From contig JBDUXZ010000037.1 in NCBI GenBank assembly GCA_039944855.1, forward strand, positions 62,001 to 126,000: DNA of 64,000 nt, given 5' to 3'. The notes under the pieces were generated by a model. That model had not been told where the DNA came from, did not search any database, and worked only from the letters and a program-made list of their open reading frames with translations. The position numbers and the translations under genes were made by a program. Of this stretch, positions 1 to 64,000 are shown one piece after another (within the stretch, counting starts at the first letter, position 1; each line of letters starts with the position of its first letter). The DNA is from Rhodothermales bacterium. GTDB lineage: Bacteria > Bacteroidota > Rhodothermia > Rhodothermales > JANQRZ01.

Positions 1-815
1 CGTGACGAGATGACGACGCCGAGCGCGAGCGAGACGAGGACGTAGACGAGCGCGGCGGCGAGGAGCAGTCCGATGCTCCCATGCACCGGCACCCCGAAGA
101 CGAGCCACGCCACGCCGAGCGCCGACACCGCGTTGACGAACGCGAGCACGAGGTACGGCACCACCTTCCCGACGACGATCTGGAACGGGCGCAGGGGCGA
201 GACGAGCAGCACTTCGAGCGTCCCCGTCTCTTTCTCTTTGGCGAGCGAGATCGCCGTCATGAGTGCAGAAACGAGCGTGAGCACGAATGCGAGCAGGCCG
301 GGCACGAAGAGGTTTTCGCTCGCGAGCGTCGGGTTGAACCGCATCCGCGTCGCCGTGCGCACGACCGCCGCGCCGCCGCCCCTCTCGCTCGACCACGCCT
401 GCACGACGGTCCGCACGTAGCCCTCGGCCGTCGCGGCGAAGTTCGCATTCGTCCCGTCGCTAACGACGAGCACCTCGGCCGTCCCGCGCCCGACGCCTCG
501 CGCGAAACCGATCGGGAGCACGAGGGCGACGTCGGCCTCGCCTGCCCGGAGCATGGGCTCGACGGAGTCGACGCTCGCGACCACGCCGACGAGCCGGAGC
601 GCCGTCGTCGAGGCCACGGCGCGCGTCAGTTCGAGGCTCCGCGCGTCGCGCGAGGGGTCGACGACGACGACGCGGACGCCTTCGACGTCGGTGCGGATCG
701 CGAAGCCGAAGAGGAGGACCATCGCGACGGGCATCAGCAGGAGCACGGCGAGGGTCTGCCGGTCGCGCAAGATGTGGCGCGTCTCCTTGACGACGAAGCT
801 GCGGAAGGCACTCAT
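1..815 (-). CDS. ABC-2 type transporter permease, C-terminus beyond window
   Basis: Membrane subunit of a type-2 ABC exporter. Reading leftwards from an ATG at 815, the protein starts MSAFRSFVVKETRHILRDRQ, the usual N-terminus of YhhJ/YbhS-like permeases. One membrane segment follows, then a long extracytoplasmic loop, then several hydrophobic helices after a KEKETGTLEVLL stretch that is typical of this family just before the core helices. About 271 residues are visible and the stop lies outside the window. It begins 12 bp after the neighbouring ATPase gene and is the last visible gene of the operon. Substrate unknown; drug or lipid export is the usual family role. The family call is firm. 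Confidence 0.85.
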   Translation of the reverse strand, partial: MSAFRSFVVKETRHILRDRQTLAVLLLMPVAMVLLFGFAIRTDVEGVRVVVVDPSRDARSLELTRAVASTTALRLVGVVASVDSVEPMLRAGEADVALVLPIGFARGVGRGTAEVLVVSDGTNANFAATAEGYVRTVVQAWSSERGGGAAVVRTATRMRFNPTLASENLFVPGLLAFVLTLVSALMTAISLAKEKETGTLEVLLVSPLRPFQIVVGKVVPYLVLAFVNAVSALGVAWLVFGVPVHGSIGLLLAAALVYVLVSLALGVVISS

Positions 816-827
816 GGCGGTGGCGGA

Positions 828-1583
828 TTACGAGGGGCGAGCGAGACGGACAAACACGCCTTCGATGGAAGTAGCGCCGAACTGCGCCTTCAGCTCGGCG
901 GGTGTCCCGAGCGCAGCGATCCGGCCGTCGACCATGATCGAGACACGGTCGCAATACTCCGCCTCGTCCATGTAGTGCGTCGTGACGAAGACCGTCGTGC
1001 CGCGCGCGGCGGCGGCGTAGATCATCTCCCAGAACTGCCGGCGCGTGACGGGGTCGACGCCGCCCGTGGGCTCGTCGAGGAAGACGACGTCGGGCTCGTG
1101 GAGGAGCGCGACGGAGAACGCGAGTTTCTGCTTCCATCCGAGCGGGAGCCGGCCGACGCGCTCGTTCGCGGTATGCTCGAAGCCGAGTTGCTGGAGGAGC
1201 GTCGCCATCCGCTCGTCGATCACGCGGTCGACGAGCCCGTAGACCCGACCGTAGAAGCGGACGTTCTCGCGCACGGTGAGGTCGTCGTAGAGCGCGAAGC
1301 GCTGGCTCATGTAGCCGATCCGGCGCTTGACCGCCTCGGGCTCCGTCGCCACGTCGAAGCCAGCCGTGTGCGCTTCGCCGCCGGAGGGCGCGAGAAGGCC
1401 CGTGAGCATCTTCATCGCCGTCGTCTTCCCCGCGCCGTTCGCGCCGAGGAAGCCGAATACCTCGCCCTTCGCCACGGAAAACGTGATGGCGTCTACGGCC
1501 GTGAAGTCGCCGAACGTCCGTGTGAGGTCGCGCGCCCACACGGCCGCGTCGTCCTTTGCAATCATGGGCTCGCGGTCAGACAT
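828..1583 (-). CDS. ABC transporter ATP-binding protein
   Basis: Cytoplasmic ATPase of the exporter, 251 residues. A Walker A (GANGAGKTT), a Q-loop region (GYMSQRF), a Walker B (VVFLDEP) and the switch histidine region (TTHYMDEAE) are visible. The signature motif is degenerate: LPLGWKQ stands where LSGGxxQ is expected, whereas the neighbouring ATPase has a normal signature. The chosen ATG at 1583 overlaps the upstream gene's stop by 8 nt (ATGTCTGA), which suggests translational coupling. An upstream ATG at 1604 would add seven residues. It probably forms a heterodimer with the product of 1576-2556 or pairs with the adjacent permease. Confidence 0.87.
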   Translation of the reverse strand: MSDREPMIAKDDAAVWARDLTRTFGDFTAVDAITFSVAKGEVFGFLGANGAGKTTAMKMLTGLLAPSGGEAHTAGFDVATEPEAVKRRIGYMSQRFALYDDLTVRENVRFYGRVYGLVDRVIDERMATLLQQLGFEHTANERVGRLPLGWKQKLAFSVALLHEPDVVFLDEPTGGVDPVTRRQFWEMIYAAAARGTTVFVTTHYMDEAEYCDRVSIMVDGRIAALGTPAELKAQFGATSIEGVFVRLARPS

Positions 1584-2556
1584 GACGAACCTCGGCGGCG
1601 GCATCGAGATCGTCCATTAGCGCCATGAACACGTCCTCGACTGAGGGCTCGGCGGGCTCGGCGACGACGCCGGTCCACCCTTCGGCGTCGAGCGTGCGGC
1701 GGGCGGACGCGGCGAGGGCGGCGGCGTGCTCCCGGCTCGCCGCGCCGGTGCCGGTGATGTGGACCCACTCGCCGAACACGTCGGCGCGAGCGACGCCGTT
1801 GGTGGCGCGGAGCGTGCGGAGGAGCGCGGCGCGATCGCCCTCGGCGCGAACGCGAGCGAGGGGCGCGGCGAACGCGCGGGCGACGGCTTCGGGCGTGTCG
1901 GGCGCGCGGAGCAGCCGGCCGTTCTGGAGGAGCGCGATCCGGTCGCAGCGCGCGGCCTCGTCCATGTATGGCGTCGAGACGAGCGTCGTGATCCCGCCCG
2001 CCCGCAGTTCGGCCAGCATGTCCCAGAACTCAACGCGGCTGACGGCGTCGACGCCCGTCGTCGGCTCGTCGAGGACGAGCACGCGGGGGCGGTGGACGAG
2101 CGCGCACGAGAGCGCGAGCTTCTGCTTCATCCCGCCCGAAAGCGCGCCCGCGCGGCGGTCGTCGAAGGGCTCGATCTGTGCATAGATCGGCGCGATGAAG
2201 TCGTACTCGGCCTCGACCGTCGTCCCGAAGACGGAGGCGAAAAACTCTAGGTTCTCACGGACGGTGAGGTCGGGGTAGAGCGAGAACCGGCCGGGCATGT
2301 AGCCGACGCGGCGGCGAATCTCGCGGTAGTCGCGCACGATGTCGAGCCCGTCGACCGTCGCCGTCCCGTCGTCGGGCAGGAGGACGGTGACGAGGAGGCG
2401 GAACAGCGTTGACTTCCCCGCCCCGTCGGGGCCGATCACGCCGAACAGCTCGCCGCCTTCAACGGCGAGCGAGACGCCGTCGAGCGCGGGCGTTCCGTCG
2501 AAGCGCTTGACGAGGCCGTCGACGGTGACAGCGGCGGGAGCGTGGGGCATCGTCAT
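1576..2556 (-). CDS. ABC transporter ATP-binding protein, second ATPase
   Basis: ATPase of the same exporter, about 326 residues. It has Walker A (GPDGAGKST), a canonical LSGGMKQ signature, Walker B (VLVLDEP) and a C-terminal extension of about 90 residues resembling the regulatory tail of drug-export ATPases. The open frame runs further upstream, but that part is an Arg-rich shadow of the previous gene. The ATG at 2556 overlaps the stop of the HlyD-like gene in an ATGA and is preferred; the ATG at 2550 is the alternative. In YbhF-type systems two such ATPase domains are fused in one chain; here they are two separate genes, which is an inference from the family. Confidence 0.87.
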   Translation of the reverse strand: MTMPHAPAAVTVDGLVKRFDGTPALDGVSLAVEGGELFGVIGPDGAGKSTLFRLLVTVLLPDDGTATVDGLDIVRDYREIRRRVGYMPGRFSLYPDLTVRENLEFFASVFGTTVEAEYDFIAPIYAQIEPFDDRRAGALSGGMKQKLALSCALVHRPRVLVLDEPTTGVDAVSRVEFWDMLAELRAGGITTLVSTPYMDEAARCDRIALLQNGRLLRAPDTPEAVARAFAAPLARVRAEGDRAALLRTLRATNGVARADVFGEWVHITGTGAASREHAAALAASARRTLDAEGWTGVVAEPAEPSVEDVFMALMDDLDAAAEVRHV

Positions 2557-3524
2557 TCCTCCGTCGGGCCGGGGGCAAAGCGGACCTCGCCCGGCATCCC
2601 GACTTTGAGCAAACCGTCCGGGTTGGGCACGCGGACGTCGAAGGCGTAGACGAGCTCGGCCCGCTCGTCGCGGGTCTGGATCGGCGTCGGGGTGAACTGC
2701 GCTTCGGCGGCGATCCACGTCACCATGCCTGCAAGCGAGCGCAGCGCGCCGTCCTCTCCATCGACGAGGATTTCCACCGACGCGCCGAGGCGGAGGCGCG
2801 GGAGCTGCGTGCCGCTGGCGTACGCGCGGAGCGTCAGCGTGTCGAGGTCGGCGACGGTGTAGAGCGGCGTGCCGGGCTGGACCGACTCGCCCCGCTCGGC
2901 GAGCACGGTGAGGACGGTTCCAGCCGTCGGGTTGACGACGCGCGCGTCACGCATCCGCTCGTCGATTTCGCCGATTTGTGCCTCGATCTGCCCGGCCTGC
3001 GCGGCGACGCTCGCGGCCTGCGCGCGGACGGTCCGCGCCCGCGCCGTCGCCTGCTCGATCTGCCGGCGGAGCACGGCGACCTCGCCCTCGCGCTGGTTCA
3101 GCTCCCGCGCCGTCGCGGCGGCATCGGCGAAGAGCCGTTGCGCGCGGGCGAGCTCTTTGCTTGCGGTTTCGAGTTGGGCGCGGAGGGCGCCAGCCTGCGC
3201 GGCGACCTCCGGCTCCTGCGCGAGCGTGGCCTGCCGCTGCGCCAGCAAGCTCTGCCGCTGCGCGCCGAGCGCCCGCCGCTGGAGCCCGAGTCGCGTCGTG
3301 TCGATGAGCCCAACGACGGTGCCTTCCGTGAGCCGGTCGCCCTCGTCCACGTCGAACCGGAGGAGGTGGCCCTGCGCGTCGGCCGAGACGGTGGTTTCGG
3401 TCGCTTCGAAATTGCCGTAAGCGTCGGGCTCGTCGCCGTCGCCGCAGCCGCCGAAGAACAGCAGGGCGAGCAGCACGCCGAGGACGAGGGCGCCGAGGTC
3501 GATGAGTGCGTGAGCGCGTCGCAT
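2553..3524 (-). CDS. HlyD/YbhG-like membrane fusion lipoprotein
   Basis: Periplasmic adaptor linking the inner-membrane ABC exporter to the outer-membrane channel, 323 residues. A hydrophobic N-terminus ends in FFGGC, a good lipobox, so it is probably lipid-anchored. A biotinyl-lipoyl-like half (QGHLLRFDVDEGDRLTEG), a long Ala/Gln/Arg-rich coiled-coil hairpin (about residues 80-200) and a second lipoyl half with beta-barrel follow, the standard order for this family. It starts two bases after the tolC-like stop and its own stop overlaps the next ATPase start, so the operon is tightly coupled. Confidence 0.88.
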   Translation of the reverse strand: MRRAHALIDLGALVLGVLLALLFFGGCGDGDEPDAYGNFEATETTVSADAQGHLLRFDVDEGDRLTEGTVVGLIDTTRLGLQRRALGAQRQSLLAQRQATLAQEPEVAAQAGALRAQLETASKELARAQRLFADAAATARELNQREGEVAVLRRQIEQATARARTVRAQAASVAAQAGQIEAQIGEIDERMRDARVVNPTAGTVLTVLAERGESVQPGTPLYTVADLDTLTLRAYASGTQLPRLRLGASVEILVDGEDGALRSLAGMVTWIAAEAQFTPTPIQTRDERAELVYAFDVRVPNPDGLLKVGMPGEVRFAPGPTEE

Positions 3525-3526
3525 GG

Positions 3527-4870
3527 TCAGTTCCGGTCGAGGGTGGGCGCGGCGGGAGCGGGCGGTTCGGGGAAGCGGCCGAGCGCGGAGAGGAGGCGGG
3601 CCTGCGCCTGCGCCCGCTCGATGCGGTGGCGCGCGAGCGTGAGCCGCGCCTCGGCGAGATCGGTGAGGCGGTCGGTGTAGCGGTCGGGCAGGAGCACGCC
3701 TTCGTCGAGCTGGCGTCGGGCGGCGCGGAGCACTTCTTCGCGGAGCACGACAATCCGCCGGTCGGCGGCGAGCGCGACGTCGAGCCGAGCGAGGGCGGCC
3801 CGCTCGTCGGCGACGTCGCGGAGGATCTGCCGGTCGAAGGCGGCGGCCTCGGTTTCGGCGATCTCGGCCTGCACGCGGAGCGCTTCGGCCGTGCGGCGCG
3901 CCCGGCCGCCGTCGAACACCGGCCAGCGCACCCTTGCGCCCACGATCCCGAACTCGGCCACGTCGTCAGCGAAGAGGTCGAACGGGCTCGGACGGCCGAC
4001 ACCGGCCTGCCCGAAGAGGCCGAGCGTGGGGCGCGTCGACGCTTCCATGGCGCGCGCCTCGGCTTCGGCGCGGGCGGCGGCACGATCGAACCGGACGCGC
4101 TCGGGCCGACCCGCCGCGACTTCCTCTTCTGCCAGCGCGGCGAGCGCACGGGCCGCCTCGGCGTCGAGGTCGGGCACGGCGAGCGCGGCGACGGCGAGCG
4201 GTTGCCCTGTGAGATCGGCGAGCACATCGAGCGCGGCACGCCGTCCCGCCTCGGCTTCAGCGATTGTCAGCCCGATGCGGAGCCGCTCGGCCTCTAAGGC
4301 CGCCGCGTCGGCCGCGAGCGCCGCCCCCTCCTCAGCCTGCCGCTGCACGACCCGGAGCCGTACGTCGAGATCTTCCGCCGCGAGCGCGAGCACGCCCGCC
4401 TGAGCGTCGAACAGGAGCGCGCCGAAAAATGCCTCCGCCGCGGCCTCGCGGAGCCGGTAGAGCGTGACGGCCACGCCGGCTACGTCTTCGGCGTAGCGGG
4501 CTCGCTCGGCAGCGGCCTGCTGCGCGACCCGACCGCCGTCGTAGAGCGTCCAGTCCGCCTCGACCTGGACGCGGGCCTGTTCGCGCGGCGGGCTCGGCAC
4601 GGCCTGTTCGGGTAGGTCGATCGGGATCTCGGGCACCGCGTTCTGCACCGTCGCCTGTCCGCTGAGGGCTAGTTGTGGGAGACGCTGCGCGCGAAGCGCC
4701 GCCAGCCGGAGCTGGGTCGCGCGGGCGAGGAGATCGGGCTGCACGGCGCGGGGGTCCTGCTGTGCAGCCGCGGCACGGAGCGCGCCGAGTTGGAGTGTGT
4801 CCGGCGTGCTCGCCGGCTGCGCCATGGCAGCGGCTGACAGCGCGAAAAGGAGCGGGAGAAATAGGCGCAT
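3527..4870 (-). CDS. TolC-family outer-membrane efflux channel
   Basis: Outer-membrane exit duct for the ABC exporter, 447 residues. It has a Sec signal peptide (MRLFLPLLFALSAAAMAQ) and two OEP repeats of long Ala/Arg/Glu-rich helices with short strands, the TolC pattern. It follows the tetR gene with a 78-bp gap that carries an operator-like dyad (4913-4928) and precedes the HlyD-like gene by 2 bp. The set TetR-TolC-HlyD-ABC-ABC-permease matches YbhFSR-like tripartite export systems. The substrate cannot be read from the sequence. Confidence 0.88.
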   Translation of the reverse strand: MRLFLPLLFALSAAAMAQPASTPDTLQLGALRAAAAQQDPRAVQPDLLARATQLRLAALRAQRLPQLALSGQATVQNAVPEIPIDLPEQAVPSPPREQARVQVEADWTLYDGGRVAQQAAAERARYAEDVAGVAVTLYRLREAAAEAFFGALLFDAQAGVLALAAEDLDVRLRVVQRQAEEGAALAADAAALEAERLRIGLTIAEAEAGRRAALDVLADLTGQPLAVAALAVPDLDAEAARALAALAEEEVAAGRPERVRFDRAAARAEAEARAMEASTRPTLGLFGQAGVGRPSPFDLFADDVAEFGIVGARVRWPVFDGGRARRTAEALRVQAEIAETEAAAFDRQILRDVADERAALARLDVALAADRRIVVLREEVLRAARRQLDEGVLLPDRYTDRLTDLAEARLTLARHRIERAQAQARLLSALGRFPEPPAPAAPTLDRN

Positions 4871-4912
4871 AGCGGTCAGCGAGCTTGCGGGGAAGATGAG
4901 TATCCGCGCGGT

Positions 4913-4928
4913 TTATCTACCTGGTTAA
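4913..4928. promoter_or_regulatory. Imperfect 16-bp dyad, second TetR operator candidate
   Basis: Read on the minus strand this is TTAACC-AGGT-AGATAA. It has the same half-site and 4-nt spacer as the perfect dyad at 5621-5636, with one half degenerate. It lies between tetR and the tolC-like gene, about 43 bp before the tolC-like start, where a repressor could control a second promoter. Binding is inferred. Confidence 0.5.
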
Positions 4929-4948
4929 CTGTCGTTCAAAAAAGGGGC

Positions 4949-5587
4949 TCATGGCGCGAGGCTGCGGAGGAGTGCATCGGCGAGGTTCTGGCGGCGGCGC
5001 TCCATCATTGCCTCCCGCGCGTCGGCGTCGAGGCCGAGGACCGCTTCGAGCATCGGGGCGGCGGCGTACGGGAAGACGAGTTGGGCGAGAAGCGCGACGA
5101 GGAGGTCTTCGGCCCGCGCCGGGCGTAGCCGCCCCGCCTCGGCCTCCGCATCGAGCTGGCGCTGAAGCCCGTCGAACACCGCTCGCCGCATCGCATCGAC
5201 GGGGAGCGTTTCGCCGAGGATGCTGCGGAGGTGGTCGGGGCGGTACTGGAACTCGGCGATGAGGTAGCCGGGGAGATACGGGTTCTCGTCGAGGATGCCG
5301 AGTTCGACCTCGACCGCGCGCTGCAGCTTGTCGCGCAGCGGAACATCGGCGGCGAGTGCCTGCAACATCTGTGGGAAGAGCGTTCGCGCCGCACGGAGGA
5401 AGACGGCCTCGGCGAGCTTCTCCTTCGAACGGAAGTAGTAGTGGAGCAGCGCTTTGTTGACGCCCGCCTCGTCGGCGATCTCCTGCGTGCGGGCACCCGC
5501 CGTGCCCCGGCGGAGGAACACGCGGTGCGCGGCTTCGAGGATCTGCGCCTCGGTGTCACTCGGAGAAACGGCGGGCGGGGTAGGCAT
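4949..5587 (-). CDS. TetR-family transcriptional repressor
   Basis: DNA-binding regulator of 212 residues, first gene of the export operon. The N-terminal helix-turn-helix is clear: a helix starting EAQILEAAHRVFLRRG, then TQEIADEAGVNKALLHYYF and the SKEKL turn, as in TetR/AcrR proteins. The C-terminal ligand-binding domain is all-helical and unassigned. Autoregulation is suggested by a perfect 16-bp dyad 34-49 bp upstream of the start and a degenerate copy immediately downstream of the gene. Inducer unknown. Confidence 0.9.
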   Translation of the reverse strand: MPTPPAVSPSDTEAQILEAAHRVFLRRGTAGARTQEIADEAGVNKALLHYYFRSKEKLAEAVFLRAARTLFPQMLQALAADVPLRDKLQRAVEVELGILDENPYLPGYLIAEFQYRPDHLRSILGETLPVDAMRRAVFDGLQRQLDAEAEAGRLRPARAEDLLVALLAQLVFPYAAAPMLEAVLGLDADAREAMMERRRQNLADALLRSLAP

Positions 5588-5620
5588 GGATCGGGAGAAA
5601 CGATGCGGAGCGGAGAAGCG

Positions 5621-5636
5621 TTAACCACGAGGTTAA
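5621..5636. promoter_or_regulatory. Perfect 16-bp dyad upstream of tetR (operator)
   Basis: TTAACC-ACGA-GGTTAA, with arms fully complementary, sits 34-49 bp before the tetR start. Its half-site recurs at 4913-4928 in front of the tolC-like gene and was not noticed elsewhere in the window. A TetR operator is the natural reading. Confidence 0.6.
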
Positions 5637-5698
5637 ATCATCCTACCAACCCAGAGTTCCCACCTCGGCCCTCTTCTTTCCACGGAGATGCCGACGCC

Positions 5699-6076
5699 TC
5701 AGCGGAGCAGCTTCCCGAGCGTGACGACAGCGGTAGCCGCAAGGGCCATTGCGCCGAGCGCAAGCGAGGTCACGTCGACGATGGGCTCGTAGCGCGTTCC
5801 GCTCGGTGTGACGCAGATGTAGCCCCGAGGCGTCACCCTCCCTCGGCCGAGACTCCCGCCCCCACCGCCGCCCTCCTCGTCCGGCCCACGGCCGGAGCCG
5901 CCTCCGAACCCGAAGCCGAGGCGGACTTCCGCGACGGGGATCACAGTAGTGTCACCGGACAGGACGGGTTCGCCAAAAATGGCGCGGGGACCGAGCGTCC
6001 GAAGCAGTTCTTCGATGGGCTGCGCTACGTCTTCCTGCCGAAAAAGCGGAGGCCTATCGACGCGTATCTGTTCCAT
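5699..6076 (-). CDS. GerW/YtfJ-like protein
   Basis: Small protein of 125 residues resembling the GerW (sporulation YtfJ) family: a leading region ending RAIFGEPV, then a TTVIPVAEVRLGFGFGGG block, a Gly-rich linker, a YICVTPSG strand and a C-terminal hydrophobic helix (about residues 103-122). In spore formers YtfJ acts in germination, but the family is widespread in non-sporulating bacteria, where its role is unknown. It is the last gene after SQR, TusE-like and DsrE2-like genes (72-bp gap), so a link to sulfide or redox handling is possible but unproven. Confidence 0.7.
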   Translation of the reverse strand: MEQIRVDRPPLFRQEDVAQPIEELLRTLGPRAIFGEPVLSGDTTVIPVAEVRLGFGFGGGSGRGPDEEGGGGGGSLGRGRVTPRGYICVTPSGTRYEPIVDVTSLALGAMALAATAVVTLGKLLR

Positions 6077-6148
6077 GATGGGTCGGTACGGATGCGCCCC
6101 GGACGAGCCGGGGCGCGGTGCACGGGGTCCTTCAGCCGAAGGGCATTC

Positions 6149-6673
6149 TCAGATGAAGATGATCTGCGCGCCTTCGCCTTCCGCGAGGGCGTACATGTCG
6201 CCGACCGTGATGACGCCAGCGAGGTCGTCGATGAACTCATCCTCCTCGATCTTGAACATCTCGACGGCGAGCTTGCAGCCGTAGATCTCGCCACCGCCGG
6301 CGACGATCATCTCCATGAACTCGGAGACGGGCGGGATGTCGAGCTTGTCCATCTCCTTCCGCATCATCGCCGAGGCAAGCGCCTCGAACCCGGGGAGCCC
6401 GCCGAGCATCGTCGGCATCTTTTGCATGAAGGCCGGGTTGCCGACGGTCGAGGTGTGGAGGTGGTCTTGCCGGTCTTTGCGGATCGCTTCGAGGCCGAAG
6501 AAGGTGAAGAACATCTTCGCCTCCATCCCCTCCATGAGCGCGCCGTTGGCCATGATGAGGCCGGCATACACGTCTTCGAGCGTGCCCTTCGAGACGATGA
6601 CGAGGACTTTGCGGACGGGGTGCTCGTCCGCCTTCTTAGTGGTGGGGTCGGTGTACGTGGCAGGGGCTTCCAT
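6149..6673 (-). CDS. DsrE2-like (DsrE/DsrF/DrsH superfamily) protein
   Basis: Probable sulfur-carrier protein of 174 residues. After a short polar leader the chain has the superfamily opening KVLVIVSKGTLEDVYAGL, a conserved MFFTFFGLEAI strand, and a GGGEIYGCKLA motif whose Cys133 is the expected persulfide-carrying residue. The C-terminus ends in a beta strand, without the membrane segment some DsrE2 proteins have. It sits between TusE/DsrC-like and GerW-like genes and downstream of an SQR-like gene. A role in receiving zero-valent sulfur from SQR is inferred from known sulfur-trafficking clusters. Confidence 0.82.
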   Translation of the reverse strand: MEAPATYTDPTTKKADEHPVRKVLVIVSKGTLEDVYAGLIMANGALMEGMEAKMFFTFFGLEAIRKDRQDHLHTSTVGNPAFMQKMPTMLGGLPGFEALASAMMRKEMDKLDIPPVSEFMEMIVAGGGEIYGCKLAVEMFKIEEDEFIDDLAGVITVGDMYALAEGEGAQIIFI

Positions 6674-6717
6674 GATGGTACCTCGATGGAGTCAGAGTGG
6701 AAGGGGAGGCAGCGGCG

Positions 6718-7026
6718 TCAGACGCAGCTCGCAGGTTTCGGGATGCCGGCGATCTTGCTCGACACCTTCAGCGGGCCGCCGGGGAAGAGGTCGTAGAACT
6801 CCTTGATCGTGACGAGGCCGGACTTGCCGATGCGGCGGATCGTCAGCGGCGTGCCCTCGGCGTAGCGATCCCGGAGGTAGTGGAGGACTTCGAAGTGCTT
6901 GTCGGTGAGTTCGAAGCCCTGCGCCTGGGCGATCTGGTGCGCGAGCTCCGGCGTCCACTGCCCGGGGTCGGTGAGGTAGCCTTCGTCGTTGACGTCGACG
7001 GTCGTAATGCCAATGGTCTGTTGCAT
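6718..7026 (-). CDS. TusE/DsrC/DsvC-family sulfur carrier, single cysteine
   Basis: 102-residue sulfur-transfer protein. It has the family's WTPELA, TDKHFEVLHYLRDRY and GLVTIKEFYDLFPGGP blocks and the C-terminal arm IPKPASCV. The penultimate Cys101 is present. The second arm cysteine of true DsrC, eleven residues upstream, is Ser90 here, so the protein resembles TusE or regulatory DsrC-like paralogs and cannot form the DsrC trisulfide. No DsrAB genes are visible. It is 37 bp downstream of the SQR-like gene. Confidence 0.88.
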   Translation of the reverse strand: MQQTIGITTVDVNDEGYLTDPGQWTPELAHQIAQAQGFELTDKHFEVLHYLRDRYAEGTPLTIRRIGKSGLVTIKEFYDLFPGGPLKVSSKIAGIPKPASCV

Positions 7027-7063
7027 GGGTCCGGGGGTTGATCGGTGGTCGGGACGGTGGGGG

Positions 7064-8329
7064 TCAGGCGGGCTCGGCTTCGGGCTCCGGCGTGCCGGCG
7101 TCTTTGCCGAGCATCGACATGTGGGACGAGACGGGGAGCGGCTTGCCGGTGAGGAGGAGGTGCCAGTAGACCCACTCGAAGGCGAGCTTGCCCATGTGGT
7201 TGGCGCGGGTCTCTTTGAGCAGGCTCATCGGGCCGAGGAGCGGGAGCGGGAATTTGCCCGGCAGCGGCTCCGTGTCGTAGTTGAAGTCGATGAGCGTAGC
7301 CTTGCCGTGGCCGGTCTCGATGAAGCAGTTGGCGTGGCCGTCGAACGCGGCATCGAGCGGCTCACCGTGGATGTAGTGGAGGACGTTCTCGGTCAGGATC
7401 TCGGCCTCGAAGTGCGCCACCGAGCCGGCCTTCGACGTCGGAAGGTTCGTCGCGTCGCCGATGACGAAGACGTTCTCGTAGTCCCGCGCCTGCAGCGTGT
7501 GCTTGTCGGTCGGGACGTAGTTGAGGTCGTCGGCGTCGCCCATGTCGCTGGCCTCGACGAGGTCGGCGCCCATGTTCACGGGGACGGCGACGAGGAGGTC
7601 GAAGGGCACCTCGCGCTCGTCGTACGAGACGAGGACTTTGCGCTCTTCATCGACGCGCTCGACGTAGAAGTCCGGGACGACGGTGATCCCCTTCTCCGCC
7701 ATCAGCCCGCTGAGGAATTCCGTCGCCTTCGGCTTCGTGAACGCGCCGGAGAGCGGGGTGACGTAGCTGATCTCGACGCGGTCACGCATCCCGCGCTCCT
7801 CGAAGAACGAGTCGGCGAGGAAGGCGAACTCGAGCGGGGCGATGGGGCACTTGAAGATGCTCTCGGCGAGGAAGATCACGAGCCGCCCGCCCTCCCACGT
7901 CGCGAGCCGGTCGCGGAGCGCGCACGCGCCCTCGAAGGTGTAGAAGTCGAAGGCGTCGCGGTACCACAGCTCGCCGTCGAGGCCGGGCGTCTCTTCGGGC
8001 CGCGGCGTCGTGCCGGTGGCGACGATGAGGAGATCGTAGCCCAGCGCTCGCCCGTCCGTCAGCCGCACCGTGTTCGCCTCCGGCTCGATCTCTTCGACTT
8101 CGGCGACGACGAACGTGACGCCGTCGGGGATGAAGTCGCGCTTCGGGCGGACGAGCCGCTCGGCGTCGTAGATCTGGAAGGGGACGAAGAGGAAGCCGGG
8201 CTGGTAGTAGTGGTCTTCGTCTTTGTCGACGACGGTGATGGCCCACGCGTCGGCGTCGAGCGCCTTGAAGAGCTTGTTGGCCATCATGGTGCCGGCCGTG
8301 CCGGCGCCGAGGATGAGGAGGTTTTTCAT
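7064..8329 (-). CDS. Sulfide:quinone oxidoreductase-like flavoprotein
   Basis: FAD-dependent oxidoreductase of 421 residues that probably oxidises sulfide to polysulfide and passes electrons to quinone at the membrane surface. The start is set at the ATG that begins MKNLLILGAGTAG, giving the N-terminal FAD GxGxxG fold; the longer open frame upstream is untranslated leader. A KCPIAPLEF motif carries Cys161 and a NCFIETG motif carries Cys335, two redox cysteines of SQR/FCSD proteins. The third, near residue 128, is absent (nearest is Cys136). A second FAD motif (VFVIGDATNLP) is present. It heads the operon SQR, TusE-like, DsrE2-like, GerW-like. Confidence 0.85.
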   Translation of the reverse strand: MKNLLILGAGTAGTMMANKLFKALDADAWAITVVDKDEDHYYQPGFLFVPFQIYDAERLVRPKRDFIPDGVTFVVAEVEEIEPEANTVRLTDGRALGYDLLIVATGTTPRPEETPGLDGELWYRDAFDFYTFEGACALRDRLATWEGGRLVIFLAESIFKCPIAPLEFAFLADSFFEERGMRDRVEISYVTPLSGAFTKPKATEFLSGLMAEKGITVVPDFYVERVDEERKVLVSYDEREVPFDLLVAVPVNMGADLVEASDMGDADDLNYVPTDKHTLQARDYENVFVIGDATNLPTSKAGSVAHFEAEILTENVLHYIHGEPLDAAFDGHANCFIETGHGKATLIDFNYDTEPLPGKFPLPLLGPMSLLKETRANHMGKLAFEWVYWHLLLTGKPLPVSSHMSMLGKDAGTPEPEAEPA

Positions 8330-8514
8330 GGCTCGTAGATGTTTTGGCTGCGGTCGTTTCAGGGTACGAAGCCGACGGCCTCGCGGCCGTCCGGCCAAAA
8401 CCCCCCGATTGTGCCATCCCGTCACCCAATAGCTTGTAGGCAAGGACCCCACAACTGTCCAGTTGCATACTGGAGCTAGCTAATGAACAAGGCAGACGCG
8501 ATCAAAAGCCGCAA

Positions 8515-8544
8515 CGGCACCCCGACCGGACCGCCGAGGTGCCG
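8515..8544 (-). terminator. Hairpin terminator after the FadL-like gene
   Basis: CGGCACC and GGTGCCG arms (7 bp) are separated by 16 nt, just downstream of the minus-strand FadL-like gene. On that strand they are followed after a few bases by a short TTTT tract. A modest rho-independent terminator. Confidence 0.45.
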
Positions 8545-8558
8545 CTGGGCAGTGGGGA

Positions 8559-9872
8559 CTAGAACCGGTAGCTCACGCCCACCACGGCCGTCAGCGTCGA
8601 GAGCTCGCTCGTGACCGTCGTGCCGGGCACGCTCGACTGCCCGGTCATCGGGATCATCATCGGGCTCTGCATCGCCGAGGTCACCTCGTTGCGCGGGGCG
8701 TACTGCACGGCGGCCGAGGCCATCACGCGCGCGTTGACGAGGTACGAGAACCCCGCGCTGAGGTGGTGCTGCACGATCGCCGGCGCGGCCACGTTGAAGA
8801 AGGCCACGTCGTCGCGGATCGGGTTCTCGTTGTAGGCGTAGCCGAGGCGGACGGGCAGCCGGTCGGTGACGTCGTATTCGAGCCCGACGGCGGCGACCCA
8901 GATGCTCTCCCAGCCGAAGCCGGTGACGGCGCCGGTTTCGTCGAACGCGGCGGCCTGGAAGCCGTCTGTGTTCGCGAAGTCGAGGTAGCGGACGTCGGCC
9001 ACGAGCGTCAGCCGGTCGATCCCGCTGTAGGCGGCGGCGACCGACGCGATCAGCGGGTAGTCGAGGTTGTAGCTGAACGTGCGGTCGGCGTACGCGAAGT
9101 CGAAGTCCTGGAAGAACTGCGGGGTCTTGACCGAGATGCCGGCGGTGAGTCCCGCGTCCGTGGCGTAGTGGAACCCCAGCTGCGCGCCGAAGCCGAGCGC
9201 CGTGGCGCGCGGGCCGTCGGGATAGCCGTTCTGGTCCGGGTTCGTCGCCGGGAACGGAGCGACCTCCAGCATCCCGACGTTGAGCGTCGGGGCGAGCCCG
9301 AAGGAGAGCCGGTCGTTGAAGGCGAACGCGTACGTCGGCGCGACCTGGAAGAGCGAGAACGATGAGCGCAGCGCGCCGAAGCCGCCCGCCTCCTGCGGGA
9401 ACGTGATCGGGTTCCCGTCAGCCGTGGTCGGATCGGACGCCGCGTAGTTCACGCCGAACCCGCCGACGCCGAGCGCGCTGATCCCGAACGTGGACCGGCC
9501 GTGGGCCGGGCGGTAGACGAAACCGACCGCCGGGATCGGGAACGGGCCGGTGTCGCTCGCCGTCGTGCCGCTCAGCCGGACCGGCGGCGCGTCGGGCCCC
9601 ATCGCCCCCGTCTCGATCGTCGAGGCGAGGTCGGTCGTCGGAAACATGAGTTGGAGGCTGACGTCGAGCTGCGTCGCGTCGAGCGTGGCGATGGCGGCGG
9701 GGTTCCAGTGCAGCGCCGCGAGCCCATCGCGGGGCGCGGCCATGCCGGCCCCGGACCAGCTCTGATCGATGGGGCCGACCCCGTTGAGGACGTGGCCCGT
9801 CTGCGCCACGGCGACGGGGAGCACCCCGAGGCTGAGGACGAGCAGGCCGAGGGTGAGGTGCATGTGTCGCAT
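8559..9872 (-). CDS. OmpP1/FadL/TodX-family outer-membrane transporter
   Basis: Outer-membrane beta-barrel for hydrophobic substrates such as long-chain fatty acids or aromatic compounds, 437 residues. A signal peptide ends near VAVAQ. The mature N-terminus has the family hatch features (AGMAAPRDGLAALHWNPAA, like the NPA motif of FadL). Alternating amphipathic strands follow, ending in VGVSYRF, with the terminal Phe expected of outer-membrane proteins. The ATG at 9863 is an alternative start. A dyad centred on GGTAC lies 54-68 bp upstream. It appears to be a single-gene unit. Confidence 0.88.
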   Translation of the reverse strand: MRHMHLTLGLLVLSLGVLPVAVAQTGHVLNGVGPIDQSWSGAGMAAPRDGLAALHWNPAAIATLDATQLDVSLQLMFPTTDLASTIETGAMGPDAPPVRLSGTTASDTGPFPIPAVGFVYRPAHGRSTFGISALGVGGFGVNYAASDPTTADGNPITFPQEAGGFGALRSSFSLFQVAPTYAFAFNDRLSFGLAPTLNVGMLEVAPFPATNPDQNGYPDGPRATALGFGAQLGFHYATDAGLTAGISVKTPQFFQDFDFAYADRTFSYNLDYPLIASVAAAYSGIDRLTLVADVRYLDFANTDGFQAAAFDETGAVTGFGWESIWVAAVGLEYDVTDRLPVRLGYAYNENPIRDDVAFFNVAAPAIVQHHLSAGFSYLVNARVMASAAVQYAPRNEVTSAMQSPMMIPMTGQSSVPGTTVTSELSTLTAVVGVSYRF

Positions 9873-9925
9873 GACGTTCCTCCAAAAGAAAAGTGCGGTG
9901 CCGTGGGTGCAAGACGGGAGACCCC

Positions 9926-9940
9926 GACTCGGTACAAGTC
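9926..9940. promoter_or_regulatory. GGTAC-centred dyad upstream of fadL-like gene
   Basis: GACT-CGGTACA-AGTC, an inverted repeat. It differs by one base deletion from the ACTCGGTACCAAGT dyad found at a similar distance before a usp gene (44125-44138). Candidate shared regulator site; function inferred from recurrence only. Confidence 0.35.
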
Positions 9941-10070
9941 AGCTTAGCACGCGCTACGGCAGCATGTCGTAGTCGGCAGGGCCTCCCCCGTGCCGTCCGA
10001 AGTCGACCCGTGGAGTAGGCCCGTTGCTTAGGGCCGAGCCCTCCCCTCGCCCCCGGCTGACGGCCGTCTA

Positions 10071-10099
10071 GGCCCCGTCCCCATCCCCCGATCGGGGCC
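10071..10099 (-). terminator. GC-rich hairpin downstream of usp gene
   Basis: GGCCCCG and CGGGGCC arms around a C-rich loop, about 35 bp past the stop of the minus-strand usp gene. There is no T-run, so it may be a weak terminator or only an mRNA-stabilising stem. Confidence 0.35.
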
Positions 10100-10133
10100 T
10101 CCCCCACAGCGCGCCGACCTCATCGCACCGGCC

Positions 10134-11057
10134 TCACGCCTCGTCCCGGTCGGGCCGTTCGAGGTGGCGCATGGAGAGCACGGGGCACGGGGCGGAGCGG
10201 ATCGTCCGCTCGGTCACGCTCCCGACGAGGGCGTGCTCCAGCCCCGTCAGCCCGTGCGTCGCCATCACGACGAGGCCGGCCCCGCGCTCCTCGGCCAGTT
10301 CGATGATCTCGCGGTGGGGACGGCCGACGCAAATGTGGAACGCGGCGGCCGGGTCGCCTCCGACCTCCGCGTCGAACGCGCGGAGGTGTCGCTCGGCGCG
10401 CTCGATGAACGTCGCTTCGGCGACGCCCGGCGACACACCGAACGCCTCGGGATAAAAGACCGGGTACGGCCCCGTCTCTTCGACGACGTGCACGAGCTCG
10501 ACGGGCGCCTCGAACAGCGCGGCCGTCCGCTTCGCCGCGCCGACCGCGTTCCGGTTGGACGCGGCGAAGTCGACCGGCACGAGCACGGGCGCGTCCGGGC
10601 CGGGTGCCGTCCGCACCGCCGCGTTCGGGACCGTCAGCACGGGGCACGGCGCGAGGCGGACGACCTCTTCGGCCACGCTCCCCGCGAGGAGGTGGCGCAC
10701 GCCGCGCCGCCCGTGCGTGCCGACCACGACGAGGTCGGCCCCGACCTCCCGCACGTAGTCGAGCAGCACCTCGGCTGCGACCTCGCCGCGCCGGACGACG
10801 ACCTCCGGCCCGATCACGTCGAGCGCTTCGTCGCCGCCGAGCGCGGCCTCGGCGAAGGCGCGGGTACGAGCTTCCAGCACGTCGGTCGGCTCCTCCGGCT
10901 GCGGGAGGCTCCCGAGGTCAAGGTTGAAGATGGACGCGGCGTGGACGAGGTGGAGGCGGGCGTGGAGCCGCTCGGCGAGGTCGGCAGCGCGGACGAGCGC
11001 GGCCTCGGACCCCTCGGAGAAGTCGAGGCCGGCAACGACGGTACGAACGTCAGTCAT
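10134..11057 (-). CDS. Universal stress protein, tandem UspA domains
   Basis: 307-residue cytoplasmic protein with two UspA folds in tandem. Each domain opens with a hydrophobic strand followed by DFSEGS- or DFAASN-like turns and closes with the ATP-binding glycine pattern G-2x-G-9x-G-S (GTHGRRG...AGS and ATHGLTG...VGS), so both halves should bind ATP. The start is the ATG giving MTDVRTVVAGLDFSEG; the longer frame upstream is spurious. It lies 20 bp after the small secreted protein gene. It is one of seven tandem Usp proteins in the window. Confidence 0.9.
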   Translation of the reverse strand: MTDVRTVVAGLDFSEGSEAALVRAADLAERLHARLHLVHAASIFNLDLGSLPQPEEPTDVLEARTRAFAEAALGGDEALDVIGPEVVVRRGEVAAEVLLDYVREVGADLVVVGTHGRRGVRHLLAGSVAEEVVRLAPCPVLTVPNAAVRTAPGPDAPVLVPVDFAASNRNAVGAAKRTAALFEAPVELVHVVEETGPYPVFYPEAFGVSPGVAEATFIERAERHLRAFDAEVGGDPAAAFHICVGRPHREIIELAEERGAGLVVMATHGLTGLEHALVGSVTERTIRSAPCPVLSMRHLERPDRDEA

Positions 11058-11077
11058 GGTCGTGGGGGTTGGGCGAG

Positions 11078-11509
11078 CTATCTCCGACCGCGCGGGCCGG
11101 TCGCGCCGCGGCGCCAGCCGCGCCACGCGGGGTGCCCGGCGTCGTCGCGGAGGACGAGGACGGCGTCGCCGCGCTGCACCTCGCGGGCGATCACGATGGG
11201 CTCGCGGTCGAGCGTGACGCGAGAGCCGACGATGACGACGGCGTCTCCCGCGTCGATCTGCTCGTCCTGGCCTTCGAGATACCACGACGGGCCGAGGTGG
11301 ACGGGGACGGCCTCGCCGTCAGCATCGACGACGAGGTGGACGCCGTAGCCGGTGCCACGCCGGTCCGGGTGCATCGCGACGCTCCGCACGGTGCCGCGCA
11401 GCGTCTCGACGGTGGAGAGATCGTACTTCGGCCCTTCGGCGGGCGGGCCGGACTGCGCCCAGGCCGGGGTGGCGAGGAGCAGGGCGAGGACAACGAGAAG
11501 TGCTTTCAT
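11078..11509 (-). CDS. Secreted small protein, OB-like, unknown function
   Basis: 143-residue protein with a Sec signal peptide (MKALLVVLALLLATPAWAQ). The mature part is mostly short beta strands (LRGTVRSVAMHP, YGVHLVVDADGEAVPVHLGP, GDAVVIVGSRVTLD) and looks like an exported OB-type fold of the kind seen in small periplasmic proteins with metal or redox neighbours. The C-terminus is Arg/Gly-rich. No family name can be assigned with confidence. It lies between the membrane protein gene 11570-12052 and the usp gene, probably in one transcript. Confidence 0.7.
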   Translation of the reverse strand: MKALLVVLALLLATPAWAQSGPPAEGPKYDLSTVETLRGTVRSVAMHPDRRGTGYGVHLVVDADGEAVPVHLGPSWYLEGQDEQIDAGDAVVIVGSRVTLDREPIVIAREVQRGDAVLVLRDDAGHPAWRGWRRGATGPRGRR

Positions 11510-11569
11510 GGCAGTGTGGGCTTAACGTGAGGGCGAGCCCCCGGACGAACGACGACAGGTAGGCCGACG

Positions 11570-12052
11570 TCAGTCGTCGTCAACTTCGTATGCGCCGGGG
11601 TTCGCCGATGTAGGGGTAGCGCGGATCTCGGGGTGGTTGATCTGCCCGCCGAGGTTCGCGACGTAGCCGATCCACCCGCCCGCCGCGAGGGCGAGCACGA
11701 GCGCCAGCGCCGTCGCCGAGCGCGGCACGGCCTTCGTCCGAAAACTGACGAGCAGCAGCAGCGCCACGACCCCGACGACGCCGACGGCGACCGCGGCCCC
11801 GAGCGCGGCGTCCTCGTGCGCCTCGATCGCCACCTCCGAGACGCCGACCTGATGCTCCACGAGGTCTTCGGCCTCCTCGCCGGAGAGGTAGACGGGCAGC
11901 ACGAGGAGCCCCGCGAGCACGAGCAGGCCGAGGCTCGCACGCGCGACGCCGTCGTTCTTTCCGACGAGCGCCCAGACGAGCCCGAGCGTCGCGAAGACGA
12001 TCCCGAAGAGCGGGGCGTGGTTGAGGATGAGGTGGAGGTGAGCGGCACTCAT
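11570..12052 (-). CDS. Four-helix membrane protein, DUF2231-like
   Basis: 160-residue inner-membrane protein with about four hydrophobic helices. The N-terminus MSAAHLHLILNHAPLFGIVF has the His-rich LHLxxNHxPxxG pattern seen in DUF2231-like proteins of Bacteroidota, often found near cytochromes or metal-handling genes. A conserved-looking HQVGVSEVAIEAHEDAA loop separates helices 2 and 3. The tail is acidic. It is followed by a secreted protein gene and preceded by a cupin gene at 60-63-bp gaps. Function unknown. Confidence 0.7.
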   Translation of the reverse strand: MSAAHLHLILNHAPLFGIVFATLGLVWALVGKNDGVARASLGLLVLAGLLVLPVYLSGEEAEDLVEHQVGVSEVAIEAHEDAALGAAVAVGVVGVVALLLLVSFRTKAVPRSATALALVLALAAGGWIGYVANLGGQINHPEIRATPTSANPGAYEVDDD

Positions 12053-12115
12053 GGCGTCAGCAGTTGAGCGTTCAGCGTGGAGGGCGCGAGTTCAGAGAAC
12101 GCGCGTTGGACGGAG

Positions 12116-12901
12116 TCACCGGGGGCGTATCAGCACGGCCCGGGCGTCCTCGATGGCTTCGAGGGCGTGGGCGACGCCGCCCGGCAGGACGAGGCCCTCG
12201 CCGGTGCGGAGCGTGTGCACGTCGTCGCCCACGGTCACGCGCACGGCGCCTTCGGTCACGAGCAAGAAGGCTTCGACGGGCACGGTGTGAGCGGGAAGCC
12301 CCTGCCCTGCCCGGAAAGCAAACCCTTTCACGCGGGTATTCCCGTCGTACAAGTCAGCCGTCGTGAAGGGCGCATCGTCGGAATCGGGAAGCAGGGGCAG
12401 GGCGGAGAAAGCCGACGAGGGCATGTCGGGAAGCGGAGTCGGCTCATGAGCGCGGTCCATCCCCCGCGCCACGAACTCGCTCACCGCACGGTGGGCGTGC
12501 TGCCGGATGAGCGCCACGACCTCGGGATCGTCCGATGTCTCGACCACCCGCACGCCGCGCGGCGTTGCCTCGACCTCCATCGAGATGGCGTCGGCGTGCT
12601 CGAAGATGGCGGCGAAGAGCGGGTCCCACCGCCGCATCGGCTGCCCCGATGCCAGCCGGTCCTTCATCTGACGGACGTGCTCGCGGATCCGCGCCGCGAC
12701 GGCGGGATCGTCGGACTCGGTCCACGTCTCGACGCCGTCAGGCCGGTCGACGACGCGGCGCTCGATGGCTTCGTGGTCGGCGAGGAGGGCGTGGATGGTG
12801 TCGTGGTGGGCACCGCCTCCCTGCCCCATCCGGTCGCCCTGAGCGTGGGCCGCTGGCAGGGCGAGTAGGGCAGCGAGGAGGACGAGCAGTCGGGGCGTCA
12901 T
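12116..12901 (-). CDS. Secreted helical domain fused to a C-terminal cupin
   Basis: 262-residue exported protein. A signal peptide (ending PAAHAQ) precedes an all-helical region with HHDTIHALLADHEAIERRV, VETWTESDD and RWDPLFAAIF blocks, a pattern known from uncharacterised exported proteins of metal- or nitrite-handling clusters. From about residue 175 comes a cupin barrel (LPAHTVPVEAFLLVTEG and LVLPGGVAHALEA), with histidines placed as in metal-binding cupins. The ATG at 12901 is chosen because it gives the signal peptide. The fusion of these two parts is unusual to my knowledge. It is the first gene of a run that ends in a usp gene. Confidence 0.7.
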   Translation of the reverse strand: MTPRLLVLLAALLALPAAHAQGDRMGQGGGAHHDTIHALLADHEAIERRVVDRPDGVETWTESDDPAVAARIREHVRQMKDRLASGQPMRRWDPLFAAIFEHADAISMEVEATPRGVRVVETSDDPEVVALIRQHAHRAVSEFVARGMDRAHEPTPLPDMPSSAFSALPLLPDSDDAPFTTADLYDGNTRVKGFAFRAGQGLPAHTVPVEAFLLVTEGAVRVTVGDDVHTLRTGEGLVLPGGVAHALEAIEDARAVLIRPR

Positions 12902-12966
12902 CGGTTTGGGCGTTTGAGAGTCAATGGAGACCGGCAATTCCGCATCGCATCGTGCGGTTACCGAGT

Positions 12967-13092
12967 TCAGCACGGTCGGGCTATCGCTAGAACCGGCGCG
13001 GCAACGATCAGCAGCAGGGAGACGAGGAGCAGTTTCGTGACGGCGGATCGGATTGGGAGTAGAGGGAGTGGGCGATGCACGGGGGCTTTCAT
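12967..13092 (-). CDS. 41-residue single-pass membrane peptide
   Basis: A short frame beginning at an ATG that overlaps the tolC-like stop in an ATGA (13089-13092), as every other junction of this operon does. It encodes a basic N-terminus (MKAPVHRPLPLLPIR) and one hydrophobic helix (KLLLVSLLLIVAAPVLAI), then ends RPC. It could be a small accessory subunit of the metal efflux pump or a chance frame. The coupling and clean membrane segment favour translation. Confidence 0.45.
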   Translation of the reverse strand: MKAPVHRPLPLLPIRSAVTKLLLVSLLLIVAAPVLAIARPC

Positions 13093-14336
13093 CGACTCGC
13101 CGCGAGAGCGCCGGGGAAGACGAGCGCGCGGCCCGTGAACCGCTCCAGCTCGGCGAGGCGGAGGAAATAGTCGCGGAGGGCCGCGGCGTAGCGTTCTTCG
13201 GCGGCGAGCGCCGTCCGCTGCGCGTCGAGGAGCGCGAAGAGCGGGACCTCGCCGAGGAGGTAGCCCTCGTACGAGCGGGCGACGAGCGTGTCGGCCTGCG
13301 GGCCGACGACGTCGCGGTAGCGGGTCACCTGGGCGAGCGCGGCGCGGTAGCCCGTCCACGCGGCCTCGGCCTCGGCCGCGAGTTGGATTGCTGTCGCTTC
13401 TCGCGCCCACGTCTGCTCGCGGAGCCGGGCCTCGGCCACGGCGCGCGGGCCGCGAACCGACGGCGTGCCCGGAATCGGAATCCGCAAGCCGACCTGGAAG
13501 CCGACCGTATTGAACCCGTCGCCGAAGTCCTGCGGGAAGACCTCGACGGCGAGGCCGGGGAAGCGCGCGCCCTTCGCCTCGCGCACGCCGAGGCCGGCGG
13601 CGGCCACGCTCGCGCGGGCGCTCTGCGCTTCGGGCAACGACGGTAGCCCGCCGACCACGTCGGCGCGCGCCACGTCCACAGGCCGGAACGCGAGCGGCCC
13701 CGGCGTCACGACCTCGACCTCGGCCCCGAGCGCGGCGGCGGCGGCGACCACCAGGCGGGATCGGGCGAGCGCCTGTTCGGCTTCCACGAGCGCGGCCTCG
13801 GCTCCGGCGCGTTCGATCTCGGCGCGCATCGTCTCCAGCCCGGCGGCCTCGCCCACGTCCTCGCGCAGCCGCGCCGCCTCAACGAGCTGATCGGCGAGGG
13901 CGACGGCCTCGGCCCGCAATTCGATCAGCCGCTCGGCGTACATCACGCCCACGAACGCCTGCTCGACGTTCTGCCGGAGCAGGGTCCGCCGCGCCTCGGC
14001 GTCGAGCCGGAGCGCGTCGGCCTCGGCGTCGATGCGGCGAAGCCCGAAATACGTGGCGAACGGCGAAGCCAGCGACTGCCCGAAGACGAACCGCTGCTCG
14101 GCGAAGCCGTCGCCGTCGATCCCTTCGCGGGCGTACGACAGCGTCGGCGCGTCGAGGCCGAACCCGAGGAGGCGCTGCCCACGGTTCACAGCGAGCGCGG
14201 CCTGCAACCGGCCGAGGTCGGGGTGCTCGGCCTCGACGCGGGCGAGAGCGTCGTACACCGTCAGCGGCTGCGCCTGAGCCGGACCCATCAGCAGCACGGC
14301 GGCGAGGGCGAGAAGGATGAGCGCGAGGCGGGTCAT
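13089..14336 (-). CDS. TolC-family channel of heavy-metal efflux (CzcC-like)
   Basis: 415-residue outer-membrane component of the RND pump encoded upstream. It has a signal peptide (MTRLALILLALAAVLLMGPAQAQ) and two long helical OEP repeats. It contains the LRIPIPG-like segment typical of CzcC proteins. The ATG at 14336 overlaps the czcA-like stop in an ATGA; the frame continues far upstream but that part is a shadow of the pump gene. Probably exports divalent metal cations delivered by the CzcA/CzcB-like pair. Confidence 0.87.
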   Translation of the reverse strand: MTRLALILLALAAVLLMGPAQAQPLTVYDALARVEAEHPDLGRLQAALAVNRGQRLLGFGLDAPTLSYAREGIDGDGFAEQRFVFGQSLASPFATYFGLRRIDAEADALRLDAEARRTLLRQNVEQAFVGVMYAERLIELRAEAVALADQLVEAARLREDVGEAAGLETMRAEIERAGAEAALVEAEQALARSRLVVAAAAALGAEVEVVTPGPLAFRPVDVARADVVGGLPSLPEAQSARASVAAAGLGVREAKGARFPGLAVEVFPQDFGDGFNTVGFQVGLRIPIPGTPSVRGPRAVAEARLREQTWAREATAIQLAAEAEAAWTGYRAALAQVTRYRDVVGPQADTLVARSYEGYLLGEVPLFALLDAQRTALAAEERYAAALRDYFLRLAELERFTGRALVFPGALAASR

Positions 14337-17300
14337 GCCGAGACCTCGTGGGTTGATACGGCGGGGAGGCCTTCGGCGACGCCGTCGCCGCCGAAGTCGT
14401 GGTGGCCGGGGTCGGGCGGGAGCCGGTCGTCCTTCTCGATCCACGCGTAGACGACGGGCAGCACGAGGAGCGTCAGGAGGGTGCTCGTGATCAGCCCGCC
14501 GATGACGACGGTGGCGAGCGGGCGCTGCACTTCGCTCCCCGGCCCCACGTTGAAAGCCATCGGGATGAAGCCGAGCGAGGCCACGAGCGCCGTCATCAGA
14601 ACCGGCCGGAGCCGGTCGGCGGCGCCGTCGAGCGCGGCCTCGCGGACGGATTTGCCCTCGCGGCGGAGGTGGTTGAGGTGCTCGATGAGCACGATCCCGT
14701 TGAGCACGGCCACGCCGAAGAGCGCGACGAACCCGATGCTCGCCGACACGCTCAGGTACAGCCCGCGCATCCACAGCAGGAAGATGCCGCCGGAGAGCGC
14801 GAGCGGGAGGTTGAGGAAGACGAGGAGCGCGTAGCGGACCGCGCCGAACATGAGGTAGAGTAGCCCGAGGATGATGAAGAGCGCGAGCGGCACGACGAAG
14901 AGGAGGTGCTGCGTCGCCCGCTGCTGGTCCTCGAACGCGCCGCCGTACGTGAGAAACACGCCCGCCGGCACGTCCACCTCGGCGTCGATGGCGGCCTGCA
15001 GGTTCGCCACGTACGTCCCGATGTCGAGCCCGTCGAGGTTGATCCCGACGATGACGCGACGCCAGCCGTTCTCGCGGGCGATCTCGCGCGGGCCTTCCTC
15101 GGCCGTGACGAGCGCGACGCGGTTCAGGGGAATCGTCTCGCCGTTCGACAGGCTCACGGGCGCGTCCATGATCCGGCGCGGGTCCGAGCGCGCGGCCTCG
15201 GGGTAGCGCACGACGATGTCGAACCGCCGCTGCCCCTCGAACACCTCGCTCACGGCCTGCCCGCCGAGCCCGGCCTCGATCGTGCGCTGCACGTCCTCCA
15301 CGTTGAGCCCGTACGCCGCCACCGCCTCGCGGTCCACCTCGACGTTGAGGTACGGCTGCCCTTCGGTCTGCTCGACGAAGAAGTTGCCCGTACCCTCCAG
15401 CCCCGGCAGCACGCGCGCGATCTGGTCGGCGACGGCGCCGAGCGTCTCCAAATCCTCGCCGAACACCTTCACGGCGAGGTCGGACTTGACGCCGCTCGTG
15501 AGCTCGTCGACGCGCATCGCGATCGGCTGCGTGAAGTTGTACGCGAGGCCGGGCTCGGTTTCCAAGAGGGGGCGGATCTGCTCCTGAATGTCCTCCTTCG
15601 TCATCCCGTCGCGCCACGCGTCGCGCGGCTTGAGGACGACCCACACATCCGTCTGGTGGACGCCCATCCAGTCATTCGCGAGGTCGCTCCGCCCGGTTTT
15701 GGGGACGACGGTCTCGACCTCGGGCACGCGGCGCATGATCTCGCCCGCGAGCCAGTTCGCGTTCTCGACGCTCTCGGCGAGCGTCACGCTCGGCATCCGC
15801 ACCTGCTCGACGAGGATGCTCCCCTCGTCGAGCTCGGGCAGGAACTCGGTCCCCATCCGGCTCATCAGCACGAGTGAGAGCACGAATACGGCGAGCGCGA
15901 CACCGACGATCTGCACGCGGCGGTGGAGGTGCTTTTCGAGCCCGCGCCGGTACCACGGCCGCAGCCACTCCATCACCCGGTTGCGGCGGACTTTCACGCC
16001 CTTGCGGAAGACGAGCGCCGCCACGGCCGGGACGTAGACGAGCGCGAGCAGGAGCGAGCCGAACACGGCCGTCGCGACCGTGATCGCCATCGGGCGGAAG
16101 AGGATGCCCTCGGTGCCGGAGAACGTCGCGACGGGCACGTACACCATGAGGATGATGAGGACGCCGAAGAAGATGGGCCGCGCCACCTCGTGCGCCGCCT
16201 CGCGCATGATCTGGACGGCCGGGCGCTTCCCCCGCTCGCTCTCCAGCCGCGACACCATGTTCTCGATCATCACGACCGAGCCGTCGACGACCATCCCGAA
16301 GTCGATGGCGCCGAGGCTCATGAGGTTGGCGGCGAGGCCGAACTCGCGCATCCCGATGAAGGCGAAGAGCATCGAGAGCGGGATCACGCTCGCCACGATG
16401 AGCGCGCCGCGGATCTCGCCGAGGAGCAGCAGGAGCACGGCGATGACGAAGAAGCCGCCTTCGAGCAAGTTCGTCTGCACCGTGTGCGTCGTCCGCTCGA
16501 CGAGGTCGGCCTGGTCGTAGAATTTTTCGACGCGGACGCCTTCGGGCAGGCCGGGCCGGATCTCTTCCAGCTTGGTCTCGACGGCGCCGATCACCTCGCG
16601 GCCGTTCCCGCCGCGCAGCATCATCACGATGCCGGTCACGACTTCGCCTTCGCCGTCTTTCGTGACGGCGCCCTGCCGGAGCTGCCGCCCGAGACGGACC
16701 TCGGCCACGTCGCGCAGGAAGACGGGCCGCCCGCCGCGCTCGGCCACGACGACACGCTCCAGATCCTCGGCCGTGCGGATCAGCCCGTAGCCTCGGATGA
16801 TGTACTGCTCGCGGTTGTGCTCCAGATAGTTTCCGCCTGCGACGCCGTTGTTCGCCGCGATCGCGTCCATCACGTCGCCGAGGCCGACGCCCGCGGCGCG
16901 CAGCCGGGCCGGGTCGGCGAGCACGTCATATTGCTTGACGTGGCCGCCGAAGGCCGTGATCTCGGTGACGCCGGGGATTGTCTTGAGCTGCGGGCCGACG
17001 AGCCAGTCCTGCGTCTCGCGCAGTTCCGTCAACGAGTGGCCCTCGCCCTCGACGGTGTACTGGTAGATCTCGCCGAGCGCCGTCGAGATCGGCCCGAGCT
17101 GCGGCGCGTCGACGCCGTCGGGGAGCGCGTCGACGACGCTCTGCACGCGCTGGGCGACGAGCTGGCGCGCGAAGTAGATGTCGGTCCCCTCGTCGAACTC
17201 GACCGTCACGGCGGAGAGCCCGAACTGCGAGATCGAGCGGACCTCCTTCACGTCCGGCAGCCCGTTCATCACCGTCTCAATTGGGAAGCTCACCAGGCGC

Positions 17301-17488
17301 TCCACGTCAAGCGGCGAGTAGCGGCCGGACTTCGTGATGACGAGGACCTGCACCGGCGTCACGTCCGGGAGCGAATTGATGGGCAGCTGCGTGAGGGAGA
17401 CCACGCCGCCGACGGCGACGAGCGCCACGAGCGCGAGGGCGACGAACTTCTGCCGCAGGCTGAAATCGATGAGGGCCTTGAGCATCAT
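14333..17488 (-). CDS. czcA: CzcA-type heavy-metal RND efflux pump
   Basis: 1051-residue proton-driven pump of the inner membrane. It has twelve hydrophobic helices in the RND order, with large periplasmic loops after helix 1 and helix 7. Helix 4 carries DFGMVVDGSVVMIEN, in which Asp396 and Asp402 match the DFG-xxx-D signature of Co/Zn/Cd/Ni pumps (HME1-3) rather than the copper/silver CusA type. PDVTPVQV near the N-terminus is also family-typical. Two ATGs in tandem (17488 and 17485) are possible. It overlaps the adaptor gene upstream and the channel gene downstream by 4 nt each. Confidence 0.92.
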   Translation of the reverse strand: MMLKALIDFSLRQKFVALALVALVAVGGVVSLTQLPINSLPDVTPVQVLVITKSGRYSPLDVERLVSFPIETVMNGLPDVKEVRSISQFGLSAVTVEFDEGTDIYFARQLVAQRVQSVVDALPDGVDAPQLGPISTALGEIYQYTVEGEGHSLTELRETQDWLVGPQLKTIPGVTEITAFGGHVKQYDVLADPARLRAAGVGLGDVMDAIAANNGVAGGNYLEHNREQYIIRGYGLIRTAEDLERVVVAERGGRPVFLRDVAEVRLGRQLRQGAVTKDGEGEVVTGIVMMLRGGNGREVIGAVETKLEEIRPGLPEGVRVEKFYDQADLVERTTHTVQTNLLEGGFFVIAVLLLLLGEIRGALIVASVIPLSMLFAFIGMREFGLAANLMSLGAIDFGMVVDGSVVMIENMVSRLESERGKRPAVQIMREAAHEVARPIFFGVLIILMVYVPVATFSGTEGILFRPMAITVATAVFGSLLLALVYVPAVAALVFRKGVKVRRNRVMEWLRPWYRRGLEKHLHRRVQIVGVALAVFVLSLVLMSRMGTEFLPELDEGSILVEQVRMPSVTLAESVENANWLAGEIMRRVPEVETVVPKTGRSDLANDWMGVHQTDVWVVLKPRDAWRDGMTKEDIQEQIRPLLETEPGLAYNFTQPIAMRVDELTSGVKSDLAVKVFGEDLETLGAVADQIARVLPGLEGTGNFFVEQTEGQPYLNVEVDREAVAAYGLNVEDVQRTIEAGLGGQAVSEVFEGQRRFDIVVRYPEAARSDPRRIMDAPVSLSNGETIPLNRVALVTAEEGPREIARENGWRRVIVGINLDGLDIGTYVANLQAAIDAEVDVPAGVFLTYGGAFEDQQRATQHLLFVVPLALFIILGLLYLMFGAVRYALLVFLNLPLALSGGIFLLWMRGLYLSVSASIGFVALFGVAVLNGIVLIEHLNHLRREGKSVREAALDGAADRLRPVLMTALVASLGFIPMAFNVGPGSEVQRPLATVVIGGLITSTLLTLLVLPVVYAWIEKDDRLPPDPGHHDFGGDGVAEGLPAVSTHEVSA

Positions 17489-18660
17489 TCCTCTCCGTAT
17501 TGGGCGTAGCGGCCGAGCGCTTTGAGGCTGAACACCTGGCTCACGGCGACCTCCTCTCCTGCTTCGATCCCGCCGGTGGCGACGACGAACGATTCGCCGA
17601 CGCGGCCGAGCGTGAAGGCGCGGCGCTCGAACGTGCGGTCGTCGCGGCGGACGAAGACGGTGGCGGCGTCGCCCTCGTAGACGACGGCCGCCATCGGCAC
17701 GAGCACGGCGGAGGCGGTGGCGGCCGTGGCGATGTCGAGCTCGACACTCTGGCCGGGCACGAGCTCGCGGGCGGGCGTCGCCACGCGGACGTTGACGGCG
17801 ACGGCCCGGCGCTCGGCGTCAGTGGCGGGCTGGACGGAGGTGACGCGGGCGGCGACGGCGCGGGCGGGGTCGTTCGGCGGTCGGATCGTGACGGCGTCGC
17901 CGGGGCGGACGCGGGCGGCCTCGTCGGGCGAGACGAACCCGCGGACGAGGACTTCGGCGCTGCTCACGATCGTCGCGAGCTCGTCGTAGGCGGCAACGGA
18001 CTGACCGAGGTCGATCCGGTGTTCTTGGACGAACCCGGAGCGCGGCGCGGTGACGGCGACGACGGCGCGGCCCCCGTCGCGGGCGTAGCGGTCGAGCGCG
18101 GCATCGGAGACGCCGGCGGCGGAGAGGCGGGCCTTAGCGGCCTGCACGAGCGCGTCGGCGCGCTGGAGGTCGGCGCGAGCTTTGTCGAGCACGCTCCGGG
18201 CGGTGATGCGCTTCTCGACGAGCGGCTCGTAGCGTTCGACCTGCTGCCGCTGGAAGTCGGCCTCGGCGCGGGCTTCGAGGTAGTCGCCGACGAGCGACGC
18301 CAATTCCAGGCTCTCGATGAGCGCGACGGTCTGCCCGGCGCGGACGGCCTCGCCCTCGTGCGCCCCGATGCGGACGACCCGCCCCCCGATCGGCGCGCTG
18401 ACGACGGCGTACGCTTCGGGCGAAGGCTCGACCGTGCCCGGCACCGTCAGCACGACAGGCTCGGCGCTCTCGGCGACGCGAACGGTCTGCACGGCCAATT
18501 CGGCCGCCTGCGCGTCGTCGAGCCGGACGAGGCGGGTCTCGTCGGCGACGCGGATCGACGGCGGCGGCGGGGCCTCGGCGGCGACGGGGTCGGGGGCGTC
18601 GTCGCCGCACGCGGCGAGGGCGAGGGCTGCCGTGAGGAAGAGCGGGAGGAGTCGGGGCAT
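17485..18660 (-). CDS. czcB: CzcB-type membrane fusion lipoprotein
   Basis: 391-residue periplasmic adaptor of the RND pump. The N-terminus MPRLLPLFLTAALALAAC is a lipoprotein signal with the cysteine at 18. A lipoyl half (GGRVVRIGAHEGEAVRAGQ), an alpha hairpin, the second lipoyl half, a beta-barrel and a membrane-proximal domain follow, as in CzcB/CusB. No His-rich or Met-rich metal-binding extension is present. It is the first gene of the efflux operon and is divergent from the OmpR/histidine-kinase pair with a 156-bp shared promoter region. Confidence 0.9.
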   Translation of the reverse strand: MPRLLPLFLTAALALAACGDDAPDPVAAEAPPPPSIRVADETRLVRLDDAQAAELAVQTVRVAESAEPVVLTVPGTVEPSPEAYAVVSAPIGGRVVRIGAHEGEAVRAGQTVALIESLELASLVGDYLEARAEADFQRQQVERYEPLVEKRITARSVLDKARADLQRADALVQAAKARLSAAGVSDAALDRYARDGGRAVVAVTAPRSGFVQEHRIDLGQSVAAYDELATIVSSAEVLVRGFVSPDEAARVRPGDAVTIRPPNDPARAVAARVTSVQPATDAERRAVAVNVRVATPARELVPGQSVELDIATAATASAVLVPMAAVVYEGDAATVFVRRDDRTFERRAFTLGRVGESFVVATGGIEAGEEVAVSQVFSLKALGRYAQYGEE

Positions 18661-18816
18661 GGCGGCGTCGCGCTGGTCTCCCGAAGGCTAGGCGTTGCCT
18701 GCGCCCCGTTCCTGAGAGCACCGTGAGAGCCGGATGAGAGGACGGTGAGAACGGCGCGACCGCGGCGCCGAGCGCCGTCCGCGTGCGTACCATTACGAGC
18801 GTCCTTCCCCGGATTC

Positions 18817-19524
18817 ATGCACCGCATCCTCCTCATCGAAGACGAGCGCCACGTCGCCTCCTTCGTCCGGCAAGGGCTGGAGGAGGAGAGCTATGCCGTC
18901 GAGTGGGCGGCGACGGGCCGTGAGGGCGAGCGCCGCGCCCTCGCCGAGCCGTTCGACCTCGTGCTCCTCGACCTCCGCCTCCCCGACGTCCACGGGGTCG
19001 AGGTGTGCGAATCCGTGCGCCGCCACGACCCCACGCTCCCCATCTTGATGCTGACCGCGCTCGACGCCGTCGAAGACCGCGTGGCCGGGCTCCGCGCCGG
19101 GGCCGACGACTACCTCCCCAAGCCGTTCGCCTTCGACGAACTCGTCGCCCGCGTCGAGGCGCTCCTGCGGCGGGCCGCGCTGGAACCCGCCGCCCGCGCC
19201 CACGCCGACGGCCCGCTCGAACTCGACCCCGGCACGCGGCGCTGCGCCTGCTTCGGCGAACCGCTCGACCTCTCGGCCACGGAGTTCGATCTGCTGGCGT
19301 ACTTCGTCGCTCGGAAAGGCCAGGTCCTCACGCGCGACGAGCTCCACCGCGACGTGTGGGGCCACCGCTTCGACCGCGGCACGAACCTCATCGACGTGTA
19401 CGTGGGCTACGTCCGGCGGAAGCTCGACGCGGCGGGGTGCACGGCGCGGATCGAGACCGTGCGCGGCGTGGGCTACCGCTACCGCCCGGCCGACCAGACC
19501 GAAGAGGTCCGCGATGCAGGCTGA
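18817..19524 (+). CDS. OmpR/CusR-type response regulator
   Basis: 236-residue regulator. The receiver domain has Asp52 as phosphoacceptor (LVLLDLRLPD) and a KPFAFDEL turn with the conserved Lys; a winged-helix effector domain follows (LSATEFDLLAYFVARKG, VYVGYVRRKLD, TVRGVGYRYRP). The ATG at 18817 is chosen over an upstream in-frame start, which lies in an Arg-rich leader. It overlaps the kinase gene by 11 nt and is transcribed away from the czcBA-like operon, the usual layout for metal-responsive CzcRS/CusRS systems, so it most likely controls that operon. Confidence 0.9.
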   Translation: MHRILLIEDERHVASFVRQGLEEESYAVEWAATGREGERRALAEPFDLVLLDLRLPDVHGVEVCESVRRHDPTLPILMLTALDAVEDRVAGLRAGADDYLPKPFAFDELVARVEALLRRAALEPAARAHADGPLELDPGTRRCACFGEPLDLSATEFDLLAYFVARKGQVLTRDELHRDVWGHRFDRGTNLIDVYVGYVRRKLDAAGCTARIETVRGVGYRYRPADQTEEVRDAG

Positions 19525-20950
19525 GCCCGGACCCGCGACGCCCCGGCCCGGCGCGTCGTCGTCGTTCCGCCGCCGGCTCACGCTCACGCTGGGCTCGGCG
19601 CTCGCGCTCGCGCTCGCCGCGTTCGGCGGGCTCGTGCTGCTCGGCGCGTGGGCGTTTATGACCTACAGCGCGCGGGCGCACCTCACGTCGGAAGTGGGCA
19701 ACATCGCCGCCCACGTCGTCCACGCCGGCCGGCTCGACCTCGACGCGCCGCCGTGGGACGAGCCGCACCACCGCTTCACCGAGCCCCACATCGACCCCCA
19801 CTTCGTGCAGGTGTTCGACGCCGAGGGGCGGCCCCTCCGCTCGTCGACGAACGTGGCGCGCCTCGGCGACGGCTTCCCGGCCCGCCTCCTCCCCGTCACC
19901 GGCACGGCCCCCGGCATCGAGCCACTGCGGACGTTCGAGGCCGGCGGCATCCGGTTCTACCACCTCACGACGCCGCTCACGACGCAGCGGGGCCGCGTGC
20001 TCGGCTACCTCCAGGTGTCGCGGTACGAGCCGCAGATCGGGACGATGCTCGGGCGGCTCGGGTTCGGGCTCGCCGTGGGCTACGTCGTCGCGCTCGCCGG
20101 GCTCGTCGCCCTGCTATGGGCCGTCGGCGGGCGCGTCGTCCGCCCGCTCGAAGCGATGACGGCGAGCGCCCGCGCGCTCTCGCCGGAGCGGCTGAGCCAG
20201 CGCGTGCCCGTTCCCCCCGGCGCCGACCGCGAGACAGCCGAGCTAGGCCGCGCGCTCAACGACGCTCTCGGCCGGCTGGAGCGGGCGTTCGGCGAGGTCC
20301 GCCGGTTCACGGCCGACGCGGCGCACGAGCTCCAGACACCGCTGACGGTCCTCCTCGGCCACGTCGACGTCGCGCTCCGGCGCGAGCGCTCGCCGGAGGC
20401 GTACCGCGAGACGCTCCACGTCCTTCGCGACGAGGCCGAGGAGATGGTCCGCACCGTGCGCGGCCTCCTCACGCTGGCGCGGCTCGAAGGCGCGGCGCAC
20501 CCGCCCGAGCCCGTCGACGTGGGCCTCATCGCGCGCGACGAGGCCGACGCCGCTCGCCCCCGCGCCGAAGCCAAAGGGCTCACGCTCACCGTCGCCGCCG
20601 ACGCCCCGGCGGGCGTCACGGGCCACCCGGCGCTGCTGCGCGAGGCCGTCCGCAACCTCCTCGACAACGCCGTGAAGTACACCGAGAGCGGCGAGGTCCG
20701 CGTCCGCGTGACGCGCCGGGACGGGCGCGTCGCGCTCGTCGTCGAGGACACCGGCGTGGGGATCGCGCCCGAGCACCTCCCCCACGTCACCGGCCGGTTC
20801 TGGCGGGCCGACGGCGTGCAGCACCTGCCGGGGAGCGGGCTCGGGCTGTCGCTCGTCGAGCAGGTCGCGGCACACCACGGCGGCGCGCTCTACGTCCGCT
20901 CCGAGCCCGGCGCCGGCACGCACGCCGAGCTCGTACTCCCTGCCGAGTGA
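19514..20950 (+). CDS. Sensor histidine kinase, CusS-like
   Basis: 478-residue membrane kinase. Membrane helices lie at about residues 24-50 and 181-205 and flank a periplasmic sensor region containing several histidines (WDEPHHRF, PHIDPHF), compatible with metal sensing. A HAMP linker precedes the dimerisation domain with His271 (DAAHELQTPL). The ATPase domain has the N box (NLLDNAVKYT), G1 (EDTGVGIA), F and G2 (GSGLGLSLV) motifs. It ends 6 bp from the convergent glucanase gene. Pairing with the adjacent OmpR regulator is certain from overlap; the metal specificity is inferred from the efflux operon. Confidence 0.9.
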   Translation: MQAEPGPATPRPGASSSFRRRLTLTLGSALALALAAFGGLVLLGAWAFMTYSARAHLTSEVGNIAAHVVHAGRLDLDAPPWDEPHHRFTEPHIDPHFVQVFDAEGRPLRSSTNVARLGDGFPARLLPVTGTAPGIEPLRTFEAGGIRFYHLTTPLTTQRGRVLGYLQVSRYEPQIGTMLGRLGFGLAVGYVVALAGLVALLWAVGGRVVRPLEAMTASARALSPERLSQRVPVPPGADRETAELGRALNDALGRLERAFGEVRRFTADAAHELQTPLTVLLGHVDVALRRERSPEAYRETLHVLRDEAEEMVRTVRGLLTLARLEGAAHPPEPVDVGLIARDEADAARPRAEAKGLTLTVAADAPAGVTGHPALLREAVRNLLDNAVKYTESGEVRVRVTRRDGRVALVVEDTGVGIAPEHLPHVTGRFWRADGVQHLPGSGLGLSLVEQVAAHHGGALYVRSEPGAGTHAELVLPAE

Positions 20951-20956
20951 GGCGCG

Positions 20957-22330
20957 TCACCCGGCCGCGTCGCCGAGCCAGCCGCCGGTGAAGCCCGCCC
21001 GGCGGAGGCCGTCGGCGAGGGGCCTGCACCCGCGCATCAACCGCCAGAGCAGGCCGCTCCGGTAGTTCTCGATCATCAGCACGACCGGCCCCTGGTCGAT
21101 CCCGTAGTGGCCGGACGAGATCCACCCGCCGCCCGCGTCGCCGTCGGGGAATGTGGGGTTGATGCTGCAGAGGTAGCCGTAGCGGCCGATCGCGTCGGGG
21201 TACGTCCGGTTGACGTGGTGCAGGGCGCGGAACACCTCGTCCGGCGCGAACGGGAGCGAGGCGGCGACGGCCCACGGCGAGAGCGTGCCGTCGTCCAGGC
21301 CCCACGGCACGCCGCGCGCGCGGTAGCCGTAGAACGTCCGCGTCTCGCCGCCCACCTCGCGCTCGGCGGGGCCGGGGCCGTCCGAGGCGGTGACGCCCCA
21401 GCAGTCCTCGCCGTAGCCGTCGAAGCCGCGGGTGTTGCGGCGCGCGTAGGCCCGCTGCACGAGCGTCGCGCGGCGGGAGTTCTCGAAGTAGTCGATCCCG
21501 CGCTCCCGCATAAACGCGTCTTGAATATCCCGGAAATCGACCCAGACGTGGGAGAGTTGGTGGGTGAAGAGGGGGCCGGCGAAGAGGTGCTCGTGGCCGT
21601 AGAGCGTCTTCCAGCGGTAGCCCGCCGTCCACGCCGCATAGCTCGACGGCGGCAGCGGGTGCGTGGGCGAGCCGAGGCCGAGGGCGTAGAGCAGCAGCGC
21701 CTCGTTGTAGCCGACCCAGCGATACGGCAGGAAGCCGCGCTCCGGCCGCCACCCGTGCGAGACGGCCTCGCCCGCGCCGCCGGACTCCGGGTTGAGCATC
21801 CACGTCCAGTCCGCGCGGCGGTAGATCGCGTCGGCGAGAGAGCGAACCTCGCGCTCGGCCTCGCCGTCGCCGTCGAAGTAGGTGGCGGCGGCGAGGGCGC
21901 CGGCGAAGAGGAACGTCGAGTCGATCGAGGACAGTTCGCACTCCCACACGCGGCGGCCGGTGGCGGGGTCGAGAAAGTGGTAGAAGAAGCCGCGGTGGCC
22001 GGTGGCGTCGGGGGCCTCGCTCTGCTCGGCGTGCCAGAGGAAGCGGAGGGTGCGAAGGGTGCGGGCCACGGCGTCGGCGCGGGCGATGAACCCGCGCTCG
22101 GCGGCGACGGGGTAGCAGGCGAGCCCGAGCCCCGTCGCGGCGATGCTGGCGACGGACTCGGGCCGGGTGGTGTCCTGCACGAGGCCCGTCTCCGGGTCCG
22201 CCTCTTCGAGGAAATAGAGGAACGTCTGCCGCTGGAGCGTCTCCAGCACGGCGTCGTCGCCCATGCCGAGCGCTTCGGCGTCCCGCACGTCGTCGAACAC
22301 GTCGGGGGCGGTGGGACGGAGGGGCGGCAT
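20957..22330 (-). CDS. GH144-like (glycoamylase PF10091) glucanase
   Basis: 457-residue (alpha/alpha)6-type glycoside hydrolase. It carries the hallmark blocks of the glycoamylase family: an N-terminal LQRQTFLYFLEEADPETGLVQD, then SSIDSTFLFAGAL, PYRWVGYNEALLLYALG, GPLFTHQLSHVWVDFR and GYGEDCWGVTASDGP. Family GH144, which includes endo-beta-1,2-glucanases of Bacteroidota, belongs here. Its divergent neighbour is a cyclic beta-1,2-glucan synthase, which strongly favours a beta-1,2-glucan substrate. No signal peptide is evident, so action in the cytoplasm, or non-classical export, is implied. Glucoamylase-type specificity is the alternative. Confidence 0.8.
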   Translation of the reverse strand: MPPLRPTAPDVFDDVRDAEALGMGDDAVLETLQRQTFLYFLEEADPETGLVQDTTRPESVASIAATGLGLACYPVAAERGFIARADAVARTLRTLRFLWHAEQSEAPDATGHRGFFYHFLDPATGRRVWECELSSIDSTFLFAGALAAATYFDGDGEAEREVRSLADAIYRRADWTWMLNPESGGAGEAVSHGWRPERGFLPYRWVGYNEALLLYALGLGSPTHPLPPSSYAAWTAGYRWKTLYGHEHLFAGPLFTHQLSHVWVDFRDIQDAFMRERGIDYFENSRRATLVQRAYARRNTRGFDGYGEDCWGVTASDGPGPAEREVGGETRTFYGYRARGVPWGLDDGTLSPWAVAASLPFAPDEVFRALHHVNRTYPDAIGRYGYLCSINPTFPDGDAGGGWISSGHYGIDQGPVVLMIENYRSGLLWRLMRGCRPLADGLRRAGFTGGWLGDAAG

Positions 22331-22549
22331 GGAATCGGAGGGGCGAAGAGAGAGGCGAGGCCGGGGTGTGGAAGGGCGAGCGCGAACGCGGGTTCCATCA
22401 CCGTGGCCCGATTATGAGGAGCTACGGCGAGGAGTAGGGGATTGCGGCCGCGCGCCGTAGCATGGGACGGAACCCACGCGCACGGTGGAGGTGTGGACCT
22501 TCTCCTCGCCGCGCCTGCCCCTCCCCCTCCCCCTTCGCCCGCCCTTCTC

Positions 22550-25500
22550 GTGTCCGAGCCCGTAGAAAACCCGTTCGACCTCGAAGCCCTGGCGGCCTAC
22601 GCCCGCCGCATGGCCCGGACGCAGGCCGTCGTCGTCGAGCCGCGCCGGCTTACACGGCCTCCGCTCTTCCTCCTCCGCGAGGCGTACCGCGGCCTGCCCG
22701 AGGCGTACCGCGCCCTCAGCCGGGCCGCCAAGAAGCGGCAGTCGCTCACGCCCGCCGCCCACTGGCTCCTCGACAACTTCCACCTCATCCGCGAGCAGGC
22801 CAACCAGGTGCGGGAGGGGCTTCCGTGGTCGTACTACCGCGTCCTGCCCCGGCTCGAAAGCGGGCCCGACCGGGGGCGGCCCCGCGTGTTCGAAGTCGTG
22901 CGCGCCCTCGCCCAGCACACCGACAACGCGCTCGGCGACCGGCAACTCGCCCCGTTCATCTGGGCCTACCAGGAGGTCTCCCCCTTCCTCCTCTCCGAGC
23001 TGTGGGCGCTCCCCTCCGCGCTCCGCCTCGTCCTCCTCCAGAACCTCAGCGCCCTCGCGCAACAGGTCGTCACGGACCTCGAAGATCGGGCGGCGGCGGC
23101 GACGTGGGCCCGCCGGATCGCCGAGCACACCGAGGGCGACTCCGCCGATGTCGTGACGGTCCTCGCGGGGCTCGCCGAGCGGCACGCCCCGCTCTCCGAC
23201 GCCTTCATCGTCACGCTCTCGACGGCGCTGCAGGGGCAGGGCGCCGCCGCCGCCCCCGCCCTCGACTGGATCGAGCGGCGGCTCCACGCGCGCGGGAGCA
23301 CGCTCGACACCGTCATCCACCGCGAGACCCAACGCCAGAGCCATCGGCAGTTCAGCGTCGCGAACGCCGTGACCTCGCTCCGTGAGGTGGACCGGACCGA
23401 CTGGCCCGACCTCGTCGAGTCGCTGTCGGTCGTGGACAAGGCGCTCCGGCGCGACCCGGCGGGCGTGTACGAGGCGATGGACTTCCTCACGCGCGACCGC
23501 TACCGCCACCGCGTCGAGGACCTCTCCCGCTACGCCGGCACGCCGGAGTTGGGCGTCGCCGAGCGGGCGCTCCTCCTCGCCGCCGACGCCGCTCACGCGA
23601 CGGCATCGGAGGCTGCGACACCGACGACGGCCGAGCCCGTCGGGCACGTCGGCTATTGGCTCGCGGGGCCGGGCGCGGCCGAGCTGGAGACGGAGATGCG
23701 CTACCGGCCGCCGCTCGGGCAGCGGCTCCGGCGGTGGGCGCGCGCCCATCCCAACATCACGTACTTCGGCCTCGTGACGGGTTGGGCGGCCGTGCTCTAC
23801 GCCGTCCTCGTCCTCCTGCTCGACATGATGACGGCGCCGCCGCTCGGCCTCGTCGTCCTCGCCTTCGCCGTCTCGTTCCTCCCCGTGCTCGACCTCTCGG
23901 TCGCGCTCACGAACTGGCTGCTCACGCGCGTGATGCCGCCGGACATCCTCCCGAAGCTGGCCTTCGAGGAGGGGCTGCCCGACGCGTCGCGGACGTTCGT
24001 CGTCGTGCCCACCCTCATCGACTCGCCGGAGAGCGCGCAGCGGCAGGCGGAGCGGCTCGAAGTCCACGCCCTCGCCAACCCCGACCCGAACCTCCGCTTC
24101 GGCCTCCTCACCGACTTCCCCGACGCGCCCGCGCAGCACGCACCGGGCGACGCCGCCACGCTCGCCGCCGCGCGCGAGACGGTCGCCGCGCTCAACCGGC
24201 GGTACCGCGACGACGCGGGCGACAAGTTCTTCCTCCTCCACCGCGAGCGCCGCTGGAACGCCGTCGAGGGCGTGTGGATGGGCTGGGAGCGGAAGCGCGG
24301 CAAGCTCGAAGAGTTCATCCGCCTCCTCCGCGAGCCCGACGCGAGCACGACGTACACCGAGATCGAGGGCGACTTCCGCGCCGTCGCCGCGGGCGATGCG
24401 TTCCGCTACGTCCTCACCCTCGACGCCGACACGGAGCTGCCGCCGGAGGGCGCGGCGGCCCTCGTTCGCACGGCGGCCCACCCGCTCAACCGCCCGCGCT
24501 ACAACGCGACCCGCACGCGCGTCGAGCACGGCTACGGCGTCTTCCAGCCCCGCATCGGGATCGGGTCAGAGGCGGGGCACCGGACGGGCTTCGCCCGCGT
24601 CTTCGCCGGGTTCGCCGGGATCGACCCGTACACGACGGCCGTCAGCGACGTCTACCAGGACCTCTTCGGCGAGGGGATCTTCACCGGGAAAGGGCTGCTC
24701 GACATCGATGCCTTCCGCACGGTGCTCGAAGGCGTGTTGCCCGAAAACAAGATCCTCTCGCACGACCTCCTCGAAGGGCTCCACGCCCGCGCCGCCCTCG
24801 TCACCGACGTCGTGCTCTTCGACGACTACCCGTCGCACTACGCGGCGTTCGCGAAGCGGCTGCACCGCTGGGTCCGCGGCGACTGGCAGATCCTGCCGTG
24901 GCTGTTCCCCGCCGTCCCCGGCCCGGACGGGCGCTGGCGCCGCAACCCGGCCCGGCTGCGCGGGCGGTGGAAGGTGTTCGACAACCTCCGCCGCTCGCTC
25001 ACGCCGCCGTCCGTGCTCGTCTTCCTCCTCCTCGGGTGGACCGTCCTCCCCGGCTCGCCCTTCGTGTGGACGGCGCTCGCGCTCGGCGTCCTCGCCTTCC
25101 CGATCTACGCCCCGTTCACGAGCGCGCTCCTCGCCCACCCCCGCGACGTCGTCTGGCGAAGCTACCTCCAGGGCGCCCTCACCGACGCCCGGCGGTCGAC
25201 GGTGCAGGTGGGGCTCTCCGTCGTCTTCCTCGCGCACGAGGCGTACGTGATGACGGACGCGATCGTGCGGACGCTGTGGCGGATGTTCGTCAGCCGGCGC
25301 CGCCTGCTCGAATGGGTGACGGCGCAGCAGGCCGAGCAGCGGAGCGGCCGGGCGCCGGGCCTCTGGTTCTCCGTCCTCTGGGGCGGCCTCGTCCTCATCG
25401 TGCTCAGCTTTGTCAACCCCCTCGCGTGGGTCGTCGCGCTCCCGTTCGTCGCGGCGTGGGTGGCGGCGCCGTGGGTGGCCGACGCCATCAGCCGGCCGGT

Positions 25501-28500
25501 GAAGGAGACGGCGTATGTGCTCAGCGACGCCGAGCGTGCGCGGCTCCGCCTCGTCGCGCGGCGGACGTGGCGCTACTTCGACGCCTTCGTCGGGCCCGCC
25601 GACCGCTGGCTCGCCCCCGACAACTTCCAGGAGCAGCCCTTCCGCGGCGTCGCCCGCCGGACCTCGCCGACGAACCTCGGCCTCGCCCTCCTCGCCGCCC
25701 AAGCCGCCCACGACTTCGGGTACCTCTCGCGCAGCGCCCTCCTCGACCGCCTCGCCCACCAGCTCAGTGCGATCGACGAGCTGGAGCGGCACGCGGGGCA
25801 CCTCTACAACTGGTACAGCACCGAGACCGGCGCCCCGCTCCACCCTCGCTACGTCTCATCGGTGGACTCGGGCAACCTCGCCGCCGCGCTCGTCGCCCTC
25901 CGCGAAGGACTTCGCGAGACGCCCGACGCGGCGTGGCCGTCGCCCGGCCTCGCCGACGCCCTCGCCGACGCCCTCGCCGCGCTCGACGAGGTCATCGCAC
26001 GGCCCCGCGCCGACGTGACGGGCGAGAGCACGCGGCTCGTCGTCGCCGCCGCCCGCTCGCTCCGCGGCTCGCTCCCCGCTGCCTTCAGCGCCGACCTCCC
26101 GACGCGCTACGAGCAGCTCCTCGCGCTCGACCACGACGCCGAGGTCCTCCGCGACGCCGCGACCGACCTCGCGATTCGCTCCTCCGCCGACCGCGAGGAG
26201 TTCCTCTACTGGGCGAGCCAACCGTTCCTCCGCCTCCGCGCCGAGCGCGAGGAGCTGGAGCGGTTCGCCCCATGGCTCATGCTCGACGCCGATGCGCCCC
26301 CCGACCGCTTCGCCGCGCCGGGCTCGCTCGGTGGCCTCCGCGCGCACACGCAGGCGGCCCTCCGCCACAACGGGCAGCCCGGCCCGCTCCACGACGCGCT
26401 CGTCGCCGCCGACGAAGCCCTCACGTTCGCGCTCGACCGCGCCGAGCAGCTCGCCATCGACGCCGAGCGGCTCGCTCTCGGGATGGACTTCGGCATGCTC
26501 TACCGCAAAGGCGTCGGCCTCTTCGCGATCGGCTACGACGTCGACCGCGCCGCGCTCGACGCCCACGACTACGGGCTCCTCGCGAGCGAGGCCCGCCTCG
26601 CTTCCCTCCTCGCGATTGCGAAGGGCGACGTGCCCGTCGAGCACTGGTTCCGCATGGGGCGGCCCACCGCCGCACCCGACGGGCACAAAGTGCTCCTCTC
26701 GTGGAGCGGGACGATGTTCGAGTACCTCATGCCGGTGCTGCTCACGCGGCTCTTCCCCGGCTCGCTCCTCGAAGAGAGCGCCCGCAACGCCGTCGCCGTG
26801 CAACGGGCGTACGGGCAGCGGCACGGCCACCCGTGGGGGATCTCCGAGAGCGCCTATTTCAAGCTCGATCCCGAACTGACGTACCAGTACCGCGCCTTCG
26901 GTGTGCCCGGCCTCGGCCTCGACCGCGGCCTCCACAAGCACTACGTCGCGGCGCCCTACGCCACGCTCCTCGCCCTCCCGATCGCGCCCGAAGCCGCGCT
27001 CGCCAACCTCACCGCGCTCGCCGAGCTCGGCGCGTACGGGCCGTACGGCTACTACGAGGCCGTGGACTTCACGCCCCACCGCGTGCCGCCGGGGAAGGAC
27101 CGCGCCGTCGTCCGCGCGTACATGGTCCACCACCAGGGCATGGGCCTCCTCGCCCTCGCCAACACCGTTCTCGGCGACGCGATGCAGCACCGGTTCCACG
27201 CCTCGCCGCTCGTCCGCTCCGTCGAGGTGCTGCTGCAGGAGCGCGTGCCGCGCGAGATCGAGAAGATCGCCGTGGCGGAGGAGATGGAGGAAATCGAACC
27301 CATCGACGCCCGGCCCGTCCGCCCCGCCGTCCGCCACGTCCCGGCCGAGCGGCTCCGCGACGAGGTGGCCCACGGCGCGCTCCTCTCGAACGGCGACTAC
27401 TCCACCTTCGTCACCGCCGCCGGCTCGGGCTACAGCCGCCACGGCGGCGACGCCGTCACGCGCTGGACGCCCGACCGCACGCGCGAGCACGACGGCCTCT
27501 TCCTCTACGTCCGCGACGCCGACTCGGGCCGGACGTGGAGCGCCGCCGCGCAGCCCATCGCCGGCACGCCCGACCGCTACGAGGCGTGGCTCCACACCAA
27601 CAAGGTCGAGATCGCCCGCGTCGACGACTGGATCGAGACGTTCAGCGAGGTCTGCGTCTCGCCCGAGGACGACGTCGAGCTCCGCCGCTACACCCTCACC
27701 AACTACGGCGACCGGCCGCGCCGGCTGGAGTTGACGAGCTACGCCGAGGTCGCCCTCAACGACGCCGACGCCGACCACGCCCACCCCGCCTTCTCCAAGC
27801 TCTTCGTGCAGACGGAGTACGTCCCGACGCACCATGCCCTCCTCGCGTGGCGCCGCCCGCGCAGCGACGAGGAGCCCCACCGCTGGCTCTTCCACACGAT
27901 CGCCGACGACGAGCTCGACGCGGCGACGGGGCCGCTTCAGATCGAGACCGACCGCGCCCGCTTCCTCGGCCGGGGCCGCTCCACGGCCGACCCCGCCGCG
28001 CTCGACCCTGGCGCCTCGCTCTCCGGCTCGCTCGGCCCCGTGCTCGACCCGATCGTCAGCCTCCGCCGCGTCGTCGAGGTCCCGCCGAAGGGGAAGGTGA
28101 CCGTGACGTTCGCCCTCGGCGTGGCCGACAGCCGCGCCGAAGCCCTCCGCCTCGCCGACCGCTACGACCACCCCGAAGCGGCCCGGCGCGCGTTCGACCT
28201 CGCGACGGTCTACGGCCTCGTCGAGCTCCAGCACCTCGGCTTGCAGGGGAACGACGCGCTCTATGCGCAGGGCCTCGCCTCGGCCCTCCTCTACGCCCCG
28301 CCGTCGCTCCGCGCCGACACCGCCACGGTCGCCGCGAACCGGCGGAGCCAGCCCGGCCTCTGGGCCTACGGCATCTCCGGCGACCTCCCGCTCATCGTGC
28401 TCCGCGTCTCGAAGACCGAGCACATGGAGACGGTCCGCCGCTTCCTCCAGGCCCACGCCTACCTCCGCGCGAAAGGCCTCCACGCCGACCTCCTCGTCCT

Positions 28501-31249
28501 CAACGAGCACCCGCCGTCGTACGCCGACGAATTGCAGAAGGCGATCCTCGACGCCGTGCAGGCTTCGCCGGGCCGGAACCTCCTCAACGAGCGCGGCGGC
28601 CTCTTCGTGCGCCGCGCCGACGGGCTGCCCGAGGAGGACCTCACGCTCATCCTCGCCGTCGCCCGCGTGGTCGTGGACGGGACGGCGCCGGAGCTCGCGC
28701 TCGACGGACCGCCGCCCGTGCCGCCGCCGCCCATCCGCGCCCGGCCTGCTGCGCCTGACGATCTCGCGGACGAGGACTCGGTGCCTGATGACCGCGCGCC
28801 GCTCCAGTTCTTCAACGGCTACGGCGGCTTCACCGAGGACGGGAGCGAGTACGTGATCCGCCTCGGCGGCGAGGGCGAGCCCGCCATCACCCCGCTCCCG
28901 TGGACGAACGTCGTCGCCAACCCCGACGTCGGGTTCACGGCGACGGAGAGCGGGACGGGCGCGACGTGGGCCGGCAACAGCCAGATGAACAAGCTGACGC
29001 CGTGGAGCAACGACCCCATCGCCGACCCCGCCGAGGAAACGCTCTACCTCCGCGACGAGGACGCCGGCATCTACTGGTCGCCGACGCCGCGCCCGGTGCC
29101 GGCCCCCGGCGGCTACGAGGTCCGACACGGCTGGGGCTATTCCACGTACCGCCACGCCAGCCGCGAGCTAGAGCAGGAGACGACGCTCTTTGTCCCGCTC
29201 GACGCCCCCGTGAAGCTCGTCCGCCTCCGCGTCACGAACCGGAGCGCGGAGCCGCGCCGGCTCTCGGCGTTCCGCTACCACGCGTGGGTCCTCGCCGATC
29301 AGCGCCGGAAAGGCGCGCTCCACACCGTCGTCGAGGGCAGCGAGGACGACACCGTGCTCTTCGCCACGAACCGGTTCAACGCGCCCTTCGCCGACCGCGT
29401 CGCGTTCTCCGCCGTCATCGCCCCCGGCGCGGCCGGCATCACGGCGACGGCGGACCGGACGGCGTTCCTCGGGCGCGGCGGCAGCCCGGAGCGGCCGTTC
29501 GCGCTGGAGCGGACCGAGGCGCTCGACGGCCACGCCGGGGCCGGGCTCGACCCATGCGCGGCGTTCCAGGTCCCGCTCGACCTCGCGCCGGGCGAGACGG
29601 CCGCGGTGCTGTTCCTCCTCGGCCAGACCGGCAGCCGCGACGAGGCCGAGTCGCTCCTCGCCCGTTTCCGCGACGGCGACGCGGCCGAGGCCGCCCTCGC
29701 CGAGGTCCGCGACTTCTGGCGCGAGACGCTCACCGCCGTCCAGATCGAAACGCCGGTGCCCGCGCTCGACGTGCTCGCGAACGGGTGGCTCCTCTACCAG
29801 AACCTCGCGTGCCGGCTGTGGGGCCGGACGGCGTTCTACCAGAGCGGCGGCGCATTCGGCTTCCGCGATCAGATCCAGGACTCGGCCGCGCTCGTCTACA
29901 CCCGGCCCGACATCACGCGGGCGCAGATCCTCCTCCACGCCGCGCACCAGTTCGTAGAGGGCGACGTGCTCCACTGGTGGCACCCCGAGACGCAGGCCGG
30001 CATCCGCACGCGGTTCTCCGACGACCTCCTGTGGCTGCCATACATCACCGCGTCGTACGTCCGCACGACGGGCGACACCGCCGTGCTCGACGAGGAGATC
30101 CGCTTCCTCACGGCGCGGGCGCTGGAAGAGGGCGAGGACGAGGTCTACCTCACCCCGACGCCCGCCGGCTCCGGCTCGCTCTACGAGCACGGTTGCCGCG
30201 CCCTCGATATCTCGCTCACGAAGGGGCCGCACGGCCTCCCGCTCATGGGCAGCGGCGACTGGAACGACGGGATGAACCGCGTCGGCAACGACGGGCGCGG
30301 CGAGAGCGTGTGGCTCGGGTTCTTCCTCCGCCACATCCTCCGCCTCTGGATCCCCCTCAGCGAAGCGCGGGGCGACGACGAGCGCGTCGCCGCCTACCGC
30401 GCCTACGACGCCCACCTCGCCGACGCCCTCAACGACACCGGGTGGGACGGCGACTGGTACCGCCGCGCCTACTACGACGACGGCGCCCCGCTCGGCTCGT
30501 CGGAGAGCGACGAGTGCCGGATCGACGCGATCGCGCAGGGCTGGGCCGTGATGTCCGGGACGGCCTCGCCGCAGCGCGCCGAGCGCGCCCTCGCCTCGGC
30601 CGAAGCGCACCTCGTCGACCGCGACGCGGGGATCGTCAAGCTCCTCGCCCCGCCCTTCGACACGACGCCGCACGACCCCGGCTACATCAAGGGCTACGTG
30701 CCCGGCGTGCGCGAGAACGGCGGGCAGTACACGCATGGCATCCTCTGGCTCCTCCGCGCCCTCGCTGAGACCGGCCGCGGTGACACCGCCGCCGACCTCC
30801 TGGAGATGATCTCGCCCGTCACGCGGACGGCCACGCCGGAGCGCGTCGCCGTGTATCAGACCGAGCCCTACGCCGTCGCCGCCGACGTGTACGGCGTCGA
30901 GCCGCACACCGGCCGGGGCGGGTGGACGTGGTATACCGGCTCGGCCGGGTGGTTCTACCGCGTGATCGTCGAGAGCCTCCTCGGCTTCCGCATCGAGGGC
31001 GGCGACACGCTCGTGCTGACGCCGCGCATCCCGGCCTCGTGGCCCGGCTTCACCTTCCGCTACCGCCACGGCGACGCCGTCTACACCCTCACCGTCGCGC
31101 CCACCGACGACGACACCCTCCACGGCGACGTGGACGGCGAGGCGCTGACTTCCGACGGCGAAACCGTCCGCCTCCCCCTCCGCGCCGACGGCCATGCTCA
31201 CGCTGTCGCGCTCCACGTCCCGCGCACCATGCAGCCCGCCGACTCCTGA
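22550..31249 (+). CDS. ndvB: Cyclic beta-1,2-glucan synthase (NdvB/ChvB type)
   Basis: Giant inner-membrane enzyme of about 2,900 residues that makes beta-1,2-glucan. Order: an N-terminal domain (HWLLDNFHLIREQ); membrane helices near residues 400-450; a GT84 glycosyltransferase core with a DxD-like LDADTELP (about 623) and HRWVRGDWQ (about 773); further helices; a glycoamylase-like domain (about 1300-1500, FEYLMPVLLTRLFPG); and two GH94-type phosphorylase modules, the last with the catalytic GDWNDGMN (about 2568). This matches the rhizobial and Brucella enzymes, in which the GH94 part trims chain length. Candidate starts are GTG 22550 (used) and TTG 22442; the first internal Met is later. The product may be osmoregulatory glucan. 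Confidence 0.93.
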   Translation: MSEPVENPFDLEALAAYARRMARTQAVVVEPRRLTRPPLFLLREAYRGLPEAYRALSRAAKKRQSLTPAAHWLLDNFHLIREQANQVREGLPWSYYRVLPRLESGPDRGRPRVFEVVRALAQHTDNALGDRQLAPFIWAYQEVSPFLLSELWALPSALRLVLLQNLSALAQQVVTDLEDRAAAATWARRIAEHTEGDSADVVTVLAGLAERHAPLSDAFIVTLSTALQGQGAAAAPALDWIERRLHARGSTLDTVIHRETQRQSHRQFSVANAVTSLREVDRTDWPDLVESLSVVDKALRRDPAGVYEAMDFLTRDRYRHRVEDLSRYAGTPELGVAERALLLAADAAHATASEAATPTTAEPVGHVGYWLAGPGAAELETEMRYRPPLGQRLRRWARAHPNITYFGLVTGWAAVLYAVLVLLLDMMTAPPLGLVVLAFAVSFLPVLDLSVALTNWLLTRVMPPDILPKLAFEEGLPDASRTFVVVPTLIDSPESAQRQAERLEVHALANPDPNLRFGLLTDFPDAPAQHAPGDAATLAAARETVAALNRRYRDDAGDKFFLLHRERRWNAVEGVWMGWERKRGKLEEFIRLLREPDASTTYTEIEGDFRAVAAGDAFRYVLTLDADTELPPEGAAALVRTAAHPLNRPRYNATRTRVEHGYGVFQPRIGIGSEAGHRTGFARVFAGFAGIDPYTTAVSDVYQDLFGEGIFTGKGLLDIDAFRTVLEGVLPENKILSHDLLEGLHARAALVTDVVLFDDYPSHYAAFAKRLHRWVRGDWQILPWLFPAVPGPDGRWRRNPARLRGRWKVFDNLRRSLTPPSVLVFLLLGWTVLPGSPFVWTALALGVLAFPIYAPFTSALLAHPRDVVWRSYLQGALTDARRSTVQVGLSVVFLAHEAYVMTDAIVRTLWRMFVSRRRLLEWVTAQQAEQRSGRAPGLWFSVLWGGLVLIVLSFVNPLAWVVALPFVAAWVAAPWVADAISRPVKETAYVLSDAERARLRLVARRTWRYFDAFVGPADRWLAPDNFQEQPFRGVARRTSPTNLGLALLAAQAAHDFGYLSRSALLDRLAHQLSAIDELERHAGHLYNWYSTETGAPLHPRYVSSVDSGNLAAALVALREGLRETPDAAWPSPGLADALADALAALDEVIARPRADVTGESTRLVVAAARSLRGSLPAAFSADLPTRYEQLLALDHDAEVLRDAATDLAIRSSADREEFLYWASQPFLRLRAEREELERFAPWLMLDADAPPDRFAAPGSLGGLRAHTQAALRHNGQPGPLHDALVAADEALTFALDRAEQLAIDAERLALGMDFGMLYRKGVGLFAIGYDVDRAALDAHDYGLLASEARLASLLAIAKGDVPVEHWFRMGRPTAAPDGHKVLLSWSGTMFEYLMPVLLTRLFPGSLLEESARNAVAVQRAYGQRHGHPWGISESAYFKLDPELTYQYRAFGVPGLGLDRGLHKHYVAAPYATLLALPIAPEAALANLTALAELGAYGPYGYYEAVDFTPHRVPPGKDRAVVRAYMVHHQGMGLLALANTVLGDAMQHRFHASPLVRSVEVLLQERVPREIEKIAVAEEMEEIEPIDARPVRPAVRHVPAERLRDEVAHGALLSNGDYSTFVTAAGSGYSRHGGDAVTRWTPDRTREHDGLFLYVRDADSGRTWSAAAQPIAGTPDRYEAWLHTNKVEIARVDDWIETFSEVCVSPEDDVELRRYTLTNYGDRPRRLELTSYAEVALNDADADHAHPAFSKLFVQTEYVPTHHALLAWRRPRSDEEPHRWLFHTIADDELDAATGPLQIETDRARFLGRGRSTADPAALDPGASLSGSLGPVLDPIVSLRRVVEVPPKGKVTVTFALGVADSRAEALRLADRYDHPEAARRAFDLATVYGLVELQHLGLQGNDALYAQGLASALLYAPPSLRADTATVAANRRSQPGLWAYGISGDLPLIVLRVSKTEHMETVRRFLQAHAYLRAKGLHADLLVLNEHPPSYADELQKAILDAVQASPGRNLLNERGGLFVRRADGLPEEDLTLILAVARVVVDGTAPELALDGPPPVPPPPIRARPAAPDDLADEDSVPDDRAPLQFFNGYGGFTEDGSEYVIRLGGEGEPAITPLPWTNVVANPDVGFTATESGTGATWAGNSQMNKLTPWSNDPIADPAEETLYLRDEDAGIYWSPTPRPVPAPGGYEVRHGWGYSTYRHASRELEQETTLFVPLDAPVKLVRLRVTNRSAEPRRLSAFRYHAWVLADQRRKGALHTVVEGSEDDTVLFATNRFNAPFADRVAFSAVIAPGAAGITATADRTAFLGRGGSPERPFALERTEALDGHAGAGLDPCAAFQVPLDLAPGETAAVLFLLGQTGSRDEAESLLARFRDGDAAEAALAEVRDFWRETLTAVQIETPVPALDVLANGWLLYQNLACRLWGRTAFYQSGGAFGFRDQIQDSAALVYTRPDITRAQILLHAAHQFVEGDVLHWWHPETQAGIRTRFSDDLLWLPYITASYVRTTGDTAVLDEEIRFLTARALEEGEDEVYLTPTPAGSGSLYEHGCRALDISLTKGPHGLPLMGSGDWNDGMNRVGNDGRGESVWLGFFLRHILRLWIPLSEARGDDERVAAYRAYDAHLADALNDTGWDGDWYRRAYYDDGAPLGSSESDECRIDAIAQGWAVMSGTASPQRAERALASAEAHLVDRDAGIVKLLAPPFDTTPHDPGYIKGYVPGVRENGGQYTHGILWLLRALAETGRGDTAADLLEMISPVTRTATPERVAVYQTEPYAVAADVYGVEPHTGRGGWTWYTGSAGWFYRVIVESLLGFRIEGGDTLVLTPRIPASWPGFTFRYRHGDAVYTLTVAPTDDDTLHGDVDGEALTSDGETVRLPLRADGHAHAVALHVPRTMQPADS

Positions 31250-31412
31250 GAGACGTACCGCCTGTGACCGGCCCGAAGAGCACAGGCGATGCGCACGAGT
31301 GCAGTCGTGTCGTTATGACGATGGCGTCCGTATGTTGACAGCCCCGCGCCGGGACTGCTCGTAGTTAGAGCGGCCTTGGCGTGGCCAATCACAGACGCTT
31401 ACCGCCCCTCCA

Positions 31413-31491
31413 CCGTAACCCCAGACTGCACGTTACGCCGACGGCGTCCGCGTTAAAACGCCGACAGCGTCGGCCTAATCAGGGGTTATGC
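31413..31491 (+). repeat. attC-like folded site preceding the 31.5-kb cassette
   Basis: A 79-bp imperfect palindrome. Outer arms are TAACCCCAGA and TCAGGGGTTA, with inner GCCGACGGCG and AGCGTCGGC arms. It ends in GTTATGC (31485-31491). The first 10 bases from that GTT box are the exact reverse complement of the bases at 32170-32179 past the next gene, as expected for the two ends of an integron cassette. It is shorter than, and different in sequence from, the other attC-like sites here, so it could be an attI-like or secondary target. The rest of 31250-31518 holds no gene. Confidence 0.55.
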
Positions 31492-31518
31492 TGCTGTTGA
31501 AATGAACGGTCACAAACC

Positions 31519-32178
31519 ATGTTTATAGGACACCTCGCGGTGGCACTTGGTGCTAAGTCGATTGATCGCCAGGTACCTTTGCCGTTGCTGATTGGGGCTT
31601 CATTTGGTATCGATTTGCTGTGGCCGATTTTTATCCTGATTGGTATTGAGACTGTAGAGATAGATCCGGGTAACACAGCGTTCACCCCCCTGTATTTCGT
31701 TTCATATCCGTGGAGTCACAGCCTGTTGACTGTATTGGGATGGAGCTTGCTGCTTGGATTGATCGCAAGGGGCATGGGACTGTCCTCCAAAAGCGCAATA
31801 CTCGTAGGCGGATTGGTAACGAGTCATTGGGTTCTGGACTGGCTTACTCATCGTCCAGATCTTCCTTTGTGGCCTGGTGGCAAAGTGACTGGCTTGGGGC
31901 TTTGGAATTCTATTCCCGCTACAATGATAGTAGAGGGATCAATGCTGGTTCTTGGAGCAATACTTTTCTTTAGGACAGTTAAGCCAAATGGGTGGAAGGG
32001 GTGGATTGCAATTTCCTCTTTATTACTGCTCGTTGTAGCGATTTGGGCTAGCCAGCCGTTCTCGCCACCACCGCCAAGTTCGGAAGCGATTGCGATTGTT
32101 GGGTTGACCACATTCCTGCTTCCGTTGTGGGGACTATGGATCGAAAAGCAGTCGACAGAGCTTTCTCACGCAGCATAA
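31519..32178 (+). CDS. YdjM-like membrane metal-dependent hydrolase (cassette gene)
   Basis: 219-residue polytopic protein with markedly lower GC than its surroundings. It has five to six hydrophobic helices. His5 sits in MFIGHLAVALGAK, and YPWSHSLL and SHWVLDWLTHRPDLPLWP supply further His/Asp residues, a pattern like the membrane-bound YdjM/metal-dependent hydrolase group. The stop codon TAA lies inside the GCATAAC box of the downstream attC-like site, and the gene starts 28 bp after the upstream GTTATGC box. It is therefore a single-gene cassette in layout. Biochemical activity is unknown. Confidence 0.75.
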   Translation: MFIGHLAVALGAKSIDRQVPLPLLIGASFGIDLLWPIFILIGIETVEIDPGNTAFTPLYFVSYPWSHSLLTVLGWSLLLGLIARGMGLSSKSAILVGGLVTSHWVLDWLTHRPDLPLWPGGKVTGLGLWNSIPATMIVEGSMLVLGAILFFRTVKPNGWKGWIAISSLLLLVVAIWASQPFSPPPPSSEAIAIVGLTTFLLPLWGLWIEKQSTELSHAA

Positions 32179-32293
32179 CAAGCGCCTCCGCCTGACCGCA
32201 CGAAGACCGACTTACCTCGTTTCATCTAACTATATTCATCGCCTCGTGCCATTGCTGTGCCGCCTGCGGCAGGTGAGGCGCAGCCCGTTCTGC
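32173..32293 (+). repeat. attC-like recombination site A (121 bp)
   Basis: Starts GCATAAC (overlapping the gene's stop) and ends GTTCTGC. The arms fold: GCGCCTC, CCTG and CCGCA near the start pair with TGCGG, CAGG and GAGGCGC near the end. A CTTACC block at 32211 lies 76 nt before the GTT box, the same spacing (76-78 nt) as in the sites at 58.3, 61.4 and 62.4 kb. Its left end complements the start of the preceding cassette 10/10. These are the features of a VCR-like attC. Confidence 0.7.
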
Positions 32294-32319
32294 CGCTTTG
32301 CAATCGATCAGCTAGAGCG

Positions 32320-32700
32320 ATGCCCATCCTGCGGAAACTGCTGTGGGTGGACTGCACGGCCGGCGCCGTCGTCGGGGTGACGGTGATCGGGCTCAGCGGG
32401 TGGCTCAGCCGCCTGGAGGGGCTGCCGCAGGACGTCCTGCTCTTCACCGGCGTGATGAACCTGCTCTACGCCTCGTACTCGTTCTCGCTCGCCGTCCGGT
32501 CCGAGCGGCCGATGCGCCTCGTCAAGCTGCTGGTGTTCGCGAACCTGGCGTGGGTCCCGGTGTGCCTCGGGCTGGCGGCGGCCTTCGCCGAGTCCGCGAC
32601 GCCGTTCGGGTTCGTTCACCTCGTCGGCGAGGCGTTCTTCGTCGGCGGGCTGGCCGTTCTGGAGTGGCGCCATCGGGACCTGCTCCTCACAGCGGCCTGA
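32320..32700 (+). CDS. Four-helix integral membrane protein, unknown
   Basis: 126-residue protein with four hydrophobic helices: LLWVDCTAGAVVGVTVIGL, DVLLFTGVMNLLYASYSFSLA, LVKLLVFANLAWVPVCLGLAAA and FVHLVGEAFFVGGLAVL. Charged loops lie between them and it ends WRHRDLLLTAA. It resembles small uncharacterised membrane proteins of Bacteroidota. GC is high like the core. It starts 27 bp after the GTT box of attC-like site A, so it is either the first core gene after an inserted cassette or a second, GC-adapted cassette. The ATG at 32320 is preferred over a GTG at 32257, which would lie within the attC-like site. Confidence 0.6.
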   Translation: MPILRKLLWVDCTAGAVVGVTVIGLSGWLSRLEGLPQDVLLFTGVMNLLYASYSFSLAVRSERPMRLVKLLVFANLAWVPVCLGLAAAFAESATPFGFVHLVGEAFFVGGLAVLEWRHRDLLLTAA

Positions 32701-32742
32701 ATCGGGACAGGCTCGTCGATCACCCTACCGCTGCACTCGCCG

Positions 32743-33147
32743 CTACCTCGGCTCCGCGTTGGTCTCCAGCCACTCCGCGAGCAGGACCTCGTCTACGGTC
32801 CCACCAGCCAGGCCTTCCATCACCGTAACCGTCTCCACTTCCTCCGGCTGGAGGTGGTACCCGTTCCGAAACAGGAACGCTCGGACGGCTAGCAGGGCGG
32901 CGCGCTTATTCCCGTCCACGAAGGCGTGGTTCTTGGCGATCCCGAACCCATACGCAGCGGCCAGATCGAAAAGCGTAGCCCCCTCCTCATACGCACGGAG
33001 ATGTCGGGGCCGAGCGAGGGCGCTCTGGAGCAGCCCCTCGTCGCGTACGCCCTGTGCCCCTCCGAACAGCCGGATCGATTCCGCGTGGAGCATCTTCAGC
33101 TGAATCGCCGTGAGCCAGATGGGGTCGCTCCCGGCCGGCTCGCTCAC
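32743..33147 (-). CDS. Doc/Fic-type toxin (death-on-curing)
   Basis: 134-residue toxin of a type II toxin-antitoxin pair. The Fic core is HAFVDGNKR, matching the Doc form HxFx(D/N)xNKR. Doc proteins use this site to phosphorylate elongation factor Tu and stop translation. The N-terminus (IWLTAIQLKMLHAESIRLFGG, then VRDEGLLQSALARP) is also Doc-typical. Translation starts at a GTG that overlaps the antitoxin stop in a GTGA. Activity is expected because all motif residues are present. Confidence 0.9.
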   Translation of the reverse strand: MSEPAGSDPIWLTAIQLKMLHAESIRLFGGAQGVRDEGLLQSALARPRHLRAYEEGATLFDLAAAYGFGIAKNHAFVDGNKRAALLAVRAFLFRNGYHLQPEEVETVTVMEGLAGGTVDEVLLAEWLETNAEPR

Positions 33148-33371
33148 TTGGCCAGTTCGCGGAACGCGTTCCGGTGGGAGCGCATGAACGCACGCGCGTC
33201 CTCCATCGCTGCCGCGAAGTCGGGGTCGTAGGGCGTCGCGCTGATCCCGTCCGGCGTGGCCGTCACGAAGAGCTCGTCGCCCTCTTGGAGTGCCATCGTG
33301 TCCGCGACGGGCTTCGGTATGATGAACCCAAGCGAGCCCCCGAACCGGCGGACCTTCGTCGTCTCAGGCAT
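33144..33371 (-). CDS. AbrB/MazE-type antitoxin paired with Doc
   Basis: 75-residue antitoxin. The N-terminal swapped-hairpin DNA-binding domain reads TKVRRFGGSLGFIIPKPVADTM then LQEGDELFV. The C-terminal tail (ATPYDPDFAAAMEDARAFMRSHR) would wrap the toxin, like Phd-type tails. The ATG at 33371 is chosen because it gives the canonical domain; the longer upstream frame is leader. A perfect 16-bp palindrome 50 bp upstream (33421-33436) is the likely operator for autoregulation. The gene overlaps the toxin gene by 4 nt. Confidence 0.88.
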   Translation of the reverse strand: MPETTKVRRFGGSLGFIIPKPVADTMALQEGDELFVTATPDGISATPYDPDFAAAMEDARAFMRSHRNAFRELAK

Positions 33372-33420
33372 GGCCTTCCCTCTGTGGTTGATCGTGGGCT
33401 GTGGTTTCGGTCTCTGCTCA

Positions 33421-33436
33421 TTGAACTTAAGTTCAA
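33421..33436. promoter_or_regulatory. Perfect 16-bp palindrome, toxin-antitoxin operator
   Basis: TTGAACTT-AAGTTCAA, fully symmetric and AT-rich in a GC-rich setting, 50-65 bp before the antitoxin start. AbrB-like antitoxins autoregulate through such sites. The rest of the 210-bp gap (33372-33581) holds no gene. Confidence 0.55.
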
Positions 33437-33581
33437 CAGGCCATGCGTACAACGGCCCCGGAGCATTTCTTGTTGCTTTTCTCTTGTCGAGCCGGGTGCC
33501 TACAGAACCCGCGCGGCGCATGCGACAAACACGCTCCAGCGACGTGGAAGACGCCGTGAGCAGCTTCGCGGGATCGCAGGA

Positions 33582-35174
33582 CTACGAGCCGTCCACCAGC
33601 CTGAGCGCATCCGCCAGCGGGTGGTCCCGGCCGTAGAGATCCGGGGCGAAGTGGACCGTTCCGGTTTCGTCCACCCACGCTGTCCAATAGCGGACGTGGA
33701 TCGGGACGGGATCGGCGAGGGCGATCCGCGTCTCTTCCCCCACCGCGATGACCTCGTTCATCCGCTCGGCCGTCCACGCCGTATCAGCCCGGAGGAGCGC
33801 CGCGGCGAGGTCGATGGGCCGCTCGGCCCGGATGCAGCCGTGGCTCAGCGCGCAGTCCGTCCGCGCGAACAGCTCGGGGTTCGACGTGCCGTGGAGGCGC
33901 ACGCCGAAGCGGTTCTCGAAGAGGAATTTCACCGGGCCGAGCGGGTTGTCCGGGCCGGGGTCCTGCCGGATCGCGTACGGGAAGCGCCGCGCCGAGACGG
34001 CCGACCAGTCGACGGCGTAGGGGTCGACGCGGCGGCCGTTGCGGAGGAGCGTCATATGGTGGCGGGCGAGGTACGACGCGCTCCGGCGGAGGTGGGGCAG
34101 GATCTCGGCCGTGGCGATGCTGTACGGCACATGCCAGTACGGGCTGAGCACGACGTGCGTGATCTCGCTCGCGAAGGCCGGCGTCGGCGTCCGCACGGTC
34201 CCGACGATGACGCGCATCACGAGCGTAGTCCCACCGCCGCGCACGTACTCCAGCCGGAAGCTCGGCACGTCGATGAGGACGTACTCCCGCCCGAGGCTCC
34301 GTGGTAGCCAGCGCCACCGCTCCATGTTCAGCTCGATCTGCCGGACGCGGTCCGCCGCCGGGACGTCGAGCGCGGCCTGCGTCTTCGGCCCGACGACGCC
34401 GTCCGCGTCGAGGCCGTGCCGGTGCTGAAACGTCCGCACGGCCGCGTCCACCGCCGCGTCGAAGCGTGGGGCTTCGGCAGTATCGGCCGCAGCCCGCAAG
34501 TCATCGGTGAAGCGGAGGCGGCGGCGCAGCGTGGCGATGCGTGCGTCGCGGTCACCGAGCCGGAGCGTCGGCCCCGGCGCTGTAGTTGGCCAGCCGCCGG
34601 CCTCGGCGAAGGCGCGGTAGCGGGCGAGGGTGCGACGCAGCCGGGTGTAGCCAGCGTGCGGCGGCGGCAGCGCGGCGAGGCCCTCCTCCACCCGACCGGC
34701 CCGGAGTGCGTCCGCGAGCAGGCGGGCTGGATCGACGGTGCGCGGCGGCTCGTCCCAGTCGTCGTACAGTCGGTCGGGGCGAACGCGGCCGGTGCGCTGA
34801 TCGCGGGCGTAGCGGAGGAAGGCGTCGGAGAGGAGCACGTCGAGGCGGGCCTGCTCGCTCGCCGTCAGCGCACCGCCGCGCGCAATCGATCGGCGGAGGT
34901 CATTCGCGTGGTAGTCGGCGGGACGGAGCCCTTCGGCGGCGCTCGCCGCGAGCACGTCGGCGAGGGCGTGTGCGGTGGCCGTGGGGTGTCCGGCGACGAG
35001 CCACGCCGGGGCGTAGTCGCGGGCGTCGTAGAACGCGGCGAGGTCGGGCGCCGGATCGCTCTGACGTGCGAGGGCCGCGCGCAGGTCGCTTGCCGTGAGC
35101 GGCTGCGCCGCCGCCGTGCCGAGTCCGGCGAGGCCGAGGAGCCCCGCCACGAGGACGCGGGCGAGCCGAGTCAT
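33582..35174 (-). CDS. L,D-transpeptidase, YcbB/LdtD-like
   Basis: 530-residue exported cell-wall enzyme that forms 3-3 peptidoglycan cross-links or attaches proteins. A signal peptide (MTRLARVLVAGLLGLAGLGTAAAQ) is followed by an N-terminal scaffold, a peptidoglycan-binding helix bundle (AVRTFQHRHGLDADGVVGPKTQ) and the YkuD catalytic domain with HGTSNPELF and SHGCIRAE, which holds the nucleophilic Cys. Domain order and length match YcbB. The ATG at 35174 overlaps the usp stop in an ATGA, so stress protein and transpeptidase are co-translated. Confidence 0.9.
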   Translation of the reverse strand: MTRLARVLVAGLLGLAGLGTAAAQPLTASDLRAALARQSDPAPDLAAFYDARDYAPAWLVAGHPTATAHALADVLAASAAEGLRPADYHANDLRRSIARGGALTASEQARLDVLLSDAFLRYARDQRTGRVRPDRLYDDWDEPPRTVDPARLLADALRAGRVEEGLAALPPPHAGYTRLRRTLARYRAFAEAGGWPTTAPGPTLRLGDRDARIATLRRRLRFTDDLRAAADTAEAPRFDAAVDAAVRTFQHRHGLDADGVVGPKTQAALDVPAADRVRQIELNMERWRWLPRSLGREYVLIDVPSFRLEYVRGGGTTLVMRVIVGTVRTPTPAFASEITHVVLSPYWHVPYSIATAEILPHLRRSASYLARHHMTLLRNGRRVDPYAVDWSAVSARRFPYAIRQDPGPDNPLGPVKFLFENRFGVRLHGTSNPELFARTDCALSHGCIRAERPIDLAAALLRADTAWTAERMNEVIAVGEETRIALADPVPIHVRYWTAWVDETGTVHFAPDLYGRDHPLADALRLVDGS

Positions 35175-36040
35175 CCGGCTACCGGAAACGGCCGCGCGAC
35201 GGCCTTCGGCTCTGCGGGGACTTTGTGCGCGCGCTCTTTCACGGCGAGCACCGGGCACGGCGCCGCGTGGACCACCGCCTCCGCCACACTCCCCATCTCG
35301 CCCCGTTCCCGCTCCTCCCCCCGCGTCCCCATCACGATGAGGTCCGCGTGGAGCCGCTCCACGTGGGCGACGATCTCCTCGGCCGGCTCGCCCGTGCCGA
35401 CGTGGGCGACCATGACGACGTCGGGGCCCGCAGCGGCGACGGCGAAGCGGAACAGCCTCGCCTGAATCGCCTCGGCGCATCGCGGGACGTGCGCTCGTCG
35501 GCCAGCGTCTGGCACCACGTGGAGGAGGTCGAGCTGCGCGCCGAACCACGCGGCCACCCACCTCGCCTGCGTGACGGCCGTCCGGCACGGCTCGGAGAAG
35601 TCGACGGGGACGAGGATGCGGCGGAGCCCCGTCGAGCGCATCCGGTCCCGCACCGTCAGCACTGGGCACGACGCGTAGCGGACGACGGCTTCGGCGACGT
35701 GACCGAGGTCGGGCAGGTCCGCCCCACTCCGCCCCCGCGCGCCCATCACGATGAGGTCGACGTCGTGGCCCTCGGCGTAGCGCACGATCGCGCGCGGCAC
35801 CGATGCCGCATCGACCTCCTCGACCGTCTCGGTGAGGCCCTCGACGAGGGGCAGGCAGAACTCGTCTCCCTCCATCACGGGAGGAGTTTCCGCGTGCCGA
35901 TTTCCGTGGGACGGGAGGCGGACGTGGAGCGCGTAGAGCTCGGCGCTGAACTTCGCGGCGAGCCGCGCGGCGTAGGCGTAGGCCCAGCCCGAACTCTCAG
36001 AAAGGTCCGTCGGGAAGAGGATGCGGTGGATGCGAGACAT
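35171..36040 (-). CDS. Universal stress protein, tandem, degenerate ATP motifs
   Basis: 289-residue tandem UspA protein. Both domains have the usual opening (RILFPTDLSESS and RILVPVDFSEPC). The glycine signature is altered: the first domain has GARGRSG...GHV in place of GS/GT, and the second, GTRGEERERGEMGS, lacks the middle glycine. It may therefore not bind ATP like its six relatives here. It is coupled by a 4-nt overlap to the L,D-transpeptidase gene. A GGTACC dyad (36108-36113) lies 68 bp upstream. Confidence 0.87.
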   Translation of the reverse strand: MSRIHRILFPTDLSESSGWAYAYAARLAAKFSAELYALHVRLPSHGNRHAETPPVMEGDEFCLPLVEGLTETVEEVDAASVPRAIVRYAEGHDVDLIVMGARGRSGADLPDLGHVAEAVVRYASCPVLTVRDRMRSTGLRRILVPVDFSEPCRTAVTQARWVAAWFGAQLDLLHVVPDAGRRAHVPRCAEAIQARLFRFAVAAAGPDVVMVAHVGTGEPAEEIVAHVERLHADLIVMGTRGEERERGEMGSVAEAVVHAAPCPVLAVKERAHKVPAEPKAVARPFPVAG

Positions 36041-36217
36041 GGCGGTACCGGCTGTGGTGGCAGACCCAGGCCTTGCTTGCTCGGGCGACCTCAGGCCCTG
36101 CTCGCACGGTACCGATTCCTCGTGGGCCCTCTTGACAGCCGGCCGGCCGATGGATCGTCAGCATCGCCCCCAACGCGCCCTGCGGTATTTCCCCATCCCC
36201 CTCCTCCCCCCGCGCCT

Positions 36218-38929
36218 TCACCGCTCGTGGCGCCGCGCGATGGCTTTGACGACCTCCGGCACGACGATCACCGGCACCGACGCGAGCGCGATCCACCCCC
36301 ACGCGGCGAGGTCGAGCCCGACCGTCCCGAGCGCCGTCTGGAGCACGGGGACGTAGACGGCTGCGACCTGGAGCCCGAGCGAGCCCGCCACCGCGAGGAG
36401 CAGCCACGGGTTCGAGAAAAAGCCGAGCGACGTGACCGGCAGGCGGAGCGAGCGGAAGTTGAACACGTTCACCTTCTGCATCACCACGAGCGCCGTAAAC
36501 GCCACGGTCTGCGCCCGCACGAGCGCGTCGGGGCCGCCCGCTTGCAAGGCACCGTGGAAGAGGAAGAGCGCGGCGGCGGCGAGGTACGCGCCCATCAGCA
36601 GGATCAGCCCCATCCACCGCCGCCCGAGGATCGGGGCCGAGGGGTCGCGCGGCGGGCGGCGCATCGCGTCGGCCTCGACGGGCTCGGCGCCGAGCGCGAG
36701 CGCCGTCGCCCCGTCGGTGACGAGGTTCATCCACAGGATCTGCACCGGGAGGAGGATCAGTGGACCGCCCGCCACGATGTTCAGCCCGACGGCGAGCACC
36801 TCGCCCGCGTTCGAGGTGAGGAGGTAGCGGACGAACTTCTCTACGTTCGCGAACTGCCGCCGCCCCTCCTCCACCCCCGCGATGATCGAGGCGAAATGGT
36901 CGTCGGTGAGGACGATGTCGGAGGCGTCGCGCGCCACGTCGGTCCCGCGCAGCCCCATCGCCACGCCGACGTCGGCCTTCTTGAGCGCGGGCGCGTCGTT
37001 CACCCCGTCGCCCGTCATCGCGACGACTTCGCCCTGCGCTTGCAGCAGCCCGACGATGCGGATCTTGTGCTCGGGCGCCGCCCGCGCCACGACGACGGGC
37101 GCGCGGAGCGCAGCGGCGAGGGCGGCGTCATCCATCCCGGCGAGGTCGGTGCCGGTGAGCGGCGCCCCCCCGCCGAGCCCGACCTGCCGCCCGATCGAGT
37201 GCGCCGTCTCCGGCGCATCGCCCGTGATCATGACGACGCGGATCCCCGCGCGCTCGGCCTCGCGGACGGCCAACGCCGCCTCCGGCCGAGGCGGATCCTC
37301 GATCCCGACGATCCCGAGGAGCACGAGGTCGCGCTCGACGGCGTCCGCGTCGAAGACGGCGTCGTCGGACAGCGCGCGGCGGGCGAGGGCGAGCGTCCGT
37401 TGCCCGGCTTCGGCGAAGCGCCGGTACGCCGCCTCGCCGTCGGCGCGGAGCGCGGCCGTCATCGGCTCTACGTGGTCGCCGACGCGGACGGCGTCGCAGC
37501 GCGGGAGGATCGCTTCCGGCGCGCCCTTGACGTGGGCCACCGCGCCGTCGCGCGTCTGCTCCACGACCGTCATCCGCTTCCGCTCCGACGTGAACGCGAA
37601 CTCGGCCGCGCACGGGCACGGCGCCGTCGAGAGCGACGCCTTCATCGCCGCGACGACGAGCGCGGCCTCGGTCGGGTCGCCGGCGGCGTACCACGCGCCG
37701 TCCTCCGTGTATACATCGGCGTGGTTGCAGCGGAGGCCGGTTTCGAGGAGCGCGCGGAGGTCGGGCGCGCGGTCGGGGTCGAGCCGGGCGCCGTCGCGCT
37801 CGAAGTGGCCGTCGGGCGCGTAGCCGGCCCCGCTGACGGAGACGGCGCCGGAAGCGAGCCACACGGCGCGCACGGTCATCTCGTTCTGCGTGAGCGTCCC
37901 CGTCTTGTCGGTGCAGATGACGGTTGCCGCGCCGAGCGCTTCGGCGGCGGGGAGCCGGCGGAGGAGGACGTTGCGGCGGACCATCTGCCGCACGCCGAGC
38001 GCGAGCGTGACGGTGACGACGGCCGGGAGCCCCTCGGGCACGGCCGCGACGGCGAGGGAGACGCCCGTCATGAACATCGTCACGAGCGGGTGCCCGAGGA
38101 GCCACCCGATGAGTGCGACGGCGGCGGCCACGGCGAGCGCGACCCCGCCGAGCTGGCGGCCGAGCGTGCCGAGCTTCCGTTGAAGCGGCGTCTGCTCGTC
38201 CTCGACCTCGCCCGTCAGCCGGGCGATCCGTCCGAGTTCTGTCCCCATCCCCGTCGCCGTGGCGAGGCCGCGCGCGGTCCCGCTCGTGACCACGGTGCCG
38301 GCCCACACCATCGGCGCGCGCTCCGCGAGCGGCGCATCCGCCGCGACCGTCGCGACGCCCTTCGCCACCGGCACCGACTCCCCCGTCAGCGCCGACTCGT
38401 CGACGCGGAGGTCGGTGGCCTGCACGAGCCGGAGGTCGGCCGGGACGCGGTCCCCGGCGTCGAGCGTGACGAGGTCGCCGGGGACGAGCGTCCGGGCCTC
38501 GACCTCGCGCCCCCGGCCGTCGCGGACGATGCGGGCGTGCGGCGCCGTGAGCCCGCGGAGCGCTTCGAGCGCGCGCGCGGCCCGCCACTCCTGCACGAAC
38601 CCGAGCACGCCGTTGAGCGCGACGATGGCGAGGATCGTCAGCGCGTCGACGACGGCGCCGACGGCGAGCGAGACGGCGGCGGCGACGAAGAGGACGAGGA
38701 TGAGCGGGGTGACGAACTGCCGCCCGAGCAGGCGCCACCACGGATCGGCGGGCTGCACGGCGAGCGTGTTCGGCCCCGCCGAGGCCAGCCGCCGCGCGGC
38801 GTTGGCGTCTGAGAGCCCGCGCTCCGCATCCGCTTCGAGCACGCGGGCGACGGCGTCGACGGATTCGGCCCACGGGGAAATTAGCCGCTCAGCCGTGGAG
38901 TCGGGTGGAGAGACGGCGCGCTCACGCAT
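36218..38929 (-). CDS. P2A-type cation-transporting ATPase (Ca2+-ATPase-like)
   Basis: 903-residue P-type ATPase of the inner membrane. Actuator motif LTGES (181-185), phosphorylation site DKTGT with Asp341, nucleotide-domain KGAPE, and hinge TGDGVNDAPALKKADVGVAMG are all intact. Helix 4 has VPEGLPA and helix 6 has NLVTDGATALALG, the pattern of SERCA-like calcium and related P2A pumps. It has a cation-ATPase N-terminal domain and a C-terminal six-helix domain. Its start overlaps the end of the sensor-kinase gene by 8 nt. Ca2+ or Mn2+ export is the likely role; CtpF of the mycobacterial DosR regulon is the closest functional analogue. Confidence 0.9.
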   Translation of the reverse strand: MRERAVSPPDSTAERLISPWAESVDAVARVLEADAERGLSDANAARRLASAGPNTLAVQPADPWWRLLGRQFVTPLILVLFVAAAVSLAVGAVVDALTILAIVALNGVLGFVQEWRAARALEALRGLTAPHARIVRDGRGREVEARTLVPGDLVTLDAGDRVPADLRLVQATDLRVDESALTGESVPVAKGVATVAADAPLAERAPMVWAGTVVTSGTARGLATATGMGTELGRIARLTGEVEDEQTPLQRKLGTLGRQLGGVALAVAAAVALIGWLLGHPLVTMFMTGVSLAVAAVPEGLPAVVTVTLALGVRQMVRRNVLLRRLPAAEALGAATVICTDKTGTLTQNEMTVRAVWLASGAVSVSGAGYAPDGHFERDGARLDPDRAPDLRALLETGLRCNHADVYTEDGAWYAAGDPTEAALVVAAMKASLSTAPCPCAAEFAFTSERKRMTVVEQTRDGAVAHVKGAPEAILPRCDAVRVGDHVEPMTAALRADGEAAYRRFAEAGQRTLALARRALSDDAVFDADAVERDLVLLGIVGIEDPPRPEAALAVREAERAGIRVVMITGDAPETAHSIGRQVGLGGGAPLTGTDLAGMDDAALAAALRAPVVVARAAPEHKIRIVGLLQAQGEVVAMTGDGVNDAPALKKADVGVAMGLRGTDVARDASDIVLTDDHFASIIAGVEEGRRQFANVEKFVRYLLTSNAGEVLAVGLNIVAGGPLILLPVQILWMNLVTDGATALALGAEPVEADAMRRPPRDPSAPILGRRWMGLILLMGAYLAAAALFLFHGALQAGGPDALVRAQTVAFTALVVMQKVNVFNFRSLRLPVTSLGFFSNPWLLLAVAGSLGLQVAAVYVPVLQTALGTVGLDLAAWGWIALASVPVIVVPEVVKAIARRHER

Positions 38930-40412
38930 CGCCCTCCGGCCGTGTCTTCGCGCGCTTCGAGCCGGTCGCTCCGGCCTCCGCCCGCGCCATCGGAACCCGG
39001 CACACGACGACGAGGCCGCCCGCCGGATTCGCCCGGAGGTCGAATTTCCCGCCGATCATCCGGGCGCGGTAGGCCATCGTCTGCAGCCCGAGCCCGCGCT
39101 CCTGCGGGCGCGGCGTGCCCGCGAGCCCACGCCCGTCATCCTCGACGGTGAGCACGACGGCGTCGCCCTCGACGCTGAGCGAGATCGTGACGCGCGTGGC
39201 CTCGGCGTGGCGGAGCGCGTTCGTGACCGCCTCCTGCGCGATCCGATAGAGCTGCATCGCCACCTCCGACCGCAGCGGCGGGAGGTCCGGCGACGCCTCG
39301 AACGTGCAGCGAAGGTCGGTGTGCGCGTCGGTGTCGGCGGCGAGGCGGGCGAGCGCGACGGCCGGCCCCTGCCCGTCCACGTCGACGGGGTTGAGGCCGT
39401 GAGCGAGGGCCCGCGCCTGCTCCGCCCCCTCATCGATGAGGCGGGCGACCTCCACTAGTTCGTCGGTGAGGTCGGGGGCCGTCTCGCGCGAGCGGCGGGC
39501 GAGGCCGCGCACAAGCATCCCGAGCCCGACGAGGTGGCTGCCGAGCCCGTCGTGGAGGTCGCGTCCGAGGCGGCGGCGCTCTTCGTCGGTGGCACGGAGG
39601 ACTTCGGCTTCGAGCCGGTGCCGCTCGGTCACGTCGCGGAGAACGCCGAGGAGGCCGTCGTCGTCGATGCGGACGACGCGGAACTCGTACATGTGGCCTT
39701 CCACCTCGTTCGTGACGTAGTCGGTGTGGAGCACGCCCGAGGCGAGGGCGGCGGCGAGGCCCTTCTCGAGTTGCGCGGCGAGGTCCGGCGGGAGTACGGC
39801 GCGCACGGGGCGGCCCACCGCCGAGTCCGGGATGAGGAACGGGCTGCCCGACGGCGCCTGCACGTCGCGTACGATGCCGTCCGGGGAGAACAGGATCACG
39901 AGGTCCGGCAGGGCCTCGACGAACGCGCGGTTCCGCGCCTCGCTCCAGTGCAGCGCCTGCTCGATCCGTTTCTGCTCCGTCACGTCGGTGTGGACGCCGA
40001 CGAGGCCGAGCGCGCGCCCGCACCCGTCGCGGATCATGCTCACGCGGAGGAGCACCGTCATCGTGCTCCCGCTCCGGCCGCGCATCTCCACCTCCCCCGT
40101 CCACGACCCATCGCGGACGGCCCAGAGAAACGCCGCGCGGCCCGCGCCGGGGTCGGCGAAAAGATGGAGCGGGCCGCCGCCGGCCTCTAGCGTGTCGGCG
40201 TCGTAGCCGACGAGGGCGCGGAGCGCGGGGTTCATGTAGACCACGCGGCCTTCGAGATCGACGATGCCAATCCCGTCGTGGGCGGCCTCGACGGCCTGCC
40301 CGATGCGGGCGATTTGGGTGGCCGTGGCGCGCCCCCGCGCCGCGCCGGCATCGGGGGTGGCACGGACGCGGTCGGGGGAGGCCGACGGGGTGGGGTGGGA
40401 AGAGTCAGGCAT
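38922..40412 (-). CDS. PAS sensor histidine kinase, NarL/DevS class (HisKA_3)
   Basis: 496-residue kinase without membrane helices. A first PAS domain (about 33-145) is followed by a second PAS (about 155-265), then a HisKA_3 dimerisation helix with His287 in RLGRDLHDGLGSHL and a HATPase domain (QEAVTNALRHAEA, EDDGRGLA, GLGLQTMAYRA). No haem or cysteine-cluster motif was recognised in the PAS domains, so the signal is unknown; a soluble PAS-HisKA_3 kinase suggests redox or oxygen sensing. It lies 48 bp after its cognate NarL-type regulator gene and overlaps the ATPase gene. Confidence 0.9.
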   Translation of the reverse strand: MPDSSHPTPSASPDRVRATPDAGAARGRATATQIARIGQAVEAAHDGIGIVDLEGRVVYMNPALRALVGYDADTLEAGGGPLHLFADPGAGRAAFLWAVRDGSWTGEVEMRGRSGSTMTVLLRVSMIRDGCGRALGLVGVHTDVTEQKRIEQALHWSEARNRAFVEALPDLVILFSPDGIVRDVQAPSGSPFLIPDSAVGRPVRAVLPPDLAAQLEKGLAAALASGVLHTDYVTNEVEGHMYEFRVVRIDDDGLLGVLRDVTERHRLEAEVLRATDEERRRLGRDLHDGLGSHLVGLGMLVRGLARRSRETAPDLTDELVEVARLIDEGAEQARALAHGLNPVDVDGQGPAVALARLAADTDAHTDLRCTFEASPDLPPLRSEVAMQLYRIAQEAVTNALRHAEATRVTISLSVEGDAVVLTVEDDGRGLAGTPRPQERGLGLQTMAYRARMIGGKFDLRANPAGGLVVVCRVPMARAEAGATGSKRAKTRPEGDA

Positions 40413-40460
40413 CGGGGTGGGGGAAGCGGAGGAGGCCGAGCCGCAGCGGTCGGCCGGGGG

Positions 40461-41147
40461 CTAGGTGCCGCGACTCGGCGCGGGGTGACTCCCGATCGAC
40501 TCGACCCAGCGCATCGCCCGGCGCATGAGGTCCGTGGCCGTGTCCACGCCGAGCTTCGACTTGATCTTCGCCCGGTGGCTCTCGACGGTCTTCGGGCTGA
40601 TCGAGAGGCGGTCGGCGATCTCGCGCGTGGGGTACCCGCGCCCGATCATCTCGAACACCTCCAGCTCACGGTCGGAGAGCGCGTGGAGCGCCGTCGCCGC
40701 GCCGTCCTCGTGGTGGGGCCTCGCCTGCCCGATGTGCTGGTAGAGCAGCCGGTCCTGCACGGCGTCGCTGACGTAGACGTGCCCGTCGAGGACGCGGCGG
40801 ATGGCGCGGAGCACGGACTCGTCGCCCTCCATCTTCATGAGGTAGCCGCGTGCTCCGGCCTGCAGCGCGCGCTCGGCGTAGAGGGCCTCGTCGTGCATCG
40901 AGATGATGAGGACGGGGAGGTCGGGCCGCCACGTGAGGAGCTGCTTCGTGAGCTCGATCCCGTTCGTCCCCTCGATCGAGATGTCGGCGATGACGAGGTC
41001 GGGCTCCGTCGCCTCGACGCCGGCGAGGGCGGCGGAGGCGTTCGCGGCCTCGCCGCAGACGGCGAGGTCGGGCTCGGCGTTGACGAGGCAGGCGTAGCCC
41101 CGCCGCATCATCGGGTGGTCATCGACGACGTACACCTTCCGTTTCAT
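40461..41147 (-). CDS. NarL/DevR-type response regulator
   Basis: 228-residue regulator. The receiver has Asp55 (LVIADIS) and a KMEGDES loop with Lys; the C-terminal LuxR-type helix-turn-helix is LSDRELEVFEMIGRGYPTRE followed by IADRLSISPKTVESHRAKI. The ATG at 41147 overlaps the usp stop in an ATGA, so it is co-translated with a stress protein. The gene order usp-usp-usp-regulator-kinase-ATPase points to a DosR-like regulon in which the regulator controls the surrounding usp genes. The target site is not known. Confidence 0.92.
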   Translation of the reverse strand: MKRKVYVVDDHPMMRRGYACLVNAEPDLAVCGEAANASAALAGVEATEPDLVIADISIEGTNGIELTKQLLTWRPDLPVLIISMHDEALYAERALQAGARGYLMKMEGDESVLRAIRRVLDGHVYVSDAVQDRLLYQHIGQARPHHEDGAATALHALSDRELEVFEMIGRGYPTREIADRLSISPKTVESHRAKIKSKLGVDTATDLMRRAMRWVESIGSHPAPSRGT

Positions 41148-42061
41148 GACGCAGCCTCGTCTGGTACGATGGCGCGGAGCGAGAGCACGGGGCACGGCGC
41201 GGCCCGCAGCGTGCGCTCGGTCACGCTCCCGATGATGGTGTGGTCGAGCCCCGTCCGCCCGTGCGTCGCCATCACGATGAGGCCGGCGCCGATCTCGCGG
41301 GCGAGGTCCACGATCTCGCGGGCCGGGCGGCCGTGGCGGATGTGCGTGCGGGCCGCCCCGTCCCCTACCGTCTCCTCCACCAACCGGCGGAGGGCGGACC
41401 CGGCGTTCCTGTCGACGGTGACCGTGTCAGTGACCGTGTCGTTGATCGTGAGCAGCGACGGGATGGGCCGGTGGTGCGCCGCCTTCCCTTCGAGGACGTG
41501 GACGAGCTCCACCGGCGCCGCGAACTGGTCCGCGACGAGGCGGGCCGCGGCGAGGGCGTCGTCGTTCGCCGCCGAGAGGTCTACGGGCACGAGCACGGGC
41601 GCGCTCGGCCCCGGCGCCGTGCGGGCCGCCGCGTTCGGCACCGTCAGCACCGGGCACGGCGACCGGCGGACGACCTCGGCCGCGACGCTCCCCATCAGGA
41701 AATGGCTCACGCCCCGCCGCCCGTGCGTGCCGACCACCACGAGCCCGGCCCCGATTTCGTCGGCGTAGCGCACGACGGCGTCGGCGGCCGCTTCCCCGCG
41801 GCGGACGACGATCTCCGGCCCGATGACGTCGACCGCTTTCGCCCCGCCGAGCGCGCGCTCGGCGAAGGCCCGCATGCGCTGCTCGTAGGAGTTGCCGGCA
41901 GGCCCGGCTTTGGTCCCGCCGTATTCGGAATACGCCGTCGACGACGAGTGGACGAGGTGGAGGCGGGTGTGGAAACGCTCGGCGAGGTCGGCGGCGCGGA
42001 TGAGCGCGGCCTCGGCGCCCTCCGAGAAGTCGAGGCCGACGACGATCGGTTGCGTGGTCAT
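41144..42061 (-). CDS. Universal stress protein, tandem UspA domains
   Basis: 305 residues. It opens MTTQPIVVGLDFSEGAEAAL, very close to the Usp at 10134, suggesting recent duplication. Both G-2x-G-9x-G-S motifs are intact (GTHGRRG...MGS and ATHGRTG...IGS). The second domain starts VLVPVDLSAAN. It lies 39 bp after the next usp gene and overlaps the NarL-type regulator by 4 nt. It probably binds ATP and forms dimers in stress or low-oxygen adaptation, as in the family. Confidence 0.92.
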   Translation of the reverse strand: MTTQPIVVGLDFSEGAEAALIRAADLAERFHTRLHLVHSSSTAYSEYGGTKAGPAGNSYEQRMRAFAERALGGAKAVDVIGPEIVVRRGEAAADAVVRYADEIGAGLVVVGTHGRRGVSHFLMGSVAAEVVRRSPCPVLTVPNAAARTAPGPSAPVLVPVDLSAANDDALAAARLVADQFAAPVELVHVLEGKAAHHRPIPSLLTINDTVTDTVTVDRNAGSALRRLVEETVGDGAARTHIRHGRPAREIVDLAREIGAGLIVMATHGRTGLDHTIIGSVTERTLRAAPCPVLSLRAIVPDEAAS

Positions 42062-42100
42062 GGCAGGTGGGGATTACGTGGGGATGCGGGGACGGATCGG

Positions 42101-43072
42101 CTAGACGGCGGCCGGCTGCGCGTCGCGCTCGGCCGGCACGCCGGCGTCGACGAGCGACTTGCCGAAGCTCTTGCAGACGAACACCGGGCACGGCGCGCTG
42201 CGGACGAGCTGCGAGGCAACGCTGCCGAGCAGGAGCCGTTCGAGGCCCGTGTGGCCGTGGCTGCCCAGCACGATGAGGTCGGCCCCCGTGGTCTCGGCGA
42301 GGTCGAGGATCTCGTTCACCGGGTGGCCGGCTTCGAGGTGCGTCGTGACGTGGTCGCGCAGCGTCGGCACCTCCGCTTCGAGGGCGCGCATGAGGGCGTC
42401 GAGGGTCTTCTGCGCGCGCCGGCGCGCCTCATCGAGGGAGACCTTCCCTCCCATCGGGTCGAACGGGAGCGTCGCCAGGTCCCCGGTGTCGAGCACGGTG
42501 ACGAGGTCGAGTTCGGCGCCGTAGACGGAGGCGAGGGCGGCGGCGTGGCGCGCCGTGAGCGTCGAGCGCGTGGAGAGGTCGACGGGCACGAGGACGCGGC
42601 GGATCACCCACGGGGCCATGTCGTCGGTCTCGTCGTGGGTCCGCACGGTGAAGACGGGGCACGGCGCGAGGCGGACGACCTCCTCGGCGACGCTCCCCAC
42701 CATCATCCGGCGGAGCCCGCGCCGCCCGTGCGTCCCCATCACGATGAGGTCGATGTCGTGGTCCCGGGCGTAGCGGAGGATGACGGGGGCCGGGTCGGGG
42801 CCGGACTCCTCGGCAGAGACGATGCGGACGGGCTCGTCGGCGGGCCGGTCGTCGCGCTCGGGGAGCGGGAGGTGGAGGTCGGCCGCGAGGTCGGCGGGGG
42901 TGATGCGGAAGTCGTCAAAGCACGTCTCCAGCGGGTCGCCGACGGGCTCGGTGACGTGGAGGAGGTGGAGCTCGGCCCCGTGGCGGTCGGCGAGGTAGGC
43001 GGCGTGCGTGAAGGCGCCTTCGGCGCAGGCGGAGTAATCGGTCGGGAAGAGGATGCGGCGGATCGTCAACAT
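42101..43072 (-). CDS. Universal stress protein, tandem UspA domains
   Basis: 323 residues. It starts MLTIRRILFPTDYSACAEGAF, the PTD-S variant opening shared with the Usps at 35171, 43136 and 48820. ATP motifs are intact in both halves (GTHGRRG...VGS and GSHGHTG...LGS). It has a longer first-domain loop rich in Asp/Arg (DLAADLHLPLPERDDRPADE). Second in the six-gene operon that ends with the P-type ATPase. Confidence 0.92.
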   Translation of the reverse strand: MLTIRRILFPTDYSACAEGAFTHAAYLADRHGAELHLLHVTEPVGDPLETCFDDFRITPADLAADLHLPLPERDDRPADEPVRIVSAEESGPDPAPVILRYARDHDIDLIVMGTHGRRGLRRMMVGSVAEEVVRLAPCPVFTVRTHDETDDMAPWVIRRVLVPVDLSTRSTLTARHAAALASVYGAELDLVTVLDTGDLATLPFDPMGGKVSLDEARRRAQKTLDALMRALEAEVPTLRDHVTTHLEAGHPVNEILDLAETTGADLIVLGSHGHTGLERLLLGSVASQLVRSAPCPVFVCKSFGKSLVDAGVPAERDAQPAAV

Positions 43073-43135
43073 GGCAGTGGAGGCTGGAGGGTGGAGGGAG
43101 CGCCGGTCGATGGGGGGAGCGGCATGGGGATGGCC

Positions 43136-44062
<927 letters not shown>

Positions 44063-44124
44063 GGCGCGTCGGCGATGGGCGCCCTCGCTCCTACTTCCAG
44101 ACCTCGGGCGCACGTGGGGAGATC

Positions 44125-44138
44125 ACTCGGTACCAAGT
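44125..44138. promoter_or_regulatory. GGTACC-centred dyad before the usp operon
   Basis: ACTCGGTACCAAGT, a near-perfect palindrome (one mismatched pair), 63-76 bp before the first usp start. A related dyad precedes the fadL-like gene (9926-9940), and GGTACC also occurs 68 bp before the usp at 36040. Possible site for the NarL-type regulator; inferred. Confidence 0.4.
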
Positions 44139-44230
44139 ACACGTTTTTGCGGCCCGCGCGCTGCCCTCCACGGTCTACTCCGGCTAGCGGAGGAATCCCC
44201 GTTCCGCTGTGGGGCCAACCCCGACGCTGG

Positions 44231-46084
44231 TCAGAGCCACACGCCGAGGAGGTTCCAGTACGCCAGCAGCGGCACGACGACGACCGCCGCGACCGCGACC
44301 GCGCTGTAGTGCAGCCGGCCCGCGACGGACCCGAGCCCGCGCCGCCACAGGATCACCGCCGCCGGCACCGCCGCGAGCCCGAGCACGGCGGCCACCGTCG
44401 GGAGTGCGAACGCCGCCTTGAGCGCGAGCGGGAACGGGTAGAAAATGCCCTGCGGCCCGAGCGCGACGAGCGACCCGGCGAGAATCGCCACGAACGCGAG
44501 GTGGAGCGCGCCCGCGAGCGCCACGAGGCCCCGCGCCCGCCGCAGCGCGAGCGGCCCGCGCCGACCGCGCGTACGGAACCGGCCCGCACCCCATGCCATG
44601 ACGGCGGAGGCGAAGAGCGCGAGGCAGCCCCCGAACAACGCCGCCTGCACCGGCAGCGTCTCGACCCAGCCGATCCGCTCGAACGACGCCGTGCTCGTGT
44701 GCAGGCGCACCGCGCGGCCCGACGCGTCGGTCTCGAAGAAGAACCGCGTCGGGTCCGGCCCCGGCCCGGCCCACACGCCCGTCTCGACCTCGCGCAGCGG
44801 CACCCGCTCGCCGCCCACCGCCAGCACGAGCGCCGAGTCCGCCGCCGCGACGCGGAGGTGGTACGGCATCATCGGCGAGAAGAGGGCGAGCTTGTCCGCG
44901 CTCCGGTGCGGGTGCCGCGCCAGCCGATACGTCCCTGCGAAGCCGTCGGCCACGTAGTCGGACAGGCTGCGTGCGGCGAGCGGGGCGGGCGGCAAATACC
45001 CGAGCACCTCGGCCACGAAGCGGTCTTCCACGGCGTCGAGGAACGCCGGCGCGTCGGCGTTCGCGGCGATGAAGAGACCGAGGCGGAGGTCCGGGACGAG
45101 GATGACCTGGGCGACCCAGCCGGGCCACCCGCCGCGGTGCCGGAGGCTCGGGTGCCCGGCGACGGTGCCGCGGAAGAACCCGTAGCCCATCCCCGCGAGC
45201 GCCGGGTGCGGCGTCCACTGCCGGGCGTGCATCGCGCGCCGCGTCGTGTCGGCGAGGAGCATGTCGGCGCCGCGCCCGCCGAGGTGGGCCGCCATAAACC
45301 GGGCCATGTCCGCGCCCGTCGTGTAGAGCGCGCCCGCCGGGGCGAAGGCGACGTAGTCCGGCGGCAGCGGCACGGCTCCGGCCGGCGTCCGCGCATAGCC
45401 CGTGGCGAGCGCGCCGCGCAGGTCGACGGGCGGCGGCTGCCGGAACGTCGAGCGCGTCATCCCGAGCGGGGCGAAGACGTGCTCCTCCGCGTAGCGCTCG
45501 AACGCCACGCCCGACACGCGCTCGACGAGCGCGCCGAGGAGGCCGTAGCCGTGGTTCGAGTAGCTGTGGAGCAGGCCCGGCGGATAGACCCGATCCGGCA
45601 GCGTCCGGCGGAGGTAGCCGACGAGCGGCGGCGGCTGACCCGGCGTGCCGGCAGCGAGCAGCCGCTCGTCGAAGCCGGCCGTGTGCGTGAGAAGGTCGTG
45701 CGGGGTGACGGGCTCGCCGAACGCCTCGGGCACGCGGACACCGCCGAGGGACGCGTTGACGTCGGCGCCGAGGTCGAGCGCGCCACGTTCCCACAACTGC
45801 ATCACCGCCGTCGCCGTGACGAGCTTCGAGACGGAGCCGACGCGAACGACGGTCTCCGACACGTCCATCGGCCGGCCCGCCGCCACGTCTGCCCACCCGT
45901 ATCCCCGCTGCACGACCACGGAGTCGCCGAGCACGACGACGAAGACCGCACCGGGCGCCCCCGCGCTGTCGACCACGTCCGGCACCGCCCCGTCGGCGAA
46001 CACACGGATCGCCTCGGGCGCCGGTTGCGGGTGCGCGGCCGGGGCAGCCAGAAAGAGGGTAAAGAGGAGGGCGAGATAGCGCAT
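44231..46084 (-). CDS. Serine hydrolase (class C beta-lactamase-like) with membrane tail
   Basis: 617-residue exported protein. After a signal peptide (MRYLALLFTLFLAAPAAHPQ) comes a beta-lactamase/DD-peptidase fold with SVSK (Ser84, Lys87), YSN and a HRGGWPGW motif in place of KTG. A lipocalin-like linker follows, then about four hydrophobic helices from residue 470 that anchor it in the inner membrane with the active site outside. Such proteins act as peptidases or esterases; antibiotic resistance is not implied. It ends the operon usp, DUF1611-like, APH/AAA kinase, hydrolase. Confidence 0.85.
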   Translation of the reverse strand: MRYLALLFTLFLAAPAAHPQPAPEAIRVFADGAVPDVVDSAGAPGAVFVVVLGDSVVVQRGYGWADVAAGRPMDVSETVVRVGSVSKLVTATAVMQLWERGALDLGADVNASLGGVRVPEAFGEPVTPHDLLTHTAGFDERLLAAGTPGQPPPLVGYLRRTLPDRVYPPGLLHSYSNHGYGLLGALVERVSGVAFERYAEEHVFAPLGMTRSTFRQPPPVDLRGALATGYARTPAGAVPLPPDYVAFAPAGALYTTGADMARFMAAHLGGRGADMLLADTTRRAMHARQWTPHPALAGMGYGFFRGTVAGHPSLRHRGGWPGWVAQVILVPDLRLGLFIAANADAPAFLDAVEDRFVAEVLGYLPPAPLAARSLSDYVADGFAGTYRLARHPHRSADKLALFSPMMPYHLRVAAADSALVLAVGGERVPLREVETGVWAGPGPDPTRFFFETDASGRAVRLHTSTASFERIGWVETLPVQAALFGGCLALFASAVMAWGAGRFRTRGRRGPLALRRARGLVALAGALHLAFVAILAGSLVALGPQGIFYPFPLALKAAFALPTVAAVLGLAAVPAAVILWRRGLGSVAGRLHYSAVAVAAVVVVPLLAYWNLLGVWL

Positions 46085-46122
46085 CGGACCACCGATGGCG
46101 GGCGGAGCCGAGCGGGCGGGCG

Positions 46123-47739
46123 TCAGTCGCTCCGTTCGGCGAGGGCAGTGAGGATCGCGCGCGTCGTCGCCTCCGGGTCCGAGGCCGCGTCGGCGCGGAC
46201 GTGCTCGGGGTCTTCGAGGGCGTCGGGCGGCTCGTAGCGGGCAGCGAGGAAGGCGAAGTCGGACGCGCGGGCGTCGGAGACGACGGTGCCGTCGGCGCGG
46301 GCGGCGAGGCGGTGGCGCAGTGCGCCGGCGGGCGCGGTGAGTTCGACGAGGCGGTGGCGGACGCCGGCAGCGGCGAGGTGGTGGCGCAGCGCGTCGCGAT
46401 GGCGGCGTGTGCCGAACGTGGCGTCGAGGACCGTGCTGAGGCCGTCGCTCGCGCGGCGGAGCGCGGTCTCGCAGAGCGCGTCGTACACGGCCTCGGTCCG
46501 GTCCGGGGCGTAGAGCGCGGCCCGCTCGGCCTCGCTCCCCCGGCGGAAGAGCGGGACTCCGGCCTGCGCCTTCCGCACCCGGTCCGACGACACGACCTCC
46601 CACCCGAGCGCCGCGCCGAGCGCCTCGGCCTGCGTCGTCTTCCCCGCCCCCACCGGCCCCATCACGGCGATCACGAGCGGCTCCGACCCGGCGACGGCGT
46701 ACGCCATCGCGAGCTGGAAATACCGCCGCGCGCGGGCTCGGCTCGCGGCGCGCTCGGCCTCGGGCACCTCCGACTCGCCGCTCCGCATCGCCTCCACTTT
46801 GCCCCGCACGTAGGCCCGGTAGCCCTTGTAAAAGTCGATCACGTCCCACAACTCGGGATCGTCCAGCGACGCCGCCATGCGGGCGACGACGTGGTGCGCG
46901 AGGTCCGGCCGGCCGTGCACGTCGAGGTCCATCGCGAGGAACGCGAGGTCGCTCGCGATGTCGACGCAGCGGAAGCGCTCGTTGAACTCGATGCAGTCGT
47001 AGACGCAGAGCGCGTCGCCGTCCGAAACGTCGTCGGGGCGGAGGTGGAGGTGTTCGAGCCGGAGGTCGCCGTGGCCGTCGACGACCCGGCCCTCGGCGCG
47101 GCGGCGGTGCAAGAGTCGGGCGTTCGCGGCGAAGAACCGATCCGTCGCCGAGCGGAGCGCGTCGAACGCCGGGCGCGCGATCAGATCGCCGACGAAGCGT
47201 TCGGTCTGCGCGACGTTCTCGTCGGTGCTGAGGCGGAGCCGCTCGGGCCACCCCCACGCGGCGGCCTCGGGCGACGGCGGCTGCCCGCGATAGAACGCCG
47301 CGAGCCGCTCCGTCACCCGGTCGAGGTCGGCCGTGGTGAGCGCGCCGCGCCGGAGCCGGGCGTCGAAGAACCCCGCCGGATCGAGCCGCCGCATCTTCAC
47401 CGCGACCTCGACGGGCTCGCCCTCCCCTTCGACGCACAGCGCGTCCCCGTCCCACGCGATCGGAACGACGCCTTCGTAGAGGCCCGGACAGAGCCGCTCG
47501 TTGAGCCGGACCTCCTCCTCGCAGAAATGCCGCCGCCGCGCGAGCGTCGAGAAGTCGAGGAAGCCGAAGTCGACGGGCTTTTTGACTTTGTACACGAACG
47601 GCGGGGCGAGGGCGACGACGGAGATGTGGGTCTGCACGATCTCGACGCGCTCGGGCCGGTGCGGGTACGCGGCCGGATCGGCGAGCGCGGCGAGCAGCGC
47701 GTGCGGCGTCGGAGGCGAGGGGGCGAGCGTCGGGGGCAT
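46123..47739 (-). CDS. Aminoglycoside-phosphotransferase-like and AAA kinase fusion
   Basis: 538-residue bifunctional kinase-like protein. The N-terminal half is an APH/choline-kinase fold: YKVKKPVDFGFLDFS strand with ATP lysine, DGHGDLRLEHLHL catalytic loop and CIEFNERFRCVDIASDLAFL metal-binding segment. The C-terminal half is a P-loop kinase (AAA_33): GPVGAGKTT, then SSDRVRKAQAG and a DATFG strand. Proteins of this architecture occur widely near usp genes and in DosR-like clusters; substrate unknown. It starts 11 bp after the DUF1611-like gene. Confidence 0.88.
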   Translation of the reverse strand: MPPTLAPSPPTPHALLAALADPAAYPHRPERVEIVQTHISVVALAPPFVYKVKKPVDFGFLDFSTLARRRHFCEEEVRLNERLCPGLYEGVVPIAWDGDALCVEGEGEPVEVAVKMRRLDPAGFFDARLRRGALTTADLDRVTERLAAFYRGQPPSPEAAAWGWPERLRLSTDENVAQTERFVGDLIARPAFDALRSATDRFFAANARLLHRRRAEGRVVDGHGDLRLEHLHLRPDDVSDGDALCVYDCIEFNERFRCVDIASDLAFLAMDLDVHGRPDLAHHVVARMAASLDDPELWDVIDFYKGYRAYVRGKVEAMRSGESEVPEAERAASRARARRYFQLAMAYAVAGSEPLVIAVMGPVGAGKTTQAEALGAALGWEVVSSDRVRKAQAGVPLFRRGSEAERAALYAPDRTEAVYDALCETALRRASDGLSTVLDATFGTRRHRDALRHHLAAAGVRHRLVELTAPAGALRHRLAARADGTVVSDARASDFAFLAARYEPPDALEDPEHVRADAASDPEATTRAILTALAERSD

Positions 47740-47750
47740 GGCGGCGGGGG

Positions 47751-48776
47751 CTACGGCACGGGCGCCGGCGGCGCGAGCGTACGGGCCAGGAGGGCGTCGA
47801 GCGCGGGGTACGAGGCCGGGTCGAGCATATTCAGCGCGGGCACATCCGTGAGGCGGGCGAGGAGATCGAGCCCGGCCTCGGTGTTCGTCGCGATGCCGCT
47901 GACGAGGTCGGGCGCGAACCCGAACGCGGCAATCGCGCCGACGACGGCGTAGGGATCGGACGCGCAGAGCACCGTGCAGCCGACGGCGTCGCGGACGGCG
48001 GCGGCGGCGGCGGCCCCGTTGTAGCGCTCCAGCGGCGACGAGCCGATCTCGACCACGGCCACGTCGGCGGGGTGCGCGGCCATCCGCGCGAGGAGTTGGG
48101 CGAGCGCGGCGCGGTACGCCTCGGCCGGGTGGACCGTCGAGGGCAGGCCAGCGTCGACGAAGTCGTAGATCCACTCCGCGCCGGCATCCGCCATCGCCTG
48201 AATGTCACGGTAGCGGCCGGCCCCGGTCAGCTTCGCGCCGAGCACGCGGTGGCCCGCCCGCACGAGGCGGCGGATGAGCACGCGCGCCGCCGTCGTCTTC
48301 CCCGACGACATCGACGTGCCGACGAGGAGCAGCGTCGGCGTCGTCCACGGCCGCGCGGGTACGGGCTCGACGAATCGCTCCATCGTCGCCTTCGTGCCGC
48401 CGATCAGGACGTGACCCTCGTACCGGACCGAGATGATGCCGCCGACGTAGGGCGAGCACGAGAGGACGGCGCCGAGCAGGCCCGCCGACGTGAGGAACTG
48501 CATCCGCCCGTCGGCCTCCACCGCCTCCCACGAGCCGGTGACTTCGAGCGTCGCGTAGCGGTGGCCGAGCGCGCCCACGACGAGGTCGCCGGGGAGCACG
48601 CCGCGCATCCGCCCGCCCACGAGTTCGAGGTGGGCCGTCACTGGCGCCGCCGTGACGCGCACGGCGACGAGGTCCCCCGTCGCCCACCGCTCGCGGCCGA
48701 GCACGGCGAGCGGGACGGCCCGGCCGTCGAGCGGGGCGTGGCGCGTGAGGGACGTCAGGATGGGTAGCTCGGTCAT
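47751..48776 (-). CDS. P-loop NTPase, DUF1611-like
   Basis: 341-residue protein. The N-terminal third is a beta-rich domain (LVAVRVTAAPVTAHLELVGG). From residue about 150 comes a P-loop, LLVGTSMSSGKTTAARVL, followed by GAKLTGAGRYRDIQAMADAG, a YDFVDAGLPST loop and a VVEIGSSPLERYNG strand. This layout matches the DUF1611 NAD-dependent epimerase/dehydratase-like ATPases and is distantly like MobB or dethiobiotin synthetase. It follows the usp gene by 43 bp. Substrate unknown. Confidence 0.7.
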   Translation of the reverse strand: MTELPILTSLTRHAPLDGRAVPLAVLGRERWATGDLVAVRVTAAPVTAHLELVGGRMRGVLPGDLVVGALGHRYATLEVTGSWEAVEADGRMQFLTSAGLLGAVLSCSPYVGGIISVRYEGHVLIGGTKATMERFVEPVPARPWTTPTLLLVGTSMSSGKTTAARVLIRRLVRAGHRVLGAKLTGAGRYRDIQAMADAGAEWIYDFVDAGLPSTVHPAEAYRAALAQLLARMAAHPADVAVVEIGSSPLERYNGAAAAAAVRDAVGCTVLCASDPYAVVGAIAAFGFAPDLVSGIATNTEAGLDLLARLTDVPALNMLDPASYPALDALLARTLAPPAPVP

Positions 48777-48819
48777 GGCCGATGGCCTGCTGCGCGGCGA
48801 GGGATCGGTCCGGGCGGGG

Positions 48820-49788
48820 TCAGAGCGCTAGGAGGGAGCGCAGGCCGGGCGCCTCGTCACCGGGTTCGGTATCGGGTTCGGTGCCCGACGTCTCGCGTCC
48901 GGCCTGCACGGCAGCGCGGGCGGCGGTGCGGGCGGCGGGCGTCTTCACGGTGAGCACGGGGCACGGCGCGGTGCGGACCACGGCCTCGGCGATGCTCCCC
49001 ATCACGAGGTGCTCGAAGCCGCGCAGCCCCTTCGTTCCGAGGACGATCAGACCCGACCGCAGCCGCTCGGCCGTCTCGCCGATGACGCGGGACGGGAAGC
49101 CCGGCACGACCTCCACCGTCCCGAGGCGCTCGGGCTCGCCTCCCGCCTCGGTGTAGAGCTCGCGCAGGGAATCGCCGAGACTGCGCACCAGCCCCGGCTC
49201 CACTTGGTACACGGGCTGAAGCGTGTAGCCGCCACCGACGGGCCGGAACGGCTCCTCGACGACGTGGAGGAGGTCGACGTGGGCGTCGAACGCATCGGCG
49301 AGGCGGAGCGCCTGCCGGAGCGCCTCGTCTGCGGTGTCGGAGAAGTCGACGGCGACGAGGATCGCGCCGCCGTGGAGCGCCGGGAGCGCCGCGTCGTCGG
49401 TGCCAGGCCGGACGGTGAGCACGGGGCACGGGGCGAGCTGGACGACCTCGCGGGCCGTGCTGCCGAGGAGGAGGCGAGAGAGCCCCCGCCGCCCGTGCGT
49501 CCCCATCGCAATGAGGCCCACGTCGTGGCTCTCGGCATAGCGGAGGATGGCGGCGGCCGGCGCGATGTCGCGCGTCAGCACCGTCTCGATGGGGACCGGC
49601 GCCTCCTCGCCGAGGTCGGCGAGGCGCTGGCGGACGTTCGCGCCGTGATGGACGCTGCCGAAGAGGGAGTCCACGTAGAGCAGATGGAGCGCGTCGGCGT
49701 GGCGGGCGAGTTCGAAGGCGAGCGGACGGGCGGCCTCAGCGCAGGCCGAGAAGTCCGTCGGATAGAGGACTGTGTGGAAGATCGACAT
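48820..49788 (-). CDS. Universal stress protein, tandem UspA domains
   Basis: 322 residues, opening MSIFHTVLYPTDFSACAEAA. Both ATP motifs are intact (GTHGRRG...LGS and GTKGLRG...MGS). A C-terminal tail of about 30 residues (RETSGTEPDTEPGDE) is acidic and probably disordered. First gene of the four-gene operon that continues with the DUF1611-like NTPase. The 232-bp gap upstream holds a double hairpin (49833-49918) and no gene. Confidence 0.92.
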   Translation of the reverse strand: MSIFHTVLYPTDFSACAEAARPLAFELARHADALHLLYVDSLFGSVHHGANVRQRLADLGEEAPVPIETVLTRDIAPAAAILRYAESHDVGLIAMGTHGRRGLSRLLLGSTAREVVQLAPCPVLTVRPGTDDAALPALHGGAILVAVDFSDTADEALRQALRLADAFDAHVDLLHVVEEPFRPVGGGYTLQPVYQVEPGLVRSLGDSLRELYTEAGGEPERLGTVEVVPGFPSRVIGETAERLRSGLIVLGTKGLRGFEHLVMGSIAEAVVRTAPCPVLTVKTPAARTAARAAVQAGRETSGTEPDTEPGDEAPGLRSLLAL

Positions 49789-49832
49789 GGCAGCGGGGGT
49801 TTAGAGGCGGTCTATGAAGTCGAGAAGCGGTC

Positions 49833-49918
49833 CCCCTCCTGGACAGGAGGGGCTAGGGGTGGTCGATTCGGACGACGGAAGCGTTCCTCGTCTACCCCCT
49901 CCCCCTGTCCAGGGGGAG
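49833..49918. repeat. Paired REP-like hairpins
   Basis: Two palindromes with 9-bp arms, CCCCTCCTG-GA-CAGGAGGGG (49833-49852) and CTCCCCCTG-TC-CAGGGGGAG (49899-49918), about 46 bp apart. They are near-copies of each other. The layout resembles bacterial REP/BIME units, which are often dispersed through a genome. Only one instance is visible here. Confidence 0.45.
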
Positions 49919-50020
49919 GACTTCCCAAAGGGCACCTGGGCATCTTCATAAACACACTCTCAGAGGCGGAGGGGGTCGGCGTGCGCGCCGCTCGGCATCG
50001 GGCGGCTCGGCCGCGGGCGG

Positions 50021-50344
50021 CTAGCGGAGTTCGATGATCTCCCGCGTCCCGTCGCGGCGCACCACCTCGAAGCGGTCGAGGTGCTCGCCGTCCTCGTCGA
50101 CGTAGATCGCCTCCGGGTGCCCGATCAAGTGATCGAGGCCGGGGACGGTCACTTCGAGGAGGTCGTCTTTGGCGTCGTAGGTGAGGCCCTGGAGCGGGAG
50201 CCAGCTCGTCTGGGGCTGGGCGCCGTCGTCCGCGGAGAAGATGCGGATCTCGGCGTAGTCGATGCGGCCGGTGTCGGACTTCACGCTGGAGAAGGCGTCG
50301 AAGTACGAGCTCCAGTCGGCGCGGGGCAGCGTTCGGATAGCCAT
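50021..50344 (-). CDS. DUF5335-like small protein
   Basis: 107-residue soluble protein (MAIRTLPRADWSSYFDAFSS at the N-terminus) with a beta-rich core (AEIRIFSADD, GLTYDAKDDLLEVTVP, HLIGHPEAIYVDEDGEHL) ending in EIIELR. It resembles the DUF5335 family, usually found next to usp or Hsp20-like genes. Function unknown. It is the last gene after the usp, flavin reductase and M20 peptidase genes, with a 138-bp gap. Confidence 0.65.
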   Translation of the reverse strand: MAIRTLPRADWSSYFDAFSSVKSDTGRIDYAEIRIFSADDGAQPQTSWLPLQGLTYDAKDDLLEVTVPGLDHLIGHPEAIYVDEDGEHLDRFEVVRRDGTREIIELR

Positions 50345-50482
50345 GGCAGCGTCTGGAAAGAGTCGGGAGGAACGGAGGGCGGGGTAGCCTACGAGAAGGT
50401 CCCCATTCCAGCGCGGCGCGTTCGCCAGACGGATGCGCCCGCCGCTGCCGGGGCAGCACCGATCCGGGTACGGGGCCGGACC

Positions 50483-51727
50483 CTACTTCGACTCGTCGCC
50501 GCCCGTCGAAGCGAGCGCCGCGCCGTCCAGCGGGGCGAGGAGGAGGAGTGCGAGGAGCGCGGCCCGCTCCCCCATCCGCTCCACCTCGACGTATTCGTGC
50601 GCCGCGTGCGCCCCGTCGCCCACGGCACCGAGGCCGTCGAGCGTCGCCGTGAACTGGCTCGTCGTGTTGCCGTCGGAGCCGCCGCCGGCCGTGCCCTCGG
50701 CGAGGTCGAGCCCGAGGAGGCGGGCCGCCTCCCGCGCCTGCTTCCAGAGCCGCCGGTTGCGCGACGTCGGTTCGAGCGGCGGCCGGACGATCGCGCCGGT
50801 GATCTCGACCGACGCCCCCGGCGTCACGGCGTCGATGCCGAAGATGGCGCGCTCGATGCGCCGCGCGTGATCGTGCGAAGGCACGCGAACATCGACCACG
50901 GCCCGCGCCTCGGGCGCGACGACGTTCGCCCGCTGCCCGCCCTCGATCATCCCGACGTTCACCGTCACCCCGGCGTCGAGGTCGGTGAGGGCGTGGAGTT
51001 GCTGCACGACGTGCGACAGTTCGAGGATCGCGCTCGCCCCCTCGCCCGGCGCGAGCCCGGCGTGCGCCGCCCGCCCGCGCACGACGACGTCGAACTTGCC
51101 GATCCCCTTCCGCGCCGTCTTCAACCGGCCCTCCGGCCCCAGCGCCGGCTCCAGCACGAACGCCCGCGCCGCCGCCCGCGCCAGCCGCGCGATCCACCGC
51201 CCGGACTCGCGGCTGCCGATCTCCTCGTCGGTGTTGACGAACACGACGGGCGCGGCGGGCGGAGCGAGCTCGAGCACGCGGAGCGCATTGAGCGCGGCGA
51301 GGAGTTGGACGAGGCCCGCCTTCATGTCGTACACGCCGGGGCCGCGCGCCCGGCCGTCGCGCACGGCGAATGGCATCGTGGCGAGCGTGCCGACCGGCCA
51401 GACGGTGTCGGCGTGGCCGAGGAGGAGTTGGACGGGCGCGCCGCGCTCGCGCCGCTCGGGCCGGGCGTAGAGATGCCCGCCCGTCGCCCGCCCCGGCACG
51501 ATGCGCGTCGCGTAGCCGAGGCGGTGCAGCTCATCGGCGAGCAGGCGGAGCACGGCCCGCTGCGTCTCCGGCTCTGTCGACGGCGACTCCGCCTCGACGA
51601 GCGCGCGGAGGAGGTCGAGCATGGCTGACTGCCGCCCGCGCATGAACGCGAGCACGACCTCGGCCACGGCCGGCGTGACCACGGCCGAAGGCGGAACGAT
51701 CGAGGGCGGCGCGGACGGAGCGGTCAT
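50483..51727 (-). CDS. M20-family metallopeptidase (glutamate carboxypeptidase-like)
   Basis: 414-residue cytoplasmic zinc exopeptidase. Metal and catalytic motifs are intact: GHADTVWP (His and catalytic Asp), YDMKAG (bridging Asp), NTDEEIGS (catalytic Glu and zinc Glu), then a C-terminal DGAHAAHEYV supplying the last His. The dimerisation lid (VRGRAAHAGLAPGEGASAI) is typical of the CPG2/ArgE branch. The ATG at 51727 overlaps the flavin reductase stop in an ATGA. Substrate could be an N-acyl amino acid or small peptide. Confidence 0.88.
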   Translation of the reverse strand: MTAPSAPPSIVPPSAVVTPAVAEVVLAFMRGRQSAMLDLLRALVEAESPSTEPETQRAVLRLLADELHRLGYATRIVPGRATGGHLYARPERRERGAPVQLLLGHADTVWPVGTLATMPFAVRDGRARGPGVYDMKAGLVQLLAALNALRVLELAPPAAPVVFVNTDEEIGSRESGRWIARLARAAARAFVLEPALGPEGRLKTARKGIGKFDVVVRGRAAHAGLAPGEGASAILELSHVVQQLHALTDLDAGVTVNVGMIEGGQRANVVAPEARAVVDVRVPSHDHARRIERAIFGIDAVTPGASVEITGAIVRPPLEPTSRNRRLWKQAREAARLLGLDLAEGTAGGGSDGNTTSQFTATLDGLGAVGDGAHAAHEYVEVERMGERAALLALLLLAPLDGAALASTGGDESK

Positions 51728-52344
51728 CGCGAGAACCCGGTCGGGAACGGGAAGGCGTGCGTCTCGGCGACCTCTGCGTAGCGGCCGGGGTGGAGGTACG
51801 CGAGGAGCGGGTCGGCGGCGAGCCGCTCGGCGTCGCTGCCGTCGGAGAGGCGGACGGCCTCGGGCGCGGCGTACGCCGCCACGACGCGCCCGGCGATGAG
51901 GCTGTTCACCCCGAACCCGTCCACGACGCGGTCCAGCTCGCATTCGAGGAAGAGGTAGCCGTCGGCGAGGAACCGGCCGCGCACGACGCGGGCGGGCGCC
52001 GTCGGGAGCGTCTGCAGCGCGGGCTTGGCGCCGGGCCCGTCGGCGCCGTCCGTGCGGGGCGCGGCGGCGAGGGCGGCGAGGACGACCTGCTCGGGCCGGA
52101 CGTAGGTCACGGTGAAGGCCCCCTCGCGCTTCGCGTTGCGGTATGTCGCGTGGCGCGGCGTGCAGACGAAGCCGAAGTACGGGCCCCACCCCAGCGGCAC
52201 GGCCATGTGCTTCGGCGCGAGGTCGTAGCCGCCGCCCACCTCCTCCGTCCCCACGACGACGAGCGGGGCGACGACGAAGACGCGCTCCCAGAGCGCCGTC
52301 TCCGGGTCGAGGGCAACGAGAGGGCGAGCGGTCGGGTCGGCCAT
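51724..52344 (-). CDS. Flavin reductase-like FMN-binding protein
   Basis: 206-residue protein of the flavin reductase/FMN-binding split barrel family. Typical pieces are an opening that places APLVVVGTEE, then YDLAPKHMAVPLGWGPYFGFVC, HATYRNAKREGAFTVTYV and FLECELDRVVDGFG. It probably reduces or carries FMN with NAD(P)H. The ATG at 52344 is used; a GTG at 52356 within a tandem repeat would add four residues. It is 51 bp after a usp gene and coupled to the M20 peptidase gene. Confidence 0.82.
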   Translation of the reverse strand: MADPTARPLVALDPETALWERVFVVAPLVVVGTEEVGGGYDLAPKHMAVPLGWGPYFGFVCTPRHATYRNAKREGAFTVTYVRPEQVVLAALAAAPRTDGADGPGAKPALQTLPTAPARVVRGRFLADGYLFLECELDRVVDGFGVNSLIAGRVVAAYAAPEAVRLSDGSDAERLAADPLLAYLHPGRYAEVAETHAFPFPTGFSR

Positions 52345-52350
52345 CGGTCG

Positions 52351-52392
52351 CGTCACGGTTGGAGCGTCACAGTTGGAGCGTCACGGTTGGAG
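52351..52392. repeat. Three tandem 14-bp repeats
   Basis: CGTCACRGTTGGAG repeated three times without gaps; the middle copy has A instead of G at position 7. It fills the space between the usp stop and the flavin reductase start. It could be slippage or a leader element tuning translation. Confidence 0.7.
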
Positions 52393-52395
52393 AAG

Positions 52396-53352
52396 TCAGT
52401 CGTCGTCCTCGATGGGGAGGACGAGGACGGCGCAGGGGGCGAGGCGGCAGACGCGCTCGGTCACGCTCCCGAGGAGCAGGCGCTCGACGCCGTGGAGCCC
52501 GCGCTTCGCCATCACGATGGCGTCGGCGCCCCGCGTGCGGGCGGCCTCCACGATGGCCTCGGCCGCGCGCCCCTCGACGAGGTGGTAGCCGATCCGCGAC
52601 AGCACGCGGCTGCCGCCCTCCACCGGCTCGTCCGCCCGCACGCCGTCGGCCAGCGTCCCGACGAGCGCGGGCTCCTCGGTCAGGGCTTCGAGCCGATGCG
52701 TGGCCGCGGCGCGGATCTCGGGGAACAGGTCGGCCGCGACCTCCGCCCCCGTGATCGCCTCGACGAAGCGGGCGGGCTCGAGCGCGTGGAGGAGGTCGAG
52801 CCCGGCGCCGTAGAGCGCGGCGAGCCCGGCGGCCACGGAGAGCGCCCACCGCGACGGGTCCGAGAAGTCCGTCGGCGCGACGACGAGCCGGAGCGGCTTC
52901 TGCCCCGACACCGACTCGGGCACGATCAGCACCGGGACCTCCGTGTGGCGCAGCACCTCGCCGGCCACGCTGCCGAGGAAGAACCGGCGGAGCCCGCGCC
53001 GCCCGTGCGTCCCCATCACGACGAGGTCGCACCCCTCCCGCTGTGCGTAGTCGAGGACGACGTAGGCCGGCGCCCCCTTCGAGATCACCCGCTTGGCATG
53101 GAGGTCCGTGCGGTCCACCCAGTCGAAGCGGGTCGTCAGCGCCGCGTCGGCCTCGTCGAAGAGGCGGCGGTAGAAGGCGCGGTCGTCCTGGGAGAGGTCG
53201 TCGAAGGCGGTCTCGGGGCTCACGCCGGGGACGACGTGGAGGACGTGGAGCTCGGCGCCGGTGCGCGAGGCGAGGTCGGCAGCGCGGCGGAGCGCGGCGT
53301 CCGAGGCTCCGGAGAAGTCGACGGGGACGAGGATGCGGGTCGGGGCGAACAT
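52396..53352 (-). CDS. Universal stress protein, tandem UspA domains
   Basis: 318 residues, starting MFAPTRILVPVDFSGASDAA. The first domain has GTHGRRG...LGS; the second has the variant AKRGLHG...LGS with Ala-Lys before the first glycine. First gene of the transcript that continues through flavin reductase, M20 peptidase and DUF5335-like genes. A CTTGGTACG element, related to the GGTACC dyads, lies about 40 bp upstream. Confidence 0.92.
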   Translation of the reverse strand: MFAPTRILVPVDFSGASDAALRRAADLASRTGAELHVLHVVPGVSPETAFDDLSQDDRAFYRRLFDEADAALTTRFDWVDRTDLHAKRVISKGAPAYVVLDYAQREGCDLVVMGTHGRRGLRRFFLGSVAGEVLRHTEVPVLIVPESVSGQKPLRLVVAPTDFSDPSRWALSVAAGLAALYGAGLDLLHALEPARFVEAITGAEVAADLFPEIRAAATHRLEALTEEPALVGTLADGVRADEPVEGGSRVLSRIGYHLVEGRAAEAIVEAARTRGADAIVMAKRGLHGVERLLLGSVTERVCRLAPCAVLVLPIEDDD

Positions 53353-53488
53353 GGCGGCGGGGGGCGGGAGGCGAAGGCGGGAGCGTTGTCTCTTGGTACG
53401 CCACGCCGTCGCGCGCTGCTGTGCGCCGCCACCTCGGAAGCGGGCGGGCGAGAGCCCCGAACGTGTGCCGGGCCGTTCCCTACGCCGG

Positions 53489-54412
53489 CTACTCGCAGCG
53501 GTAGCGGATTACGCCCGCGGGGTCGTTTGTGGGCGTCCGCCCGAGGCTGATCACGCCTTCCTTCAGGAGGTGCGTCTGGTCCCGGTGGAGGAAAACCAGC
53601 TCCGCGCCCATGCGGATATACGTCCCGTTCGTGCTGCGGTCGGCGAGGACGAAGAAGCCCTTGCGGAACTCGACCGTGGCGTGGGTCCGCGACACGCCCT
53701 GCTCGGGGATGACGAGGTCGTTGTCCTCGCCGCGCCCCATCTGAAACGACGGCCCCTGCGCCTCGACGACGCGGCGGTCCGATCCGTATTCGAGGATGAG
53801 CTTGCCACCCCCTTCCTCCTCTCTCCCCCCCGACCACGGCAGGGCGCCGATCATCGTCAACTGCTCGGTGTCCTCCTGCCAGACCAGCTCGCAGAGCTCG
53901 ATGGGGAGCGCCTTGCCGCGCACGCGAGCTTCGCCGAGCCGACGCGTGGCGTGTTTCAGCGCCGGCGGGAGGCGTTCCGCCGTCTCCTGCGTCGCCATGA
54001 TCTGGTCGGGCTTCGCGAGGCCGACCATCCGGGCGGCGACGTTCACGGCATCGCCGTAGACATCGCCCTTCTCCAGGATTACCTCCCCGATGTGCAGCCC
54101 GACCTTGATGCTCGCCCCGATCTCTGTGAGCATCGGGTCGGCCTTGACCGCCTTGTGCATCGCCGACGCGGCTTCGGCGGCGGAGACCGCGTCCGCGAAG
54201 GTCGCCATCACTTCGTCGCCGATGGTCTTGATGACCAGGCCGCGGTGGCGGACCGTCACGTCCGAGAGCACCTCGAGGGCGCGGCCGACGATCTGCAACG
54301 CCCGGTCGTTGCCGACGCGCTCGAACAGCTTAGAGCTCCCGCACAAATCCGCGAAAACGATGGCGCGCACGCCTTTCGAATACGGACCGTTCTGCTCCTC
54401 GAACGAACTCAT
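53489..54412 (-). CDS. Class III nucleotide cyclase domain fused to FHA
   Basis: 307-residue cytoplasmic protein. Residues about 15-180 are a class III adenylate/guanylate cyclase domain with FADLCGSS (first metal Asp), KTIGDEVMATF (second metal Asp) and DVYGDAVNVAARM. Residues about 205-300 form an FHA phosphothreonine-binding domain (MGRGEDNDLVI, VSRTHATVEF, STNGTYI). Whether it makes cAMP or cGMP is unclear. The order cyclase-FHA is known in bacteria and suggests control by Ser/Thr phosphorylation. It is the last core gene before the tRNA scar. Confidence 0.88.
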   Translation of the reverse strand: MSSFEEQNGPYSKGVRAIVFADLCGSSKLFERVGNDRALQIVGRALEVLSDVTVRHRGLVIKTIGDEVMATFADAVSAAEAASAMHKAVKADPMLTEIGASIKVGLHIGEVILEKGDVYGDAVNVAARMVGLAKPDQIMATQETAERLPPALKHATRRLGEARVRGKALPIELCELVWQEDTEQLTMIGALPWSGGREEEGGGKLILEYGSDRRVVEAQGPSFQMGRGEDNDLVIPEQGVSRTHATVEFRKGFFVLADRSTNGTYIRMGAELVFLHRDQTHLLKEGVISLGRTPTNDPAGVIRYRCE

Positions 54413-54564
54413 GCTACGCGACTCGATAACCTGTCAACTGGAAGCGAAGGGAGACGCAATGTAGCACAATTCCACCCCCGTAGGCTGCAGGCTTCGGGGT
54501 CGAACCGTCCACCACGCCGGCCGCCGCAGGCGCGCTGACAGCGTGGCGCCGTCGCCGTAAACGA

Positions 54565-54605
54565 GCGAAGCCCCGAGCCGGCGGGGTGCCGATTCGGGGC
54601 TTCGC
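54565..54605 (-). terminator. Strong hairpin downstream of the tRNA remnant
   Basis: GCGAAGCCCCGA and TCGGGGCTTCGC arms, 12 bp and perfect, with a 17-nt loop. The minus-strand exit continues into TCGTTTACGG. It lies 6 bp past the 3' end of the tRNA fragment, where a tRNA terminator is expected, so it is probably the original terminator of the intact tRNA-Arg gene. Confidence 0.6.
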
Positions 54606-54610
54606 ATAGC

Positions 54611-54656
54611 GTGCCCGGGAGGATTCGAACCCCCGGCCTTCTGATCCGTAGTCAGA
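54611..54656 (-). tRNA. 3' half of tRNA-Arg(ACG), partial; attL-type scar
   Basis: On the minus strand an anticodon arm TCTGA-CTACGGA-TCAGA (anticodon ACG), a 5-nt variable loop, a T arm GGGGG-TTCGAAT-CCTCC and an acceptor strand CGGGCAC are intact. The D arm and 5' acceptor strand are missing: no GTGCCCG or GCTC partner precedes it, and sequence upstream of the anticodon arm diverges. This is the usual footprint of a tyrosine-recombinase integration into a tRNA 3' half, with the element on the higher-coordinate side. Arms CCGGCC...GATCCG and CGGATCAGGCCGG (54633-54676) also form an inverted repeat across the junction. Confidence 0.65.
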
Positions 54657-54931
54657 CGCTAAGCGGATCAGGCCGGTGCTCTAATGTCCCTTATGCCCCC
54701 GTATTCAGCATTTTCGAGCGAGTCTCAGAATGCTAGCTTGTAGTGTTTCCGCACATCTTCCGCAGATTGTGCGCCGTCGTGTTCTGACGAGACGCTTGAG
54801 GATCTAAATGTACGCATCGGCAGCGAGCTTGTCCCTACGTGGCGCTACTCCCCTCCTGCCTCTCAAGAGTTGCCTGACCGTCTACGCGTGCAGCCCTACC
54901 TCTTCAAATTTCGCCCCCTTTGGTGAAGACC
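54657..54931. other. Intergenic DNA after the tRNA scar, no gene seen
   Basis: About 275 bp without a convincing frame. A fragment at 54856-54885 (CTGCCTCTC, then CGTCTACGCGTGC) resembles the conserved middle of the attC-like sites, but no terminal GTT box follows at the right distance, so at most a decayed copy is present. Confidence 0.4.
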
Positions 54932-54960
54932 AAAAACGAGATCCAGCCCACCGGATCTCG
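54932..54960 (-). terminator. Rho-independent terminator of the DUF932-like gene
   Basis: On the minus strand CGAGATCC and GGATCTCG arms (8 bp, perfect) enclose an 8-nt loop and are followed at once by TTTTT. It lies 15 bp past the stop of the DUF932-like gene. Confidence 0.8.
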
Positions 54961-54975
54961 CTTCCCTTTGCCGTG

Positions 54976-55923
54976 CTAGTTCGCCGGGCGTGATAGCGCG
55001 TGCTCGATGAGCGACGACACGGCGTACTCGTTGTGGCGGAAGTCGCTTACCGTCGGCCGATCCGCGTGCCACGTCACCGCCGTAGCCGCATTGAGCAAGC
55101 CCCAGCCGCTGAGTTCTTCTTCCAAGAGGTAGCGGTCCACGACCTTCCCCCACAACGTCACCGGCATGTTCGGGAGCACGTCGCGCCGGATCTCGCGTAG
55201 ACGAGACGACGACATCCGCATGGACGCCAACGACCTCGCCGCCATTGCGAAACGGGCGATGCCCCCTTCAGCATGCCGCAATGCCCCCAGCGTCCGCTCC
55301 ACCTCACTCTCCCATTCCGATGCCGTGGGATCGTGGCGGAACCGGACCTCTTTAAACAGCGACTTCGCCACCATCCCGTTCGAGCACACCAGCCTTGTTA
55401 GGTACACCCCGGCGCTGAAGGCCCGGCTCCCGTCGTAGCTGTTCCAGAAGCCCAAGGACAGCCCTAATACGTCGCCCGGCTTCACTTCCACCGTCTGCGC
55501 TTCCTTTGCCGTCAAACCAAGGAAGTAGCGCTTGCCGTCGAAGAACGTCCGGTCCTCTTGGAAAGGCAAGCCGGAGCGGTGCGCGATCTCCCCGGCCAGA
55601 TCCCGGACCCTTGCATTGGGGATGAGGAGGTAATCGCCGCTTACGACGCCGCACTCGCGCCATCCGGTTTCTCCGTCGGGGTCGGCGATGCGGACGGTGT
55701 AGCCCGCGCTATCCATGCCGTCGGCCGTCTGGAGCCGCCGCTTCTCGATGGGGGCGTACGGGCCGGATTCCGGCTCCGGATAAAACTGGCGTTCGGGTGT
55801 GGTGATGAGGGTTCGTGTGTTGTCATGAGTTGACAGATTGCCATTGTTCGCGGCGTTGCCATGTGTTTTGCCGTTGGTCGTGCCGTTGCTAGATAGGAGG
55901 TACATGGAGTCGTTCATGGTCAT
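54976..55923 (-). CDS. DUF932-like phage/plasmid protein
   Basis: About 315 residues. The N-terminal 35 residues are Asn/Gly/Thr-rich low complexity (NGTTNGKTHGNAANNGN). The core has GDYLLIPNARVRDLA, then GLTAKEAQTVEVKPGDVLG, and FSAGVYLTRLVCSNGMV, resembling DUF932 proteins carried by phages, plasmids and integrative elements, where the function is unknown. The frame extends further upstream, but that part looks non-coding. ATG 55923 is used; ATG 55950 is an alternative. GC is lower than in the core genes. It fits an integrated element starting at the tRNA scar. Confidence 0.7.
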   Translation of the reverse strand: MTMNDSMYLLSSNGTTNGKTHGNAANNGNLSTHDNTRTLITTPERQFYPEPESGPYAPIEKRRLQTADGMDSAGYTVRIADPDGETGWRECGVVSGDYLLIPNARVRDLAGEIAHRSGLPFQEDRTFFDGKRYFLGLTAKEAQTVEVKPGDVLGLSLGFWNSYDGSRAFSAGVYLTRLVCSNGMVAKSLFKEVRFRHDPTASEWESEVERTLGALRHAEGGIARFAMAARSLASMRMSSSRLREIRRDVLPNMPVTLWGKVVDRYLLEEELSGWGLLNAATAVTWHADRPTVSDFRHNEYAVSSLIEHALSRPAN

Positions 55924-56081
55924 GTTGGTTGAATGGTTGGAGGGTGGCATCTTTGGCGTATCCCAACGGTGCGGGATCGTGCGAGTCCAGCGGTGGTGCA
56001 AACACAGAAAGAGCCGGGCAGCGTGAATAGCCACCCGGCCCTGATCGTGTCGATGCCTTGATCGCGTCGATTTATTGCTGG

Positions 56082-56795
56082 CTACAGCCCGGCTTGCAAC
56101 CGGACGTAGACGTTGACGCCGAGCGTGTGCCCCTTCGCTTCGTCGCCAGTCACGCCGATGAGGTGGACGGAGACGTGCGCTGGAAGGAGCGGAGCCAGCC
56201 ACGGCGCGTGCTTGTCCTGTATCCGACCGATGGCGAGGCTTCCCCAGTAGACCACCACCCCGTTGGGCGTGGCGTGGAGGTGGAGTTCGAGGCCTGCTTG
56301 GACCAGATGATTACGCGCGGCATCACGCAGGGCACGGACGTTGGACTGCACCGCCCTTACCCCCACCAGCTTCGTCGGGATGGAGAGCACGACCGGACCG
56401 ATAGAACCGGATGATGCAGCCGAATCATTCTCACCGATGGAATCCCTCTTTCCGTTGGAATCCATGTGGCCATAGGAATCTCTCTTTCCGCTAGAATCAC
56501 CCCAGCCGTTGGAATCCCTCTTGCCGTTGGAATCCATGTGGCCGTTCGGGGGATAGCCCGTCCAATCCTTCTGGCGGGCGAGGTAGGTCAGCGTGAACGA
56601 GAGGGCGGCGAGGGCTTTCTCGACGACGTAGGCCGGATCGAGCTTGGAGTTGGCAAGGACGTGCTCCGTCCAGCGGCGGGCCTGCCGGATGAGGGCGTGG
56701 ATGAACGGGAGCGTCGGGGGCCCTTCGAAGGACCCGAACGACGTGGCGCCGTTCTTGGGGATGGCGTGGGGCGGCATGAGCAGTGGGGGTTGCAT
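56082..56795 (-). CDS. HIRAN-like protein with seven hexapeptide repeats
   Basis: 237 residues (or 231 from a second ATG at 56777). Residues 1-80 are helical (FIHALIRQARRWTEHVLAN, VVEKALAALSFTLTYLARQ). Residues 85-126 are seven exact hexapeptides of form G-x-x-D-S-x (GHMDSN, GKRDSN, GWGDSS and so on), encoded by an 18-bp tandem repeat. The C-terminal 95 residues (KLVGVRAVQSNVRALRDAA, VVVYWGSLAIGRIQDKHAP) resemble a HIRAN domain, a DNA-end-binding fold, although weakly. It lies upstream of the DUF932-like gene on the same strand with a 158-bp gap. Function unknown. Confidence 0.6.
   Translation of the reverse strand: MQPPLLMPPHAIPKNGATSFGSFEGPPTLPFIHALIRQARRWTEHVLANSKLDPAYVVEKALAALSFTLTYLARQKDWTGYPPNGHMDSNGKRDSNGWGDSSGKRDSYGHMDSNGKRDSIGENDSAASSGSIGPVVLSIPTKLVGVRAVQSNVRALRDAARNHLVQAGLELHLHATPNGVVVYWGSLAIGRIQDKHAPWLAPLLPAHVSVHLIGVTGDEAKGHTLGVNVYVRLQAGL
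56418..56543 (-). repeat. 18-bp tandem repeat, seven copies, coding
   Basis: Seven in-frame 18-bp units encoding G-x-x-D-S-x hexapeptides, some nearly identical at the DNA level and some diverged. Copy number should be unstable by slippage. An unrelated 18-bp array lies 1.6 kb away at 58049-58123. Confidence 0.85.
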
Positions 56796-56952
56796 GAGTT
56801 GGAGTCCGTGGATCGGACCCCTTACACTGCTATGGTGCCGGGATACGAGCGAATCTTGCAGCTGTCGCCGGACACCCCGTTGCCCTCCTCACCCCTCCCC
56901 TACTCCTACGCTTTAGATCTACCACCTAGCGCCACGAATTGTTATACTATTT

Positions 56953-57240
56953 CGTGACAGTCCGAAATTTGCGCGCTCACGAAAATCGTCGCCAGAATGC
57001 GATCAAAACGGCCAATGTAAACTAATTAGGCACTATTGAAGGAATGCACCCAGTTGTCTTCACACAATCCCAACGACCATAAAGAGAAGAATCATAGATA
57101 GACGACGAGAGAACCACCTACAAGACTCCAGACGATCAAGATAGATACAACAATAATAGAAGATACAACTAGAAGTAAGATATAACTAGATAGACTCCCT
57201 AGATAGAAGACTACAAGAGATCCAGAAAGACCACTACAAC
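56953..57240 (+). repeat. A/G-rich leader-like element, copy 1
   Basis: Starts with CGTGACAGTC (56953), carries CTTCACACAA...CCCAACGACCATAAAGAGAAG from 57058, then runs into about 150 bp of T-poor A/G-rich sequence full of AGATAG and AGATACAAC motifs and stop codons. The same two blocks recur at 63740 and 63844, with 105 and 104 bp between them respectively, in the same orientation. No frame is open. It could be a promoter plus unstructured RNA leader or a recombination sequence. Confidence 0.6.
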
Positions 57241-57378
57241 CCCTCTTCTTTCGCCGCCTCACCCAATACCTCCATTTGCGGCCTCATCCGATTTTTTGGC
57301 GCCGACATCCGAATCCTCCCCTCCTTGTGGTCGCAACACGCCCTATCCCTTCCCTCTCACCTATCAACGTTCTGCCGT

Positions 57379-57458
57379 CTCTATCGAATAGAGAGGTCTC
57401 TATCACGTAGAATGGTCTCTCTCTATCACATAGAAAGGTCTCTATCAGCTAGAGAAGG
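57379..57458. repeat. Four CTCTATC...TAGAG dyads
   Basis: CTCTATC begins at 57379, 57398, 57421 and 57440 (spacing 19, 23 and 19). Each is followed by a TAGA or ATAGAG arm, giving four small imperfect hairpins in a row. No gene here. Confidence 0.7.
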
Positions 57459-57508
57459 ACGCCAACACATCCATTGACATGACCTGTTGCCGCTTCCTTC
57501 CCATACAC

Positions 57509-57615
57509 GACGTGCTGCCATTCTAAGACGTGACGTGCTGCCACTTCCTTCCCATACATGACTTGACGCCATTCAAAGAGAGACGTGCTACCATCCACAT
57601 AGACGTGCTGCCATT
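57509..57615. repeat. Dispersed GACGTGCTGCCAT repeats
   Basis: Several copies of GACGTGCTGCCA or GACGTGCTACCA, with an intervening CTTCCTTCCCATACA block that also occurs just upstream. Different from the arrays on either side. Any function is unknown. Confidence 0.55.
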
Positions 57616-57663
57616 TCCGACGTGGCCTGAACCTGAATGTGTCCTCTGCCATTGCTAAGCCTT

Positions 57664-57946
57664 TGATCCAGCATTGGGCTCCAAATCTGGCGCTGTCATT
57701 GATCAGCATTTGGCCCTGATCCAGCATCAGCCTTTGATTCGGCTGCCAGCTTTGATCAGCAATTGGGTCTTGATCAGCACCGGCCTTTGATCCGGCCGTT
57801 GGCTTCGACCAGCACTTGGCCCTGATCCGGTGGCAGACCGCCAATCTTGCGTAGGCTTCGATCAGCATGAGCCTCTGATCCGGCGGCAGGCCCTGCATCC
57901 TACGAAGGCTTCTATCAACTCAATCCATTGATCCGGTCGCAGCCTC
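57664..57946. repeat. Degenerate 17/18-bp tandem array, TGATC core
   Basis: About a dozen degenerate units beginning TGATCMRGC or CGATCAGC and ending GGCCC, GCCTT or GGCTT, mostly spaced 17 or 18 bp. The odd spacing breaks reading frame, so coding repeats are unlikely. Iteron-like length, but no replication initiator gene is visible. Confidence 0.65.
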
Positions 57947-58048
57947 TACCTGCATCGTGCTTCGCCCTTAATCAGCCCCAGAATTCGCCGCCCCTTTGCC
58001 CTCCCCTCTTAACGCGGTCGAACCGGACGAGCGTAGCGGGCCTAACAG

Positions 58049-58123
58049 GAGCATCTGCGGATCGATGAGCATCCGTGGGTCGATGAGCATCTATGGACCG
58101 TTGAGGGGCATCTGTGGGCCGAA
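58049..58123 (+). repeat. 18-bp tandem repeat, four copies
   Basis: Units GAGCATCTGCGGATCGAT, GAGCATCCGTGGGTCGAT, GAGCATCTATGGACCGTT and a diverged fourth. A short frame (57996-58244) would read them as hexapeptides, but no family is recognisable and it may be non-coding. Confidence 0.75.
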
Positions 58124-58270
58124 CAAGAGCAATCGAATACGAAGCATCAGGATGTCGGTGGCGCGAGATCAGCGGCTACCAGATGCGCCTCAACGTACCC
58201 TCTTGATGTCTGGCTCGCCGCTGATCAATACGGTCGCTTCCTAGAGGCATACGACGCGATATGATGCCGT

Positions 58271-58392
58271 GCTGTAGTGCTTGCGTCCGCACTCCGGACA
58301 TCGCGCCAACTTGCTTGACTCCTTCATCGTTACCGTCTACATTGCCACACCCCGCTGCCTGGTACAGCAGGTGAAGGGTAACTCTGTTGTGC
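58271..58392 (+). repeat. attC-like recombination site B
   Basis: CTTGCT at 58310 and CGTCTACATTGCC at 58334 precede a terminal GTTGTGC at 58386-58392. The 76-nt distance from the CTT block to the GTT box equals that in sites A, C and D (76-78). The 3' third (GCAGGTGAAG...) closely matches site A (GCAGGTGAGG...). The left box is not recognisable. The GTT box also starts a hairpin (TGTTGTGC...GCACAACA, 58385-58411). Confidence 0.6.
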
Positions 58393-58474
58393 ACTTAGGT
58401 GCAGCACAACATTACTGTGATGTAAACAGCGCAAGAAGTCAGCCTCAGCCCCTCAACCCCAGAATGGTTCAGCG

Positions 58475-59557
58475 ATGAAACGCCTTCTTCTACTCTCTGT
58501 AGTTTTGGTGTTAGTCCTCTATCCGATTCCCTTGGTCGCTCAATCCCCTCAAAGCGACTCATTGGAGATTAATCCATTTATAGACTTGGTTGAAAGGTCG
58601 AGATCTCTTCCTGATATAGAATCCCATATTCTGATCTCACCCAATATGTTCGAATCACTAAATAGTATTCTAACAGAGACCTTTGAAGAGGCGGGAGACA
58701 CACCCCAGGATCAGGTAGATGCCATGGCAATGGCATCGACCTACCTATACAATGCTAATTCCGTGGATCAAAGATATCTATGGGGCAAAGATGCAATAGA
58801 ACGAATGATTGCAGGTGTAGATAACGTTAATGAAGTTCTGAGAAGTGCACAATTGGAACAGTCTATTGGACTAGGAACCAATTTATGGTCCGATGAGAAC
58901 TTTCGAAACGCAGCGGATCAAGTAGGAGATTGGGGCACTGCAATTGGACTCCTTGCTTCTGCTGCCACTATACTAATACCTCAAGAAGACAGAGGCGGTC
59001 TACCTCAAGTAGGATTGGGTATTACCGCACTCTCCAAATTCGTAGGCACAATCTGGGGAGGACAGACGGGGAACAATTTTGAAGACAAAACCCGCTTCAT
59101 CGAATTTACGCGTTCTGCTTATGAAGACATGAGAGAGCGAAATACTATGATAGCCCTATATATTCAAAGCAACGAAGCTTTCAAAAGTGATCTAGTTAAA
59201 TTCAAACAGGAAATGTATGATAGTGCCAGCAGCACTGAGCTTAAGCGGGAAGCAATTCTAAACACTTCTTTCTTTGTAACTCAGTATGACAACATTCTAA
59301 CACAGATACCGGCTCTGTACGAGGTGTATCAAAAGCTAGTGACAGATTACTGTCCTGATGTATTCATTCACCCGACCCCTGCCGCTGCAAAGTGCGAACC
59401 TGAAGTTTCAGGTGTAAAGTATACCCTAAAGGGCGATCCAAGAGATAAAATCCTGGAAGCCGCATCGATCGTAGAAGACTTACAGCGTGCTAGGGCTAGC
59501 TCAAACAGCCTCCGCCTCCTTACTGCACAAATGCGATCCGCATTCTTAAACGTTTGA
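58475..59557 (+). CDS. Secreted helical protein, unknown
   Basis: 360-residue protein with a Sec signal peptide (MKRLLLLSVVLVLVLYPIPLVAQ, cleavage after VAQ). The mature chain is largely helical, with two Gly/Ala-rich hydrophobic stretches (WGTAIGLLASAATILIP and VGLGITALSKFVGTIWGG, about residues 160-205) that could form a membrane hairpin. Two cysteines near residues 294 and 309 could form a disulfide. AT-rich codons contrast with the core. No family is recognised. The next gene, a metalloprotease-like lipoprotein, begins 21 bp later, so the two are probably co-expressed. A pore-forming or surface role is only speculation. Confidence 0.65.
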   Translation: MKRLLLLSVVLVLVLYPIPLVAQSPQSDSLEINPFIDLVERSRSLPDIESHILISPNMFESLNSILTETFEEAGDTPQDQVDAMAMASTYLYNANSVDQRYLWGKDAIERMIAGVDNVNEVLRSAQLEQSIGLGTNLWSDENFRNAADQVGDWGTAIGLLASAATILIPQEDRGGLPQVGLGITALSKFVGTIWGGQTGNNFEDKTRFIEFTRSAYEDMRERNTMIALYIQSNEAFKSDLVKFKQEMYDSASSTELKREAILNTSFFVTQYDNILTQIPALYEVYQKLVTDYCPDVFIHPTPAAAKCEPEVSGVKYTLKGDPRDKILEAASIVEDLQRARASSNSLRLLTAQMRSAFLNV

Positions 59558-59577
59558 AACGCAATTCAAGCACAGAT

Positions 59578-60255
59578 ATGTCTAAACTTCCATTCATACT
59601 CGGAATATGCCTCGTCGTTTCTGGCTGTGCCGCTTCGGAGCGGGCAGGGACGGAAAGCAAATTCGTAGAACTGACAGGTGATGGTCAATCGGGGTTGTAC
59701 GACTTGTCAGACACCAATATTCCCGCGCAATACCTAGAAATGGTGAGGTCGGCAATCAATCGCGCGGATTCGCTTTCATTGAGTCAGACGTTTCTTGCTG
59801 CCGTAGGGGAGAAGACGGATTGGAGCTATGTGAGCAATGACATAGGGGGGGAAACAGTAGCTAAAATACTAGAGGCCCGGGTGCACTCGATCGACAGTCG
59901 CCCTATTCGCCCAAGTCTCGCATTTTACACACCACCTCGTGTTGGCCGCGACATATGCAATGGGTGGAGTTGGTGGGGACTGAGGCGGACGGCTTCAACC
60001 GGCTGTACGTCGAATGGGACGGTCTACAAAAGTCTTGAGAGTATCTCGGATGACCCCAAAGTCTTAGCTGGTTTCCTCCTTCATGAATGGCTCCATGTAG
60101 CTGGCTTCGGGCACGACGGCAATTTTCAACAATGCAGCGAACGGAAGCGCAACTCTGTTCCTATCTATGTTGACTGCTTGTCTCAGGCTCATCCTGACCC
60201 CGAACAGGTCGCGCTTTGCTCGCTTGCTTGCTCGGGTGATAGCGAACGTGAGTGA
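59578..60255 (+). CDS. Metzincin-like lipoprotein metalloprotease
   Basis: 225-residue protein. A lipoprotein signal ends VVSGC (Cys about 17). Near residue 175 it has HEWLHVAGFGH, an exact HExxHxxGxxH zinc motif as in metzincins, followed by CSERKRNSVPIYVDC. A clear Met-turn was not found, and the chain is short for a complete metzincin domain. Cysteines are numerous, fitting extracytoplasmic folding. The ATG at 59578 gives the lipoprotein signal; a TTG at 59554 overlapping the previous stop is the alternative. Activity on the secreted neighbour or the envelope is possible. Confidence 0.65.
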   Translation: MSKLPFILGICLVVSGCAASERAGTESKFVELTGDGQSGLYDLSDTNIPAQYLEMVRSAINRADSLSLSQTFLAAVGEKTDWSYVSNDIGGETVAKILEARVHSIDSRPIRPSLAFYTPPRVGRDICNGWSWWGLRRTASTGCTSNGTVYKSLESISDDPKVLAGFLLHEWLHVAGFGHDGNFQQCSERKRNSVPIYVDCLSQAHPDPEQVALCSLACSGDSERE

Positions 60256-60379
60256 GGCGGAGAAGAGTAACCCATTTAAAACGTTGACGTAGGGGCTCAC
60301 ATGCAGAGAATCAGTATGCAGGCATCCCAGCTTCCGGCCTCCGCATAAGACCCACGAAGAAACCAAGTGGAAAACCAAG

Positions 60380-60688
60380 ATGGCTAAGTCGAAATCAGGC
60401 TACAAGATCGAAACCGTCAGCGCCAAGGAAGCCCACGAAACCCTCTCCAAGCTGCGTAAGGGCAAGGGTGGAAGGAGCAAGTACCAGCCGATGCTAGAGG
60501 CCGTGCAGAAGGCCAACAAGGGCGATTTGGTTACGATCAAGGGCGTGCCGAAGAGCGAGGTGCAGCCGATGCGCTCCTACATCTACGGCGCCCTCGACAA
60601 GGAGGAGTACACCGTGAAGAGCGCTCGGGAGGACGAAGAGGGCAACACCTACACCGTGGTGGCCGGCCGCACCGTGGATTTCGACTGA
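60380..60688 (+). CDS. Small basic protein, unknown
   Basis: 102 residues, Lys-rich at the N-terminus (MAKSKSGYKIETVSAKEAHE, then LSKLRKGKGGRSKYQP), followed by a mixed alpha/beta part (DLVTIKGVPKSEVQPMRSYIYGA, YTVVAGRTVDFD). A nucleic-acid-binding role would suit the charge, but no family is recognised. Codon use is GC-rich like the core, unlike its two upstream neighbours. No attC-like site separates it from them. Confidence 0.65.
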   Translation: MAKSKSGYKIETVSAKEAHETLSKLRKGKGGRSKYQPMLEAVQKANKGDLVTIKGVPKSEVQPMRSYIYGALDKEEYTVKSAREDEEGNTYTVVAGRTVDFD

Positions 60689-60840
60689 TCCTACCTATGC
60701 CGGTCGTTGTGGTAATGGAATTGCGGGGCTCAGCTGTTTCGCATCATAGGCCTCATGCGGCTACAGCCTCACCGGACCGGTAGACAGGGTACGGCCCCCG
60801 CGACTGGTCTATTTGTAGATACAATGGGCACTTCGAGACT

Positions 60841-61404
60841 ATGAGAAGACCTAAGTGGATCGCCATGTCCGTACCCATCTGGTATCTGGTGCTGCTATTG
60901 GTGCCGTTCACCTTCCTTGGCTTACCCATGTGGCTCACCGGAGGGAGGATCGCACTAACGCTTAGTCTGGTCTATACGCTAGTCAGCTCGTTTGTGGCAA
61001 TCGGTTTCACTTGGACCTATTTGAGCCTAATCATCAAGGAAACCAGTCGGCTCAACAGTTCTGGCTCTCGTCCCAGCAGCTTCGGTGACAGGGTCAAGGC
61101 GCACTTTGCAGACCTTCAATCCTCTGGCGTCGGATTTTTGCTCGTCGTTGTGATAGCCGGGTACCTACTGATATCTATCCCATTCGGGCTGGCCTACTCC
61201 CTTGCGGGAGACCTCACCACCAGTGACTCAGTATGGGACAATGTGCTGTTCAGCACCAACTTGCTTTCCACGGTAGTATTTGGAGATATAAAACCTGTCG
61301 GCTTTGGAAAAACGTTGGCTTCCATCCAAACCATCGTGGGTTTGATTTTTCAGGTCATGGTCGTCGCTCTCGCCATTGCTCTGGTGATTCCGGACAAGGA
61401 ATAG
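60841..61404 (+). CDS. Two-pore-helix ion-channel-like membrane protein, altered filter
   Basis: 187 residues with two N-terminal membrane helices (about 8-33 and 36-62), a polar linker, and a C-terminal pair of helices around a pore-like loop. The loop reads FSTNLLSTVVFGDIKPVGFGK, which aligns with the potassium-channel pattern TxxTxGYGDxxPxxxxGK; the filter is TVVFGD instead of TVGYGD. Selectivity is therefore uncertain: it may be a non-selective or inactive relative of Ion_trans_2 channels. It lies in a cassette-like unit closed by attC-like site C. Confidence 0.65.
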   Translation: MRRPKWIAMSVPIWYLVLLLVPFTFLGLPMWLTGGRIALTLSLVYTLVSSFVAIGFTWTYLSLIIKETSRLNSSGSRPSSFGDRVKAHFADLQSSGVGFLLVVVIAGYLLISIPFGLAYSLAGDLTTSDSVWDNVLFSTNLLSTVVFGDIKPVGFGKTLASIQTIVGLIFQVMVVALAIALVIPDKE

Positions 61405-61412
61405 CCACGTGC

Positions 61413-61536
61413 CCATTACCCACGGCTGCACGCCGACGAAACGCTCTGCCGTCTTGCCTCTCACCACCGTCCTCGTCTACGTTGCCCCGTCCCGCCGTCT
61501 TGCCGCGTGCTGCTGGTGAGCGGCCATCCGTTATGC
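61413..61536 (+). repeat. attC-like recombination site C
   Basis: Right box GTTATGC (61530-61536). CTTGCC at 61453 lies 77 nt before it and CGTCTACGTTGCC at 61474, both shared with site D. The left end CCATTACCCAC complements, with one indel, a sequence 5' of the preceding gene (60709-60718). It starts 8 bp after the channel gene's stop. Confidence 0.65.
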
Positions 61537-61554
61537 CCACTCTAACCTTAGACC

Positions 61555-62388
61555 GTGTCTGACACAAAGCCGGACTACTCCTCATTCGAGCATGGAGGAC
61601 GCCGTTTCTCTGTCCGATGGGGCAACCTACTCGTCTCGCAGGCCCAGGCTCGTGAGATGACAGAAGAAGAGGCCGCTTCCCTACTGAGAGTGTGGGGCGC
61701 CGCCGCGCTGGAGGAATCAGACCGCGACCCTTCCGGTTACATCTACTTGGCGCATATGCCCGCCACAGGACACTACAAGGTTGGCTACAGCAAAAAGCCA
61801 GAGGCCCGTGTCAACCACTTCGACGTGCAGATGCCAGTCGAAGTAAAGATGCTTCACTCGTTCCCAGCCGATGACGCTCGCGCCTGCGAACAGCAGATCC
61901 ACAACTGGGCGGAGCCGTGGCGTGTCAACGGGGAGTGGTTCGCGCTCCCCGGCGGGCAGGCTTTGCTGATCCAATACTACCGGGGATACGAGAACGGCCG
62001 GTTCGTAACCGATCCTAATGAGGTGCCAAACCTCATTCAGGACCTTGGGCAACTACCACCTAGAGAGTTTCAACCGCACCCTGAGTCTTTAGCCATAGCA
62101 GAACAAGGGCGAAAGCAGAGAGAGAAGGACCTCCGTGAGCGCCAGAACTGGCCTGAACTAGAGCGAGACCTGCCAGCTTCGAAGCCAGACCTCAAGCGCC
62201 TGTTCAGCCATGTTAGATCTGCTATCAGCTCAGAGGGCTGCGACCACACGCTCAGGCACACTCTCTCTTGCTCAGCAGCTAATAATTTGCCTGAACAACC
62301 CTTAGTCACGTGGCTTCAGCACGGAGGCGGATACTGCGACTGCGAGGTGATCGCCAACGTCGCTGAAATGTGGGAATGGCGGCTGTGA
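61555..62388 (+). CDS. GIY-YIG (T5orf172/MUG113) nuclease-like protein with DUF2695 tail
   Basis: 277 residues from a GTG start, 18 bp after the GTT box of site C. Residues about 60-125 form a MUG113/T5orf172 GIY-YIG domain: GYIYLAHMPATGHYKVGYSKK, a conserved Arg in PEARVNHF, and a Glu in the EQQIHNW helix. The C-terminal 60 residues (CDHTLRHTLSC, VTWLQHGGGYCDCEVIANV) match the DUF2695 pattern with conserved cysteines. A Lys/Arg/Glu helix joins them. GIY-YIG domains cut DNA; a role in defence or element maintenance is possible. The combination with DUF2695 is uncommon to my knowledge. Confidence 0.75.
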   Translation: MSDTKPDYSSFEHGGRRFSVRWGNLLVSQAQAREMTEEEAASLLRVWGAAALEESDRDPSGYIYLAHMPATGHYKVGYSKKPEARVNHFDVQMPVEVKMLHSFPADDARACEQQIHNWAEPWRVNGEWFALPGGQALLIQYYRGYENGRFVTDPNEVPNLIQDLGQLPPREFQPHPESLAIAEQGRKQREKDLRERQNWPELERDLPASKPDLKRLFSHVRSAISSEGCDHTLRHTLSCSAANNLPEQPLVTWLQHGGGYCDCEVIANVAEMWEWRL

Positions 62389-62406
62389 CAAGGCTGCGCC
62401 ACGTGG

Positions 62407-62530
62407 GCATAGCCAGCCTCCCCACCCGCCTTAGGGCACTACAGCCTTGCCTCTTTCCACCGCCAGCGTCTACGTTGCCTCATCCAACCGCTTCGATACC
62501 CGGTGCGGCTTAAGTGCCACCTTGTTATAC
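62407..62530 (+). repeat. attC-like recombination site D
   Basis: Left box GCATAGC (62407-62413) with inner extension GTGGG, complementary 10/11 to the start of the GIY-YIG cassette. CTTGCC at 62446, CGTCTACGTTGCC at 62467-62479, right box GTTATAC at 62524-62530, 78 nt from the CTT block. Length 124 bp. Confidence 0.7.
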
Positions 62531-62543
62531 CGCCCTCCGACCT

Positions 62544-63230
62544 GTGTACACTGATTCCCCGTTGAGGCCAGGTGTTCTGATCGTTGACGACGATGCCATC
62601 GTCCGTTCAGTCTGGGCGAAGTTGCTAGAGGATAATGGCTTTTCGACGGTCGAAGCGAAAGACGGAATTGAAGCAATCGAAAAGCTGTCTGCAGCACAGG
62701 AAGGCATCCACGTGATTTTGCTAGATCGCATGATGCCCAGGATGACCGGGGACGAATTCCTTAAGCACATTATCAATACTCACCGCTGCCACGTATCGGT
62801 TATTATGATAACAGCTTACGATTCAGAAGAAAGCAAGCTTAAGTTCTATGGCCTGCGGTCTGAATACGTAATTCCGCACCGATATATTCCGAAGCCATCA
62901 AATTGGGAAAGCCTTTTGTCGAACGTTAGAAGCTCTGCCGATTCGGCAATAGATAGACGTAATAACACAAGCAATTCAGAAATGTCTCGAATGCGAGATG
63001 ATATCCAGAGGCTACACGAGAATACCTTAGCCATGCAGAGATTACTAGCAGAGCTTCCTACAAAGACACAAGTTGAGGGTATACGTGCTGAGATGGCGAA
63101 GCATAATAGAAGCTTTCTGTCAGAGATTGGAATGGATTTGATTAGGGCGCTTGTCATAGCCGCTGCAATAGTTGCTATTCTCTCCTTAGGATTGCCAGAT
63201 CTGATTCAGAGACTTATTGGGGCGGTATAG
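62544..63230 (+). CDS. Membrane-anchored response regulator receiver protein
   Basis: 228 residues. The receiver domain (about 10-130) has the acidic triad VDDD, Asp61 as phosphoacceptor (ILLDRMMPRMTG), the switch Thr in IMITAYD and Lys in YIPKP, so it should be phosphorylatable. A coiled-coil-like helix (about 135-180) and a C-terminal hydrophobic helix (ALVIAAAIVAILSLGLPDLI) follow instead of a DNA-binding domain. GTG 62544 is preferred, since a GTG at 62514 would lie inside attC-like site D. The stop codon lies inside the right-hand cassette box. No partner kinase is nearby. Confidence 0.7.
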   Translation: MYTDSPLRPGVLIVDDDAIVRSVWAKLLEDNGFSTVEAKDGIEAIEKLSAAQEGIHVILLDRMMPRMTGDEFLKHIINTHRCHVSVIMITAYDSEESKLKFYGLRSEYVIPHRYIPKPSNWESLLSNVRSSADSAIDRRNNTSNSEMSRMRDDIQRLHENTLAMQRLLAELPTKTQVEGIRAEMAKHNRSFLSEIGMDLIRALVIAAAIVAILSLGLPDLIQRLIGAV

Positions 63231-63306
63231 TCTGTTGAGATCGAGTGGCATTCCGCCGCTCCAGGAGTACCAGCCCATTGCTGCATAGGATCATGTGGGT
63301 ACTTGC

Positions 63307-63636
63307 ATGTTGAACCGTGGCGCCCTCATCGTCCGCCCCGCGCAACCGTACCTCGATTGGGCCGCCAGCTTGGACGACTCCGGCATCCTACCGGACCCCC
63401 ACGACGAGGTGACCATCTACTTGGTCCCGGAATACGAAGACGACCTAGAAGCAGATAAGGTGCTCAAGCGGGTGTACGCCGAAGTCTTCGAGCGCGAGCT
63501 GTTCGGGTGGTGCACCGACGAATCCCTCTGGCCAAAGCGCCGGACCCTCGCCCTCTTCAAGGCGTGGTTCACCGTCGAGATGCACTCCATCGTAGAGGAT
63601 CTAAGCAACGCTCCCCTAGTCGATGACGACATCTAG
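63307..63636 (+). CDS. Conserved hypothetical protein, small, acidic
   Basis: 109 residues starting MLNRGALIVRPAQPYLDWAA. It has an acidic central segment (VTIYLVPEYEDDLEADKVL), then VFERELFGWCTDESLWPKRR and LALFKAWFTVEMHSIVEDL. The pattern is that of a widespread uncharacterised bacterial protein of about 110-150 residues. GC is core-like. It follows the response-regulator cassette, but no attC-like site is recognisable between them. Function unknown. A GTG at 63295 would add four residues. Confidence 0.7.
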   Translation: MLNRGALIVRPAQPYLDWAASLDDSGILPDPHDEVTIYLVPEYEDDLEADKVLKRVYAEVFERELFGWCTDESLWPKRRTLALFKAWFTVEMHSIVEDLSNAPLVDDDI

Positions 63637-63739
63637 ATGGGCAGCAGATGGGTATGGAAGCCTCAGCTAGGTTGTGACGTAGCTGCAACGGGAATCAACT
63701 GATTGACTCAGGATTAACGCAAGCTATTTATCCCATTAT

Positions 63740-64000
63740 CGTGACAGTCGGATTTACGTGCCCCACCGGATTTGGCCAACAAGAGGGGTATAAATCGTCC
63801 TTTTTAGCTTACTAATCCACATTCTCGATCACCGGCCGTTGCTCTTCACACAAACCCAACGACCATAAAGAGAAGATACATAGATAGATGACAAACCACT
63901 AGAGAAGAATATATAGATCGAGTAAGGAGGCTAGACAGACGACACAGTCTAAGAAGACAGACTACGACAAGCATCTATAAGAGACAACTAAGCAGACTAA
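63740..64000 (+). repeat. A/G-rich leader-like element, copy 2, reaches window end
   Basis: Repeats the two blocks of copy 1 in the same orientation: CGTGACAGTC at 63740 and CTTCACACAA plus CCCAACGACCATAAAGAGAAG from 63844, then T-poor A/G-rich sequence to the end. The middle is diverged. Together the copies bracket 56.95-64.0 kb. What lies beyond is not visible. Confidence 0.6.

Follow-up and report, generated by a model that had tools for sequence, protein, structure and literature searches.

Integrons typically have one attI site, which adjoins the integrase, and standard software detects no attI outside class 1 integrons (PMC9024848). attC sites without a neighboring integrase are known as CALIN or single-attC elements, and three origins have been proposed for CALINs, namely off-target insertion, loss of intI, and rearrangement (PMC8618304). 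Insertion of cassettes at attG sites has been described (Loot et al. 2024, as cited in PMC12444791 and PMC11023631), and in Delta-attI-type cassettes of class 1 and class 2 integrons attI fragments take the place of attC behind the gene (PMC12901181). We found no description of attI-headed arrays lacking intI in the open-access literature on multiple, orphan, or duplicated attI sites.

A 64,000-nucleotide stretch of a Rhodothermales draft genome (GenBank assembly GCA_039944855.1, contig JBDUXZ010000037.1, positions 62,001 to 126,000; hereafter the window) carries a locus that resembles each of these systems in part. Like integron gene cassettes in general, it has few extra bases, a stop codon in the R'' box, an attC that folds on the bottom strand, and G/TT junctions; unlike them, it is a lone cassette with no adjoining intI, and its attC is nearer to sites of another genome (G008) than to those of its own. 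It shares with CALIN and single-attC elements an attC without a neighboring integrase, but an apparent attI with direct repeats and a core stands at its head. The order attI then cassette is that of a complete (sedentary chromosomal) integron, whereas here intI does not adjoin, and just one full IntI was found, on a different contig. As with the attG cassettes of Loot et al. (2024), as cited in the two papers above, the cassette lies amid chromosomal genes, but its target appears to be an attI homolog. With Delta-attI-type cassettes it has in common attI sequence away from the usual place; here, though, a long attI lies upstream and the attC is normal. We consider it very likely that the locus is an integrase-less one-cassette integron platform, made up of an orphan attI (31250-31485) and a YdjM-like cassette (31486-32287). 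The features are as follows (window coordinates; G053 is a related genome).

22442..31249, + strand: glucan synthase/phosphorylase-like protein, 2935 aa, with GH94 and glycoamylase domains (Pfam)
31250..31485, + strand: orphan attI-like site, no adjoining intI (leader similarity and leave-one-out profile match)
31311..31330, + strand: first copy of attI direct repeat, CGTTATGACGATGGCGTCCG, 85% identical to 31431-31450
31331..31337, + strand: promoter-like element TATGTTG, candidate cassette promoter (from alignment)
31431..31450, + strand: second copy of attI direct repeat, CGTTACGCCGACGGCGTCCG, which aligns with TATGCGGACGGCGTCCGCG of the G053 attI
31474..31487, + strand: attI core CCTAATCAGGGG/TT, predicted crossover after G31485 (core common to other leaders)
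31486..32287, + strand: gene cassette, 802 bases (complementary ends, gene, attC)
31519..32178, + strand: YdjM-like inner-membrane protein, 219 aa (Pfam PF04307, 31.4 bits, cut-off 29)
32170-32296, - strand (bottom strand, the folded, recombinogenic one): attC, 127 nt (covariance model R1, 104 bits)
32287..32296, + strand: right junction G|TTCTGCCGC (identical 10-mer opens cassettes elsewhere in the genome)
32320..32700, + strand: 126-aa protein; homologs occur throughout the order, and in relatives the gene is not carried by a cassette

Gene cassette and attC site

The first-pass annotation had described a low-GC gene bounded by exactly complementary boxes, with the stop codon in the second, and this description held throughout. 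GTTATGCTGC (31485-31494) and GCAGCATAAC (32170-32179) are exact reverse complements at 10 of 10 positions, and the TAA stop of the YdjM-like ORF (32176-32178) falls inside the second box, which is the R'' box of attC. Both cassette junctions are G|TT, at 31485 on the left and 32287 on the right, the positions that had been predicted. The 10/10 complementarity was rejected as stand-alone evidence for a cassette because such pairs occur at chance level: three GTT-started exact 10-mer inverted pairs 200-3000 bases apart were counted in the window, against a shuffle mean of 2.15.

The earlier view of an integron cassette between high-GC core-like genes was upheld, and the cassette has its own attC. 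A profile built without that site recovered 32170-32296 with 57 bits (E=9e-17). The bottom-strand fold was better than that of shuffled sequences (z=-2.1). Covariance model R1, built from 11 attC sites of the order, includes R- and L-box pairs, and both sides had changed in 12 of its 24 pairs. The structure given automatically to a second model, R2, was poor (13 pairs), and our conclusions are based on R1 and the profile tests. R and L boxes are paired in the attC behind the ORF; the pairing of the R boxes is imperfect, R' being derived from the right flank. The annotation had also likened this site to others 26-30 kb away, and lengths are indeed similar, with 127 nt here and 130 nt each at 61410-61539 and 62404-62533. 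It is chiefly on the attC that we judge the low-GC YdjM-like gene to be a genuine integron gene cassette.

The closest attC relatives lie outside this genome. The site matched attC-containing DNA of G008, a member of another family of the same order (E=2.5e-15). Two sites of G008 are 68-72% identical to it, whereas no other site of its own genome exceeds 55%. GC3 is 0.50 in the YdjM-like ORF, compared with 0.96 in the upstream gene and 0.95 in the downstream gene. The closer G008 sites and this difference in GC3 (0.50 against 0.95 in the neighbors) suggest a foreign origin of the cassette. YdjM homologs were considered as cassettes in relatives, and this was not upheld. The YdjM-like protein is 62% identical to the product of a gene in G110, near which there is no attC; a weakly similar protein (34%) of G070 is encoded between two attC sites, a likeness for which we do not claim shared descent. 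Elsewhere in this genome, G000, a member of the YdjM family and a tyrosine-recombinase match are about 0.9 kb apart (G000:C8:52782-54283).

The right flank could be read as the remnant of a longer array, in which the 126-aa gene (32320-32700) would be a second cassette that has lost its attC. At the junction, GTTCTGCCGC has the form typical of cassette starts; the ATG follows 33 bases downstream. The gene itself is chromosome-like, with a GC3 of 0.95; its homologs across the order stand in varied contexts without attC, and a scan with the attC model found none after the gene. On these grounds it was rejected as a second cassette, and a longer array appears improbable. TTCTGCCGC at the right junction would be either the original R box of the attI or the first bases of a previous cassette. 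Further downstream, a Fic/Doc-family gene and an adjoining MazE-like antitoxin-type gene occupy 32743-33521 on the minus strand.

attI-like leader upstream of the cassette

The 2935-aa upstream protein has strong Pfam matches (GH94 supersandwich, E=7e-146; Glyco_hydro_94, E=3e-116), and the attI-like leader begins immediately after its stop codon and comprises the 235 bases from that codon to the G|TT at 31485. In a collection of named genomes, the glucan-synthase query had its best match in a Rubricoccaceae MAG; this family belongs to the Rhodothermales, and on that basis the genome is presumably a member of the order. In a first test of regions upstream of first cassettes, this leader matched C5_323 with z 8.5. 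C5_323 is an array leader behind a PurF-like gene and itself matches the attI beside the IntI of this genome (z 9.6). Once the cassette start had been taken off, a second comparison matched 31250-31485 to the array leaders C22e (z 9.3), C5_323 (z 8.2), and C22f (z 6.4); for each leader, none of 500 shuffles scored as high. The clearest independent test of leader homology is the match to the intI-adjacent attI of G053 (z 5.7, 0 of 300 shuffles), in which TATGCGGACGGCGTCCGCGTCGTAAC...CCTAATACAGGG and TACGCCGACGGCGTCCGCGTTAAAAC...CCTAATCAGGG align. A profile of five other leaders, with the lone one left out, matched 31393-31489 at 13.4 bits; its genome-wide E of 0.2 is weak, and the match is convincing only because its end falls at the predicted place, which had been specified beforehand. 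Direct comparison with the attI beside the genome's own IntI gave no significant similarity (z 0.2-1.2), so the lone leader is linked to that site through the other leaders and G053, not directly.

Direct-repeat pairs comparable to that at 31311-31330 and 31431-31450 occur in the intI-adjacent attI on C5 and in the C5_323 leader. The same core is present in C22e, C22f, C5_323, C25b, and G053, and homology stops at G/TT. TATGTTG is aligned with TTATCTTG/TTATTTTG of other leaders as a TAnnTTG-like element whose conservation is seen by alignment only, and no sigma-70 promoter match was found in the leader. A promoter in this leader probably expresses the YdjM-like gene. When the flanks are joined without the cassette, the product is CCTAATCAGGGG|TTCTGCCGC, in which an R box of the cassette-start type comes directly after an attI core; this would plausibly be an empty attI. 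A hairpin at 31405-31499, overlapping the attI core region, was considered as a degraded attC and rejected; it folds strongly (z -4.1) but has no attC score.

Judged from these alignments, the left flank is a putative diverged attI rather than a random secondary site. Homology to leaders heading arrays and to the attI beside intI in G053 marks it as an attI, but its neighbor encodes the GH94 protein, not an integrase. Insertion at attI is favored, although no intI adjoins, since the left flank is homologous to attI sites both beside intI and at the head of arrays. The annotation's proposal of integration at a secondary site was therefore right about the cassette and not about the site, and it had not anticipated the attI-like left flank. 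Under that proposal a distant IntI would have inserted the cassette beside a core gene at an attG-type site, a process described for attG by Loot et al. (2024), as cited in PMC12444791 and PMC11023631. The presence of a full IntI elsewhere in the genome and of a single cassette with no neighboring intI fits such an event. An attG target is neither attI nor attC, whereas the target here is attI-like: attI homology of the left flank spans 100-235 bases and ends at the crossover point, and GTTCTGCCGC on the right flank equals an R box of the attI/cassette type. An attG site needs neither, and we regard this alternative as very improbable.

Integrase and attI sites in this genome

The assembly is a 4.6-Mb draft of 41 contigs, from which a second intI could be missing. 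One full IntI was identified, at C5:74605-75585 (TIGR02249, 425 bits, cut-off 265), on a different contig from the cassette. The attC model found 26 sites with E below 0.001 on about 10 contigs of the whole draft, some at contig ends; several cassettes stand singly or in pairs among chromosomal genes, the present one among them. Six strong attI-like sites were detected genome-wide (E<=3e-18), all heading cassettes and one adjoining intI; as these six are the training set of the attI model, the informative part is that no further strong copy lies away from cassettes. The model detected no attI at the arrays C9, C40, C5_188, and C33 or at the 58-63 kb cluster. The locus belongs to a set of six or more attI-headed units in the genome. 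C20, another lone cassette, lies behind a YchF-like GTPase gene, and the full length of its leader matched the attI beside intI in G002 (z 11.9).

The simplest history would be the entry of a foreign cassette by ordinary attC x attI recombination at G/TT, presumably by past action of an IntI. That integrase may have been encoded elsewhere, as is the one full IntI identified, which lies on a different contig; alternatively, an intI beside this attI may have been lost. The distant IntI perhaps still serves the orphan attI in trans.

The locus could instead be a dead relic, a complete integron that lost intI by deletion and whose attI and cassette are no longer recombined. On anatomy this reading is a sub-case of the integrase-less platform; on function it is a rival. 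The attI types of this genome find their likeness beside intI in different relatives, that of this locus in G053 and that of C20 in G002, which would be expected had intI been lost from several integrons; such different types within one genome favor this origin. The strong divergence of 31250-31485 from the other leaders and the imperfect R boxes of its attC point the same way. Against it, a search for intI remnants beside the orphan attI sites tested gave nothing convincing, the nearest being a weak SYRTEQTYSG-like stretch near C22e. With the evidence from relatives given below, we think a dead relic unlikely, though a serious contender.

Other integron-related sequence was seen in this genome. 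On C22 (L084, G000:C22:1-16000), two divergent cassette arrays at 747-10416 each have their own attI-like head, and a gene for a tyrosine recombinase (4806-5924) separates the two. In the final cassette of the array next to IntI (L033 6292-7050, G000:C5), the gene is acetyltransferase-like and the attC (L033 6936-7038, 23.7 bits) is degraded. GCTCTGNTGAGAAGCTC followed by TGTCATCC-type sequence is common to the distal ends of two arrays (L033 ~7040; L087, right of attC 6288-6418).

attI copies in related genomes

IntI matches were present in 44 of 114 Rhodothermales genomes and attC matches in 48 of 114. A 120-base attI query returned exactly five copies in G013, 96-98% identical, one beside intI and four heading dispersed arrays. 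These copies lose similarity right after G/TT, and the cassettes behind them differ completely, which suggests recent use in G013 and argues against the relic reading. G012, a single contig with one IntI match, has the attI beside intI and two stray copies, and is less open to doubt over a missing second intI because it is a single contig. Two stray sites were found in G002 and three in G009, the latter by the attI model only. When the dispersed loci of G001 and G009 were compared with an intI-adjacent region, there was no match in that test. The attI cores of G009 (L278/L279) and G012 (L274-L276), which belong to different families, are nearly identical (GGGCGCGTTGTAACACGGCCCA-GGCGGGTTAATAATAGG/TT), and this similarity suggests a possible exchange of integron platforms.

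The locus was compared with relatives, a check that the first-pass annotation had put forward. None of the relatives searched shared the junction, and a syntenic empty site, with both flanks and no cassette, was not found among the relatives searched or in a scan of contigs. The nearest relatives, G001 and G002, have both flanking genes, but apart, in different places.

The near-identical G013 copies and the lack of convincing intI remnants would favor spread of attI alone. An integrase-less platform of this kind may belong to a distributed integron in Rhodothermales, in which one integrase acts in trans on many dispersed attI sites next to ordinary genes, each of them a small slot for the expression of one to a few cassettes; we advance this tentatively, at somewhat less than even chances. 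Here, scattered copies of attI head the arrays, in contrast to the single attI beside an integrase. Should one integrase use scattered attI sites, the first position, from which a cassette is expressed, would exist many times over and not just once. If true, many CALIN and lone-attC calls may be attI-headed platforms that were missed because attI was not searched for. The near-identical attI copies make G013 a genome in which the idea of one integrase and many attI sites is directly testable.

Elsewhere in the window, an integrase-less attC cluster occupies 58271-63300, with attC sites at 61410-61539 and 62404-62533 and a degraded one at 58271-58395. Its genes encode an ion-channel-like protein, a T5orf172/MUG113/DUF2695 protein, and a response regulator. 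The cluster is flanked by a 50-base direct repeat (92%) with copies 6.8 kb apart (57057-57106 and 63843-63892), near which 53-base and 51-base tandem repeats lie at 57476-57939.

Follow-up and report, generated by a model that had tools for sequence, protein, structure and literature searches.

Near the right end of the window, the 64,000-nucleotide stretch of DNA analysed here, lies a tRNA-Arg(ACG) gene without its 5′ half, and the locus raises the question of whether this fragment is the edge of an integrated element and, if so, where the element ends and what it carries. A preliminary description of the window had taken the fragment for such an edge. The window corresponds to C37:62001-126000 of the host genome (G000), and subtracting 62,000 from a position on contig C37 gives the window-equivalent place.

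Both ends of the island

The fragment occupies 54609-54660 on the minus strand and extends from the end of the D-arm (about position 25) to the acceptor 3′ strand, plus 2 bp, keeping the whole anticodon arm, the variable region, the T arm and the acceptor 3′ strand; past the D-arm end the sequence diverges from tRNA, and the 5′ half is missing, as the preliminary description had it. ARAGORN called no tRNA in the window, and the Rfam tRNA score of the fragment (26.7 bits) is below the gathering score of 29, as expected for half a gene. A search of the 4.6-Mb genome (41 contigs) with window positions 54560-54720 as the query yielded three places: apart from the query, these are C37:136296-136347, where 52 bp are copied exactly, and a weakly matching tRNA-Arg(CCG) on contig C1. 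The exact copy is part of an intact tRNA-Arg(ACG) gene detected by ARAGORN on the same contig, at a distance of 19,687 bp from the fragment, and given an exact match over 52 bp (E 1.7e-20), the fragment cannot be attributed to chance. The features at the two ends are the following.

54564-54606, minus strand: apparent displaced host terminator of the original tRNA-Arg, a hairpin after the tRNA 3′ end (by folding)
54609-54660, minus strand: attL core, 52 bp from the 3′ part of tRNA-Arg(ACG), displaced by the insertion and exactly matching attR at C37:136296-136347 (by sequence match)
54609-64000, no strand: leftmost 9.4 kb of an island of 19,687 bp, its remainder (C37:126001-136295) lying past the window
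54664-54676, plus strand: short stretch from the tRNA 3′ half in inverted orientation, next to the inner edge of the core, marginal (79 of 2000 shuffles reach its score)
54747-54764 (C37:116747-116764), plus strand: putative left arm-type site TTCCGCACATCTTCCGCA, a unique 18-bp repeat
C37:135013-136128, minus strand: integrase, 371 aa (Phage_integrase, E 6.2e-30; phrog_1 integrase, 5.5e-55)
C37:136163-136180, strand not given: putative right arm site, a unique 18-bp repeat
C37:136198-136228, plus strand: inverted tRNA 5′ half, 31 nt, 29/31 bases matching tRNA positions 3-33
C37:136246-136286, strand not given: island terminator at the right end (by folding)
C37:136296-136370, minus strand: intact tRNA-Arg(ACG) (by ARAGORN)

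The intact gene, the absence of which had been named beforehand as the outcome speaking against an element, thus lies 10.3 kb past the end of the window, on the side and in the direction that had been predicted. Its last base pairs are identical to the fragment, as anticipated, although the shared segment is 52 bp long rather than about 46 bp. The 52-bp direct repeat is present at both ends, the intact tRNA is found only at the far (right) end, and between this gene and the terminal fragment, which has the same orientation and is on the correct side, there is an integrase gene. The composition changes at the same boundaries: the GC content is 0.565 over the 19,687 bp compared to 0.735 and 0.715 in the 10-kb flanks, and values of about 0.73 give way to 0.49-0.63 immediately to the right of the fragment. 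On its left side, a terminator-type hairpin (-41.3 kcal/mol in a 71-nt stretch) adjoins the tRNA 3′ end, so that the terminator on one side and the GC drop on the other are both where the preliminary description placed them. The island has a terminator of its own at the right end (73 nt, -33.7 kcal/mol), and both tRNA-proximal terminators fold strongly. An Rfam match to F6 at 54564-54606 is sub-threshold (E 0.63) and was taken as chance, the place being that of the terminator hairpin. The GC content also dips at window positions 30001-34000 (0.61-0.65 against a background of 0.73), a feature unconnected with the island.

When the two flanks were joined in a script, ARAGORN recovered a restored tRNA-Arg(ACG), and the join of the two island ends gave no tRNA. 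The observation of a tRNA 3′ half at the element edge is confirmed and its interpretation is supported; the fragment is almost certainly the attL of a 19,687-bp integrative island in tRNA-Arg(ACG). A circular form of the island would have recombined with the chromosomal tRNA-Arg gene inside the common core, with the crossover probably in the anticodon loop because the identity stops just past the 5′ side of the anticodon stem. The insertion would have pushed the original tRNA 3′ half together with its terminator to 54564-54660, and the island would supply its own 3′ half and terminator as replacements, so that the tRNA would stay functional. One part of the preliminary description fares less well: the inverted repeat that was reported to cross the junction (54633-54648 with 54664-54676) can be located but is marginal when taken alone, its tRNA-alignment score being reached by 79 of 2000 dinucleotide shuffles.

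Integrase and cargo genes

The integrase gene adjoins the intact tRNA, as had been predicted for a tyrosine recombinase; it reads away from this tRNA and starts 167 bp from the core at the tRNA 3′ end. Residues R225, K250, H319, R322, H345 and Y354 are invariant across nine aligned sequences and correspond to the usual catalytic set of tyrosine integrases, that is, the R-K-H-R-H-Y set of the lambda type. The 18-mer TTCCGCAYATCTTCCGCA has exactly two copies in the 4.6-Mb genome with up to one mismatch allowed, against zero for a reversed control pattern, and these copies lie inward of the two cores by 86 bp and 115 bp, respectively. Judging by sequence, the repeats are read as arm-type integrase sites located on both sides of the core, as in the lambda-type systems. 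With a nine-sequence profile (E <= 1e-60), the integrase family was detected in 32 of the 114 genomes of the order, and a scan of viral contigs with the integrase confirmed no relative.

These features weigh on the two other explanations of the fragment. The view that ordinary homologous recombination brought the island in, or that the island is a defunct remnant, with the tRNA repeat being incidental, draws on contig-level data in which no empty site was seen; it is nevertheless highly improbable in the face of an exact 52-bp tRNA repeat at both edges, an integrase whose catalytic residues are intact and a matching pair of arm sites, one at each end. An isolated tRNA pseudogene without any island is a barely credible account of the fragment: decay can produce half tRNAs, but this one repeats the final 52 bp of the intact gene exactly and is accompanied by the GC step, the integrase and the arm sites.

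The other island genes listed here are as follows.

54976-56202, minus strand: DUF932/TIGR03299-like protein, ORF start uncertain (E 6.3e-18)
58475-59557, plus strand: 360-aa protein with no match in family searches
60841-61404, plus strand: ion-channel-like membrane protein (PF07885, 8.4e-5)
61555-62388, plus strand: T5orf172/MUG113 plus DUF2695 protein (by domain matches)
62514-63230, plus strand: response-regulator receiver protein (PF00072)
C37:126124-127641, strand not given: 505-aa protein (ORF)
C37:127859-129589, strand not given: SIR2-APAZ protein (PADLOC, 2e-176)
C37:129586-131037, strand not given: short Argonaute, class I short pAgo (PADLOC, 3.8e-186)
C37:131146-131514, strand not given: 122-aa protein similar to the terminal part of a type II restriction enzyme model (PADLOC, 6e-10)
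C37:131575-133569, minus strand: polymerase-like protein, 664 aa (weak motif and profile likeness)
C37:133713-134483, minus strand: 256-aa protein (ORF)

A phrog_27609 protein is also among the island genes. The ORF at window positions 57449-57898 contains internal repeats (QRLMLI/QMLI-type units), has no Pfam match and may not be a gene. Among the 17 island proteins scanned, Pfam detected none of the capsid, packaging or conjugation genes that would mark a prophage or an integrative conjugative element.

The genes for SIR2-APAZ and short pAgo are adjacent and overlap by 4 bases, the arrangement of a SPARSA pair of this family. The solved proteins closest to them are chains in entry 8in8 and its related entries (E 1.9e-76 for SIR2-APAZ and 2.7e-124 for short pAgo), which, going by the matching protein names, we take to be the SPARSA complex of the published study. 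In the SIR2 domain, the catalytic Asn and His, in the motifs TTNFD and KLHGD, align with those of the solved protein; the roles of these residues are described in the accessible part of that study (PMC10781750). The cargo of the island thus likely includes a SPARSA-type anti-phage Argonaute system that, by homology, would deplete NAD+ once the guide RNA pairs with invading DNA. The pair resembles SPARSA, as far as the accessible part of the study describes it (PMC10781750), in the 4-base gene overlap, the near full-length matches to 8in8 and 8jkz and the conserved Asn and His; it differs in riding on a tRNA-integrated island, which would make the putative defence pair mobile.

For the 664-aa protein, no match was found in Pfam, PADLOC, PHROGs, NCBIfam or, with a single-sequence query, PDB. 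Relatives are present in 8 of the 60 related genomes, and motifs in the family A order (D..SAQ-like, K...YG-like, QHDG-like) are recognizable in most of the nine aligned members, of which one is cut short and some are variant. A profile of this family matches Taq polymerase with E 0.052, the segment that begins ahead of motif A and runs to motif B being in register; in motif A, the family has Gln at the position where DNA polymerase I has Glu. These likenesses suggest a divergent family A polymerase-like protein and do not warrant a stronger assignment. The gene is located near a related integrase in G053, G033, G409 (C1), G013 and G436, and at about 7 kb from one in G024; scans of genome contigs and viral contigs with the protein confirmed no relative. 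At the level of loci, the family (L004 15575-17569, with relatives in L052, L086, L087, L088 and L104) occurs alongside these integrases in the tRNA islands of this order.

Related islands in the order

A search for tRNA fragments that took in the 60 relatives identified at least three other genomes with a tRNA-Arg 3′ fragment and nearly the same cut. The fragment is found 12.2 kb from an intact tRNA-Arg(ACG) in G045, which has its own integrase, and 1.8 kb from an intact tRNA-Arg(ACG) in G025; in G008, it is near a contig end, and the same tRNA terminates a different, integrase-bearing contig. Visual inspection places a terminator-like hairpin beside the core at every end seen in these comparisons. 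The 1.8-kb interval of G025 (L049 6574-8433) is flanked by nearly identical terminators and is perhaps what remains of a collapsed island. The 12.2-kb tRNA-Arg island of G045 (L050 4538-10496) bears SIR2-like and PDC-S36-type proteins (PADLOC names).

A genus-mate with an empty site was not found among the 60 relatives, which include no other genome of the genus. In G001 and G002, two members of the same family, tRNA-Arg(ACG) is uninterrupted and has the same right-hand neighbours as in G000, and its left neighbour is a phosphoglucomutase gene, the G000 homologue of which is located on contig C11. The cyclase-FHA gene on the left-hand side in G000 has only weak matches in G001 and G002. The 4.4-kb stretch around the phosphoglucomutase gene on C11 contains no convincing tRNA-Arg fragment (best E 0.028, 22 nt), and the left-flank difference between G000 and G001/G002 is therefore taken as an ordinary, independent rearrangement.

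The closest counterpart of the island is in G053, another genome of the same order: a sister island that spans about 19 kb and is inserted in tRNA-Cys, with the tRNA and its 3′ fragment at C49:18621-18665 and 37665-37738. It carries integrase, polymerase-like and DUF932 genes, the latter encoding a relative 49% identical to the G000 protein, along with type I restriction-modification M and S genes. The 18-kb tRNA-Met island of G409 (C6; L084 and L100) contains the closest integrase found (48%) and encodes a type I restriction-modification M, S, R set and a PD-Lambda-4-like protein.

An inverted tRNA 5′ half in the attachment site

A tRNA-integrated island is itself of a well-known, textbook type; what sets this one apart is the inverted tRNA half in the attachment site, which no title or abstract opening among the papers listed describes. 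In the accessible part of the Islander study (PMC4383910), 3760 of 3919 tRNA-integrated islands have 3′ fragments and 159 have 5′ fragments, and anticodon-centred sites are common (2083). The present island resembles those of this set, as described there, in having a tRNA gene, a same-orientation 3′ fragment and an integrase between the two, all within 2-200 kb, and differs in the addition of an inverted 5′ fragment of the same tRNA (PMC4383910). By that account, oppositely oriented fragments are rejected and serve as the measure of false positives (PMC4383910); fragments that are noise to Islander recur here at a fixed place in related attachment sites.

In G000, the inverted 5′ half lies between the right arm site and the island terminator, derives from the island's own target tRNA and has a score reached by 0 of 2000 dinucleotide shuffles. 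The tRNA layout was examined at 34 integrase loci. At 10 of these, the tRNA is on the integrase strand, ahead of the integrase start; at 3, it is on the opposite strand (one of them being a rebuilt-looking remnant); and at the other 21, no tRNA is shown, 6 of these loci being cut by contig ends within 251 bp. Four of the 10 comparable sites contain an inverted 5′ end: G000 (31 nt, 0/2000 shuffles), G053 (35 nt, 0/2000), G058 (12 nt, 3/2000) and G052 (14 nt, 25/2000, which would fail correction for 10 tests). In the six remaining sites of the same layout (G045, G032, G008, G039, G046 and G020), an inverted 5′ end is not significant. All four inverted ends start at tRNA position 1-5, and the two long ones, in G000 and G053, stop at positions 33 and 39, within the anticodon loop or at its border. 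Among the three loci with a 3′ remnant beside the integrase, one (G033) also has the first 15 nt of the tRNA there (1/2000 shuffles), and in the two others the 5′ end is absent. That the inverted pieces are plain integrase core sites was considered and rejected: the 31-nt and 35-nt matches, which reach back to positions 3-5, exceed what a core site should need.

In an integrase tree of 22 rows, G000 joins, with moderate support (84/89), three islands inserted in tRNA-Met whose tRNA has the opposite direction with respect to the integrase; for one of them, G378, a 5′ half at the end of a contig is all that represents the tRNA. This clade belongs to a nine-row group (100/99) that encompasses all four layouts, with either tRNA half in either orientation; the layouts are our own assignments, and G455 and G443 (intact tRNA facing away) and G378 (5′ half) were seen without their far ends. 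The G455 integrase has two stops. The inverted 5′ ends of G053, G052 and G058 are all in tRNA-Cys and, because their integrases form one clade (93/90), count as one case, such that the inverted 5′ end is present in at least two integrase lineages.

We tentatively propose, as a possibility that falls somewhat short of an even chance, that the island switched its attachment orientation while keeping the same tRNA gene as its target, that the G000 attP preserves a record of the switch and that the inverted 5′ half is a relic of it. The ancestor would have had the tRNA 5′ half in common with its target, next to the integrase, and would later have integrated in reverse via the near-symmetrical anticodon arm; the reversed island would then have taken up a 3′-half core with its terminator. 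The inverted 5′ half (to position 33) and the faint inverted 3′ bit on the left could accordingly be the two sides of the old crossover, given that reverse integration would put a 3′ half at the left end, against the other side of the old core, which is the place of the weak repeat noted in the preliminary description. If the inverted halves are relics of flips, they would trace switches of integrases between tRNA halves and orientations and, because four layouts occur in one integrase family and the relic 5′ end in two lineages, such flips could be a general route for islands to remodel the use of their targets.

It seems unlikely, if worth weighing, that the inverted 5′ half is instead a working part of the site, which would pair, as DNA or within a read-through RNA, with the tRNA 5′ half and so control excision or integrase expression. 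Its location between the arm site and the terminator in G000, G053, G058 and G052, its fit to the current target tRNA in every case and the transcription of the tRNA towards the integrase are all compatible with such a role; a functional part would, however, be expected to be kept, and this one escapes detection in 6 of the 10 comparable sites and measures no more than 12-14 nt in two others.

As for the proposed change of orientation, use of a tRNA 5′ half has a parallel in pTN3-like integrases, for which, in the accessible part of the review (PMC8371274), the tRNA 5′ half is the common site and the rebuilt tRNA is expressed from the integrase promoter. Such expression is also supposed for the layout of the G455/G443 type; the pTN3-like integrases differ in being archaeal, and the part of the review at hand does not mention an inverted 5′ half beside a 3′-half core (PMC8371274). 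The system of phage tRNA-dependent lysogeny, as far as its accessible description goes (PMC10865867), shares with the island a tyrosine integrase, a core in a tRNA gene and flanking arm-type sites, and differs in that the phage brings its own tRNA gene, its core being too short to rebuild that of the host, whereas the island core rebuilds the host tRNA.
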